Shown here one piece after another: positions 1 through 64,000 of a DNA stretch of 64,000 bases; within the stretch, counting starts at the first letter, position 1, and the number at the start of each line of letters is the position of its first letter. The position numbers and the translations under genes are program-made. Source of the DNA: Limonium bicolor (taxonomy: Eukaryota > Streptophyta > Magnoliopsida > Caryophyllales > Plumbaginaceae); contig CM041782.1 of NCBI GenBank assembly GCA_023374045.1, positions 183,414,925-183,478,924 on the forward strand, given 5' to 3'. The notes below the pieces were generated by a model. It had not been told where the DNA came from and did no database searches. It saw only the letters and a program-made list of their open reading frames with translations.

Positions 1-140
1 TGTGAGATAGGCCTGGTTAGCCATATGGGTGGCTAACGGCGTTGTATCACCCTCTGTTGTATTTAGAGTTCCGCTGTGAGATTATTGGTAATTGGGACAG
101 TTTAAGAAGTAATGACGAGATTAGCAGTTGGGGTGTTACA
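1..140 (+). mobile_element. 3' end of a LARD-type LTR (Element 0), cut by window start
   Basis: The last 140 bases of a long LTR, ending in GGGGTGTTACA like the other LARD LTRs here. It contains the conserved U5-side hairpin GTTAGCCA-TATGGG-TGGCTAAC at 16-37 and the TTCCGCTGTGAGAT block seen near all LTR ends. The five bases after it (141-145, GCTTG) are the right-hand target duplication; the uninterrupted sequence survives at 31884-31888 in the paralogous unit B. The rest of the element lies left of the window, so solo LTR versus full element cannot be decided. Confidence 0.8.
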
Positions 141-2281
141 GCTTGTCCTCAAGCATATAAAGAATAAATCTATCTCTATGGCCATAGTATCGAACCTCGG
201 GATCAAACAGATGCAAATAGGAAGTAAGTAGAGTGACAATCAAAAGAATAGTTCTGCTCTTGGTTGTAGGTTTTCGCAATCAGTGATAAAGAAATGATTT
301 TTAAAAGCATAGATAAGTTAGATTACAAAATCTGAATATAGATTATCTTGGAATCTTCCACCATTTCTTTCATTTAACCTTTGGATGACAAGGGGTGTGA
401 AGTAACGCCTTATTCAGCGATACCTTTCAACACCACGTACTCATGATCAAAAACAAAAATTCAACTATAATTAATAATTTTTTTCTTCGCATGCAAAAAC
501 ATTCTTCTTCAAGATGTATACAAAACAAACGAGTAATTGCGAATTTGTAGAGTTATTCCATAACCCAGACTTTTCTCTCTATCCTTGTAATGGTGTTGGG
601 CCAACTATCCCAGATCCCGAGACCTTAGGTAGATAGGTGTTAAGGCACCTCTAGGACTTAATAACCGGATAGACGAGGCCTGCTTTTGTTAGGAGAATTT
701 TTTATCAGCGGAGTACCTTGCCTTATCCTTTCATTCCAAAATTTTCACTTCATTTCCAAAATCCCAAGATACTAATGTAGTTTCCGCAATCAACTAATCC
801 ATCAAATTTTAGTGAAAGCAGATGCATTTGAATAAAACTATGTATACAAACAACCTAAAGCAGAAAGATTCTTGAGGCGGTCACCTAGCTTAACTTCAAA
901 ATTTATGCAAAAATTTTTACCCAAGAATTCAATATTTATAAGCACTCAGAGAAGTGATTCTCTCAATGCAAGAAGACAAATAAAAACAAGTGTGGTGTTT
1001 AAGCGCAAATGACATATTTTCATGGAAAGGTCTCTACTTCCTCACACTTAAGAGGAGCAATGTCCTCATTGTTCAAAAGTAATACCAAGAAAATACCTTT
1101 CAAAATATGCCAGACCCATGAAGAATTCATTCAGGACAATCATGGACTGATATAAAAATAAGCATTAAGCGTGATAGACTGAACACAAACATTTAAAAAT
1201 AAAGAAGCTGAAACTCCCCTGATAATGTAGATTGAGGAAGGTACCCTTCCTCACACTTAAGTTCGAACAATGGGGGTAGTAGCGTTTCTCTCACTTGCAT
1301 TCAAGCAAGTGTCCAGCCTTGGAGATCATCAAATACCCTGATTAAAATTTCACCTGCACACATTTACAACTACCAAAAATAAACGCTGAAAAGCGTTGCA
1401 TTAAAGCACAAACACCATTAAAATAAACCCATAAACAATAAAATCATATGATCCCCTCTTCATTTGATAGCACACCCTCCTTCCTTTGAATATTTTTTTT
1501 TATAATAATATATATAGGAATAATATGAAAGACAAAACATAAAACAAAAAATAGTAGGATAATAAAATTTAACCACTGGGTTGCCTCCCAGTAAGCTGCC
1601 AGTATTTTTTTGTCTTTGGCTAGACTCCCGCTTCTTTATCCTGGATCAAAAATAAAAGTAGACAACAACTTTGCCAGGAAAACGAAGTTAGCAGTAATTA
1701 AAAACAAACCACCTGGATGTAAACAAAACGTCATCTCGGCAAATAAAATAGGAAAATGAATACTCCACAAAACCTGGTGTTTGAGGGGATACTGCCGATA
1801 ACGGAGTTCTAATAGAAGACCAGGTGGTGATGACTTTTCTTCCTCAAATTGGAGGATGTATACATCCTCCTGTTGTTGTTGAGGCTTATGGAGGCATGGT
1901 GGAAGTTGATGAGAGACTGGTGGTAGCGGTGTTCCTTCCTCAGATTCGAGAATGTAAATTTCCTCTTCTGGTTGATGAGGCTCAATAGGATAATCCTCTT
2001 CTAGCTTGCGGACTGGCTCAGAAAAAATATCTTCAAATTTTAATTGCTCCTTTTGTGCGGGGTTTGGAGATGGAGGAGAATTGTAACTTTCAGACATTTG
2101 CTCCAACTCGGCGTCGGAGAAAAATGTCCTGATAAGTTTCTATATCTCCTCATCAAAACTTGTAGCTTCAAGAATATCTGGCTCGAATCGATCTTCGCTC
2201 CTTGGAGTCACCACTAGAATCTCTTCTAGCGGCTTGGTTTGACTCGGGAGAAATTCGTCTGGCCCTTGTGTAGATTGCTGT
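141..2281 (-). mobile_element. Athila/Tat-like unit A, distal internal region
   Basis: Minus-strand internal region of a small non-autonomous element, collinear with unit B (31884-34023). Read on the minus strand it runs from the C-terminal half of the acidic ORF (2281 to 1636) through about 1.5 kb with no reading frame. It includes two polypurine-tract-like blocks, CTTCCTCACACTTAAG on the plus strand, at 1037-1052 and about 1246-1261. Both ends are cut by LARD insertions: Element 0 at 140/141 and Element 1 at 2281/2282. The remainder of unit A resumes at 29500. No gag-pol domain is visible. Confidence 0.75.
1636..2281 (-). pseudogene. C-terminal part of the unit A acidic ORF, broken
   Basis: This segment continues the frame opened at 29713 and was separated from it by insertion of Element 1 at 2281/2282. 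The visible protein is rich in Glu, Pro and Gln, with repeated acidic blocks such as EEEIYILESEEG and EEDVYILQFEEEK, and has no recognisable enzymatic motif. A nonsense codon (TAG at 2140-2142, minus strand) stands where unit B has a lysine codon. The C-terminal tail differs from unit B after a small indel. Its position, first frame downstream of the PBS, is where gag would sit, but I cannot call it Gag by sequence. Confidence 0.6.
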
Positions 2282-2899
2282 TGAAATACCCCAAACCTGA
2301 GTATGCTAAGTAAACATCATATTATGATGTAATAAGGCTAGAATATGCCTTAGAAAGATTGGTAGACAATTTAAACCAAGGAAAACACAAGAAAGTGCCT
2401 TAAGGGCAATTAGGGCAAAAACGTGCTCTAAGCTTGGAGTGACTTTGATTAGCACCCAAATACCATTATAAGACCTTAGTAATATTCTAATGGTCATTTT
2501 AAATCAATTAGCAAAGAAAACCAAGCTTGAAAACAAGTTAAAACACAAAATGTGCTTTAAGAAGTCTTAAAGCACATTTTTGAGAAATTGTCTTAGAATT
2601 GAGTTTTGAGTGGCTAAATGTCCATCATTACTCTTTAATCAACATGTGTACTAATTAGTATCACATTAGGAAGTCTAAATCAATGGGAAATCAAAAATTT
2701 CAGAAATATGTGCACTGATTAGTGTAGTGCCAAATAGTGCCCAAATTAAGCTTAAGTCAACATAAGTCAATGAGATGGTCAACTAAGACCATAAATATCT
2801 CCAATTACAAGAGGGGGGGCGGTTTTTGATGTGAGGAGTCATCACATGACTAAGCAAATAAAGGAAAAGAAGAGTAAAAGAGAGAATAGTACTATTTGC

Positions 2900-2909
2900 T
2901 TTATAAAAG
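2900..2909 (+). promoter_or_regulatory. TATA box in Element 1 5' LTR
   Basis: TTTATAAAAG lies about 310 bp upstream of the first candidate splice donor and is followed by a pyrimidine-rich leader (CCTACCTCTCTCCTTC), as in plant core promoters. It lies in a near-palindrome (ATTTGCTTT then AAAGCAAAAT). The same sequence is in the 3' LTR at 25463-25472. In Element 4 of the same family the core reads TTTATTAAAG (minus strand, about 40933-40942) and looks weaker. The transcription start would be near 2930-2940; this is inferred. Confidence 0.6.
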
Positions 2910-3215
2910 CAAAATACCTTATATTAGCCTACCTCTCTCCTTCTTCTTCTCTTCTTCTTCCACGGTTCTCTTCTTCTTTTCCTCTGTTCCAAACCGTCCC
3001 AAGCAGCCTCCATGGTTGCCTCATCTTCAAATGTTCATAACTTACTCATTTTAGCTCCAAATCAAAAACTAAACACATATATCTCTTAGTTAGCTCAAGC
3101 TCTAGCTTTCTATCTTTACAAAATTGGAAAAGCTTCATTTTGGAGCCATGGGAAATCTCCATTGATGTGGGAAAATCAAGTTTGAAGAGCTCATTAGCTT
3201 CTTCATTCTCTTAAG

Positions 3216-3808
3216 GTAAAGAAAATGTAAGAAAAACCAAGTTTCCATCATCTTCCTTATATGGCCGAAAATTCCTTCTCATGGGGACTTGTTTTTATGC
3301 CTTGTTCTAGCTTGATTTATTCACCAAGGACTAGTGGAGGTCCTATTTCATTCAATGCCAAAGTCTATCTTGAGACTTCAAAGGTAATCATCCACTTTTA
3401 TGCCTTAGAACACATTTCTAACCTAGGTTTTCATTCCTTGAGGTTAGTGTATTGTTTAGTGCTCATATGAGTCATTGAATATTGATTAGAACATTGGCAA
3501 GGGAAGTTTAAGTGGTGGCCGATATTCATCCAAGAAGAAGGTCTAAGGAGGAAGTTAAGATAAGCTTGAGAAAACAAGGTAAAATGCTTACCTAATGGTG
3601 GTTTAAGTTTAAAGGAATGAGTTTTAGATAAGTACCAATGTGGCTTAGAGCTTACATTGTGTATTGGGTTATATAACCTAAGAAAAAGAACTTAAACAAG
3701 CTTATGAACTTGTGATTAAGGAGCTAATGAGAATGAGTTAGTAATATAAGTTTAAGGTGGATTTTAAGAACATTATAACTACTATGAAATTGATGGGTGT
3801 ATTTGCAG
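3216..3808 (+). other. Candidate LTR leader intron, Element 1 5' LTR
   Basis: Donor CTTAAG|GTAAAG at 3216 and acceptor TATTTGCAG|GT ending at 3808. Two further donors lie between them: TTCAAAG|GTAATC at 3384 and AACAAG|GTAAAA at 3579. All three donors and the single acceptor recur in order in families 1, 2, 3 and 6, although the surrounding sequence differs. The 3' LTR copy runs 25785-26377 with inner donors at 25953 and 26148. Exon 2 would begin just before the GAAATTCAGTGTTTAAG box. Splicing is inferred from the sites alone. Confidence 0.5.
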
Positions 3809-5016
3809 GTTAAAAGCTTTTATACGTGGGAAATTCAGTGTTTAAGTTTAAGTCATTTAAGGGCCTAAGAGCCATGTCATTTAAGAGCCTTAGTGCTATG
3901 CAATTTAAGATTATTGCAATATATTGAGTATGATGTGAATAAGTTGATTTGGGTGAGAAAATAAGATGAGAAAGGACTTGGTGTGTGTGAGATTATTGTG
4001 TGAGAAAAACAATGCATTTGGGCATGAGAATATACTAGGGGAGCTATGGCGAAATTTGAGTAGAAAATAAGTGTTTAGGTGATGGTGGTGAATTAATATG
4101 ACCTAGGATTTACTAGGAGTCATTATGAAGAATTTGAGTGGAAATGAGTTAACTAAGGAGTTCTTGAGAATGAGAATGACCTAGAATGGTCTATGAGGAA
4201 GTTAGAGTTTAGATGGGTGTATTGAACACACCAAAGTCATGGTATGAGGAGTGGTAAGACTTGTGCAAGAATCTGGATGGAAAGGTGTATAATGCTTTAA
4301 GGTGATTTAGGTATGAACTAGAGAGTAAAACAATGAGAGTTTTGAGAACCTTGTGTAAGGGTGATGATGCTAGTAGTGGACTAATGAGGTTTAGTTTAGA
4401 TGTTAATGAGTGGACTTAGGTGATGGAAGGGAAAGGTGTGGGAGAATGTTGTCAAATGTCAAGGAAAATGTCTGGGAATGTAAAAGAGAGTATGATCATG
4501 AGAATGGTGAATAAGATGCATAAAAGAGGTGGAAATGTCTAAGGAGGGTGTTACATGGTCAGGGTAAATGAAGAACCATGTTAAGGTGTTAAGGTAATGG
4601 AAAACAATGTATAAGTAAGCTCAAGAGTTTAGGAGTGTTGAGTAACAAATGAAAAGAAGAGAAGTTATGCATGGACATGCAAGATGACCTTGGAGGGATT
4701 GAGCAAAGCAAAGATGTAATGTAGTGATGTTAAGGAGGAGCTATATGGGTAGGAAAGAAACACTTTGGTTAGTCGAAGTTTTAGATAAAATGTACAAGTT
4801 GGAAATGTAAGGAAGCATATGACAAGTGTTAGGAATGTTTGTAAGAATTTAGTAAATGTTTGAGAAGATCTTTGGAAGTTGTTTTCGAGAGTTTGGTGGA
4901 AGTTATAAGGTGAGTTTAAGTGCCTAAATGATGTTAGAAGACATTATGAGGGTTTAGGAGAAGTTTGGTGAATATTGGTTAAGTGTTTGAAGGCTTAGAA
5001 AATGAGTGTTTTGCCT

Positions 5017-5280
5017 TGTCCGAACATCCGTCCGGACATGGACGTTCGGACAGGCCCTGTTGCGTGAAAATTTTCAGAGTCTCGACTTGTGTCCGACCTT
5101 GGGAAGTCCGGACACAAGTTCGGACGTGCCTGCTTCTACTTAGGATTTTCCTCGACCCATGTCCGAACTTCCGAAGTCCGGACACATGTTCGGACATGCG
5201 TCTGTTTTCAGTTTTGAGTCTCGACTTGCGTCCGAACTTGGGAAGTCCGGACACAAGTTCGGACATGCCACTGTTTTGGC
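5017..5280 (+). repeat. Snap-back hairpin array in Element 1 LTR
   Basis: Four imperfect units of roughly 60-65 bp, each a long inverted repeat. For example, GTCCGAACTTG pairs with CAAGTTCGGAC over 11 bp around a loop containing AAGTCCGGA, and ATGTCCGAAC pairs with GTTCGGACAT over 10 bp. Spacers contain TCTGTTTTCAG or TCTCGACTTG. The 3' LTR copy is at 27573-27836. Arrays with the same layout but different sequence sit at a similar LTR position in the other families. The overlapping 108- and 129-codon open frames on both strands result from the repeat and are not genes. Confidence 0.85.
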
Positions 5281-6110
5281 CAAAAACCTTGTTTAAGGAT
5301 GGGAAATGATGAGGATAATTAGGTATTGATGTTATAAGGTTGTTTAAGACATGTTTGGTGGGTAACAATGATAATTAAGTGGATGAATAAGTATAAGTGA
5401 TGAGGAGAAGCGATTCACTTAAGATTAAGTTTGTAAGATTAGGTTGTAAGACTTAAGAAGTGTTAGGTTGGGATCATTAAGAGTTAAGTAAGGTAAGTAA
5501 TTTAAGTAAGTTGAATTAAGTTATGTGATTAACAACCTAAAACTGAATGAATGTTTTAGGACTTGGGAATTTGGACTCCGGAAGAGAGTAAGCAACCGAA
5601 CAACCAACGGTGAACGGTACAGTTCTCTTGTGACCTGCTTGCTAACGAGGTGTCCCTCGGCTTGTGTGCTATTTGTTTTTATGTGCTCACTAAACAAGAT
5701 AAAGCATGCAACCGGAATATATTATATCTATTGTATTGTTGTGTGATGTATGAAAACTAACACAACATACCGTGAGAACTTACTAACCAATGTTTAGTAA
5801 GGAATTGAGTGAGACTGAGGAACGCCCCTAATAAGGGACGATATGAACCGAAAGAGGTTAACCAACAAACAGGGTCTTGAGATTACTACTAACTGGAACT
5901 TGAGTGAGGAAACCCGGGACCGATCTCCGGTCATGCATGCTAAGGAAAGGGGGTCGTTATCTATAGCAGATTCGACCTCCGATTAAGGACTTGTCTTCGG
6001 ACTTGTAGCCTAGGGCCGGTTGCCGGCTCAGCTGCGCTGGACTCCCGTCCAGAGTAGGTGGCATTAAGATGGTGCGGTGGGATCACCTAAATCCCAGGTT
6101 CGAATTAAGC

Positions 6111-6345
6111 TACAACCATTCCCTTCCAGAAACGGTTTGTATATTGAGATTAAGTTAAGATTAAGATTAAGGTAAGATTAAGATAAGTTGCAACCATTCC
6201 TTTTTAAAGGATGGTTTGTATTGTTAAGTTCAAGAGTAAGGTAAGGTTAAGATAAGTTGCAACCATTCCTTTTAAAGGATGGTTTGTATTATTAAGATTA
6301 GGATAAGCTACATCCACTCCTTATTAAAGGGTGGTTGTTTCTAAG
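6111..6345 (+). repeat. ACCATTCC hairpin tandem repeats, Element 1 LTR
   Basis: Four units of about 45-55 bp, each with a short inverted repeat (for example AACCATTCC, then a T/A-rich loop, then GGATGGTT) separated by AAGATTAAGATAAG-type spacers. Arms change together between units (AACCATTCC with GGATGGTT; ATCCACTCC with GGGTGGTT). Copies are at 28664-28900 in the 3' LTR. In Element 4 the array is longer (about 37475-37760 and 46010-46300, minus strand). This is a second hairpin array, distinct from the GC-rich one. Confidence 0.75.
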
Positions 6346-6601
6346 ATTAAGATAAGGCTAAGATTGAGGTGAGATAAGGATGGACTAAGATTAAGGGGGA
6401 ACATTACCTAAGGAGTTAAATAATTAACTCTCTAATTGAGGGAACGTATTTAAGTCGTTCATTGTGTGTGAACTTTGATTGTTCATATCTGAGTTGTTGT
6501 TTACTGCACTTACCATTATATTGTGCATCTAATCAACCTCCATGCTATCGACAATTAGTCGTCGTAGCCACGTTAGCTTGGGGGCCATGAGGGGATCGTA
6601 C

Positions 6602-6646
6602 CAGCATTCGTGCTGACCCCCTTTGGGGGCTGTTTTTACTACACAG
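6602..6646 (+). promoter_or_regulatory. Double hairpin plus acceptor-like site, Element 1 LTR
   Basis: CAGCA-TTCG-TGCTG is followed after one base by CCCCC-TTT-GGGGG, then a T-rich tract and ACACAG|GT (AG ends at 6646). The same order occurs in Element 1 3' LTR (29158-29202), Element 2 (12383-12427 and 21301-21345), Element 4 (37163-37209 and 45712-45751, minus), Element 3 (34401-34455, minus) and Element 5b (58126-58169, minus). Loops and some stem bases change while pairing stays. It may be a second splice acceptor or a processing element near the LTR 3' end; function is inferred. Confidence 0.55.
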
Positions 6647-6949
6647 GTGTACATCAGGAGGCAGCCGTCGCAAGAGTAAGAAGAGGATACAAGTGTTAAG
6701 GATTAAGTGTGACCTACGAGTTGTGCATGTACACTCGTATGACAATTGAGTTAGTAAGATGTATTGGTTGTGAGAGGATTGCAAGAAGGATATGTAAATG
6801 GTTAAGGTTGTTGGACTAATGTTCGGTATATTCTGTAGTCAGACCGTGGCAAGGTCCTGGATTGTAAAGAATTCCGCTGTGACATGTTTATATAATATAC
6901 TGTTAAGTTGCGAGACCACATCTGGATTGAGTTGGGGTGTTACAAAAAG

Positions 6950-6961
6950 TGGTATCAGAGC
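6950..6961 (+). other. Primer-binding site, initiator tRNA-Met, Element 1
   Basis: TGGTATCAGAGC begins five bases after the LTR end. It is complementary to the 3' end of plant initiator tRNA-Met, the usual primer for plant chromoviruses and many LARDs. The site runs directly into an inverted repeat at 6955-6976 (TCAGAGCGTA, then GT, then its exact complement), so seven bases of the PBS would lie in one arm of an RNA hairpin. Confidence 0.9.
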
Positions 6962-7148
6962 GTAGTTACGCTCTGAAGACAAGGAATTACCGAACTTAGG
7001 TGAATACTGAGGTTGAGTTTGAGTTATGGGTTAAGGGTTGAGTGATAGAGTGAGAGGTGCGTTAGTTAGGACTTCCCGGTATTTACCGGATATCCATAGT
7101 ACCTAGACCCGCCCTCCACATCCCTAACCCTGAATACGTGGAACAAAT

Positions 7149-7195
7149 GCCAGAGAGAAGAAAGCCTTCTCTTACTCGGGGAAACCCGATCTGGC
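7149..7195 (+). other. Three-way-junction RNA candidate, Element 1 leader
   Basis: The closing helix GCCAG/CTGGC encloses hairpin AGAGAAG-AAAGC-CTTCTCT and hairpin TCGGG-GAAA-CCCGA, the latter with a GNRA tetraloop. Homologues: 12986-13032 (Element 2, loop AATA, closing helix reduced), 62448-62494 (Element 6, loop AATA) and 45195-45241 (Element 4, minus, loop GAAA). It lies about 200 nt after the PBS, where retroelement packaging or dimerisation signals commonly sit. The fold was found by eye. Confidence 0.5.
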
Positions 7196-10022
7196 AGTTA
7201 GCTAACAGTAAGCAATACGAGAAACAATTTGTTGTACAACAGTTATGGAGAACTTGGAGGTTTTTTTTTAATGGAGCGCAATAGTGGAACAGGCGCTACC
7301 TATGGAATTCTATCAATAAGGGAACGGTAATTACCGGCAACATGGGTCGACATGCTACGCAGTCGAAATAACCCGCAATACCAATGATAAGGAAAGCACT
7401 ACGGGTGCAATAGAAAGGAAAAAGGAAGCGACATGAGTACCGGACAGTGGACCGAAGGAGCATAACAGCAGGATAATACCAAGCATGAGGATTGAGATTA
7501 CTGGAAAGTCCAGTTAGAAACGGGAACTCCAAACCCCATATAATGAGAAAGGTTACAAACCTGGCCGACACAACGCGAACAACGGTGGAAACACATGCAA
7601 ATTGTATACCGAAATAAGACTACGATGTAGTGCTTAGAGGAGAGTCATTACTGAGTAACCACAACAAAATGTGTGGAGACAAGAGCGAGGATTAAGACAT
7701 AAGAAAATATTAAGGGATTCCCTCAGAAAGAGGAACACCCTAATAAATGACAGTACTGTCAAACTACAAGGAAACTGCCGGATGGTCGGTTATCCAAAAT
7801 AAGAGATTATTGAAGGAGTCCCGAGGACTACCAATTACATGGAAATTAGAAGGGAGTATCACTACCGATGTACCTTGTACCAATAACCCATCCTGCATGG
7901 CGCACTTGCCATAGCAAGTGCTACCACGGTTAAGCCACGCGAAAAGCCATCAAGGCGAAATAAGAGAACGCTACAGTTGTAGTATATATTAATACCTGAT
8001 TGTAAATCTATAAGAACAGGAAAAAAAAAAGACCTTGGAAAGGCCCGACGGCCTGACCATGATGAGATGAGGTGACACACCAGTCAGCCGGGAGCGGAAC
8101 TCAGACAAAGTACTAAACCATATAAATATTTGCAACGGTATAACCCACTACAACGAAAACGGGATAAGACTCCCAGAATGACCACTAAGGATACCAATAA
8201 CAACATTCTACAATGAAGATGTTGGAAAACCCAGAAAATAAGGGTAAAAGAAATGAACATAAGCTATAACCTACTAAGGATTAAAAATGTATAATCCCGA
8301 CAGAGGGAAGCTCAGCGGACTACCCACACAGAGCGGGTATAGTCGAGCCAAATAACTGATGAATGACAGCTGATACTGTTTATTTAACTCATTAACACCC
8401 AAGTATGATTGATCATCAACGGGTGGCATAGTCAACGGAAGTTGAATGAAGCGTTGAGATGGAAGTATAAGATGACTGGATGATATCCAACTTGGACACT
8501 TTAAGGCAAACGCCTAATACGAACTTGTCTTTATATGCTAAAAGACAGAGGTTTAATAAAATGACAGTATTGTCAAAGACATTAAGTAACCTCAGATCAC
8601 CTGAACAACTTCCCTAGTAGGAAGCAGGATGCAGCAACTTATCATGAAATCCGATACTACATTTAGTATGTAACCTAACGGTGGATAGTGCTCAAAGAAC
8701 CAAAATCTTATAGGGATGACCTGCAAATGAGTAAGAGTACAAATAATGAACTGAGACATTAAGCATTAAGAGCCTACGAGCCAAGGATGTTAACCACATC
8801 AGAGCCCGAGGCGCAGTAAGTTATAAGAGAGCTTGTTTAAGCCACGAAGGGACTACAATTTGTAGATATGAACGGTTACCAAACCTATAACTTAGATTGG
8901 GAAGAACATTACCAAGAAAGGGTACCAATGAGGATATTGAAATACCCCAAACCTTAATATGTTAATTAACTATGTAATTATAATTTTCTAAGGCTAATTA
9001 AGTCCTTAAGACCATTAGTGAAGAAACAAAAACTAAAAAGAAAAATAAAACGCATAAATGTCACAAAACGTAAAAGTGTGTGTTAAATGATTATAGTGAG
9101 TATGTAACCTTAACTGAGGTCCAAAAAGGATTCCTAGGACTTATTTAGTCATTAGGAACATGTGGGGAAAATTCCCGAAGTAAACGGACCCAAATAGTGG
9201 AGGTAAAAGCACAAACGAGGCTTAAACACGTTTTTCGAGGAAACCGAAAAACGTGACTTAAAACAGTTAAAATGGACTTGTATAAATTATAGTTGATTTT
9301 ATAACTATAATTATACACTAATTTAAAGTCTAAGAATTTTTAGAAACAAAAAAAAATATTCCGGAAACCGGACCCGGACTGTTAAAACTGACAGTTCGGG
9401 AATTAACGGGTGTTATCTGCTAATGACCAAGTGCCTCTCTCACATTGTAAAAAAAATTCAAATCTGGTCCCCCTCTCTTGTATCCCACGTGAGAGTCCCT
9501 CTCACTCACACATCTCATTCTACTTTACTCATAAAAATACAAAAAACAACAAAAAGTAAAAAGTGCTACTTACTTTATTTCCTCTCTCTCTCACACACTC
9601 TCTTTCCTCTATGCTTGTGTGGGTTACGAATTCTTCACTTCCCAGCCCCCTCTCTTGCTGTGTATATGGACTAAAAACAAAAGTAATAAAAACACAAAAC
9701 ATTACTTACTCTCTCTCACATTTCTCTCTCTCCCATTCTCTTCTTCTCACGATTTTTTTTCCCCCCAAGCTCTCTTTCTCTGCTCCTTCTCCTACAATGG
9801 CGATTTCTTGAGCCACAAAGAGCCTCATCTTGCTCCTTCTTGTTCTACCCTCAAACCAACTCCAAATCAAAATATTTTTAAACCAAAATACTCCTCTCAT
9901 CTTGGGGATTATTTTCCACCTTTTAAAATCTCAAAACTCCATACTTCATTTCCATGGGTGTACCACATCTTGAAGAGAAAACCTCATGATCTTGAAGCCA
10001 ATCAACTCCTTGATGGCCTAAG

Positions 10023-10459
10023 GTAAGAAAGAACTCAAAAATCCATTCATTCTCCTATTTATATAGTGGCCGATTTTTGGTGTGCTAAACACCCTTGTTT
10101 TCCTCTTCATTCAAGCTTGTTAAATCTTCAAGAAGTGTTGGAGCTAGCCCAAAATCCATTACCAAAAACTTCACTTTGAAGTAGAAGGTAATTCCCTCCT
10201 ATGGTGTTTCAAATATTTACTAAGTTCTAGGGTTTATGGGATAATGTTCATGAACCCTCAATACTCATTGTGTTCATTTTGGCATGGTCATTAGCGTAGC
10301 AATTAATTCCGTTGAATATCGAGTGAGGAGCAAGAAGTTAAGAGAAAGAGGTTTTGAAAAGAAAAAAAAAAACCCAAGGTAATTAACTTACCTTAAACTA
10401 GTGTGGGATCTATAAATGTGTTTATGTTTGAGCAAAATAAATGTTCAGTGAAAATGCAG
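10023..10459 (+). other. Candidate LTR leader intron, Element 2 5' LTR
   Basis: Donor GGCCTAAG|GTAAGA at 10023, close to the plant consensus; inner donors AGAAG|GTAATT at 10188 and CCAAG|GTAATT at 10379; acceptor AAAATGCAG|GT ending at 10459. In the 3' LTR the positions are 18947, 19112, 19299 and 19379. Spacing between donors (about 165-190 bp) matches the other families although the sequence between them does not. Confidence 0.5.
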
Positions 10460-10850
10460 GTGTTGCGAATAATATGAGGAAATTCAGTGTTTAATTTAAT
10501 GTTGTTTAAGGGCCTAAGAGCCAAGCTTTTAAGAGTTATGCATATTGGGTGCTATTGTGTGGAAATGATGAGATTTAAGTGTGGTTTAGTGTTTTAGGAT
10601 GAGTTGTTGATTGGAGTGTTTTTGGAGGGCTAAATAATGTGTGGGAATATGATAAAATTATGGGGAGGTCATGTCAAAATTTGTGCAGGAATTTAATGGT
10701 TTAGATGCATTTCTAGGTGGGATGTTTAGAGAGGGTTTAAGGGTGTCAAGAAGGTGTTAAAACATGTGGGAAAACATGTGAAATGATTAGAAAAAAAATT
10801 GGGTTCAATTTGGAGTTCAAAATGAGAAGAAAAACACTTTGAAAATTGCC

Positions 10851-11080
10851 CTCTGTTGTGGACCGCCCCTAGGGACCGCCCCTGTGGGGAGGTCCATACC
10901 AGAAACAAAAAAAAAAAAAAAATTTCGTCGGGGCCTCTGTCGTGGACCGCCCCTAGGGACCGCCCCTGTGGGGAGGTCCGGGCAAAAAAAAAAAAAAAAA
11001 CGTCGGAGCCTCTGTCATGGACCGCCCCTAGGGACCGCCCCTGTGGGGAGGTCCGGACCAGAAACAAAAAAAAAAAAAAA
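10851..11080 (+). repeat. Hairpin/poly-A array, Element 2 LTR
   Basis: Three tandem units of about 80 bp. Each begins CTCTGT and carries the GC-rich inverted repeat GGACCGCCCC ... CCCCTGTGGGG-A-GGTCC, and each ends in an A-run of 14-19 bases. The 3' LTR copy is at 19771-20002 with different A-run lengths. Open frames of 60-113 codons on both strands are by-products. It occupies the same LTR position as the snap-back arrays of families 1, 3, 4 and 6, and Element 6 carries a related sequence (60841-60966). Confidence 0.88.
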
Positions 11081-12382
11081 TTAAAATTTAAGTAAGGTAA
11101 TGAGGCTTATGTAGTAAACCCTAGTGTGTATTATGAGGATAATCAAGTGTAAGTTTTAGGGTGAAAACTCGTTGTGTAAACATGTAAACCACTTAGTAAA
11201 CCGAGAGTTCATGAAAGGTAATTAACTGACGTTATTAATTATGTATAGGAACTACCTTCGGTGGAACTCGAACTCAACAAGGACCGAGGTATGGTTTTCT
11301 TGCAACCTGTGTCCTACCGGATTACACCGGCTTGTATGCCAATGTGTTTTTCTGTGTGTTTGCCACCTTGCAAGATAAAGCATGAAATGAGTTTACAGTA
11401 ATTCATTATTGTGGCGTAATTAATTCCGATACCGCTTAACCTTAGCTATGTGTTAAATAATAGTTAACCGACTTTAGGTTCACATAAGAGATCGGTATTC
11501 GGAATAAACGTCCCAACCCATGGGAACGTTCTAACTACGGCTATCCGTGCGTTAGTGTATGATGTATGTGACTTGTTGGATATGTTGTTGTTGTTATTGG
11601 ATACAATTATTCATGTTTGTTAAAAAGGGATATTACTCCCCATATGTGTCTAACCGAGTTAGTAACACTATGTGATGTATGTATGTGGTAAGTTCCATAA
11701 GGGAACCTCTAACTAATAAGTATATGTTATGTATGGAGAGGAATCCGGTTGTTCCGGTCGCGCGCGTATGTTTGGGAGTTAATATATATATGTGAATTAA
11801 CTCCCATCCTGTTATGTTAAGGGTTGTTTTCCTTCATTGGATTTCGACCTCCCATTAGCTTAGCCAAAGCTTACCTACCCGACCTCCAAATCGGGCTAGG
11901 AGGGAAATTATGTACAATGTTGTTAGGGTGTTGACGCCTATGTTGCCTCGACTCCCTCTCTGTTATGTTCTGGTTGTTTTTCTTCTTGGATTACAACCAC
12001 CCACAAGCTTAACCAAGGCTTACCTACCTCATCACTATTGGAGTTAGGGGGAAATTATGTATGTTGTGTACGGTCCTATACGAGGCCGCCACTCAAGTAA
12101 GGAAATGTATGTATGTTGTGCTCGGGCTTATATTCCCCCGGCACTCCCTAAAAGAAGTTCATGTACTCTAAGAAGAGCGAAATTAAGTTGTGTATGTTAT
12201 AAAGTGAAGTGTGTGTTGTTATGTTGGGTGTGCTAACCTTGTGTATGTATTCATTGATGGATGTTGCTTGTAAGCATGATGTGTGTACGAGTTTGTGCAT
12301 GTTTGAAATAAATCAATCGCATGCTAAGATGACAAATAGTTGTGCGTGGCCCGGTAGCATGCGGGCTGCGGGATTACCATAC

Positions 12383-12427
12383 CAGCAAAGGTGCTGACCC
12401 CCTCTGGGGGCCCCCATTACTCTACAG
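12383..12427 (+). promoter_or_regulatory. Double hairpin plus acceptor-like site, Element 2 LTR
   Basis: CAGCA-AAGG-TGCTG, one base, CCCCC-TCT-GGGGG, a pyrimidine-containing tract, then TCTACAG|GTAC with the AG ending at 12427. Same order as at 6602 in Element 1 but with different loops, which supports conservation of the pairing. The 3' LTR copy begins at 21301. Confidence 0.5.
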
Positions 12428-12669
12428 GTACGAAGGAGCTGCAAGCCGTTCGAGAGTAGGACAGGTAGTTGTTGCACCTGGGTGGTCTTTCAAATTGAGA
12501 GTGTATTATAGGTGTAGTAAGACCGAATTTGTTATCGGCATTAGTTTGTAAATACTCGGTACAGTTGTAATGTAAGTGTATAATGAATGTTGAACATGGA
12601 ACGGGATTAATGTGTAGTTGCTCGGGAATTTAGTCCATCAGACCGGTACAATGTATGTATGTTAGCCTT

Positions 12670-12784
12670 GTTAGCCACGTGGGTGGCTAACGGCGTGTAA
12701 CACCAAAGAGTTAAGTGATGTTGTGAGTTATGAATTCCGCTGCGATATGTTGTTAAATGTGTTGTTAGTAGTTGGGGTGTTACA
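12670..12784 (+). promoter_or_regulatory. U5 hairpin and terminal inverted repeat, Element 2 LTR
   Basis: GTTAGCCA-CGTGGG-TGGCTAAC (12670-12691) is followed by TGTAACACC (12696-12704), an inverted copy of the LTR terminus GGTGTTACA (12776-12784), giving a possible 70-nt-loop stem. The hairpin recurs at 16-37, 21588-21609, 34134-34155 (minus) and 57752-57771 (minus), where A-T and G-C pairs swap in both arms. Element 6 has TGTAACACC at 62157-62165 but a shortened hairpin. Confidence 0.5.
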
Positions 12785-12789
12785 AAAAG

Positions 12790-12801
12790 TGGTATCAGAG
12801 C
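12790..12801 (+). other. Primer-binding site, initiator tRNA-Met, Element 2
   Basis: TGGTATCAGAGC, five bases after the LTR end and identical to Element 1. The following bases complete an inverted repeat (12795-12816) with one mismatched pair relative to the perfect versions in Elements 1 and 6. Confidence 0.9.
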
Positions 12802-14132
12802 GAAGTATCGCTCCGATGACTGAAATACCGAGCTTAGGAAGTGCCGAGTTAAGAGTTTAGTACTTTGGGTTAAGGGTTGAGTGATAGCGTGAGAAGTACG
12901 CTAGTTAGGGAACACCAGTGTGTACTGGATACCTACAGTATCCATCCCGCCCTCCACAAACCTTATTATATAACTTGGAAAGAACGACAGAGAGATGGAA
13001 GTCCTCTCTTACTCGGGAATACCCGATCTGGCTGTTATTGAATGTCCTTATAAGTTCGGGGAACCTGTCATACGGTCAAGCCCGAAAGGTGTGGATCCCG
13101 AAGACGGTCTCCATTTTAACAATGTCTGCCGTATGGAATAGCGAAAAGTGAAGGATCTTATGCATAAGAAAATGGAATTTCCAGCACCCTGGGTCGACAT
13201 GCGAAGCAGTCGAGGACAACCAGCTTACAAGCACTAAGCGTGCAAACGTGGAGAAGTGAAATAGTAGAAACCCGAGACGAGTGTCTACGGGACTACAATG
13301 TTGACTAACACACCAACGGTACACCAACCGAGCAAAGAACTGCGACGTAGTACGAGGAGGATACGATACTAAGTAAAAAGGGGTCTCCCAGAATGGGAAA
13401 CACCCTAGTTAATGGTTATCAGGTGAAGACAGAGAGAACTACCCAAGGAATTGTTGTTAAGACGATAAGATCAAGCAAGGGCCAGCAAGGCCACAGATGT
13501 TAAAGCGGGTCAAAGCAGTACCGCAACCGATGTGTATTGAACCAGTAGCCAGTCAGCATGGCGCACTTGCCAAGGCAAGTGCTGCTACAACAAGGCTGGC
13601 GGCAAATTATTAGCAACTATAAAGTACTTAGTAAAGTACCATGAAGTAAAGTGAGATCATCATAACTGTGGAAAGGCTTAGCAGCCTGACCTCTGTAATT
13701 GGAAACACACCAGTCAGCAAGAAGCTAGACTTGGTTAAGGCGAGAAAATGTTGTGAAACCATGAGAATTTTCTTTCAAACTTAAATTCATTTTCAAAACC
13801 TTTTTCAAAACCAAATTTTCTTTCAAACCCAATCTATTTTAAATTCTTCTTCTTTTAAAACCAGACCAGAAGACCTACACCGGCCTCAGTGCCCCATGGT
13901 AGGTAAGTTATACCCAGTTACTTTTAAACAACCGGATGGAAACCGGTAAACCCAGGGGTAAACAACCCGAGGGAATGGAGTGAGTTCATAATAATACAAC
14001 AGTGGATACACTTCCCTTGATTAAGTTCGGGAAGCATGGAATGCATATTATCATAGGATAATATAAGAGGAGTTGACAACAGAATACTTCACCTAGGCGT
14101 GTGACGGACACTACGAGTATACCAACTGTAAT

Positions 14133-14227
14133 GTGGGACGACCGCACTCCGATAGGAGCTTGTGGGCCTGACAGACCTACTTATGGGTTAGTCAGGTAAG
14201 TAGCAATGTATCAGTAGGATACCCCAC
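14133..14227 (+). other. 95-nt multibranched structured-RNA candidate, Element 2
   Basis: Closing helix GTGGG/CCCAC; branch 1 GCA-CTCC-GATA-GGAG-CT-TGT; branch 2 CCTGAC...GTCAGG with inner stem CCTA-CTTA-TGGG; branch 3 GTATC-AGTAG-GATAC. Copies in Element 1 (22835-22928), Element 4 (43375-43468, minus) and Element 6 (63544-63638) keep every helix with paired changes. It is preceded by a conserved small hairpin GTGT-GACGG-ACAC. Possible roles are packaging, dimerisation or export in an element lacking proteins; this is inference. Confidence 0.55.
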
Positions 14228-16310
14228 GTATGTATACGAGTGGAGTCTAGAACACGGGAAGTAGTCGACTCCATACGGTCCGAAGTAAAAGTCAAGCAAG
14301 AGCAATGGATTACATCGAATCGTTGAAATAAAGGAACCCAGTTAAGTTAAGGAAGACTAAAGGAATTAGTAAGTGTATTTTAAGGAAATGTTTAAGGGTG
14401 AACAAGTGCGAAGGCACTGATTAGCAAGTAAGGACATGGAATATGTCATAAGGAACCTGAAGGACGAACATATAGCTGGAGTAAGTACCCAGCCTAAATA
14501 TGGCGAGGCAGATGCCTACTATGATACGTTAATGTGCAATGATTGGGATGAGACTCCCGAAGTGATCACTTGAACTAAGGGAATATCAATCTCATTGGAA
14601 ATGACATTTAACCCAGCCAAGAACGCAGGGCGATGTAGCTAATGAAACGTACTCATAAGTGCGAGCCGGATATAATGGCAGGACCTAGTAACACCCAGGA
14701 ACTATCCTTAAAATGGTGTTTGGGTCAACAATGGTTGAACGAATAACGTGGCAGAAACGCAAGGGTTGAGACTAACACCCAGTTTGAGCATAAGACGTCA
14801 AGAGAAAGTCTGACATCCTTGAAGGGGCATCCCATGAAAGGAATAAATCATGGAGCCCAATACAACCTATAAACCGTGTATTATGTACGGGAAGTAAATG
14901 TGTGTGAACCTACAATGAGCAGAGCTCGAGGCCATAGGGCTTATAAGCCACAAGTAAAATGTGTTAAGGAAATTTTATTGATTACGAAAGTTTATGTTAT
15001 ATATAAGTAAGTAAAGTGGATAACGAACCACTGCTTTAAGAGTGGGGATACCTCTTGATATGGGAGACCGCAACAGCGGTAGTTATGTGAACTAAGTTCA
15101 GGGAATGTGTTAGGAGTTGACCATGTTGCTATTACCTAAGAAGGATGTGAGTAGGAATAAATCGAAAAGAAGTATTTGTACCAGTTGTGGAGATCAGATG
15201 AGTAAAAAGTCAAATAGCAACCACCATAGGTGTGGGATGCTAAATGGGTAATGAACTACGCTCAAGGAGCACAAAGACTTGAATAATAGCGTATTTAGCA
15301 ACCAGCCGAATAGATGGCAAAACACAGTGTAGTGGCAGAAGCTAATATAATAGCGGATGCAGTGTAAGTTAATGTTGTACAATGAGTAAGAGCACGGTGT
15401 GCAGTAAGCGACCGTTGTGTAATTATTGATAAACAACTGTATGGCAAATAAGACCAGTTATGAGTGAAACTCAATGGACATACAAGTAAGTGGTGATGAT
15501 ACGCAGACTGGGCAACAAGCCAATAGTCGGTACTATATGATAAGGAAAACAGTGTGAACTCCTATCGCTACCGCATAAGAGATTTACCGTCAAGAGTTTA
15601 CGCCTCTGCACTCTGTATGACTGAGTGTTTTGGTATTGCTCTTGCGCGGTAATGATCGAGTGTGATAGCTAGGAAGTTTGGGCAATGTCAATTGTGATGG
15701 AGGAGCAAGGTTTATGGTGTGATAAAACCGATGCATAAGAGAAGCACGGTTGTACCAACCAAAGGACACTTGGTTGGCATAAGTGACTACAGTAACACGA
15801 TTATTAAACATCGGTATGGAATATACCTCAAGTGTGAAGAAATCAAGTAAGTCATTGTGAAATACAGTAGTAAACTATCATGGAAATGAATAGAAAGTTT
15901 GTAACTCACCGAATTCGCTCACAGTAAGACATACCACGCGTTGGTTGAGAAACCGTTATTACCAAGATAAAGGTGATAATCGGGGATGTATACCACAGTA
16001 AGAATAATGTATGGGGCAAACTAAGCTCTAAGTGGTCAGAGTTGCGCAGCAGAAACTAGCGAGCCAGCAATTCAAGTGTTAAATGTGTGTAGTGAACATG
16101 AGTGGATGGCTAATTACTAACGCCTATAGCCCCACAGGCCAGAACCAAAACCGGTTAAGAGTTAAAGTAAACTCTAAAGAGAATTCTTGGTTAGGGACTA
16201 AACCGCCAATATGGCTAAGATCCTCAAACCAGAACACAGTGTATAATAAACCGCGTGGAGATAAAACACTTCACGACGGTAGGCCGTTATAAACCAGTGA
16301 TTAAGTGATT

Positions 16311-16345
16311 GATTACGTGGGCGTAATCCCTTTTAAGGGGGGTAG
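16311..16345 (+). other. Central polypurine tract and hairpin, Element 2
   Basis: Hairpin GATTACG-TGGG-CGTAATC (16311-16328) is followed by TTTTAAGGGGGGTAGA, the same sequence as the terminal PPT (17847-17862), 1.5 kb upstream of it. It is also present in Elements 1 and 4. In some retroelements such as lentiviruses and Ty1, a central PPT primes a second plus strand; that role here is inferred from identity to the 3' PPT. Confidence 0.6.
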
Positions 16346-17528
16346 AGTGCAGATTCACTTAGTGTCTATTACCGTACAAGTGTACATGAACTATGGTGTG
16401 CATAGCACAAAATAATTTGTTTTGATGATTGGTGGTGTGCCACATAAACATACGCATTCATTCATGGTTAATTGTGGTAATTGCACACAGAAGATGCGAA
16501 TACCATTGTGATAAGTGTGTTGTTGTGTTAAAGGATGTGTGTGAAAGTATGTATAAGGGAGTAGAACACTCCTGGGGAACTAAAACCCCGACAATATATT
16601 CATATGATACATTATATTTTGATAAAAAAAATACATATAGATACATGTATATATATGGGTTGTGATTTATGAAGAGTATGAAACCGACATAGAACCTAGT
16701 GAGAATTAAACTCCCTAGGTAACTTGATTTGAAGTAAATCTGGAAGATGATTGATAGACAGAGTGCTATCCCTTGGAGATGTAATGATTACGACTAGAAG
16801 GATTAAAGATAGAAAATGGTATATGTTTGAATTAGCTGTTGTTTGAAAATGAAGTGGGAGGTGGGAGGAACTTGATTATCATGAGATCAAGGGAAGCCAA
16901 ACACAAATTGGGGTGGAAAGATAGTTCAACTCGATGCTGATCACATTAGGGTTGGATGATTCTCGAAACTCCCTATAAGTGGTCACAAATAATCACATCA
17001 AGAATAAGATGCAGTTAACAATAATTGGACTTGGAGTTGTATTGAATTTTCAAAAGAATTTTAAAAGTTGGGTTTCAAATTCTCAATTGGTATTTTCAAG
17101 ACATCAATTAATATTTTAAGATTCTTAAACGGTATTTTCAAAGGAAGGACTACTTTATGTGACCTTGTAAAGGATTTTCAACTTGTATCCTTCCAATAAA
17201 GGATTTCATTATACTTAACCTCATAGAGGGTATTTTCCTACTACTTGCTCACGAGCTGAGGACGTATGAGCCTTTGTCTTAGGACCGGTGACATGAGAAG
17301 TATATTTTAAAGATGTATGCAATTGTTTTGATCTCCCAAAGGAACGGGGACCAGAGTGTCCATCGCGACCGGTTCTGCGGGATCACAGTGTATATGTACT
17401 CTACATGGGTCTCAAACCATGAAGAGATGGAAAAGGAATTTCTGGTTGATATACATGCTATGACATGTTGTGTGGTATGTGTAATAATTATTATTTTGGA
17501 CCTTGAGTCCTAATGTGATTGAATTCCG

Positions 17529-17800
17529 GAAGTGTTATGTTATCAAGACCTATGTGTCTAAAGGATGTCGTGTTATCAAGACCACGAGTCTAAATGTTGT
17601 TATGTTACCCAGACCAAGAGTCAAAGGGTTGTTATACATGTGCAAATGTTGTTAAGGTAGCCGGATCATCAAGTCCGAGATTACTATGTAAGTATGTTAT
17701 ATATATGGATGTGGATGTGTTACCCGGACCGTCGAGTCCGAGGTTGTAATGTAAAGTATGGTTGTTATGGAAGTTTATGTTACAAGTAATCCCGGTGTCT
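17529..17800 (+). repeat. Degenerate short tandem repeats before the Element 2 PPT
   Basis: Five or six degenerate units of about 40-55 bp built around TGTTAT or TGTTACC followed by AGACC, a few bases, then GAGTC (for example TTACCCAGACCAAGAGTC and TTACCCGGACCGTCGAGTCC). The GGACC/GAGTCC pair could form small stems. They lie between the conserved GGACCGGTGACATG block and the PPT. No such array is visible in Elements 1 and 4. Confidence 0.5.
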
Positions 17801-17825
17801 AATTCAAATGATGCTAGGGAAGTGT

Positions 17826-17862
17826 GAACTTCGAGGACGAAGTTCTTTTAAGGGGGGTAGAT
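17826..17862 (+). other. PPT and upstream hairpin, Element 2
   Basis: GAACTTCG-AGGA-CGAAGTTC (17826-17845) is followed directly by TTTTAAGGGGGGTAGAT and the 3' LTR. The purine tract primes plus-strand synthesis. The motif closely resembles the 3' end of Tekay/Del-type plant chromoviruses as I know them, supporting a chromovirus origin. The hairpin stem is maintained with compensating changes in Elements 1, 4 and 5. Confidence 0.85.
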
Positions 17863-20800
17863 TGAAATACCCCAAACCTTAATATTTAATTAACTATGTA
17901 ATTATAATTTTCTAAGGCTAATTAAGTCCTTAAGACCATTAGTGAAGAAACAAAAACTAAAAAGAAAAATAAAACGCATAAATGTCACAAAACGTAAAGT
18001 GTGTGTTAAATGATTATAGTGAGTATGTAACCTTAACTGAGGTCCAAAAAGGATTCCTAGGACTTATTTAGTCATTAGGAACATGTGGGGAAAATTCCCG
18101 AAGTAAACGGACCCAAATAGTGGAGGTAAAAGCACAAACGAGGCTTAAAACACGTTTTTCGAGGAAACCGAAAAACGTGACTTAAAACAGTTAAAATGGA
18201 CTTGTATAAATTATAGTTGATTTTATAACTATAATTATACACTAATTTAAAGTCTAAGAAATTTTAGAAACAAAAAAAAAATATTCCGGAAACCGGACCC
18301 GGACTGTTAAAACTGACAGTTCGGGAATTAACGGGTGTTATCTGCTAATGACCAAGTGCCTCTCTCACATTGTAAAAAAAAAATTCAAATCTGGTCCCCC
18401 TCTCTTGTATCCCACGTGAGAGTCCCTCTCACTCACACATCTCATTCTACTTTACTCATAAAAATACAAAAAACAACAAAAAGTAAAAAGTGCTACTTAC
18501 TTTATTTCCTCTCTCTCTCTCACACTCTCTTTCCTCTATGCTTGTGTGGGTTACGAATTCTTCACTTCCCAGCCCCCTCTCTTGCTGTGTATATGGACTA
18601 AAAACAAAAGTAATAAAAACACAAAACATTACTTACTCTCTCTCACATTTCTCTTCTCCCATTCCTTCTTCTCACGATTTTTTTCCCCCCAAGCTCTCTT
18701 TCTCTGCTCCTTCTCCTACAATGGCGATTTCTTGAGCCACAAAGAGCCTCATCTTGCTCCTTCTTGTTCTACCCTCAAACCAACTCCAAATCAAAATATT
18801 TTTACACCAAAATACTCCTCTCATCTTGGGGATTATTTTCCACCTTTTAAAATCTCAAAACTCCATACTTCATTTCCATGGGTGTACCACATCTTGAAGA
18901 GAAAACCTCATGATCTTGAAGCCAATCAACTCCTTGATGGCCTAAGGTAAGAAAGAACTCAAAAATCCATTCATTCTCCTATTTATATAGTGGCCGATTT
19001 TTGGTGTGCTAAACACCCTTGTTTTCCTCTTCATTCAAGCTTGTTAAATCTTCAAGAAGTGTTGGAGCTAGCCCAAAATCCATTACCAAAAACTTCACTT
19101 TGAAGTAGAAGGTAATTCCCTCCTATGGTGTTTCAAATATTTACTAAGTTCTAGGGTTTATGGGATAATGTTCATGAACCCTCAATACTCATTGTGTTCA
19201 TTTTGGCATGGTCATTAGCGTAGCAATTAATTCCGTTGAATATCGATTGAGAGCAAGAAGTTAAGAGAAAGAGGTTTTGAAAAAAAAAAAAACCCAAGGT
19301 AATTAACTTACCTTAAACTAGTGTGGGATCTATAAATGTGTTTATGTTTGAGCAAAATAAATGTTCAGTGAAAATGCAGGTGTTGCGAATAATATGAGGA
19401 AATTCAGTGTTTAATTTAATGTTGTTTAAGGGCCTAAGAGCCAAGCTTTTAAGAGTTGTGCATATTGGGTGCTATTGTGTGGAAATGATGAGATTTAAGT
19501 GTGGTTTAGTGTTTTAGGATGAGTTGTTGATTGGAGTGTTTTTGGAGGGCTAAATAATGTGTGGGAATATGATAAAATTATGGGGAGGTCATGTCAAAAT
19601 TTGTGCAGGAATTTAATGGTTTAGATGCATTTCTAGGTGGGATGTTTAGAGAGGGTTTAAGGGTGTCAAGAAGGTGTTAAAACATGTGGGAAAACATGTG
19701 AAATGATTAGAAAAAAAATTGGGTTCAATTTGGAGTTCAAAATGAGAAGAAAAACACTTTGAAAATTGCCCTCTATTGTGGACCGCCCCTAGGGACCGCC
19801 CCTGTGGGGAGGTCCATACCAGAAACAAAAAAAAAAAAAAAAATTTCGTCGGGGCCTCTGTCGTGGACCGCCCCTAGGGACCGCCCCTGTGGGGAGGTCC
19901 GGGAAAAAAAAAAAAAAAAAAAAACGTCGGAGCCTCTGTCATGGACCGCCCCTAGGGACCGCCCCTGTGGGGAGGTCCGGACCAGAAACAAAAAAAAAAA
20001 AATTAAATTTAAGTAAGGTAATGAGGCTTATGTAGTAAACCCTAGTGTGTATTATGAGGATAATTAAGTGTAAGTTTTAGGGTGAAAACTCGTTGTGTAA
20101 ACATGTAAACCACTTAGTAAACCGAGAGTTCATGAAAGGTAATTAACCGACGTTATTAATTATGTATAGGAACTACCTTCGGTGGAACTCGAACTCAACA
20201 AGGACCGAGGTATGGTTTTCTTGCAACCTGTGTCCTACCGGATTACACCGGCTTGTATGCCAATGTGTTTTTCTGTGTGTTTGCCACCTTGCAAGATAAA
20301 GCATGAAATGAGTTTACAGTAATTCATTATTGTGGCGTAATTAATTCCGATACCGCTTAACCTTAGTTATGTGTTAAATAATAGTTAACCGACTTTAGGT
20401 TCACATAAGAGATCGGTATTCGGAATAAACGTCCCAACCCATGGGAACGTTCTAACTACGGCTATCCGTGTTAGTGTTGTGTATTATGAGTGATGTATGT
20501 GACTTGTTGGATATGTTGTTGTTACTGGATACAATTATTCATGTTTGTTAAAAAGGGATATTACTCCCCATATGTGTCTAACCGAGTTAGTAACACTATG
20601 TGATGTATGTATGTGGTAAGTTCCATAAGGGAACCTCTAACTAATAAGTATATGTTATGTATGGAGAGGAATCCGGTTGTTCCGGTCGCGCGTATGTTTG
20701 GGAGTTAATATATATATGTGAATTAACTCCCATCCTGTTATGTTAGGGTTGTTTTCCTTCATTGGATTTCGACCTCCCATTAGCTTAGCCAAAGCTTACC

Positions 20801-21702
20801 TACCCGACCTCCACATCGGGCTAGGAGGGAAATTATGTACAATGTTGTTAGGGTGTGACGCCTATGTTGCCTCGACTCCCTCTTGTTATGTTCTGGTTGT
20901 TTTCTTCTTGGATTACAACCACCCACAAGCTTAACCAAGGCTTACCTACCTCATCACTATTGGAGTTAGGGGGAAATTATGTATGTTGTGAGTCCTATAC
21001 GAGGCCGCCACTCAAGTAAGGAAATGTATGTATGTTGTGCTCGGGCTTATATTCCCCCGGCACTCCCTAAAAGAAGTTCATGTACTCTAAGAAGAGCGAA
21101 ATTAAGTTGTGTATGTTATAAAGTGAAGTGGTGTTGTTATGTTGGGTGTGCTAACCTTGTGTATGTATTCATTGATGGATGTTGCTTGTAAGCATGATGT
21201 GTGTACGAGTTTGTGCATGTTTGAAATAAATCAATCGCATGCTAAGATGACAAATAGTTGTGCGTGGCCTGGTAGCATGCGGGCTGCGGGATTACCATAC
21301 CAGCAAAGGTGCTGACCCCCTCTGGGGGCCCCCATTACTCTACAGGTACGAAGGAGCTGCAAGCCGTTCGAGAGTAGGACAGGTAGTTGTTGCACCTGGG
21401 TGGTCTTTCAAATTGAGAGTGTATTATAGGTGTAGTAAGACCGAATTTGTTATCGGCATTAGTTTGTAAATACTCGGTACAATTGTAATGTAAGTGTATA
21501 ATGAATGTTGAACATGGAACGGGATTAATGTGTAGTTGCTCGGGAATTTAGTCCATCAGACCGGTACAATGTATGTATGTTAGCCTTGTTAGCCACGTGG
21601 GTGGCTAACGGCGTGTAACACCAAAGAGTTAAGTGATGTTGTGAGTTATGAATTCCGCTGCGATATGTTGTTAAATGTGTTGTTAGTAGTTGGGGTGTTA
21701 CA
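17863..21702 (+). repeat. 3' LTR of Element 2
   Basis: 3,840 bp. Same features as the 5' copy: intron sites 18947-19379, hairpin array 19771-20002, double hairpin 21301-21328, U5 hairpin 21588-21609. Between about 20470 and 21140 it differs from the 5' LTR by a cluster of one- to three-base deletions rather than substitutions. The terminal CA is followed by the TSD GATAT. Confidence 0.93.
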
Positions 21703-22834
21703 GATATTGAGATAATGCTAAGGACAGGAGCGGAGAACGAACCATGCCTTTTAGGGTGGGGATACCTCTCCTTGTTGTGAGGCCATGAGTGGGAATGAAC
21801 CCCTCAAAAGGGCTTTCACATATTAGAGATAAAATATACTTTATTTAGAAAATGGAAACTATGAACCTTGAGATTACCTTAGAACATACCAGATACACTT
21901 GAGTAATAAGGAAGGTTACACGGATAGACCCACATCCAACACCCAGGATGTAAGAATTAGTAATGGTCAGAGATAAACATTGAGATTGCACATTATGACA
22001 CGTCAAGTGGCCAATGCTCAGAAGAGCTTGTGATTCAGTGGATGACTTCTTCAGTGACCAGTTAAACTACATGGTAGATAACATCACTAAGGATGAAAGA
22101 AAGCGAAAGAAATTAGCCTACTTACGAATCTGAGATTGGAGCAAAACATCTTCATATCAAGAGTCAACTATTTTACAACACGGTACGACAACCGCCTATA
22201 CCGGAATGAAAGAACTCCCAGTGTGTTTACACCAAGAAGGGATTGAGTATAAGGTAAGACATTAGAATAAGTGAATAAGAGGTTGCACCATCAATGGGCA
22301 ACATGGTAAGGGCCAACTACCACGGTAGTAGTGGTCGTGAGTACAATAGTTAGAAAGGTGGATTAAGTCATGGTGCGCGGTAAGGCGACCATTATGAATG
22401 AGCCGTCAAATATTGACACTGAGGCAATTAGATTTATGAGTTAAGACCAGTATAAGTAAGAAAATAAGATGGTAGACGAACTGAGCATTGATGCCAGTAG
22501 TCTGGACCTAGTTAGGTAAGATTTTACAGGAAGCACACTACCCATTCCTTAAGGAACTGGAAGTTCATTCCTAGTAGCATAAATATGAGGAACAAGATAA
22601 GAGGCTCTACGGAAAGAGACCTCAATTTTTAAGAGACCAAATCAGTGCGGAATACAGAAAGGAGCTGGAGCATACCATAACCAAGAACACAGTAAATGGA
22701 CTTCCCTTGATTAACTTCAAGAAGAACAATAAATGTTATTATGGAACGATGAAAGAGGAGATCGACAACAGAATACTTCATAATTAGCAATAGCTAAACG
22801 TGTGATGGACACTATGAGTTTACTAAAACAAGAC

Positions 22835-22928
22835 GTGGGACGACTGCACCCCACAGGGGCTTGCAGGCCTGACACGCTCATTTATGAGTTAGTTGGGTAA
22901 GTAGTAATGTACCAGTAAGGTACCCCAT
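22835..22928 (+). other. Multibranched structured-RNA candidate, Element 1
   Basis: Homologue of 14133-14227. Closing GTGGG/CCCAT (one G-U pair); branch 1 CCCC-ACA-GGGG; branch 2 CCTGAC...GTTGGG (two G-U pairs) with inner CTCA-TTTA-TGAG; branch 3 GTACC-AGTAA-GGTAC. Compared with Element 2, branch 1, the inner stem of branch 2 and branch 3 each show a double change that keeps pairing. Confidence 0.55.
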
Positions 22929-23650
22929 GCATGTAGACGAGTGGTGTAAGGAACACGGGAGGTAGTCGACTCCGTACCACCGACAACGACGCAAGATCAC
23001 ACAAGAGCAGCTACTACCACAGACAATCGAGGAGAAGAATTCAGTTGAATCAGCAACACAGAGGAACCAGAGAACAGATAATTAAGGACTATGAAGTGCG
23101 AAAAGCACGGAATGTTAAGTACAGACATTGGATATGTCTTAAGATGTACGGAATTAAGACTGTAAAGCGCGATATGCACTAAACAGTAGTTTCAGACTAA
23201 GAATCATCCTCAGACCAAAGGTCAGTTGGGGAGAACGATTTAGACATTCGAGAAAACACTAAGAGTATGAACATAAGATCTTCAAGGAGAATGGATAGAC
23301 GAGTTACAACTCATTAAGGCCGTGTATATATAAAGATAACACGTGACCATTGAGGGACCTTTAGTGCTAAACCATAAGCACGCAAGAGAAAGATATCCGA
23401 TACTGTAAAAAGGATAAGTGAGGCAAATAAACCTAAAACAATCAGAGTCACGCAGCGGAAGCTAGCAGACCACTACCTTTGAGATTAGACCAAACTGAGT
23501 TAAGGAAACGGTATAAGTACCGTTAAGAATCCTCGATACAGAGACTAAGTCATTTCTGATTGAATTATAACTAAGATAGATGACGTGGAAGCTTGAATGC
23601 TTGGTGAGAATTAGACATCTTGAACTTATGTTCAAAGATGATGTGACGTC

Positions 23651-23686
23651 GATTACGTGGGCGTAATCCATTTTAAGGGGGGTAGA
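23651..23686 (+). other. Central polypurine tract and hairpin, Element 1
   Basis: GATTACG-TGGG-CGTAATC hairpin, then TTTTAAGGGGGGTAGA, about 1.15 kb upstream of the 3' PPT. The purine core is identical to the terminal PPT. The Element 4 copy is at 42686-42721 (minus). Confidence 0.6.
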
Positions 23687-24805
23687 GCGAAAACCGCTTA
23701 GCGTATGTTGTGTACTGAGTACATAAACTACGGTGTGCATAGCACCAAATAATTTGAGATTGTTTTACACAAACATTTTGAGATAAATCATGGTTATTGC
23801 ACACAGAAGATGTGAATGCCATACATATTAAGTACCTGTCTTGTTAACTCCGGTGTGAGTACAAGTTAAGAGAATTAAGGAAAAGAATTAAGGAGACTTA
23901 AGGAATATGAATATATGAGGTAAGAGTCGATATGAGACTATGTGGGAGATAAGAATAAGATAACATTATGAGATACAATTTGATATGATTATGAGTTAGG
24001 AAATAGTAATGCTATGTGGTATGAGACAGTGGAAGTTGGTATGGGACAGTTATAGAACTTAGTAGGAATTTAAGTCTTGAGGTAATTACTAAGAGATGAA
24101 TTGGGAATGTTTGATGGACTGAGTCCACACTTTGGAGATGTATTGATTATGATTAGAAGAACTAAAAAGATAGAAAATTGGACATTAGTGAATTATTTGG
24201 ATGTTGAAAATGACGTGGGAGGTGGAACTTGATTTTCTAGGGATCAAGGGAAACCGAACACAAATTGGAGTGGAAGGGTGGTTCTACACTGATGCTGATC
24301 ACATCAGGGTAGGATTATTCCTGAAACTCCCTACCAGTGGTCACAATTAAATCACACTAAGGATAGAGGCCTTAGGATAAAATGAAATTGGAGTTGCTTG
24401 TATTTTTAATTAGAGGAATTATTCCTCACATGACCTCGTAAAAAGGATTACCTTTTTACTGAGTCTCGCCCATGAAGTCGAGGACGCACGAGCCTTTGTC
24501 TTCGGACCGGTGACATGGGGAGAGCAGAGTGTTTTGTATTCTGGCCCATGGTAACGAGGACAAATGAGCCATTGTCTACGGACCGGTGACATGGGAGAAT
24601 ACGTTGGAAATTATGTGAATGTTTCAATCATAAAAAGAAACAAAAAGAATTTTGAGTGCTATACATGCTTAAGCATGTTGTGTGATATTTAAGTATAAGA
24701 ATATGGCGGATCCAATGATCCAATGAGATTAAGTATACATAAGTATGATCTATATGATCTAAGGAATGAGGTAAGACATGTATTCTAATAAGAAAAGATG
24801 CATGG

Positions 24806-24842
24806 GAACTTTGGGGACAAAGTTCTTTTAAGGGGGGTAGAT
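24806..24842 (+). other. PPT and upstream hairpin, Element 1
   Basis: GAACTTTG-GGGA-CAAAGTTC (24806-24825), then TTTTAAGGGGGGTAGAT. Relative to Element 2, a C-G pair in the stem is replaced by T-A in both arms. Confidence 0.85.
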
Positions 24843-27800
24843 TGAAATACCCCAAACCTGAGTATGCTAAGTAAACATCAGATTATGATGTAATAAGGCT
24901 AGAATATGCCTTAGATAGATTGGTAGACAATTTAAACCAAGGAAAACACAAGAAAGTGCCTTAAGGGCAATCAGGGCAAAAACATGCTCTAAGCTTGGAG
25001 TGACTTTGATTAGCACCCAAATACCATTATAAGACCTTAGTAATATTCTAATGGTCATTTTAAATCAATTAGCAAAGAAAACCAAGCTTGAAAACAAGTT
25101 AAAACACAAAATGTGCTTTAAGAAGTCTTAAAGCACATTTTTGAGAAATTGTCTTAGAAGTGAGTTTTGAGTGGCTAAATGTCCATCATTACTCTTTAAT
25201 CAACATGTGTACTAATTATTATCACATTAGGAAGTCTAAATCAATGGGAAATCAAAAATTTCAGAAATATGTGCACTGATTAGTGAATAGTGCCAAATAG
25301 TGCCCAAATTAAGCTTAAGTCAACATAAGTCAATGAGATGGTCAACTAAGACCATAAATATCTCCAATTACAAGAGGGGGGCCGGTTTTTGATGTGAGGA
25401 GTCATCACATGACTAAGCAAATAAAGGAAAAGAAGAGTAAAAGAGAGAATAGTACTATTTGCTTTATAAAAGCAAAATACCTTATATTAGCCTACCTCTC
25501 TCCTCTCTTCTTCATTTCTCTTCTTCTTCCACGGTTCTCTTCTTCTTTTCCTCTGTTCCAAACCGTCCCAAGCAGCCTCCATGGTTGCCTCATCTTCAAA
25601 TGTTCATAACTTACTCATTTTAGCTCCAAATCAAAAACTAAACACATATATCTCTTAGTTAGCTCAAGCTCTAGCTTTCTATCTTTACAAAATTGGAAAA
25701 GCTTCATTTTGGAGCCATGGGAAATCTCCATTTATGTGGGAAAATCAAGTTTGAAGAGCTCATTAGCTTCTCCATTCTCTTAAGGTAAAGAAAATGTAAG
25801 AAAAACCAAGTTTCCATCATCTTCCTTATATGGCCGAAAATTCCTTCTCATGGGGCCTTGTTTTTATGCCTTGTTCTAGCTTGATTTATTCACCAAGGAC
25901 TAGTGGAGGTCCTATTTCATTCAATGCCAAAGTCTATCTTGAGACTTCAAAGGTAATCATCCACTTTTATGCCTTAGAACACATTTCTAACCTAGGTTTT
26001 CATTCCTTGAGGTTAGTGTATTGTTTAGTGCTCATATGAGTCATTGAATATTGATTAGAACATTGGCAAGGGAAGTTTAAGTGGTGGCCGATATTCATCC
26101 AAGAAGAAGGTCTAAGGAGGAAGTTAAGATAAGCTTGAGAAAACAAGGTAAAATGCTTACCTAATGGTGGTTTAAGTTTTAAGGAATGAGTTTTAGATAA
26201 GTACCAATGTGGCTTAGAGCTTACATTGTGTATTGGGTTATATAACCTAAGAAAAAGAACTTAAACAAGCTTATGAACTTGTGATTAAGGAGCTAATGAG
26301 AATGAGTTAGTAATATAAGTTTAAGGTGGATTTTAAGAACATTATAACTACTATGAGATTGATGGGTGTATTTGCAGGTTAAAAGCTTTTATATGTGGGA
26401 AATTCAGTGTTTAAGTTTAAGTCATTTAAGGGCCTAAGAGCCATATCATTTAAGAGCCTTAGTGCTATGCAATTTAAGATTATTGCAATATATTGAGTAT
26501 GATGTGAATAAGTTGATTTGGGTGAGAAAATAAGATGAGAAAGGACTTCGGGTGTGTGAGAAAAACAATGCATTTGGGCATGAGAATATACTAGGGGAGC
26601 TATGGCGAAATTTGAGTAGAAAATAAGTGTTTAGGTGATGGTGGTGAATTAATATGACCTAGGATTTACTAGGAGTCATTATGAAGAATTTGAGTGGAAA
26701 TGAGTTAACTAAGGAGTTCTTGAGAATGAGAATGATCTAGAATGGTCTATGAGGAAGTTAGAGTTTAGATGGGTGTATTGAACACACCAAAGTCATGGTA
26801 TGAGGAGTGGTAAGACTTGTGCAAGAATCTGGATGGAAAGGTGTATAATGCTTTAAGGTGATTTAGGTATGAACTAGAGAGTAAAACAATGAGAGTTTTG
26901 AGAACCTTGTGTAAGGGTGATGATGCTAGTAGTGGACTAATGAGGTTTAGTTTAGATGTTAATGAGTGGACTTAGGTGATGAAAGGGAAAGGTGTGGGAG
27001 AATGTTGTCAAATGTCAAGGAAAATGACTGGGAATGTAAAAGAGAGTATGATCATGAGAATGGTGAATAAGATGCATAAAAGAGGTGGAAATGTATAAGG
27101 AGGGTGTTACATGGTCAGGGTAAATGAAGAACCATGTTAAGGTGTTAAGGTAATGGAAAACAATATATAAGTAAGCTCAAGAGTTTAGGAGTGTTGAGTA
27201 ACAAATGAAAAGAAGAGAAGTTATGCATGGACATGCAAGATGACCTTGGAGGGATTGAGCAAAGCAAAGATGTAATGTAGTGATGTTAAGGAGGAGCTAT
27301 ATGGGTAGGAAAGAAACACTTTGGTTAGTCGAAGTTTTAGATAAAATGTACAAGTTGGAAATGTAAGGAAGCATATGACAAGTGTTAGGAATGTTTGTAA
27401 GAATTTAGTAAATGTTTGAGAAGATCTTTGGAAGTTGTTTTCGAGAGTTTGGTGGAAGTTATAAGGTGAGTTTAAGTGCCTAAATGATGTTAGAAGACAT
27501 TATGAGGGTTTAGGAGAAGTTTGGTGAATATTGGTTAAGTGTTTGAAGGCTTAGAAAATGAGTGTTTTGCCTTGTCCGAACATCCGTCCGGACATGGACG
27601 TTCGGACAGGCCCTGTTGCGTGAAAATTTTCAGAGTCTCGACTTGTGTCCAACCTTGGGAAGTCCGGACACAAGTTCGGACGTGCCTGCTTCTACTTAGG
27701 ATTTTCCTCGACCCATGTCCGAACTTCCGAAGTCCGGACACATGTTCGGACATGCGTCTGTTTTCAGTTTTGAGTCTCGACTTGCGTCCGAACTTGGGAA

Positions 27801-29499
27801 GTCCGGACACAAGTTCGGACATGCCACTGTTTTGGCCAAAAACCTTGTTTAAGGATGGGAAATGATGAGGATAATTAGGTATTGATGTTATAAGGTTGTT
27901 TAAGACATGTTTGGTGGGTAACAATGATAATTAAGTGGATGAATAAGTATAAGTGATGAGGAGAAGCGATTCACTTAAGATTAAGTTTGTAAGATTAGGT
28001 TGTAAGACTTAAGAAGTGTTAGGTTGGGATCATTAAGAGTTAAGTAAGGTAAGTAATTTAAGTAAGTTGAATTAAGTTAAGTGATTAACAACCTAAAACT
28101 GAATGAATGTTTTAGGACTTGGGAATTTGGACTCCGGAAGAGAGTAAGCAACCGAACAACCAACGGTGAACGGTACAGTTCTCTTGTGACCTGCTTGCTA
28201 ACGAGGTGTCCCTCGGCTTGTGTGCTATTTGTTTTTGTGTGCTCACTAAACAAGATAAAGCATGCAACCGGAATATATTATATCTATTGTATTGTTGTGT
28301 GATGTATGTAAACTAACACAACATACCGTGAGAACTTACTAACCAATGTTTAGTAAGGAATTGAGTGAGACTGAGGAACGCCCCTAATAAGGGACGATAT
28401 GAACCGAAAGAGGTTAACCAACAAACAGGGTCTTGAGATTACTACTAACTGGAACTTGAGTGAGGAAACCCGGGACCGATCTCCGGTCATGCATGCTAAG
28501 GAAAGGGGGTCGTTATCTATAGCAGATTCGACCTCCGATTAAGGACTTGTCTTCGGACTTGTAGCCTAGGGCCGGTTGCCGGCTCAGCTGCGCTGGACTC
28601 CCGTCCAAAGTAGGTGGCATTAAGATGGTGCGGTGGGATCACCTAAATCCCAGGTTCGAATTAAGCTACAACCATTCCCTTCCAGGAACGGTTTGTATAT
28701 TGAGATTAAGTTAAGATTAAGATTACGGTAAGATTAAGATAAGTTGCAACCATTCCTTTTTAAAGGATGGTTTGTATTGTTAAGTTCAAGAGTAAGGTAA
28801 GGTTAAGATAAGTTGCAACCATTCCTTTTAAAGGATGGTTTGTATTATTAAGATTAGGATAAGCTACATCCACTCCTTATTAAAGGGTGGTTGTTTCTAA
28901 GATTAAGATAAGGCTAAGATTGAGGTGAGATAAGGATGGACTAAGATTAAGGGGGAACATTACTTAAGGAGTTAAATAATTAACTCTCTAATTGAGGGAA
29001 CGCATTTAAGTCGTTCAGTGTGTGTGAACTTTGATTGTTCATATCTGAGTTGTTGTTTACTGCTCTTACCATTATATTGTGCATCTAATCAACCTCCATG
29101 CTATCGACAATTAGTCGTCGTAGCCACGTTAGCTTGGGGGCCATGAGGGGATCGTACCAGCATTCGTGCTGACCCCCTTTGGGGGCTGTTTTTACTACAC
29201 AGGTGTACATCAGGAGGCAGCCGTCGCAAGAGTAAGAAGAGGATACAAGTGTTAAGGATTAAGTGTGACCTACGAGTTGTGCATGTACACTCGTATGGCA
29301 ATTGAGTTAGTAAGATGTATAGGTTGTGAGAGGATTGCAAGAAGGATATGTAAATGGTTAAGGTTGTTGGACTAATGTTCGGTATATTCTGTAGTCAGAC
29401 CGTGGCAAGGTCCTGGATTGTAAAGAATTCCGCTGTGACATGTTTATATATATACTGTTAAGTTGCGAGACCACATCTGGATTGAGTTGGGGTGTTACA
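24843..29499 (+). repeat. 3' LTR of Element 1
   Basis: 4,657 bp, nearly identical to the 5' LTR. TATA 25463-25472, intron sites 25785/25953/26148/26377, hairpin array 27573-27836, ACCATTCC repeats 28664-28900, double hairpin 29158-29185. It ends GGGGTGTTACA and is followed by the TSD GCTGT. Relative to the 5' LTR it shows a small deletion near 26550 and scattered substitutions. Short open frames have no support. Confidence 0.93.
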
Positions 29500-29504
29500 G
29501 CTGT

Positions 29505-29713
29505 TCATTCTGATTGAAGTAGTCATATCCCAACTGAGCTTCTTTGTACTGTGTATTAGCTTGGTCGACTTCCCACCAATACAACTCTCGATTTGATTGT
29601 TGAGGTGGTTGATAATCCTTGACCATCCTTTGATATGAGGATATCTCCTCTTGCATGTGCGTCCATTCCAAATCGATCAACAATCTTCTCACCTCATCGT
29701 AGCCGCTCTTCAT
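29505..29713 (-). pseudogene. N-terminal part of the unit A acidic ORF
   Basis: Opens with ATG at 29713 (MKSGYDEVRRLLIDLEW...), about 260 nt after the PBS. It is rich in Glu, Gln, Tyr and Trp and helical in character, with no family I recognise. The frame runs into Element 1 at its right codon boundary and continues at 2281. The start is supported by its position as the first ATG after the PBS. The unit B copy has lost this ATG. Confidence 0.55.
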
Positions 29714-29974
29714 ATTCAGTAACTATCCTACAAAAACAAAAATAAAAATACCAAGTAGAATAGAACTAAAAATAGAAAATAAACACAAAAACAAAATTAA
29801 CTAAATAGAAAAATAAATAAGATATAAAACAGAAAGACAAGAAAATCGCTAAAACAAATAAAGTAAGTAAAATTTAATACCATTAAATGAAGCGAAAATA
29901 AAATAAAATAGAAAAAAAAAACTAAACAAAAATCTCAATAAAATTAAAAACCATCAATTAACCGTGCCGGAGAG

Positions 29975-29991
29975 CCCCGGCAACGGCGCCA
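29975..29991 (-). other. Primer-binding site, tRNA-Asp, unit A
   Basis: On the minus strand TGGCGCCGTTGCCGGGG, a 17-base complement to the 3' end of plant tRNA-Asp. This primer is typical of Athila/Tat-group Ty3 elements. It sits six bases from the LTR end (29998). The unit B copy is at 52238-52254. Confidence 0.85.
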
Positions 29992-30900
29992 AAAACTTGT
30001 TGGAGAAATATGTGACTACTTCTACAACCTAGGCAGTGTACCAATCGTTTTGCGGAAAAGTGGATTTGTGGGTTGTCGTACTCTTGGGGACCTCGCTGTG
30101 GATAACTGAAAGTGTACTAAATTGACCGAGACTTCTAGCAAACAGGTTTTATCTTTTTAGGGAAAGAGTATGATTGAAAACTAACTTATAAGACAATAAT
30201 AAAAACAATTAATCAAAACAGAATAGAAATAGAAATTGTAAATCTTGTGTTTTTAAAGAAGCATCCTGGGTTATCTGCTCACCTATTTTATCCAATTATA
30301 TCAATATAAACTTTCCCACATTAGCAATAAACTCAGGAATCTTAATTAGTTCATTGACCGGTCCTTGTACAATAAACCCTGATTAACTTAAACAACAAGC
30401 CGCAATCCTTGCCCAAGTCATTATAAATTAATCGCTTTATTACCAATTCCTATTGGAGACAGATTAACCTATAGGCGAGACACGCTTCTAGTCATTAACC
30501 CGTTTTGACTTCCTCTGTCTAGAACCTTGTCTTAGCACCGCATTTCAACAAGAGACTACAAATATCACTTTAATAATTGTATAAGAAGGGTAAAGCTCAT
30601 TAAGGACAAGAATCAAAATATTGCATAGATAAATTATAGTGGAAAGTTTACATAACACAATTATATAAAATAGGCTCGCTTCCCAACCCGGGAGGCTAGA
30701 TTTATTACTCACACATAATTATAAAAACAAACATCAATAATAAGATGGACATTAAAACAGAGTAAAGGTAAACGAAAGAAAGAACTCTATTTGAGGAGAG
30801 TTGTTCTGCTTCCGGGCTTGTCTACGTGATTATGCGGACCTCAAAATGATGATAAACAGGTAGAACGAAGAATAACAAACAAACAGGCAAAAGTTAGTCC

Positions 30901-30985
30901 TGTCCGTGTGGGGCCACGCAGACACAAACGCGGACATCTCTTGTCCGTGTAGGGTCTGTGCGGACACAAATGCAGACACAAATCA
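30901..30985 (-). repeat. TCCG-type hairpin array 1 in Athila-like LTR
   Basis: Two to three degenerate units of the form TGTCCGTGTGGGGC ... GCGGAC, each able to snap back, plus GCAGACACAAA variants. The sequence theme (TCCGNNT ... ATGCGGAC) is like the snap-back arrays of the unrelated LARD family 1. Confidence 0.55.
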
Positions 30986-31203
30986 GGACGCAACCTGGTT
31001 TGCGCAGATCGTCTTCTTCCTCTCGAAATCTGGGAAATTAACAGCTTAAGGCTAAATTATTGAGGGAAAACGTAATATATGAAGTACATATAGTGTATAT
31101 AGATGGAGAATGTAATTTGGATGGAGGGAGAGTGATTTTTGATGAGCGTTGATGAGCTTTGGATTTCAGGAGGGATTGATGATGAAGATTGAAGAAGCGT
31201 GGG

Positions 31204-31213
31204 TTTTTATAGA
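31204..31213 (-). promoter_or_regulatory. TATA box of the Athila-like LTR
   Basis: On the minus strand TATAAAAACC, preceded by CTCTGCTC. It is the best core-promoter match in the LTR and directs transcription leftward toward the PBS. A start site near 31175 is inferred. Confidence 0.55.
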
Positions 31214-31365
31214 GCAGAGGAAGAGGAGAAGACAAGGGTGGATGGGATATAAGGTAGGCGGTGGTAATAGATGGATAATTGTAGGCGTCGTAGATAAGAG
31301 AAGAAGAAAACGGCACCGAAAGTTTACAACGCGTTAAATCTGGAAATCGGTGTCGCAGTTTATAC

Positions 31366-31590
31366 GTGTCCGCATTGCTGTCCGCGTACGGACACATATG
31401 CGGACGTGTGATGTCCGCGTTTCTGTCCGCGTAAAGACATATTTGTCCTGGCGAGAATTTATACGTGTCCGCGTTTGTGTCCGCGTGGGGCTACCCGGAC
31501 ACCTATGCGGACGTGAGATGTCCGCGTTGCTGTCCGCAATTAGGACACTTGTTTCCGGATAAGCGTCCGTGTGGGGCTACGCGGACATGT
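31366..31590 (-). repeat. TCCG-type hairpin array 2 in Athila-like LTR
   Basis: Four units of roughly 55 bp, for example GTCCGCAT ... ATGCGGAC (8-bp stem, loop about 22), with GTGTCCGCGT and GGGGCTAC in loops and spacers. The array lies upstream of the TATA box on the minus strand, so it would be in U3, unlike the LARD arrays, which lie downstream of their promoter. Confidence 0.6.
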
Positions 31591-31861
31591 GCATTTTTTC
31601 CTCATTTTTCTACAATCGTCAACTGGGCTTAGATTCTAGGTTTTAGCTCTGTTTCACTCGCTGTTTGTCGCGTTGGAAAGCTTGTGAAGTAAACTATGTG
31701 ATTCCAAGACTTTTTACTGCATTCGATACATAAAATGTATCAGTTCATATCAAAACATAAATCTTAGGAAAAACATACGATAAGTGAGTAATATTATCCT
31801 AAAAGTAAGTGAATATAAGGTAAATTAAACCCTTAAATGTCTATGTATTTCTCACTTATCA

Positions 31862-31877
31862 AACTTCCTCACACTTA
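31862..31877 (-). other. Polypurine tract of Athila-like unit B
   Basis: Minus strand TAAGTGTGAGGAAGTT directly next to the LTR start TGATAAG. Close variants of AAGTGTGAGGAAG recur twice more within the 3' internal region in both units (1037-1052, 1246-1261, 32779-32794, 32990-33005), which suggests duplicated plus-strand primers. Confidence 0.7.
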
Positions 31878-33440
31878 GCTTTTGCTTGTCCTCAAGCATA
31901 TAAAGAATAAATCTATCTCTAAGGCCATAGTATCGAACCTCAGGATCAAACAAATGCAAATAGGAAGTAAGCAGAGTGACAATCAAAAGAATAGTTCTGC
32001 TCTTGGTTGTAGGTTTTCGCAATCGGTGATAAAGAAATGATTTTTAAAAGCATAGATAAGTTAGTTACAAAATCTGAATATAGATTATCTTGGAATCTTT
32101 CACCATTTCTTTCCTTTAACCTTTGGATGACAAGGGGTGTGAAGTAACGCCTTATTCCGCGATACCTTTCAACACCACATACTCATGATCAAAAACAAAA
32201 ATTCAACTGCAATTAATAATTTTTTTCTTCGTATGCAAAAACATTCTTCTTCAAGTTGTATACAAAACAAACGAGTAATTGCGAATTTGTAGAGTTATTC
32301 CATAACCCAGACTTTTCTCTCTATCCTTGTAACGGTGTTGGGCCAACTATCCCAGATCCCGAGACCTTAGGTAGATAGGTGTTAAGGCACCTCTAGGACT
32401 TGATAACTAGATAGACGAGGCCTACTTTTGTTAGGAGAATTTTTTATCAGCGGAGTACCTTGCCTTATCCTTTCATTCCAAACTTTTCACATCATTTCCA
32501 AAATCCCAAGATACTAATTTAGTTTCCGCAATCAACTAATCCATCAAATTTTAGTGAAAGCAGATTCATTTGAATAAAACTATGTATACAAACAACCTAA
32601 AGCAGAAAGATTCTTGAGGCGGTCACCTAGCTTAACTTCAAAATTTATGCAAAAATTTTTACCTAAGAATTCAATATTTATAAGCACTCATAGAAGTGAT
32701 TCTCTCAACGCAAGAAGACAAATAAAAACAAGTGTGGCATTTAAGCGCAAATGGCATATTTTCATGGAAAGGTCTCTACTTCCTCACACTTAAGAGGAGC
32801 AATGTCCTCATTGTTCAAAAATAAATACCAGGAAAAGACCTTTCAAAATATGCCAGACCCATGAAGAATTTCATTCAGGACAATCATGGACTGATATAAA
32901 AATTAGCATTAAGCGTGATAGACTGAACACAAACATTTAAAAATAAAGAAACTGAAACTCCCCTGATATCGTAGATTGAGGAAGGTTCCCTTCCTCACAC
33001 TTAAGTTCGAACAATGGGGGTCGTAGCATTTCTCTCACTTGCATTCAAGCAAGTGTCCAGCCTTGGAGATCATCAAATACCCTGATTAGAATTTCACCTG
33101 CACACATTTACAACTACCAAAAATAAACACTGAAAAGCGTTGCATTAAAGCACAAACACCATTAAAATAAAACCATAAACACTAAAATCATATGATCCCC
33201 TCTTCATTTGATAGCACACCCTCCTTCCTTTGAATATTTTTTTTATAAGAACATATATAGGAATAATATGGAAGACAAAACATAAAACAAAAAATAGTAG
33301 GATAATAATATTTAACCACTGGGTTGCCTCCCAGTAAGCTGCCCGTATTTTTTAGTCTTTGGCTAGACTCCCGCTTCGTTATCCTGGATCAAAAATAAAA
33401 GTAGACAACAGCTTTGCCAGGAAAACGGAGTTAGCAGTAA

Positions 33441-34041
33441 TTAAAAACAAACCACCTGGATCAAAACAAACGTCACCTCGACATATAAAATAGGAAAATG
33501 AATGCTCCACAAAACCTGGTGTTTGAGGGGATATTGCCGGTAACGGAGTTCTAATAGAAGACCAGGTGGTGATGACTTTTCTTCCTCAAATTGGAGGATG
33601 TATACATCCTCCTCTTGTTGTTGAGGCTTATGGAGGCAGGGTGGATGTTGATGAGAGACTGGTTGCAGCGGTGTTCCTTCCTCAGATTCGAGGATGTTAA
33701 TTTCCTCTTCTGGTTGATGAGGCTCAATAGGATAATCCTCTTCTAGCTTGCGGACTGGATCAGAAAAAATATCTTCAAATTTTAATTGCTCCTCTTGTGC
33801 TGGGTTTGGAGATGGAGGAGAATTGTAACTTTCAGACATTTGCTCCAACTCGGCGTCGGAAAAAAATGTCCTGATAAGTTTCTTTATCTCCTCATCAGAA
33901 CTTGTAGCTTCAAGAATATCTGGCTCGAATCGATCTTCGCTCCTTGGAGTCATCATTAGAATCTCTTCTAGCGGCTTGGTTTGACTCGGGAGAAATTCGT
34001 TTGGCCCTTGTGTAGATTGCTGTTCATTCTGATTGAAGTAG
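33441..34041 (-). pseudogene. C-terminal part of the unit B acidic ORF
   Basis: Open for about 200 codons from the Element 3 junction to the stop at 33441. The apparent ATG at 34079 lies inside the Element 3 LTR and is not the native start. The protein is acidic and Pro/Gln-rich (SPPSPNPAQEEQLKFEDIF; EEEINILESEEG). It lacks the nonsense codon of unit A, but its N-terminal end (51792-51983) has a 1-nt deletion and no start codon. No domain is recognised. Confidence 0.6.
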
Positions 34042-34400
34042 TGTAACGCCCCTACTACAACAATACACTTAATAATCATTCGCAGCGGTAAACATACACC
34101 ATCACATTACTCAACTCGTTGGTGTTACACGCCGTTAGCCACCCACGTGGCTAACAAGGCTAATACATATACATTGTATCGGTCTGATGGACCAGATTCC
34201 CGAGCAACTACACAATACAACCCTTATTCCATTTCCCACAATTATTATACACATACATTCCCACTGTACCGAGTATTTTTAAACCAATGCCGACAACAAA
34301 TTCGGTCTTACTACACCTACAGTACATACTCAATTTAAATGGCTACCCATGTACAATCAGCTACCCCGTCCTACTCTCGAACGGCTTCCAGCTCCTTGTA

Positions 34401-34455
34401 CCTAAAATTGAAAAGAAGGAAAGGGTGGCCCCCAAGGGGCTCAGCACCTATGCTG
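34401..34455 (-). promoter_or_regulatory. Double hairpin plus acceptor-like site, Element 3
   Basis: Minus strand: CAGCA-TAGG-TGCTG, one base, CCCC-TT-GGGG, then a T-rich tract ending TTTTAG|GTAC (AG complement at 34401-34402). The second stem is one pair shorter than in families 1 and 2, but the arrangement is the same. Confidence 0.5.
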
Positions 34456-35904
34456 GTATGGTAATCCCGTAGCCCGCATGCTACCGGGCCACACACAACT
34501 AATTGTCGTCTGGGCTTGCGGTTGATTACACTTAAATCATGCATGCAAACTTAGGCACATAACACATTACATACACCCAACAATAGGGCTCAACAAAACA
34601 TCCAAGACATCCACACTTAACAAATCACTCATTGTTTCCTTTAACCCTAGAGTGGCTCTCCTCTAACGGAGCTACTTCCTTAATAAATGACACTTACCCA
34701 TTAATCGGGTTATCCTTAAACGCCTCTGACTATAACCGGAAGTCATATCCATGATCCACATACTCCACACTTTAACAACTTATAACACCACATCGCAATA
34801 AGATTTGCCGTATAACAACAACACATAACATAATGGGTACGGTTCTCTTTAGGAACCGACCCAACATAGTTAGTCCACTGTAGAGCCTAGAGAATGTTGC
34901 CAATTCATGATAAGCTCGTTACACAACACTCGTTACCGTCCTATTAGTTGGACGAGTACTTAACATAAAGATGGATCAGGTATAGTGACCCGAACACACC
35001 ACAAAAACACATGTTCCCCCTAGACCAATCATATGTCAGTATAGGAAAGCTTTGGAATAAGCTTGTGGGAGATTGAAGACCGGGAAAGGAAATCAACCTT
35101 AACATATAAAGAGGGTCGAACCTGAAATGACAACGACCCCCATCCTCACACGCGTGGCCGGAACAGACCGGAATCCTCACCCCCCATTAGAACATATATA
35201 CTTATAAATAAGTAGTTAGAGCTCCATTATGGAACCTATCACATCCACACACCATACGGTATCACAACCGGGTTAAACACGCAAGGGAGGTTCACACACT
35301 TGCACACAACAACAACACACAACTAACTCACGTATAGCCATGGTTAGAACGTTCCCATGGTATGGGTCGTTAAATCAGAATACCGATCTCTCACGTGATC
35401 CTAGACTCAGTTAGCTAAGGTTAACACTTTCGAGGTTAAACGGTATCGGAGACTAAATACGCCACATATATGAATTACTATAAACTCATTGCATGTTTTA
35501 ATCTTACAAGGTGTCAAACACTCAGAAAAACACATTGGCATACAAGCCGGTGTAATCCGGTAGGACACAGGTTGCAAGAAAACCATACCTGTCACCGGAG
35601 TCCACTCTACCATGTCCACCTATGTTCCTCGAGCAATTCTCGAACAGCTGGTACATTAAAGTTGCTTTCATTAACATTGGGGTAACATGTTTGTGTAACG
35701 TCGAATGACCATGGTTAACCCCGTTAACTAGTTAAATACCTTTACATTTTTAACTTGTTTCACTCTTTCATTTTACTTTCACTTTTCTCCCACCCAAAAT
35801 GTCATTATAACTCACTTAACATCTCTTAAACAACCTTACAACATCATTATCCATCAATCCCCATCATTAGACATCATTTTCCAACCTTAAACAACATTCT
35901 TAGA

Positions 35905-36089
35905 GTGGTCCGGGACTTGGTCCTTACCTTAAGTCCCGGACCAACACTTACAGAAACTCTCGGCTGATTTTTAACATTGGTCCGGGACCTTGTACCGACC
36001 CCAAGTCCCGGACCAGGGTGTTTGTGCAACTCTCGGCCATTTTTGAAGCATGGTCCGGGACATCATCCAATACCTAGGTCCCGGACCAC
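35905..36089 (-). repeat. Snap-back hairpin array, Element 3 LTR
   Basis: Three units of about 70 bp. In each, TGGTCCGGGAC pairs perfectly with GTCCCGGACCA (11 bp) while the loops of about 16 nt differ in sequence. Spacers contain AACTCTCGGC. Perfect arms with divergent loops point to selection on pairing or to recent amplification. Confidence 0.85.
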
Positions 36090-36870
36090 TGTAACAGAAT
36101 TCCCAAATTGACATTTTCAAGCCTTGTTTCATCTATTCTCTTCATCCATTGATTACCCAAACCTCACACATGCACTTAGGCATATTCTAATACCAAAATA
36201 TCACTTTGATTCACCTTAAAACATTATCCAACTTGTTACTCAATTTTCTTACAAAATCTCTTAACACTTGTAACATTTTCCATTTGGTTTCATAAGTGGT
36301 GTTTCACCTATAATGGCCACTATACCAAAATGTTTCCTCACTATCATAACATCATTCTCCCAAGCATCTTCTTTTACTAACCAAATCTTCTTTTTCATAA
36401 CTTCTTAAAATTCCTTTCTCATAACCTTACCTAAACATCATTCCCTTCTTATTCATCAACATTACCTAAACCTTAAACAAACTTCTCCAAGACTTTAATA
36501 CATCCTAAAACCACTCATTGGATTTCTAGAACTTCCAAGATAATGCCTAAATCCTTGTAGCACCTTAGAACACCTTAATGCATGTTTTCTTCCTTAGTGA
36601 AACATTTATCCATTCCTAACAATTCCTAGTTCACCCAAGTTCATTTAAGCACTTAAAACTCCTTATACATTACACAAATTTTGCCATGGGTTCTCTTAGC
36701 ACATCATCATTTCCAAAACTCATAGTTTTCTCCATTAAACATTCAAGAACACCTAAATCCATCAAGAACACTATCACACACCAAACTTCACCAAATTTAC
36801 ACTACATCACAATATAGTGCATAATTAAAATTGCTTGGCACTTAGGCCCTTAAATAACATGGCTCTTAGG

Positions 36871-39800
36871 TGTAACACCCCAACTCAATCCAATTGTGGT
36901 CTTGCAACTTAACAATATATATACACATGTCACAGCGGAATTCTTTACAATCCAGGACCTTGCCACGGTCTGACTACAGAATATACCGAACATTAGTCTA
37001 ACAACCTTATCCATTTACATAACCTTCTTACAATCCACTCACAACCTATACATCTTACTAACTCAATTGCCATACGAGTGTACAGGCACAACTCGTAGGT
37101 CATACTTAATCCTTAACACTTGCACTCCTTCTTACTCTCGCGACGGCCGCCTCCTGATGTTCACCTGTGTAGTAAAAAGAAGCCCCCGAGGGGGTCAGCA
37201 CGAATGCTGGTACGATCCTCTCATGGCCCCCAAGCTAGCGTGGCTACGACGACTAATTGTCGATAGCATGGAGGTTGATTAGATGCACAACATAATAGAA
37301 AGTGCAGTAAACAACAACTCAGATATGAACATTCAAAGTTCACACACAATGAACGACTTAAATGCGTTCTCTTAATTAGAGAGTTAGTTATTTAACTCTT
37401 TAAGTAATGTTCCCCCTTAAACTTAGTCCATCCTTATCTCACCTCAATCTTAGTCTTATCTTAATCTTAGAAACAACCATCCTTTAATGAGGAGTGGATG
37501 TTGCTTATCTTAATCTTAATATTACAAACCATCCTTTAATGAGGAATGGTTGCAACTTACCTTAATCTTAATCTTAACTTAATCTCAATATACAAACCGT
37601 TCCTGGAAGGGATTGGTTGTAACTTGTCTCAGTCTTAGAATACAAACCATTCTTTAAGTAGAAATGGTTGTAACTTATCTCAAACCTTATCTCAATCTTA
37701 TCTCAGTTCTTATCTCAAATAAGTCAACCATTCTTTAATTAGAATGGTTGTACCTTAATCCATTGTTTATCTGTCGGGTCACGTAACCCTAGCCAATGAG
37801 TTATCAGCTCCATTGGTTTACATAAACAATATTTATTAGAATTAGTTGGGCATTTAGGTAGATCCCACTACACCATCTCAGTATGCCTCCCTCCTAAAAC
37901 GAAAAGTCTGAGGAGGTCGAGTCTATATGTCGACTCTAGGCGACGAGTCCGAGGACAAGTCATCTTTGGAAGACGGTATTTGATAAGGATACCGACTTCC
38001 CCCAATACACATGTGCCGGCACCATTCCGGATTCCTCACTCAAGATCAGTTAGTAATAGTCTCAAGACCATGTTTGTTGGTTAACCTCTTTCGGTTCATG
38101 TCGTCCCTCATTAGGGGCGATCCTTAGTCTCACTCAATCCCTCACTAAGCATTGGTTAGTAAGTTCTCACGGTATGTCGTGTTAGTTTTCAAACATCTCA
38201 CAACAATACAACATATATATAATATGTTCCGGTTGCATGCTTTATCTTGTTTAGTGAGCACACAAACAAATAGCACACAAGCCGAGGGACACCTCGTTAG
38301 CAAGCAGGCCACAAGGAGAAACAACTGTACCGTTCACCGTTGGTCGTTCGGCTGCTTACTCTCTTCCGGAGTCCAAACTCCCAAGTCCTAAAACATTCAT
38401 TCAGTTTTAGGTTGTTAATCACTCAACTTAATATGACTTACTTAGCTTGTTTAACTTACTTAATTCCTTAATGATCCCCACCTAACACCTCTTAGGTCTT
38501 ACACTTAATCTTAAACTTTCAAGTTTACACTTAACTTAACTTAATCCCTTAAGTTCTTAGGGTCCTAACCATTACCACCCTACCAAAGGTATACCTCATT
38601 ACCTATTACCATTCTTAGAATTTAAAATTTCTTTTTTTTTTTTTATTTTTAGGCCCGACCGAACTTCCGACCGACCTTACCTAAGGTCGGTCCATTCCAG
38701 AACACTTCATCGTTTGAAAATTCTACCCCGACCGACCTTGCAAGTCCGGTCCCAAGGTCAGTCCATTCCCGAGAGTTTCCCCCGTGGGAAATTTAAGCTC
38801 GACCGAACTTGCCAAGTCCGGTCCTATGTTCGGTCGATTCCAGTGACTTAACTCCTTCACAAAATACAAGCCTGACCGAACTTGTAAGTCCGGTCCCCAA
38901 GTTCGGTCGGTTCCAGAAACATTTTCCGGTAAACTGAGCCCGACCGACCTTGCAAGTCCGGTCCCTAAGGTCGGTCGGCTCTAGAACCTTGTTTCTAAAT
39001 TCCCATTCAACTCCAAACTTCTCCTCATATATCCTAATATGTTATAACCTCATTTGGGCACCTCAAATACACCTTAAGCCCTCCTTTAAACACATTAAAT
39101 CATTCACCAAGATCCACCTTAGTCATTATGCATTTTCCTTGTAATAATGCTAACACTTGTAATATTTTCCTCTAGGTTTCTAGGTGGTGGTTCACACCTA
39201 ATGTAACCACTATGCCAAATGTTTTCCTCACCACTATAACATCATCTCCCAAGCATCTTTCAACATCGAAAATCCTTTTATGCATTTACTTAAAGTTCCT
39301 TCACAAGTTTAAACTTCCATCATCATCACATTGTTTCCTTTCTAGTGGTGCACCAACATTTGCCTAAGTCCTAAATACTCAATTACATTCTCTTGATTCC
39401 TAAATCCTTCAAGGTAACGCCTAGATCATTACCACTCATTACAACACTTTATCTTATCCCTTTTTATCAAGACAACCTCAAAGACTTCCTAGTACTTCCT
39501 TAGTCATTAATTTCCCTTAGAACATATTCAAATCACCTTAATCATTACACCTTCTCCTTACACTTATGCACACTTCTATATATATCTCATCTTATGATTT
39601 TGGTGTGCTCAAAACACTCACCATTCCTCTAACTCCTCCTAGACATCTCTAGGTCATCCTAAACCTCAAGAACTCCTTAGTTAACTAATCTCCACTCAAA
39701 TTCCTCATAATGATTCCTAGTAAATCCTAGGTCATATTAACTCACCACCATCACCTAACACTTATTTCTACTCAAATTTCGCCATGGCTTCTCTAGTATC

Positions 39801-41557
39801 TTATCATGCCCACACACATTGTTTTCCTCATTCAACCATCTCACACACACATCAAATTCTTTCTCATCACATCTCACCACCAAACCAACTCATTCGCAAC
39901 AAACTCAATATTTGCAATTAATCTTAAATTGCATAGCACTAAGGCTCTTAAATGACATGGCTCTTAGGCCCTTAAATGACTTAAACTTAAACACTGAATT
40001 TCCCACATATAAAAGCTTTCAACCTGCAAATACACCCATCAATCTCATAGTAGCTATAATGCTCTTAAAATCCACCTTAAACTTATATTACTAACTCATT
40101 CTCATTAGCTCCTTAGTCACAAGTTCATAAGCTTGTTTAAGTTCTTTTTCTTAGGTTACATAACCCATTACCTAATGTAAGCCCTAGGCTACATTGGTAC
40201 TCATCTAAACTCATTCCTTAAAACTTAAACCACCATTAGGTAAGCATTTTACCTTGTTTTCTCAAGCTTATCTTAACTTCCTCCTTAGACCTTCTTCTTG
40301 AATGAATATCGGCCACCACTCAAACTTCCCTTGCCAATGTTCTAATCAATAACCAATGACTCATATGAGCACTAAACAATACACTAACCTTAAGGAATGA
40401 AAACCTAGGTTAGAAATGTGTTCTAAGGCATAAAAGTGGATGATTACCTTTGAAGTCTCAAGGTAGACTTTGGCATTGAATGAAATAGGACCTCCACTAG
40501 TCCTTGGTGAATAAATCAAGCTAGAACAAGGCATAAAAACATAGCCCCATGAGAAAGAATTTTCGGCCATGTATAAGAAATGATGGAAACATGGTTTTTC
40601 TTACATTTTCTTTACCTTAAGAGAATGGAGAAGCTAATGAGCTCTTCAAACTTGATTTTCCCCCATCAATGGAGTTTTCTCATGGCACCAAAATGGAGCT
40701 TTGAAAGATTTGAAAAGATAGAAAGATAGGTCTTGACCTAACTAAGACAAATATGCAATTTGTTTTGGATTTGGAGCTTGGAGTTGTATTTGGCAAGTGA
40801 TTGAAGATGGAGAACCATGGAAGAGCAGATCTCTCGGTTTTGGAACAGAGAGAAGAAGAAGAAACCGTGGGTGAAGGAGAGAAATGAAGAGAGAGAAGAA
40901 GAAAGGTGGCTAATATAAGGTATTTTGCTTTAATAAAGCAAATAGTAACTTCTTTACTTATCTCTTCTTTTCCTTCCTCATTTGATGACTCATCATGTGG
41001 TGATTCCCCATAAAAACCGGCCACCCTCTTAATATAAGGCTAACATGGTCTTTGTTGACCAATTAATTAGCTTATATTGATTAAAACTTAAACTAGTCAC
41101 TAAATAGTTACTATTCACTAATCAAGGCACATAATCGGGAAATTTTTTATTTCCCATTGATTTAGACCTCCTAATGTGATACTAATTAGTACACATGTTG
41201 ATTAAAGAGTAATGATGGACATTTAGCCACTCAAAACTCAATTCTAAGACAATTTCTCAAAAATGTGCTTTAAGACTTCTTAAAGAACATTTTGTGTTTT
41301 AACTTGTTTTCAAGCTTGGTTTTCTTTGCTAATTGATTTAAAATGACCATTAGGATATTACTAAGGTCTTATCATGATATTTGGGTACTCACCCAAGTCT
41401 CTCCAAGCTTAGAGCACGTTTTTGCCCTGATTGCCCTTAAGACACTTTCTTGTGTTTTCCTTGGTTTAAATTGTCTACCAATCTTTCTAAGGCAATTTTA
41501 GCCTTACTACATCATGATCTGATGTTTAATTAACATACTTAGGTTTGGGGTATTTCA
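36871..41557 (-). repeat. 3' LTR of Element 4
   Basis: 4,687 bp and homologous to the Element 1 LTR, but with a different snap-back array (38653-38982) in the equivalent place. Candidate intron 40024-40615 with inner donors at 40252 and 40447; double hairpin 37183-37209; ACCATTCC repeats about 37475-37760. The region 39000-40000 is pyrimidine-rich without structure that I see. Confidence 0.92.
38653..38982 (-). repeat. Snap-back hairpin array, Element 4 3' LTR
   Basis: Five units of about 65 bp. The clearest has plus-strand CCGACCGACCTT pairing with AAGGTCGGTCGG (12 bp) around a loop containing AAGTCCGGT; other units alternate GACCGAACTT/AAGTTCGGTC and GACCGACCTT/AAGGTCGGTC, a paired A-T/C-G change between units. 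Spacers contain TTCCAGAAC. The 5' LTR copy is at 47192-47522. Confidence 0.85.
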
Positions 41558-43374
41558 ATCTACCCCCCTTAAAAGAACTTTGTCCCCAAAGTTCCCATGC
41601 ATCTTTTCTTATTAGAATGCATGTCTTACCTCATTCCTTAGATCATATAGATCATACTTATGTATACTTAATCTCATTGGATCATTGGATCCACCATTTT
41701 TATACTTAAATATCACACACATGCTTAAGCATGTGTAGCACTCAAAATTCCTTTTGTTCCTTTTTGATGATTAAAACATTCACATAACTTCCAACGTATT
41801 CTCCCATGTCACCGGTCCGTAGACAATGGCTCATTCGTCCTCGTCACCATGGGCCAGAATACAAAACACGCTGCTCTCCCCATGTCACCGGTCCGAAGAC
41901 AAAGGCTCGTGCGTCCTCGACTTCATGGGCGAGACTCAGTAAAAAGGTAATCCTTTTTACGAGGTCATGTGAGGAATAATTCCTCTAATTAAAATACAAG
42001 CAACTCCAATTTCATTTTTATCCCAAGGTCTCTATCCTTAGTGTGATTTAATTGTGACCACTGGTAGGGAGTTTCAGGAATCATCCAACCCTGATGTGAT
42101 CAGCATCAGTGTAGAACTATCCTTCCACCCCAATTTGTGTTCGGTTTCCCTTGATCCCTAGAAAATCAAGTTCCACCTCCCACGTCATTTTCAAACATCC
42201 AAATAATTCACTCATGTCCAATTTTCTATCTTTTTAGTTCTTCTACTCATAATCAATACATCTCCAAAGTGTGGACTCATTCCATCTAACATTCCCAATT
42301 CATCTCTTAGTAATTACCTCAGACTTATACCAACTTCCACTGTCTCATACCACATGGCATTACTATTTCCTAACCCATAATCATATCAAATTGTATCTCA
42401 TAATGTTATCTTATTCTTATCTCACACATAGTCTCATATCGACTTATACCTCATATATTCCTTATTTCTTAAATCTCCTTATTCTTCTTCCTTAATTCTC
42501 TTAACTTGTACTCACACCGGAGTTAACAAGATAAGTACTTAATTGTATGGTATTCACATCTTCTGTGTGCAATAACCATGATTTATCTCAAAATGTTTAT
42601 GTAAAACATATTCTCAAATTATTTTGTGCTATGCACACCGTAGTTTATGTACTCAGTACACAAACATACGCTAAGCGGTTTTCGCTCTACCCCCCTTAAA
42701 ATGGATTACGCCCACGTAATCAGCGTTACATCATCTTTGAACATAAGTTCAAGATGTCTAATTCTCACCAAGCATTCTAGCTTCCACGTCACCTATCTTA
42801 CTTATAATCCGATCAGAAACAACTTAGTCTCTGTATCGAGGATTCTTAACGGTACTTATACCGTTTCCTTAACTTAGCTTGGTCTAATCTCAAAGGTAGT
42901 GATCTGCTAGCTTCCGCTGCACCACTCTGATAATCTTAGGCCTAATTGTCTCAATGGACACGTGTTGTATTTGTATATACACGGCCTTAATGAGTTGTAA
43001 CTCGTGTATCTATTCTCCTTGGAGATCTTACGCTCATACTCTTAGTATTTTCTCAAATGTCTAAATTGTTCTCCCCAACTGACCTTTGGTCTGAGGATGA
43101 TTCTTAGTCTGAAACTACTGTTTAGTGCATAGTGCGCTTTACAGTCTTACTCCCTTACATTTAAAGCATGTTCAATGTCTGTACTTAACAATCCGTGCTC
43201 TTCGCACTTCATAGTCCTTAATTATTTGTTCTCTGGTTCCTCCGTGTTGCTGATTCAACTGAGTTCTTCTCTTCGACTGTTTGTGGTAGTAGCTGCTCTT
43301 GTCTGGTCTTGCGTCGTTGTCGGTGGTACGGAGTCGACTACTTCCCGTGTTCCTTACACCACTCGTTCACATGC

Positions 43375-43468
43375 ATGGGGTACCTTACTGGTACATTACT
43401 ACTTACCCAACTAACTCATAAATGAGCGTGTCAGGCCTGCAAGCCCCTGTGGGGTGCAGTCGTCCCAC
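43375..43468 (-). other. Multibranched structured-RNA candidate, Element 4
   Basis: Minus-strand copy of the domain at 22835-22928. Branch 1 CCCC-ACA-GGGG (43444-43454) and branch 3 GTACC-AGTAA-GGTAC are retained. It is kept even though this element has lost 1.1 kb of nearby internal sequence. Confidence 0.5.
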
Positions 43469-45408
43469 GTCTCGTTTTAGTAAACTCATAGTGTCCGTCA
43501 CACGTTTAGCTATTGCTAATTATGAATTATTCTGTTGTCGATCTCCTCTTTCCTTGTTCCATAATAACATTTATTGTTCTTCTTGATGTTAATCAAGGAA
43601 AATCCATTACTGCGTTCTTGGGTATGGTATGCTCCAGCTCCTTTCTGTATCCCGTACTGATTCTATTTCTTAGTAGCTTAGGTCTCTTTCCATAGAGCCT
43701 CTTATCTTCTTTCTCCTATTAGGAAAGCACTTCCAGTTCCTTAAGGAATGGGTTGTGTGCTTCCTGTGTAATCTTACCAAACCATGTCCAGACTACTGGC
43801 ATCAATGCTCAGTTCGTCTTCCATCTTATTTTCTTACTTATGCTGGTCTTAACTCATGAATCTAATTGCCTCAGTGTCAATATTTGACGGCTCATACATA
43901 ATGGTCGCCTTACCGCGTACCATGACTTAATCCACTTATCTAACTATTGTACTCACGACCACTACTACCGTGGTAGTTGGCATTTACCATGTTGCCCATT
44001 AATGGTGCAACCTCTTACTCACTTATTCTAATGTCTTAACTTATACTCAATCCCTCCTTGGTGTAAACACACTGGAAGTTCTTTCATTCTGGTATTGGCG
44101 GTTGTCGTACCGCGTTTGTAAAATAGTTGGCTCTTGATATGAAGGTGTTCTGCTCCAATCTCAGTTTCGTAAGCAGGCTAATTTCTTTCGCTTTCTTTCA
44201 TCCTTAGTGATGTTATCTACCATGTAGTTTAACTGATTACTGAAGAAGTCATCCACTGAATCACAAGCTCTTCTGAGCATTGATTAATTGACGTGCCACA
44301 ATGTGCAGTCATAATGTTTATCCCTGACCATTACTAATTCTTACATCCTGGGTGTTGGATATGGGGTCTATCTGTGCGACCTTCCTTATTACTCAAGTGT
44401 ATCTGGTATGTTCTAAGGTGATCTCAAAGTTCATAGTTTCCATTTTCTAAATAAAGTGTATTTTATCTCTAATATGTGAAAGCCCTTTTGAGGGGTTCAT
44501 TCCCACTCATGGCCTCACAACAAGGGAGGTATCCCCACCCTAAAAGGCATGGTTCGTTCTCCGTCCTGTCCTTAGCATTAACTCAATATTCTCATTGGTA
44601 CCCTTTCTTGGTAATATCTTCCCAATCTAAGTTATAGGTTTGGTAACCGTTCATATCTACAAATTGTAGCCCCTTCGTGGCTTAAACAAGCTCCCTTATA
44701 ACTTACTGCGCCTCGGGCTCTGATGTGGTTAACATCCTTGGCTCGTAGGCTCTTAATGCTTAATTTCTCAGTTCATTTTGTGTTCTTATCATCTGTAGGT
44801 TATCCTCATAAACTTCTGTCCCTTGGAACACCATCAATCATTAGGTTACATACTAAATGTAGTATGGGTTTGGAGTTCCCGTTTCTAACTGGACTTCCCA
44901 GTAATCTCAATCCTTATGCTTGGTATTATCCTACTGTTACGCTCCTTCGGACCACTGCCGGTACTCATGTCACTTCTCATTTCCTTATCCATTGCACGCG
45001 TAGTGTTCCTTATCACTGGTATTGCGGGTGATTTCGACTGCGTAGCATGTCGACCCATGTTGCCGGTAATTTCCGCTCCCTACTGATAGTATTCCATAGG
45101 TAGCGCATGCTTCTCAGCCACGCTCCATTAAAATTTCCCAGTTCTCCATAACTGTTGTACGACAAGTTGTTTCTCAATTGTTACTGAGCTAACTGCCAGA
45201 TCGGGTTTCCCCGAGTAAGAGAGGCTTTTCTTCTCTCTGGCGTTTGTTCCACAAATTCAGGGTTAGGGATGTGGAGGGCGGGCCTAGGTACTATGGATGT
45301 CCGGTAAACACCGGGAGTCCTGACTAACGAACTCTCACTCCCCACCCTTAACCAAACTCAAACAACAATATTCTCCTAAGTTCGGTATTTTGTATCAGAG
45401 CGTACTAT

Positions 45409-45419
45409 GCTCTGATACA
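45409..45419 (-). other. Altered primer-binding site, Element 4
   Basis: Minus strand TGTATCAGAGC, one G fewer than the TGGTATCAGAGC of Elements 1, 2 and 6. It is embedded in a longer inverted repeat (45392-45418; 10-bp arms GTATCAGAGC/GCTCTGATAC). The missing base might be a true mutation or one of the many single-base deletions in this stretch. Confidence 0.7.
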
Positions 45420-45423
45420 CTTT

Positions 45424-48400
45424 TGTAACACCCCAACTCAATCCAATTGTGGTTCGCAAATAAATATATATACACATGTACAGCGGAATCTTAACCAATC
45501 CAGGACCTTGCCAGTCTGACTACAGAATATACCGAACATTAGCTAACAACCTTATCCATTACATAACCTTCTTACAATCCACTCACAACCTATACATCTT
45601 ACTAACTCAATTGCCATACGAGTGTACAGGCACAACTCGTAGGTCATACTTAATCCTTAACACTTGCACTCCTTCTTACTCTCGCGACGGCCGCCTCCTG
45701 ATTTCACCTGTGTAGTAAAAAGAAGCCCCGAGGGGGTCAGCACGAATGCTGGTACGATCTCTCATGGCCCCCAAGCTAGCGTGGCTACGACGACTAATTG
45801 TCGATAGCATGGAGGTTGATTAGATGCACACCATAATAGAAAGTGCAGTAAACAACAACTCAGATATGAACATTCAAAGTTCACACACAATGAACGACTT
45901 AATGCGTTCTCTTAATTAGAGAGTTAGTTATTTAACTCTTTAAGTAATGTTCCCCCTTAAACTTAGTCCATCCTTATCTCACCTCAATCTTAGTCTTATC
46001 TTATCTTAGAAACAACCATCCTTTAATGAGGAGTGGATGTAGCTTATCTTAATCTTAATATTACAAACCATCCTTTAATGAGGAATGGTTGCAACTTACC
46101 TTAATCTTAATCTTAACTTAATCTCAATATACAAACCGTTCCTGGAAGGGATTGGTTGTAACTTGTCTCAGTCTTAGAATACAAACCATTCTTTAAGTAG
46201 AAATGGTTGTAACTTATCTCAAACCTTATCTCAATCTTATCTCAGTTCTTATCTCAAATAAGTCAACCGTTCTTTAATTAGAATGGTTGTACCTTAATCC
46301 ATTGTTTATCTGTCGGGTCACGTAACCCTAGCCAATGAGTTATCAGCTCCATTGGTTTACATAAACAATATTTATTAGAATTAGTTGGGCATTTAGGTAG
46401 ATCCCACTACACCATCTCAGTATGCCTCCCTCCTAAAACGAAAAGTCCGAGGAGGTCGAGTCTATATGTCGACTCTAGGCGACGAGTCCGAGGACAAGTC
46501 ATCTTTGGAAGACGGTATTTGAAAGGATACCGACTTCCCCCAATACACATGTGCCGGACCATTCCGGATTCCTCACTCAAGATCAGTTAGTAATAGCTCA
46601 AGACCATGTTTGTTGGTTAACTCTTCGTTCATGTCGTCCCTCTCGCGACGTAGTCTCACTCAATCCCTCATAAGCATTGGTTAGTAAGTTCTCACGGTAT
46701 GTCGTGTTAGTTTTCAAACATCTCACAACAATACAACATATATATAATATGTTCCGGTTGCATGCTTTATCTTGTTTAGTGAGCACACAAACAAATAGCA
46801 CACAAGCCGAGGGACACCTCGTTAGCAAGCAGGCCACAAGGAGAAACAACTGTACCGTTCACCGTTGGTCGTTCGGCTGCTTACTCTCTTCCGGAGTCCA
46901 AACTCCCAAGTCCTAAAACATTCATTCAGTTTTAGGTTGTTAATCACTTAACTTAATATGACTTACTTAGCTTGTTTAACTTACTTAATTCCTTAATGAT
47001 CCCCACCTAACACCTCTTAGGTCTTACACTTAATCTTACAACTTAATCTTAAACTTTCAAGTTTACACTTAACTTAACTTAATCCCTTAAGTTCTTAGGG
47101 TCCTAACCATTACCACCCTACCAAAGGTATACCTCATTACCTATTACCATTCTTAGAATTTAAAATTTCTTTTATTTTTTTTTTATTTTTAGGCCCGACC
47201 GAACTTCCGACCGACCTTACCTAAGGTCGGTCCATTCCAGAACACTTCATCGTTTGAAAATTCTACCCCGACCGACCTTGCAAGTCCGGTCCCAAGGTCG
47301 GTCCATTCCCGAGAGTTTCCCTCGTGGGAAATTTAAGCTCGACCGAACTTGCCAAGTCCGGTCCTATGTTCGGTCGATTCCAGTGACTTAACTCCTTCAC
47401 AAAATACAAGCCTGACCGAACTTGTAAGTCCGGTCCCCAAGTTCGGTCGGTTCCAGAAACATTTTCCGGTAAACTGAGCCCGACCGACCTTGCAAGTCCG
47501 GTCCCTAAGGTCGGTCGGCTCTAGAACCTTGTTTCTAAATTCCCATTCAACTCCAAACTTCTCCTCATATATCCTAATATGTTATAACCTCATTTGGGCA
47601 CCTCAAATACACCTTAAGCCCTCCTTTAAACACATTAAATCATTCACCAAGATCCACCTTAGTCATTATGCATTTTCCTTGTAATAATGCTAACACTTGT
47701 AATATTTTCCTCTAGGTTTCTAGGTGGTGGTTCACACCTAATGTAACCACTATGCCAAATGTTTTCCTCACCACTATAACATCATCTCCCAAGCATCTTT
47801 CAACATCGAAAATCCTTTTATGCATTTACTTAAAGTTCCTTCACAAGTTTAAACTTCCATCATCATCACATTGTTTCCTTTCTAGTGGTGCACCAACATT
47901 TGCCTAAGTCCTAAATACTCAATTACATTCTCTTGATTCCTAAATCCTTCAAGGTAACGCCTAGATCATTACCACTCATTACAACACTTTATCTTATCCC
48001 TTTTTATCAAGACAACCTCAAAGACTTCCTAGTACTTCCTTAGTCATTAATTTCCCTTAGAACATATTCAAATCACCTTAATCATTACACCTTCTCCTTA
48101 CACTTATGCACACTTCTATATATCTCTCATCTTTGATTTTGGTGTGCTCAAAACACTCACCATTCCTCTAACTACCCTAGACATCTCTAGGTCATCCTAA
48201 ACCTCAAGAACTCCTTAGTTAACTAATCTCCACTCAAATTCCTCATAATGATTCCTAGTAAATCCTAGGTCATATTAACTCACCACCATCACCTAAACAC
48301 TTATTTTCTACTCAAATTTCGCCATGGCTTCTCTAGTATCTTATCATGCCCACACACATTGTTTTCCTCATTCAACCATCTCACACACACATCAAATTCT

Positions 48401-50093
48401 TTCTCATCACATCTCACCACCAAACCAACTCATTCGCAACAAACTCAATATTTGCAATTAATCTTAAATTGCATAGCACTAAGGCTCTTAAATGACATGG
48501 CTCTTAGGCCCTTAAATGACTTAAACTTAAACACTGAATTTCCCACATATAAAAGCTTTCAACCTGCAAATACACCCATCAATCTCATAGTAGCTATAAT
48601 GCTCTTAAAATCCACCTTAAACTTATATTACTAACTCATTCATTAGCTCCTTAGTCACAAGTTCATAAGCTTGTTTAAGTTCTTTTTCTTAGGTTACATA
48701 ACCCATTACCTAATGTAAGCCCTAGGCTACATTGGTACTCATCTAAACTCATTCCTTAAAACTTAAACCACCATTAGGTAAGCATTTTACCTTGTTTTCT
48801 CAAGCTTATCTTAACTTCCTCCTTAGACCTTCTTCTTGAATGAATATCGGCCACCACTCAAACTTCCCTTGCCAATGTTCTAATCAATAACCAATGACTC
48901 ATATGAGCACTAAACAATACACTAACCTTAAGGAATGAAAACCTAGGTTAGAAATGTGTTCTAAGGCATAAAAGTGGATGATTACCTTTGAAGTCTCAAG
49001 GTAGACTTTGGCATTGAATGAAATAGGACCTCCACTAGTCCTTGGTGAATAAATCAAGCTAGAACAAGGCATAAAAACATAGCCCCATGAGAAAGAATTT
49101 TCGGCCATGTATAAGAAATGATGGAAACATGGTTTTTCTTACATTTTCTTTACCTTAAGAGAATGGAGAAGCTAATGAGCTCTTCAAACTTGATTTTCCC
49201 CCATCAATGGAGTTTTCTCATGGCACCAAAATGGAGCTTTGAAAGATTTGAAAAGATAGAAAGATAGGTCTTGACCTAACTAAGACAAATATGCAATTTG
49301 TTTTGGATTTGGAGCTTGGAGTTGTATTTGGCAAGTGATTGAAGATGGAGAACCATGGAAGAGCAGCTCTCTCGGTTTTGGAACAGAGAGAAGAAGAGAA
49401 ACCGTGGGTGAAGGAGAGAAATGAGAGAGAGAAGAAGAAAGGTGGCTAATATAAGGTATTTTGCTTTAATAAAGCAAATAGTAACTTCTTTACTTATCTC
49501 TTCTTTTCCTTCCTCATTTGATGACTCATGTGGTGATTCCCCACATAAAAACCGGCCACCCTCTTAATATAAGGCTAACATGGTCTTTGTTGACCAATTA
49601 ATTAGCTTATATTGATTAAAACTTAAACTAGTCACTAAATAGTTACTATTCACTAATCAAGGCACATAATCGGGAAATTTTTGATTTCCCATTGATTTAG
49701 ACCTCCTAATGTGATACTAATTAGTACACATGTTGATTAAAGAGTAATGATGGACATTTAGCCACTCAAAACTCAATTCTAAGACAATTTCTCAAAAATG
49801 TGCTTTAAGACTTCTTAAAGCACATTTTGTGTTTTAACTTGTTTTCAAGCTTGGTTTTCTTTGCTAATTGATTTAAAATGACCATTAGGATATTACTAAG
49901 GTCTTATCATGATATTTGGGTACTCACCCAAGTCTCTCCAAGCTTAGAGCACGTTTTTGCCCTGATTGCCCTTAAGACACTTTCTTGTGTTTTCCTTGGT
50001 TTAAATTGTCTACCAATCTTTCTAAGGCATATTTTAGCCTTACTACATCATGATCTGATGTTTAATTAACATACTTAGGTTTGGGGTATTTCA
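45424..50093 (-). repeat. 5' LTR of Element 4
   Basis: 4,670 bp. Intron sites: acceptor 48564, donors 48790, 48985 and 49153. Hairpin array 47192-47522; double hairpin 45725-45751. From 45424 to about 46700 it carries many isolated 1-bp deletions relative to the 3' LTR, while the rest is nearly identical. Confidence 0.92.
48564..49153 (-). other. Candidate LTR leader intron, Element 4 5' LTR
   Basis: Minus strand: donors CTTAAG|GTAAAG (49153), TTCAAAG|GTAATC (48985) and AACAAG|GTAAAA (48790); acceptor TATTTGCAG|GT (48564). These are the same four sites as in Element 1. The 3' LTR copy is 40024-40615. Confidence 0.5.
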
Positions 50094-50179
50094 TCAGGCC
50101 CTTAAATTGCATGACTCTCAGGCCCTTAAATTGCATAAACCTTAAACACTGAATTTCCCACATAAATAATGCCTTTAAC

Positions 50180-50687
50180 CTGCAAATACACTCAACATCA
50201 CATATGCCCCTTAATAATCTCCTTGAGAGTATTTTACTAACTCATTCAACATTAGCTCTTTAGGTATTTTTTAAGCAAATCAAGTTCATTTTTCCTAGGC
50301 ATTTAAACTACATTAAGATAGTTTGTTTACCTCTTTTCTTCAAGATTCTACTTGAACCCTCTTGTTCTTCCTTGTTTGGAAATCGGCAATGGGACTTGGT
50401 TACTTGTCCATGTTCTAATCAATACACAAGTAAACCATTGAGTATTTAAGCTTCATGCTGAAACTCATTTACAAACCCTAGGTTTATATATTGTCTTAAC
50501 ACATTAGGATAGTTGTTTTACCTTAGAAACAAAAGAGAGCTTGAGTAAGCATCAAGAGAGGACTCCACCTAGCCCTTGAATGATTGTAATAAAGCTAGAA
50601 CAAAGCAAGAGAAGACACCATTAATGGTGAATTTTCGGCCAACACAAAAACATGGAGGAAATGTTGTTTTTCTTTGATTTTCCTTAC
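50180..50687 (-). other. Candidate LTR leader intron, Element 3
   Basis: Minus strand: donor TTTCAGG|GTAAGG (50687), inner donors TTCTAAG|GTAAAA (50521) and AAAGAG|GTAAAC (50330), acceptor TATTTGCAG|GT (50180). Exon 2 begins upstream of GGGAAATTCAGTGTTTAAGG. This independent family retains all four sites. Confidence 0.5.
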
Positions 50688-51786
50688 CCTGAAACCAAGA
50701 AGAATGACAAGGCATGAAAAGGTGAGCTCAAGCTCCATCAATGGTGAATCTCCATGGCACCGAAATGAGGCTTTTGAAGATTTAAAAAGATAGAAGTGTA
50801 GAGCTTGCTCCAACTAGAAGAATGGTGGTCTTGAAATTGAATTTGGACCATGGAGCTAGGAGTTACAAGCATTCAAAGATGGAGAAGGGCTACTTGCTGT
50901 AGCAAAACCGATGGAGAGAGGAAGGAGAAGGGTTGGCTACGGTGGGAACAAGAGAGGAATGAGAGAATGAGTTTTAAGTTTGCTTTTGGAAGATATTTAT
51001 GTTATAAAGTAACTTTCTTCTTTTACTTACTTTTCCTTCCTTTCTTTAATTGATTTTTACATGGTGGTGACTCACCTTACAAAACCGGCCCCCATTAGTT
51101 ATCTAGGGTGTTTTTTCATTATTGACCAATTAAATTACTTACATTGACTTATGTCATAAACTAGCTTATTTAAGTAACTATTCACAAACTAAGGCACATA
51201 TTTGTGAAATTTTTGATTTCCCATTGATTAGACTTCCTAATGTGATACTAATTAGTACACATATTATTTAAGAGTAATATGGACATTTAGCCACTCAAAA
51301 CTCATTTACAAGACAATTTTTCAAAAATGAGCTTTAAGACTCCTTAAAGCACATTTTGTGTTTAACCTTGTTTTCAAGCTTGGTTTTCCTTAGTAATTGG
51401 TTTAATATGTTCATTAGTATAAAATAAGGTCTTGGTAAGCTCATTAGGTCTTAACCAAGACTATCCCAAGCTTAGAGCACATTCAAGCCCATATTGACCT
51501 TAAGGTATTATTTATGTTTTGTTTGGTTTCATTGTCTACCAAGTCTCCTAAGGACTTTATTATCCTTATTAAATCATAATTGAATGTTATTTAGTCTTGG
51601 TAGGCTCTTTGCGTACCAACCAAGTTCACTCTAAGCTTAGAGCATGTTTTTGCTCCAACTATGTCTTAGTGTTCTATTGTATTTTACCATGGTTTAAATG
51701 GTTCATTGATGTTTCCAAGACACTTTTTAGCCTTTAAATGCCACAGTTTAACATTTAAACAACATATCACGGTTTGGGGTATTTCA

Positions 51787-52299
51787 AGTAGTCATATCCC
51801 AACTGAGATTCTTTGTACTGTGTATTAGCCTGGTCAACTTCCCACCAATACAACTCTCAATTGATTGTTGAGGTGGTTGAGAATCCTTGACCATCCTTTG
51901 ATATGAGGATATCTCCTCTTGCATGTGCGTCCATTCCAAATCGATCAACAATCTTCTCACCTCACCGTAGCCGCTCTCAATAATCAGTAACTATCCAACA
52001 AAAACAAAAATAAAAATACCAAGTAGAATAAAACTAAAAATAGAAAATAAACACAAAAAAAATTAACTAAATCGAAAAACAAATAAGATATAAAACAGAA
52101 ATACAAGAAAATCGCTAAAACAAATATAGTAAGTAAAATTAAATACCATTAAATGAAGCGAAAATAAAATAAAATAGAAAAAAACTAAACAAAAATCTCA
52201 ATAAAATTAAAAACCATCAATTAACCGTGCCGGAGATCCCCGGCAACGGCGCCAAAAACTTGTTGGAGAAATATGTGACTACTTCTACAACCTAGGCAG
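51787..52299 (-). mobile_element. Athila/Tat-like unit B, proximal internal region and LTR stub
   Basis: Contains the degraded N-terminal part of the acidic ORF (51792-51983: the start ATG is replaced by ATT and one base is deleted), an A-rich leader, the tRNA-Asp PBS (52238-52254) and the first 39 bases of the 5' LTR (52261-52299). Element 5 interrupts it there; GGCAG at 52295-52299 is the presumed left target duplication. Confidence 0.8.
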
Positions 52300-52886
52300 T
52301 GTAACACCCCTACTCTAATCGGCTCCTAACTATCTTGCTTAACATTATAATCGCAGCGGTAATCTCAACAATTGTACTACTGGTGTCACCGTTCTTACTC
52401 GCCCATACGAGTAATAACATGCTTACTGATATATTCTTAAATACGAAACAATTTCCCACAGTGACAACAAGAGATAGATCTAACCTTCCCAAACCAAATA
52501 AAATACATTCACAGTGAGCATTCTAAGTATCCCAGTCCTATACATGTTTCTAGGTTCGTATCAAAATGCAACAGTGCATATTAAAACAACTGTAATTAAA
52601 CTACCCAGCGCGTCCCTCTCTTTGCCGACACCGGAAGCTGCATACCTGCAAAAATGGTTGTTTGTGGTATGGAATCAGCCCCTGTTGTGTATGTTACTAC
52701 ATGACTGTCATGCCCCCTCGGACCCTCAGTTAATTGGTCGAGAGCATGCAATTCATTTTCATGCAAGTAGTTTAATGTTAAAACTGTAAAGCAACAATAT
52801 ATATTGCAGTAAACTCAAATAACAAACAAGCCCCCGGCTTCACACATCGCATCGTAATAAACCACTCAAAGCGTTTCAACGCTTAT

Positions 52887-53196
52887 CTGAGTACAGAGAC
52901 TCCATTCCAACAAACACTTAATAGTTCATAATTGAGTACGGCGACTCACTCGACCAAACAGTCCACCATAATCTGCACACGAGTACAGCGACTCGACTCA
53001 ACCAGTTCACAACACACAATATGAGCACAATGGCTCGTTCAAACAAATCTCCAACATACCACACATAATTACAAAGCATAACCACTGAGCAACAAGGCGA
53101 ATAACGAGAGTCATAAACAAGTATAATTACTCGTCTTTGGCGTACAAGCCCAAATAATGTTCGCCTAATGTACGAGCTAGTATAGTCGTTCGTAAT
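52887..53196 (-). repeat. Degenerate GAGTACAGCGACTC repeats, Element 5 LTR
   Basis: Seven or so spaced motifs in which GAGT/ACTC or CGAG/CTCG arms flank ACAGCG-like loops (GAGTACGGCGACTC, GAGTACAGCGACTC, GAGCACAATGGCTC). They sit at 35-70-bp spacing and may be this family's counterpart of the hairpin arrays. Confidence 0.45.
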
Positions 53197-53565
53197 TGTT
53201 CAGTCATGTCTAATGACAACGTCTCGTTAGAACGGCGTGTCTCTAAGTTACCCATCTCTTATGGTGGGTCACCCACGGCAATAGCCACTCCAGCGGTAGA
53301 GTTTCCGTCCTACGAAAAATCTGTAGTTCGTTTGAAATTTATCCAGATACTTACGGTTACCACACGGTATCCTAGTATCGTTAATGGATCACAGTTCACA
53401 GCAAGAGCCACATCCTCTTGATAAACTTATTTATTCCATCGCATCGTTTTACTCTTCTTAACATAGCAGACTAAGGTCATCAGTCCAATCCTGAGTATGT
53501 CGACTCGGGATTCAGTGTTAGATACGAGAGCGGCGTTAAGCAGGCCGGTGCTCCGTATATAAGTC

Positions 53566-53568
<3 letters not shown>

Positions 53569-53633
<65 letters not shown>
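53569..53633. repeat. (TA)n microsatellite
   Basis: About 32 uninterrupted TA dinucleotides inside the Element 5 LTR. Length is probably polymorphic, and copy number in the assembly may be unreliable. Confidence 0.95.
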
Positions 53634-53635
<2 letters not shown>

Positions 53636-54189
53636 TATTATCCTAATGCTACAACGTTTTTACTTACGTTCCTTATATTACACATATAAGATAGCATCAT
53701 TGCCGCTAGTTCGTTTTATAATATGTTCATATATACGAACGGTACTGTTATCGTTCAACAGTAATAATAAAGCATTTACACAACTCAAGCATATTAATTC
53801 ACACAAGCAGACATTCAATCTTATCACAGATTTTCACACAATGTCTGAACTGAGGAAATCCTCAGAGACAATCAAGCCATATAAATAACATACCGTTCAC
53901 CCTGAAAGTATTACGGTGGAGTATGAATCTGCTAAATTCTCTGGTGATCCTCGAGACGCCTCTTACGATCTATAAATATGCATCACACTATGCATCAGCA
54001 TCTCGTACTAACAATACACTGCGGCACCCCGTACTGTTACTAATCCATCCCGGTTTATTCCCCGTTGTTAACTATAAACGTTTGTCGGGTTTTCGGTTTA
54101 ACTCGGGATTAGGAAAGACGTCATATTTCATGCGTGGTTACGTCGAGTATATTAGTATACTTAACTTTAAACGTTTACTATCGCATGTA

Positions 54190-55900
54190 ATTTAATACAC
54201 ATTTGTATATTATATAGCTTGTCACTATATTGCATGTATAATCTTAATCGTTTATTATGCATCTCACCTTAGTATTTATTTTCCTAAGGTTTGTTTTTCC
54301 AAGTTTAATGTGGTATAACTCATATGTAAAAATACTTTGAATTATATATATCCTCATTTCCATGTATACTCCTAACATTAGAATTTCCATATCTAATGTT
54401 TGTAATTCTTCTCTCCTTATCTTATATCTTTTTAATTATGATAATATATGGTTATTGAACCACACTATATTTTTCCACACCATAACATATATTTATTTAT
54501 ATACATGTATTATGGGACCATTTATTATATGGTAAATCTTTATAATATATTCATTCTCTTTTAATGAATATTTCTTATATTATAAATGTTATAACCTTTA
54601 TAACATTGAAAACCATATTATAAATTTTCGTTCTAAAATTCCCATTATTTCCGAAAGCATTTATTTTCTTGAATATTACAAAATCCACCACATAATCATT
54701 ATAATGTTATATTATATGCTAATATCATATAATATGATATTTTATTTCCTTTAATTTATAACCTATAGTTTATGCAAAACTATTTATCATTGCTGCATGG
54801 GCACCATATAAAACCATATTCTTTTTCATATACCATAGTTTCCTTTATTTACAAATTCACCCCATTATTTATACCATGTTATATATATCATAATATAACA
54901 ATTTTAACTTATAAAATGGTATAACCTATGGTTATATTTTTTAAATTCCGAACAGACCCAATATTATTCTATAATTGTCATTTGGCCCAATTTATAACAT
55001 ATAGTTTGATAATATCATTAAAACTATATATTATACACATATCTTAATAAATGCTCTTATATAATTCTAAAAATCACCAAATTTCACCAAAGGGTTATAT
55101 TTACCCTTACTAACCATATACTTTCGGTATTTATAATTCCACCACATCTATTTCTCCAAAGTGTCATAATGACATAATAACTATATATTATACCTATATA
55201 GTTTATTTTAATTCCAAAATCAACCCAATAAATTCCTAAAAATTCCTTATAGCCCATGGGTGTTTATAATACCATTTTACACCCTTCCTTTTCGGTAATA
55301 ACATATTTACCACATATGTTATAAAATTGTTACAATTAAATACATAACTTATTATAAAACCTTAAATAAGTTATCTAACTTATTTAATTTGGTCAAAACC
55401 TACCATATGGTCAAGGTTGACCTCCTTAATATTTCCTTGACCATTAATTCCTTATAATTACGGTTTATAACCATATTTTTCAGAAATTACCATTTAACCC
55501 CAAAACTTTATAAAATCTTATAAACTTTATTTTAAATCCTTTTTAACTTCTAATTTTCGGCCTTATTATTATAAAGCCCCCAAATTTAATTTATTTACAC
55601 CTAAGACCCCAATTCCTTGTGGTAATAATTATATATCACCTAAACTTAAATAAAAGCTTATAAATGCATAAATAAAATGGCCTAAAGTACATGGCCTTAT
55701 TACAAACATTAGCTTATAAAATAAATTACACATAAATGTCCATAAAATCCTTAAACTCTCGGCCCTTACACATATATTTTCTTTATTTACCAATTTTCCA
55801 CATAATGTCTTAAATTTGACAATTATGCTAATTAATTAGTTATAAAATTTACTAAACCATTCCTTAATCACCTAAGGTCAAAATAAGACCTTAAATACCT
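54190..55900. other. AT-rich tract without features in the Element 5 LTR
   Basis: About 1.7 kb dominated by TATA, TTATAA and ATTTCC words, with few CG dinucleotides and no frame, inverted-repeat ends or target duplication that I can see. Loss of C through deamination of methylated cytosine is one explanation; a masked old insertion is another. Confidence 0.4.
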
Positions 55901-57542
55901 TGTTCACTCACGGCACAATTTATAAATATGTATAAGCACATATTAATATACCAAGTGAAGGTTTAAGTGATTTATACCTTGTTTTTGCCTAGTATATGCC
56001 TTGTTTCACCACGGCTGTATGGAGATTTTTTTTCCACAGCTTAGTTTACATGTTTTGAAACAGCAATTAAGGCATGATTAGTCTCCAAGCAAGATCCAAC
56101 CATAAGAAGTATTTAATGTCAATTTTCAAGGTAAAATTTACCTTAGAACACCAAGGTAAACAAGGTTGGTCTCGGCCTGTTTTTACAGTAGGAAAAGAGT
56201 GTTAAAAGATCTAATAAAACCAAGTTTTAAACTGGTATAACTCAGATTAGAAGATAGCTAATCTTTACCTTGTTTAAAATGCCTAAAATGGTGTTTTCGG
56301 CTTGAATCTGGTTATACTTCGAAGCTCTTGATGTACCAACAAGATAAGTATGTTAAGATGAAGATTATAAGCTTAGAAACAAAGTTTCACAGCCGAATTT
56401 GAAGGGAATCAAAAGATATGTGCTTAAAGCACATTTTTATACCTTAAGAACAAGATTAGCTTTCTCTACCTTCTTCCCTTGTTAAGGCCGAGATACACCC
56501 TCCATTTAACCTCCAAAACAACCTAAGAACATTGATGAAAGTGGATGATGCTTTGCTCCTTTGAAAGAGGAAAGAATTGTGAAGAAAATGAACATTTCAA
56601 GGCTTAATTAGCTTACCAAGATTACTTGATGTTCTCTTCTGTTCTTGGTGAGTTAGCCACGACTTGGAGAAGCCAAAGTGAGGTTTGGAGCTGCTGGTGT
56701 TGGTAGGAAAGAAGGAAAATGAGAGAGGTGAGTCAATTTTGCCTTATAAGTCAATTATTATTACTTTAATTTGCTTTTTGAATTGGTAATTAGGTGACTC
56801 ATCATAACAGCTGGTTAATTGATTGAAGATTGATAATCAAGTGGGCAAGACAGCTGTAGGGGGGAGGCAGCCTTTGGTCAAGGCAATAGGTGAGCTTTGA
56901 CCATGATTTAAGTTAAGTTAAGTAATTAGTTGTTATTTTTTGGGTACTATTCATACTAAATTGCCAATTTTGATTTTTATTTTTTAACTTTGATTTAGAC
57001 TTTATAATATAGTCTATCATGTGACATTAATGTTATAAAGAAATTATTATAGTCTTTACAGTGACAAAAAGTCATTATCTTAGAGCTCATAGACAAAAAC
57101 GTGCTTTAAGGAATTTTAGTGCACATTTTGAGTCGCAGGGTGTTTCTGAGCTCTGTTTTCTTTGAGAACGGTTTTTTTGTGTTCCTTACATGATATTTGA
57201 TCATGGTATCCAATTTTATATCATTTAGAGGTCATTAGACCCTTAAGGTATTCTTAGAGCACATATTTGCCCTACTTGACCTTGAAGCATGTAAATGCCT
57301 GTTCTTTGAGTTGGAGTGTTGTCCAACAATTGTAACATGTTTAGTAATGTGTTAGTAAGCTTAGGACAAAATCTTAGGTCCTAAGAAGTTCATTTGCGTA
57401 TTTATTTACCCTAAACAGTCAAAGGGTGCAACATCTTGCTTTGTGTTGACCACTTGTTCTCAGTTGACTTTTAAGGCATGTTTAGGCCTTAATCAATGTG
57501 ATTAAATATTTAATCCATATTTTATTAGTTTGGGGTATTTCA

Positions 57543-57643
57543 GTCTACCCCCTTAAAGAGACTTCGTCCCGAAGTCCTTACCCATCTTCAGTTCACCTAA
57601 GGAATCAAGTTCCACTAAGTAATCACAGACAGATCATCACTAG
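57543..57643 (-). mobile_element. Element 5 internal region stub with PPT and hairpin
   Basis: Minus strand: hairpin GACTTCG-GGA-CGAAGTC (57560-57576), then TTTAAGGGGGTAGAC adjoining the 3' LTR. The PPT has one G fewer than in Elements 1, 2 and 4. After 101 bp the internal region is interrupted by Element 5b, whose presumed left duplication is ACTAG (57639-57643). Confidence 0.75.
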
Positions 57644-58380
57644 TGTAACACCCCAACCACTAATCCTATACTTACCGTCTAATCGTCCCGTTAATCCTAC
57701 GAGTTCGCAGCGGAAATATTACTACTTACTACGGCGGGTGGTACAACACCGCTAACCGCCCATACGGCTAGCTAGGCTTATCTTACTTACAGTCACGGTC
57801 TGATGAACATAATGTACCGAGCTACTAAAATTACTTGCCAAAAATACCATATACCAAATACTTACATCATTGGATCACCGAGTATTAAAGTATATTGGAT
57901 TACATCATTTCTAAGTTCCAAAAGAATGAGTTTCTAAGGCTACTCATCTATACCAATTTCCATTCTATCAAAATCCAAAAAGGTGTACCCCATGGTACAC
58001 CGGCTATTCAAAAGTTACAACCATGTACTACTTAGTACACCCATCACCATTCACCATTTACAATCCAAAAAGAAAGACAGGAAAATTAAACTTCAACTCT
58101 CCTAGTCTTCATCCTTCACGGGTACCTGCGTGTAGTAAAATGGTGCCCCAAGGGGCTCAGCAAACGCTGCGTATAAACTCCGCATATACCGCGTGCTAGC
58201 TAGGGCACGCCGACTATTTGACGTCCACTAAACATGCAGTTCATTATTTTCATACATACATGCTTTGCATAAAACATACATGCTAATACAATTCATTACA
58301 CAAACCAAGGCAACAATATAATGGCACACATCTTACTTACCTTCACAAGGTTAGCCAAATTATGCATCCGGGTTAATCGG
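57644..58380 (-). mobile_element. Element 5b, partial LARD LTR
   Basis: 737 bp of the 3'-terminal part of a minus-strand LTR, starting TGTAACACCCC on the plus strand. It carries the U5 hairpin (57752-57771), the double hairpin (58145-58169) and an acceptor-like CGCAG|GTACC (58126-58128). It is cut at 58380/58381 by Element 6; the remainder lies beyond the window. Family distinct from the others. Confidence 0.75.
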
Positions 58381-59500
58381 TGAAATACCCCAAATCTTGG
58401 TAAGTTGTTTAAATGTTAAAATAAGGTATCTAAAGGCTAAAAAGTGCCTTAGGAACATCAGTGCATAGTTTAAACCATAGTTAAAACGCAATAAAACACT
58501 GAGACACGGTTCGAGCAAAAACATGCTCTAAGCTTGGAGTAAACTTGGTTAGGACCCAAAGAGCCTACCAAGATTTGATAATATTTAATTATGATTTTAT
58601 AAGGCTAATTAAGTCCTTAGGAAACCTTGGTGGACAATGAAACCAAACAAAACACAAATAAATACCTTAAGGTCAATATGGGCTAAAATGTGCTCTAAGC
58701 TTGGGATAAATTTGTATAAGACCTAATGGTCATACCTATACCTTATAAATATGTTAATGAACATATTAAATCATTTACCAAGGAAAACCAAGCTTGAAAA
58801 CAAGTTAAAACACAAAATGTGCTTTAAGGAGTCTTAAAGCACGTTTTTGAAAAATTGTCTTGTAAATGAGTTTTGAATGGCTAAATGTCCATCATTACTC
58901 TTTAATTAACATGTGTACTATATAGTATCACATTTGGAAGTCTATATTAATGGGAAATCAAAAATTTCACTTCTATGTGCCTTGTTTTTATGAATAGTAA
59001 CTTTTATAAGCTAGTTTGTAACATATGTTGTTATAAGTAATTAAATTGGTCAACAAAGACTATTATACCCTTCTAAGTATATGGGGGCCGATTTTTATGA
59101 AGGTGAGTCACCACCATGTAAAAATCAATTAAGGAAAGGAAGGGTAGGAAGGTAAAAAGGAGAAAGTTACCTTTTAATACAAATATCTTGTTAAAGCAAG
59201 TTCTATCTTCATTTCTCCTTTCCTTCTTCATTTCACACGTCTCCAACCTCCCTTCTTGCTCTCTTTTACGAGCTGCTACAGCAACACCAACACCACCATT
59301 GTTTTCCATCTTTGACCACTTGTAACTCCTAGCTCCATGGTCCAAATTCAATTCCAAGACCACCATTCTTCTAGTTGGAGCAAGCTCTACACTTCTACCT
59401 TTTCAAATCTTCAAGAACTCAATTCCGGTGCCAAGGAGATTCACCATTGATGGAGCTTGAGCTCACCTTTTCACATATTATTGTTCTCCTTTGCTTCTAG

Positions 59501-59999
59501 GTAAGAAATCTCAAAGAAAAATCAAGTTTCCTCTCCTTTTTGTACATGGCCGAAAATTCACCTCACCATGGTGTCTTTACCTTGCTTGTTTTAGCTTCAT
59601 TTGAATCTTCCAAGGGCTTGGTGGAGTCCTCTCTTGATATATATTCAAGCTCTCTTTCCATTCCAAGGTAAAACAATCATTTTAATACCTTAAGATAATA
59701 TATGTAAACCTAGGGTTTACAATGAGATGAAACATAAAGCTTGTATACTCATTTCAATGTTGGTATATTGTTTAGTAGTTGATAAGGAAAGAAATGCCTT
59801 ACCGGTTTTATGAGGAAACAAGAAAGAAGTTGTGAGGGAAAAGAGGTAAATATGCTATCTCAATGTGGTTTAATGCCTTAGTAGAAATGAGCTTATAATG
59901 CTTGTTAAAACTACCTAAAGAGCAAATGGTGAATGACTTAGTAAAGTGTTCTCAAGGAGACTAGTAAAAGAACATATGTCTTGGTGTATGTATTTGCAG
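59501..59999 (+). other. Candidate LTR leader intron, Element 6
   Basis: Donor CTTCTAG|GTAAGA (59501), inner donors TCCAAG|GTAAAA (59668) and AAGAG|GTAAAT (59846), acceptor TATTTGCAG|GT ending at 59999. The acceptor motif is identical to families 1 and 3, and the donor spacing (167 and 178 bp) is like theirs. Confidence 0.5.
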
Positions 60000-60840
60000 G
60001 TCAAAGGCATATATATTGTGGAAATTCAGTGTTTAAGGTTTATGTATTTAAGGGCCTAAGAGCCATGTTATTTAAGGGCCTAAGTGCCAAGCAATTTAAG
60101 TTTATGCACTATATTGTGATGTAGTGTAGTTTATGGGTTTAGTTGTGTGTAAAGAACATCTCTTGTGAAGGTGAATGTGTTTGATGGTAAAAGGGTGAAA
60201 AACAATGTGTTTGGATGTGAGTATATACAAGAGAAGTTATGGCGAAATTTAGTTGATAAACAAAAGAGTTTATGTGTTGTAATGAGATTTTATGACCTAG
60301 AAGGTACTAGGAATTTTTAAGTGTTAAGATGGTGAAAGAAAGTGAATTAAGGTGTTCTTAGGTGTTAAGATGCCTTAGGCATAGTCTTGGAGATTTAGGG
60401 AACTAATGGATGATTTCTTGATACACCAAGGTGAAGGTGGAGGTGTCGTAAAGTCTTGTGCAAAGTTTGGTGAACAATGAAAGTGTAACGTCTTGTGAAG
60501 GTTTAGTTACGAACTTGTGGGAAAGACTTGAGGAGTGTGTGTAAAGGGGATGAGTGTAGTGCAAATGATGTTTAAAAGGGTGGTTATAAGGTAGTGAGGG
60601 AGTACTTTGGTTAGGTGAAGTTTTAGGCAAGAATACAAGTTACTAGTGTAAGAAAAAAATGTTCTAAGTGTTAAGGACTTAGTAAAGGTTTAAGGAATTT
60701 TTGGAATGTTTCGAGAGGGTTTAAGTGTGCCCAAAAGATGTTAAAACATGTGGGAGAACATGTGTAAAGCATAGGGAAAAAATTGGGATGAATTTGGAGT
60801 TCAGAAAGAGGAGAAAAGCACATTAGAAAATTGGTTCTGC

Positions 60841-60966
60841 AGTGGACCGCCCCTACGGACCGCCCCTGTGGGGAGGTCCAGTGCAGAGAAGTGGAAAAAA
60901 AAGAAACGTGTAGCATCTGTTGTGGACCGCCCCTGGGACCGCCCCAGAGGGGCGGTCCAGACCAGA
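60841..60966 (+). repeat. Snap-back hairpin array, Element 6 LTR
   Basis: Two units. The second pairs TGGACCGCCCC with GGGGCGGTCCA (11 bp); the first pairs TGGACC...CCCC with GGGG-A-GGTCCA. Related to the Element 2 array but without the long A-runs and with two rather than three units. Confidence 0.8.
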
Positions 60967-62250
60967 AATGAAGAAAAAAATTTGTTTAAGGCTCCTAATG
61001 ATGGGGGATTGAATGGTAATGGTTTTAGATGATGTTTAGGCCTTGTTTGGTGACATGTAAAGGCCTTAAGAGGTGTAAACAAGTATGAGGTGTAATGAGA
61101 AGTGGTTAACTTATATGATTAAGTTTAAATTACAATGACTTAGTGGTCCAACATTAGGGAGTGATGATGGTTAGAAAAATAAGCATTAGACTTTAAACAA
61201 ACATGTTACTCCAATGTTAATGAAAGTAATTGTAATGTTATCAGTTGTTCGAAAATTGCTCGAGGAACATAAGTGGACATGATAAAGTGGACTCCGGTGA
61301 TAGGTATGGTCTTCTTGCAACCTGTGTCCTACCGGATTACACCGACTTGTATGCCAATGTGTTTTTCTGAGTGTTTGCCACCTTGTAAGATTAGAACATG
61401 TAATGAGTTTATAGTAATTCATTTATGTGACGAATTTGGCCTCCGATACCATTTAACCTCAAATATGTGTTATACCTTAGCTAACCAAATCTAGGAACAC
61501 ATGAGTGATCGGTATTCGGAGTTAACGACCCAAACCTTGGGAACGTTCTAACGACGGCTATGTGTGAGTTAGATGGATATTGTTGTTGTATGCAAGTGTG
61601 TGAACCTCCCTTGTGTGCTTAACTCGGTTATGATACCGTATGGTGTGTGGATGTGGTAGGCTCCATAATGGATCTCTAACTACTTATTTATAAGTATATA
61701 TGTACTAATGGGGGGGTGAGGAGTCCGGTTGTTCCGGCCACGCGTGTGATGGACAGGAGTCGATGTCATATCCGGTTCGGCTCTCTTGGTGTATGTATAG
61801 GTGGTATTCCAATTTGGTTTCTACCTTCCATTAGCTTATCCAAAGCTAGTTACTGACTCACGTCGGGCCACAGGGGCATACAAATGTTATTTCGGTGTGC
61901 TTGGGATTACTATATCCGACACACCTTGGGTTTAAGTTAACCGTTCGATATAACTGGACGGTAACGAGGTTGGTAACGAGCTTAGCATGAGATTGACAAT
62001 AATCTCTAGGCTCACTATATATACTAACTATGGTGGAAGGTTCCCTGTGTGAACCAATCTTATGGTGTTATGAGTTGTTATTGTGCTAGGCAATTTCCCT
62101 TGCTATGCTATGATATGTTTATGTTAGATGTTTTAAATGAACTCGATGTTAACACGTGTAACACCAACGAGTTAAGTAAGGTGATGAGGTTTGTATTTCC
62201 GCTGCAGTTTATTGTAAGTGCGTTAATGTTGGATGGGGTGTTACAAAAAG

Positions 62251-62262
62251 TGGTATCAGAGC
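62251..62262 (+). other. Primer-binding site, initiator tRNA-Met, Element 6
   Basis: TGGTATCAGAGC, five bases after the LTR. It continues into a perfect inverted repeat (62256-62277; TCAGAGCGA, loop AGTA, TCGCTCTGA). Confidence 0.9.
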
Positions 62263-63543
62263 GAAGTATCGCTCTGATGACTGAATTACCGAGCTTAGGA
62301 AGTACCGAGTTAGGATTTTAGTACTTTGGGTTAAGGGTTGAGTGATAGCGTGAGAGATACGCTAGTTAGGAACTACCAGTGACTACTGGAAACCTACTAT
62401 ATCCTTCCCGCCCTCCACAATCCCTGTTTTATAACTTGGGAAACAACGCCAGAGAGATGAAAGTCCTCTCATACTCGGGAATACCCGATCTGGCTGTTAT
62501 TGAATACCTCTAAGGGTACAGAGAACCTGTCATACGGTAGATCCTGAAAACTGAGAATCCCGGAGACGGTTTCCATCTGAACAATGTTAACCGCATGCAA
62601 TAGCGAAGAATGAAGAATCTTGTGTATAGGAGAATAGAATTTCCGGCAACCTGGGTCGACTTGCTGAGCAGTCGAGGATAACCAGCTTGCAATGCACTGA
62701 CCGTGCAACAGGCAAGAAGTGAAGTAATGGAACCCGAGACAAGTGTCTACGGGACCACAGTTGATAAATAATACACCAATGGTATACCAACCGACAAAGG
62801 AACTACAACGTAGTGCCCAAACAGGAGACAAATCTCAGTAGCCACGACAAATGCGTGGAACGGGCTACGAAGAGGAAACAATACAAAAGAAAAGGGGTCT
62901 CCAGAATGGGAAACACCCTAGTTAATGATTACCATGTGAAGACAGTGAGAAGCCATCCGGAGGAATTGTTATCAAGACTGTAAGATCAAGTGAGGGCCAA
63001 CAAGGCCACTGATGACAGTGCGGGTAAAAACAATACCACAACCGGTATGTGTTGAACCGATAGCCAGTTAACATGGCGCACTTGCCCTGGCAAGTGCTGC
63101 TATAACAGGGCTGTTCGGGGAAGTTTTAACAACTACAAGTGCTTGGTAAAGTACCACGAAGTTAAGTGTGATCATTATGACCATGGAAGGGCTTAACAGC
63201 CTAACCTCTGTAATTATAAGTACACCAGTCAGCGAGAAGCTAGACTTGGTTAAGGTAAGAAGATGTTGTGAAACCGTGAAAATTTTCTTTAAACCCAGAT
63301 TTATTCAAACCCTTTTCTTTCAAAACCAGATTTTCTTTCAAACCAACACTTCTTTCTAACCTTCTTTTAAACCAAACCAGTAAAACCAAGGACAGTTGAC
63401 AAGGATGCAACAATGGATAAACTTTCCCTCGATTAAGTTTGGGAAGCATGGAATGAATATTGTCACGGGACAATATAAGGGAGTTGACAACAGAATACTT
63501 CACCTAGGCGTGTGACGGACACTACGAGTGTACCAACTGAATT

Positions 63544-63638
63544 GTGGGACGACCGCACTCCGATAGGAGCTTGTGGGCCTGACAGACCTACTTATGGGTT
63601 AGTTGGGTAAGTAGCAATGTATCAGTATGGTACCCCAC
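63544..63638 (+). other. Multibranched structured-RNA candidate, Element 6
   Basis: 95 nt. Closing GTGGG/CCCAC; branch 1 CTCC-GATA-GGAG; branch 2 CCTGAC...GTTGGG with inner CCTA-CTTA-TGGG; branch 3 GTATC-AGTAT-GGTAC with one G-U pair. It is intermediate between the Element 2 and Element 1 versions, with G-U pairs at steps between A-U and G-C. Confidence 0.55.
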
Positions 63639-64000
63639 ATATGTATACGAGTAGAGTCTGGAACACGGGAAGTAGTCGACTCCGTTCTACGATCAGCAAG
63701 ATAAATCAAACAAGAGCTAAGGATTACAAGGAATAGTTGAAGTTAAGGAACTCAGTTAAATTAACGAAACTAAAGGAATTAGTGAATTCCTTCCAAGGAA
63801 ATGTTTAAGGGTCAGGAGGTGCGAAGTGCACTAACTGAATGTAAAGACATCGTATATGACTTAAGGATCCTCAGGGATAAACGTGATAGCTGGAACGAAT
63901 ACCCAGCTAAGGATGCAAGAAGGTGTAGTTAACTAAATACACCCATAAGTGTAAGCCAAATGTAATGCCATACCTTAACAACACCAGGAGCAATCCTTGA

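Follow-up and report, generated by a model that had tools for sequence, protein, structure and literature searches.

How protein-less LTR elements are chosen for packaging in plants is, to our knowledge, poorly understood. The question is raised by a 64,000-nt stretch of Limonium bicolor DNA (the window), in which four seemingly protein-less elements share a conserved, covarying domain of ∼205 nt. A preliminary description of the locus had drawn attention to a shorter, 94–95-nt multibranched unit and had proposed that it is a functional RNA. Self-comparison of the window, together with LTR ends, resolved it into nested LTR elements, here termed X, Y, Z and D:

6945..24842, + strand: internal region of X, interrupted by 7537-8647 and by Y
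2282-6944 and 24843-29499, + strand: LTRs of X, target duplication GCTGT
12785..17862, + strand: internal region of Y, which sits inside X
8938-12784 and 17863-21702, + strand: LTRs of Y, 5-bp target duplication GATAT
41558..45423, − strand: internal region of Z
45424-50093 and 36871-41557, − strand: 5′ and 3′ LTRs of Z, respectively
62246..64000, + strand: internal region of D, ending at the window edge
58381-62245, + strand: 5′ LTR of D

Target duplications of 5 bp surround X and Y, and that of Z is a 4/5 match. A primer-binding site (PBS), TGGTATCAGAGC, which we take to match initiator tRNA-Met, lies directly 3′ of the 5′ LTR in X, Y and D, has no other exact occurrence in the window and is altered in Z. 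The polypurine tract (PPT) AAGGGGGGTAGAT is found just 5′ of the 3′ LTR in X, Y and Z, and all seven LTRs of the four elements start with TGAAATACCCC and end with GGGGTGTTACA. Since their LTR pairs are near-identical (K 0.0082, 0.0060 and 0.0073 for X, Y and Z, respectively), these three are recent insertions, with ages of ∼0.2–0.3 million years at a rate of 1.3e-8 per site and year. A few bases beyond CAGAGC, the 3′ portion of the PBS, all four elements carry the near-complement CGCTCTG or a similar sequence (6950-6980, 12790-12820, 45385-45420 on the minus strand and 62251-62280), so that the primer site could lie in a small hairpin. An inverted repeat is present 5′ of the PPT, at 24800-24842 in X (GAACTTTGGGGACAAAGTTC) and at 57543-57590 on the minus strand in an element at 57.5 kb (GACTTCGGGACGAAGTC), and parts of it recur in Y and Z.

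Scans of the internal regions recognised no gag or pol coding capacity. Six-frame Pfam searches returned no matches for the internal regions of Y and Z; for D and for X 21704-24841, both covered in the three sense frames, there were only two weak matches, both below cut-off. LARDs (large retrotransposon derivatives, for example Sukkula of the Triticeae) likewise combine long LTRs, a PBS and a PPT with a long internal region devoid of recognised gag/pol. The elements in the window share this build, having LTRs of about 4 kb on either side of a long internal region and keeping the PBS and PPT together with a target-site duplication. What appears to distinguish them is the RNA domain: among the titles and abstract beginnings listed in searches of open-licence papers, none describes such a domain in a LARD, and none mentions a named RNA domain, a covariation test or a closed four-way-junction model.

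The four module copies were recovered where they had been placed before (14133-14227, 22835-22928, 43375-43468 on the minus strand and 63544-63638), and each copy alone folds into the same four-way junction, in agreement with the closing helix and three arms that had been described. The 94–95-nt unit is nevertheless incomplete: it corresponds to the four-way tip, whereas the conserved unit comprises ∼205 nt, with the following extents and parts (reference copy in Y):

14069..14272, + strand: RNA domain in Y, with edges identical to those of repeat family D4 (14069-14272)
22757..22973, + strand: RNA domain in X
43330..43546, − strand: RNA domain in Z
63480..63683, + strand: RNA domain in D
14069..14077 / 14264..14272, + strand: P0, the outermost helix, 9 bp, with one bulged A in X and Z
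14078..14084, + strand: AACAGAA, predicted single-stranded, invariant in 4/4 copies
14085..14090 / 14258-14263, + strand: P0b
14091..14097, + strand: internal loop
14098..14256, + strand: core, 159 nt in every one of the four copies
14098-14102 / 14252-14256, + strand: P0c
14108-14114 / 14240-14246, + strand: P0d
14115-14116 / 14238-14239, + strand: invariant GA/GA internal loop
14117-14122 / 14232-14237, + strand: P0e
14132..14228, + strand: four-way junction tip, the previously described module plus one pair
14132-14137 / 14223-14228, + strand: P1
14138-14141, + strand: linker ACGA, invariant
14142-14165, + strand: tip arm 1
14166-14197, + strand: tip arm 2
14198-14207, + strand: linker AAGTAGYAAT
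14208-14222, + strand: tip arm 3

The domain lies 1.2–1.9 kb 3′ of the 5′ LTR and is carried by all four PBS-bearing elements; a search of the window with the domain model found these four copies only, none of them in any LTR. The 3′ strand of P0 (14264..14272) reads GTCGACTCC. A 12-nt insertion in the 14091..14097 loop of X and Z is predicted to form a small hairpin of its own. The sole broken cell of the full 64-pair structure falls in P0b of copy Z, whose own fold does without P0b. Excluded from the 64 pairs are alignment columns 55/190 (A-U in X/Z, A-A in Y/D) and, here as well as in the 49-pair count of the core, a lone RNAalifold pair of 14105 with 14249, for which Y has a C-A mismatch whereas X, Z and D can pair. 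One gap in the 64-pair alignment was set by hand (GGAG-TTGAC versus GGAGATCGAC); the permutation test described below used the unedited alignment. The arm-2 loop (CUUA/UUUA) and the UAAG at the start of the linker contain letters able to pair in all four copies; judged by reasoning only, the loop seems unable to reach past the 12-bp arm to form such a pseudoknot.

A structured RNA in the internal region is conserved by covariation across the four copies. Over the 97 columns of the module as first reported, RNAalifold gave 32 pairs, none broken and five changed on both sides, which bears out the helix-preserving changes noted previously. Within the 159-nt core, 196/196 cells of the 49 pairs are paired; 0/500 partner shuffles were as high for cells paired, for cells changed on both sides or for the covariation score, but 67/500 shuffles attained the six pairs that had changed on both sides and 166/500 equalled the count of further pair types. 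Chance was assessed with a permutation test that took the structure predicted from a single copy and redistributed the change patterns among same-base columns. With Y as the reference, 14 cells were broken against 32.6 expected (0/20,000 permutations) and 12 two-sided changes were kept against 3.7 expected (p 0.002); with X, Z and D as references, 18, 17 and 15 cells were broken against 41.0, 36.8 and 34.3 expected (0, 1 and 1 of 20,000). When only paired columns were permuted, 1, 0, 0 and 0 of 20,000 permutations were as low for Y, X, Z and D, respectively.

Control permutations were run on 76 alignment segments (3,000 permutations each), 70 of them outside the domain and 6 overlapping it in the Y–D comparison. 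Among the 70, 57 of which contain two sequences only and so have less power, p fell below 0.01 in three with all columns permuted (lowest 0.003) and in four with paired columns only (lowest 0.0007). The effect is not seen in Y versus D alone (lowest p 0.046 among the six overlapping segments), and the signal therefore comes from how Y/D differ from X/Z, the basis for covariation being four copies in two clades from one window. The changes to G-U fit the sense RNA and not the opposite strand, and, measured against shuffles, folding is poorer on the complement strands of Y, X and D (z −1.9, −0.9 and −0.7). The simple column-shuffle z is −7.4, against a mean of −2.1 (sd 1.7, minimum −7.0) for 204 control folds (of 238, both strands counted); with its null off-centre in this way, we dropped it as the main statistic. 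The lowest control value belongs to an LTR hairpin at 2499-2600, aligned across X, Z, D and a fourth LTR.

The domain has also changed more slowly than its surroundings. Between Y and D, 10/204 sites differ inside it against 70/305 in the near flanks (p 1e-8) and 185/1021 further 5′; between X and Z the figures are 6/217 inside and 103/1421 outside (p 0.012), with 0/94 in the four-way tip (p 0.002). Invariant columns make up 104/128 of those paired and 54/90 of those unpaired. Among unpaired positions, the longer stretches free of variation are AACAGAA, ACGA and 9/10 bases of AAGTAGYAAT, and the three hairpin loops keep 2/4, 3/4 and 4/5 bases. Every sense frame is interrupted by stops in all four copies of the domain and Pfam gave nothing above cut-off, by which a coding remnant was rejected. 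The earlier proposal of a functional non-coding RNA thus stands as regards a covarying, strand-specific structure under purifying selection in elements without recognisable proteins, the function itself being a prediction only.

Rfam 15 gave no matches across the window, with two chance-level matches only (E 2.3 and 3.8) for 13983-14300; identity with a known RNA family, a check that the preliminary description had called for, was rejected as no match exceeded the gathering threshold. ARAGORN found no tRNA, so that the resemblance to a cloverleaf is one of topology only. Translation control, a role suggested previously, or an IRES is unlikely given that no protein-coding ORF was recognised in the scanned internal regions. 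In a search for homologues elsewhere, a 21-base pattern and a gapped pattern of 23 bases had no match in viral or prokaryote contigs, as expected for plant DNA. For so few copies the structural evidence is good, and the function is predicted.

What, then, might such an RNA do? Because X, Y and Z inserted recently and lack recognisable proteins, they presumably used those of another element, and this history together with a conserved internal RNA structure suggests that the domain is best read as a mark for packaging by Gag. Packaging or trans-mobilisation is the predicted role that best fits the anatomy, and it is quite conceivable, at a little short of even confidence, that the ∼205-nt predicted fold is a packaging signal bound by the Gag of a related autonomous LTR element. 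The RNA would adopt the predicted fold in the cell; Gag, or its nucleocapsid, would read the invariant patches AACAGAA, ACGA and AAGTAGYAAT; and the bound RNA would enter virus-like particles, to be reverse transcribed and integrated. The psi signals of retroviruses and LTR elements are multi-helix RNAs with conserved single-stranded patches, lying downstream of the PBS in genomic RNA, and retroviral packaging signals are usually near the 5′ end. The domain resembles psi in its helices and patches, and differs in lying 1.2–1.9 kb inside the element whereas psi is near the PBS. BARE2, a non-autonomous plant Copia LTR element lacking Gag, is packaged in trans, which its authors call consistent with conserved dimerization and packaging signals (PMC3735527). 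The likeness drawn here is one of description, not of signal sequence, and according to the same authors BARE2, a Copia element, keeps an ORF that may be translatable (PMC3735527).

No autonomous partner was recognised within the 64-kb window; it is likely to be a Ty3/gypsy element with Del/Tekay-like LTR ends, and would be predicted to carry the domain as well. One study assigns GGG at positions −8 to −10 to the type A U5 att of Del (PMC4029996), and the LTR 3′ end GGGGTGTTACA has it too; for Del elements of sorghum and maize the most frequent U3 att is TGTAACACCC (PMC4029996), with which the reverse complement of that LTR end begins. The elements' own 5′ LTR end, TGAAATACCC, differs from TGTAACACCC at 2/10 bases, positions 3 and 6, and the same study lists bases 3, 6, 9 and 10 as the most conserved of the Del U3 att (PMC4029996); the elements are therefore not classed as Del. 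More tentatively, the domain might serve as a portable mobilisation tag, a compact four-way-junction RNA for packaging by the Gag of one autonomous lineage, selected across LARD families whose other internal sequence is largely dissimilar and predictive of which non-autonomous elements a given Gag moves. Clear edges, defined base pairs and a chance test make the packaging question testable, and a sequence-plus-structure model would help in searching plant genomes for LARD families and the autonomous partners of these.

The structural and selection evidence would serve equally well for an RNA element read by host proteins instead of Gag, acting in nuclear export, stability or splicing avoidance. 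An RNA of several kilobases in which no ORFs are recognised would have to leave the nucleus and escape decay, and a site far from the 5′ end suits export no less than packaging; Rfam, however, includes some known transport elements and matched none here, and we consider this reading rather unlikely, if still a serious one. A role after packaging, in RNA dimerisation, primer placement or template switching during reverse transcription, is more doubtful. The self-complementary octamer AGTCGACT is invariant in 4/4 copies, as are several predicted single-stranded patches, and the other strongly kept sequences of these elements (PBS, PPT and LTR ends) are replication signals. Yet AGTCGACT overlaps the 3′ strand of P0 and does not lie in a loop, 0/3 hairpin loops are palindromic and the domain is >1.2 kb from the primer site. 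Conservation as DNA, as a small-RNA source (foldback precursor) or as a captured host non-coding RNA, none with a role in the element cycle, would accord with the long foldback and with there being four copies only; it is improbable given G-U changes that suit the sense RNA but not the other strand, invariant parts that include linkers and not a 21-nt duplex, slower change than the flanks in both Y–D and X–Z, and no Rfam match. That the domain has no function, being a chance fold in related repeats or a coding-region remnant, is very improbable: the column-shuffle z alone is not decisive (32/204 controls fall below −4) and Y versus D alone is not significant, but the single-sequence-structure permutation test gives ≤1/20,000 where controls outside the domain reach 0.003 (all columns) and 0.0007 (paired columns) at lowest, and stops occupy three frames of all four copies.

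Beyond the putative packaging domain, a second conserved island lies near the 3′ end of the internal region (16760-17053 in Y, 24123-24409 in X and 41993-42280 on the minus strand in Z; 75–80% between families). It has several kept hairpins, a permutation p of 0.009 (all columns) or 0.004 (paired columns) in one alignment segment, and a consensus fold of 68 pairs with three two-sided changes and eight pairs having a broken or gapped cell; it is possibly a second RNA domain. A 2.1-kb repeat (96%) adjoins LTR ends at 141-2282 and 31884-34024 and contains a 221-codon stop-to-stop frame (33441-34106, minus strand) whose ORF, 33444-34106, drew no match in a protein search. Inside the LTRs, GC-rich tandem hairpin units of the form GTGGACCGCCCC...GGGGAGGTCC, with variants, occur at 10825-11080, 19745-20010 and 60809-60982, three copies in each Y LTR and two in D. 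Finally, an LTR 3′ stretch common to Y (12290-12460) and another LTR (34370-34545, minus strand) gave a permutation p of 0.003–0.007 with all columns, down to 0.0007 with paired columns only, and 28/33 of its consensus pairs are invariable.
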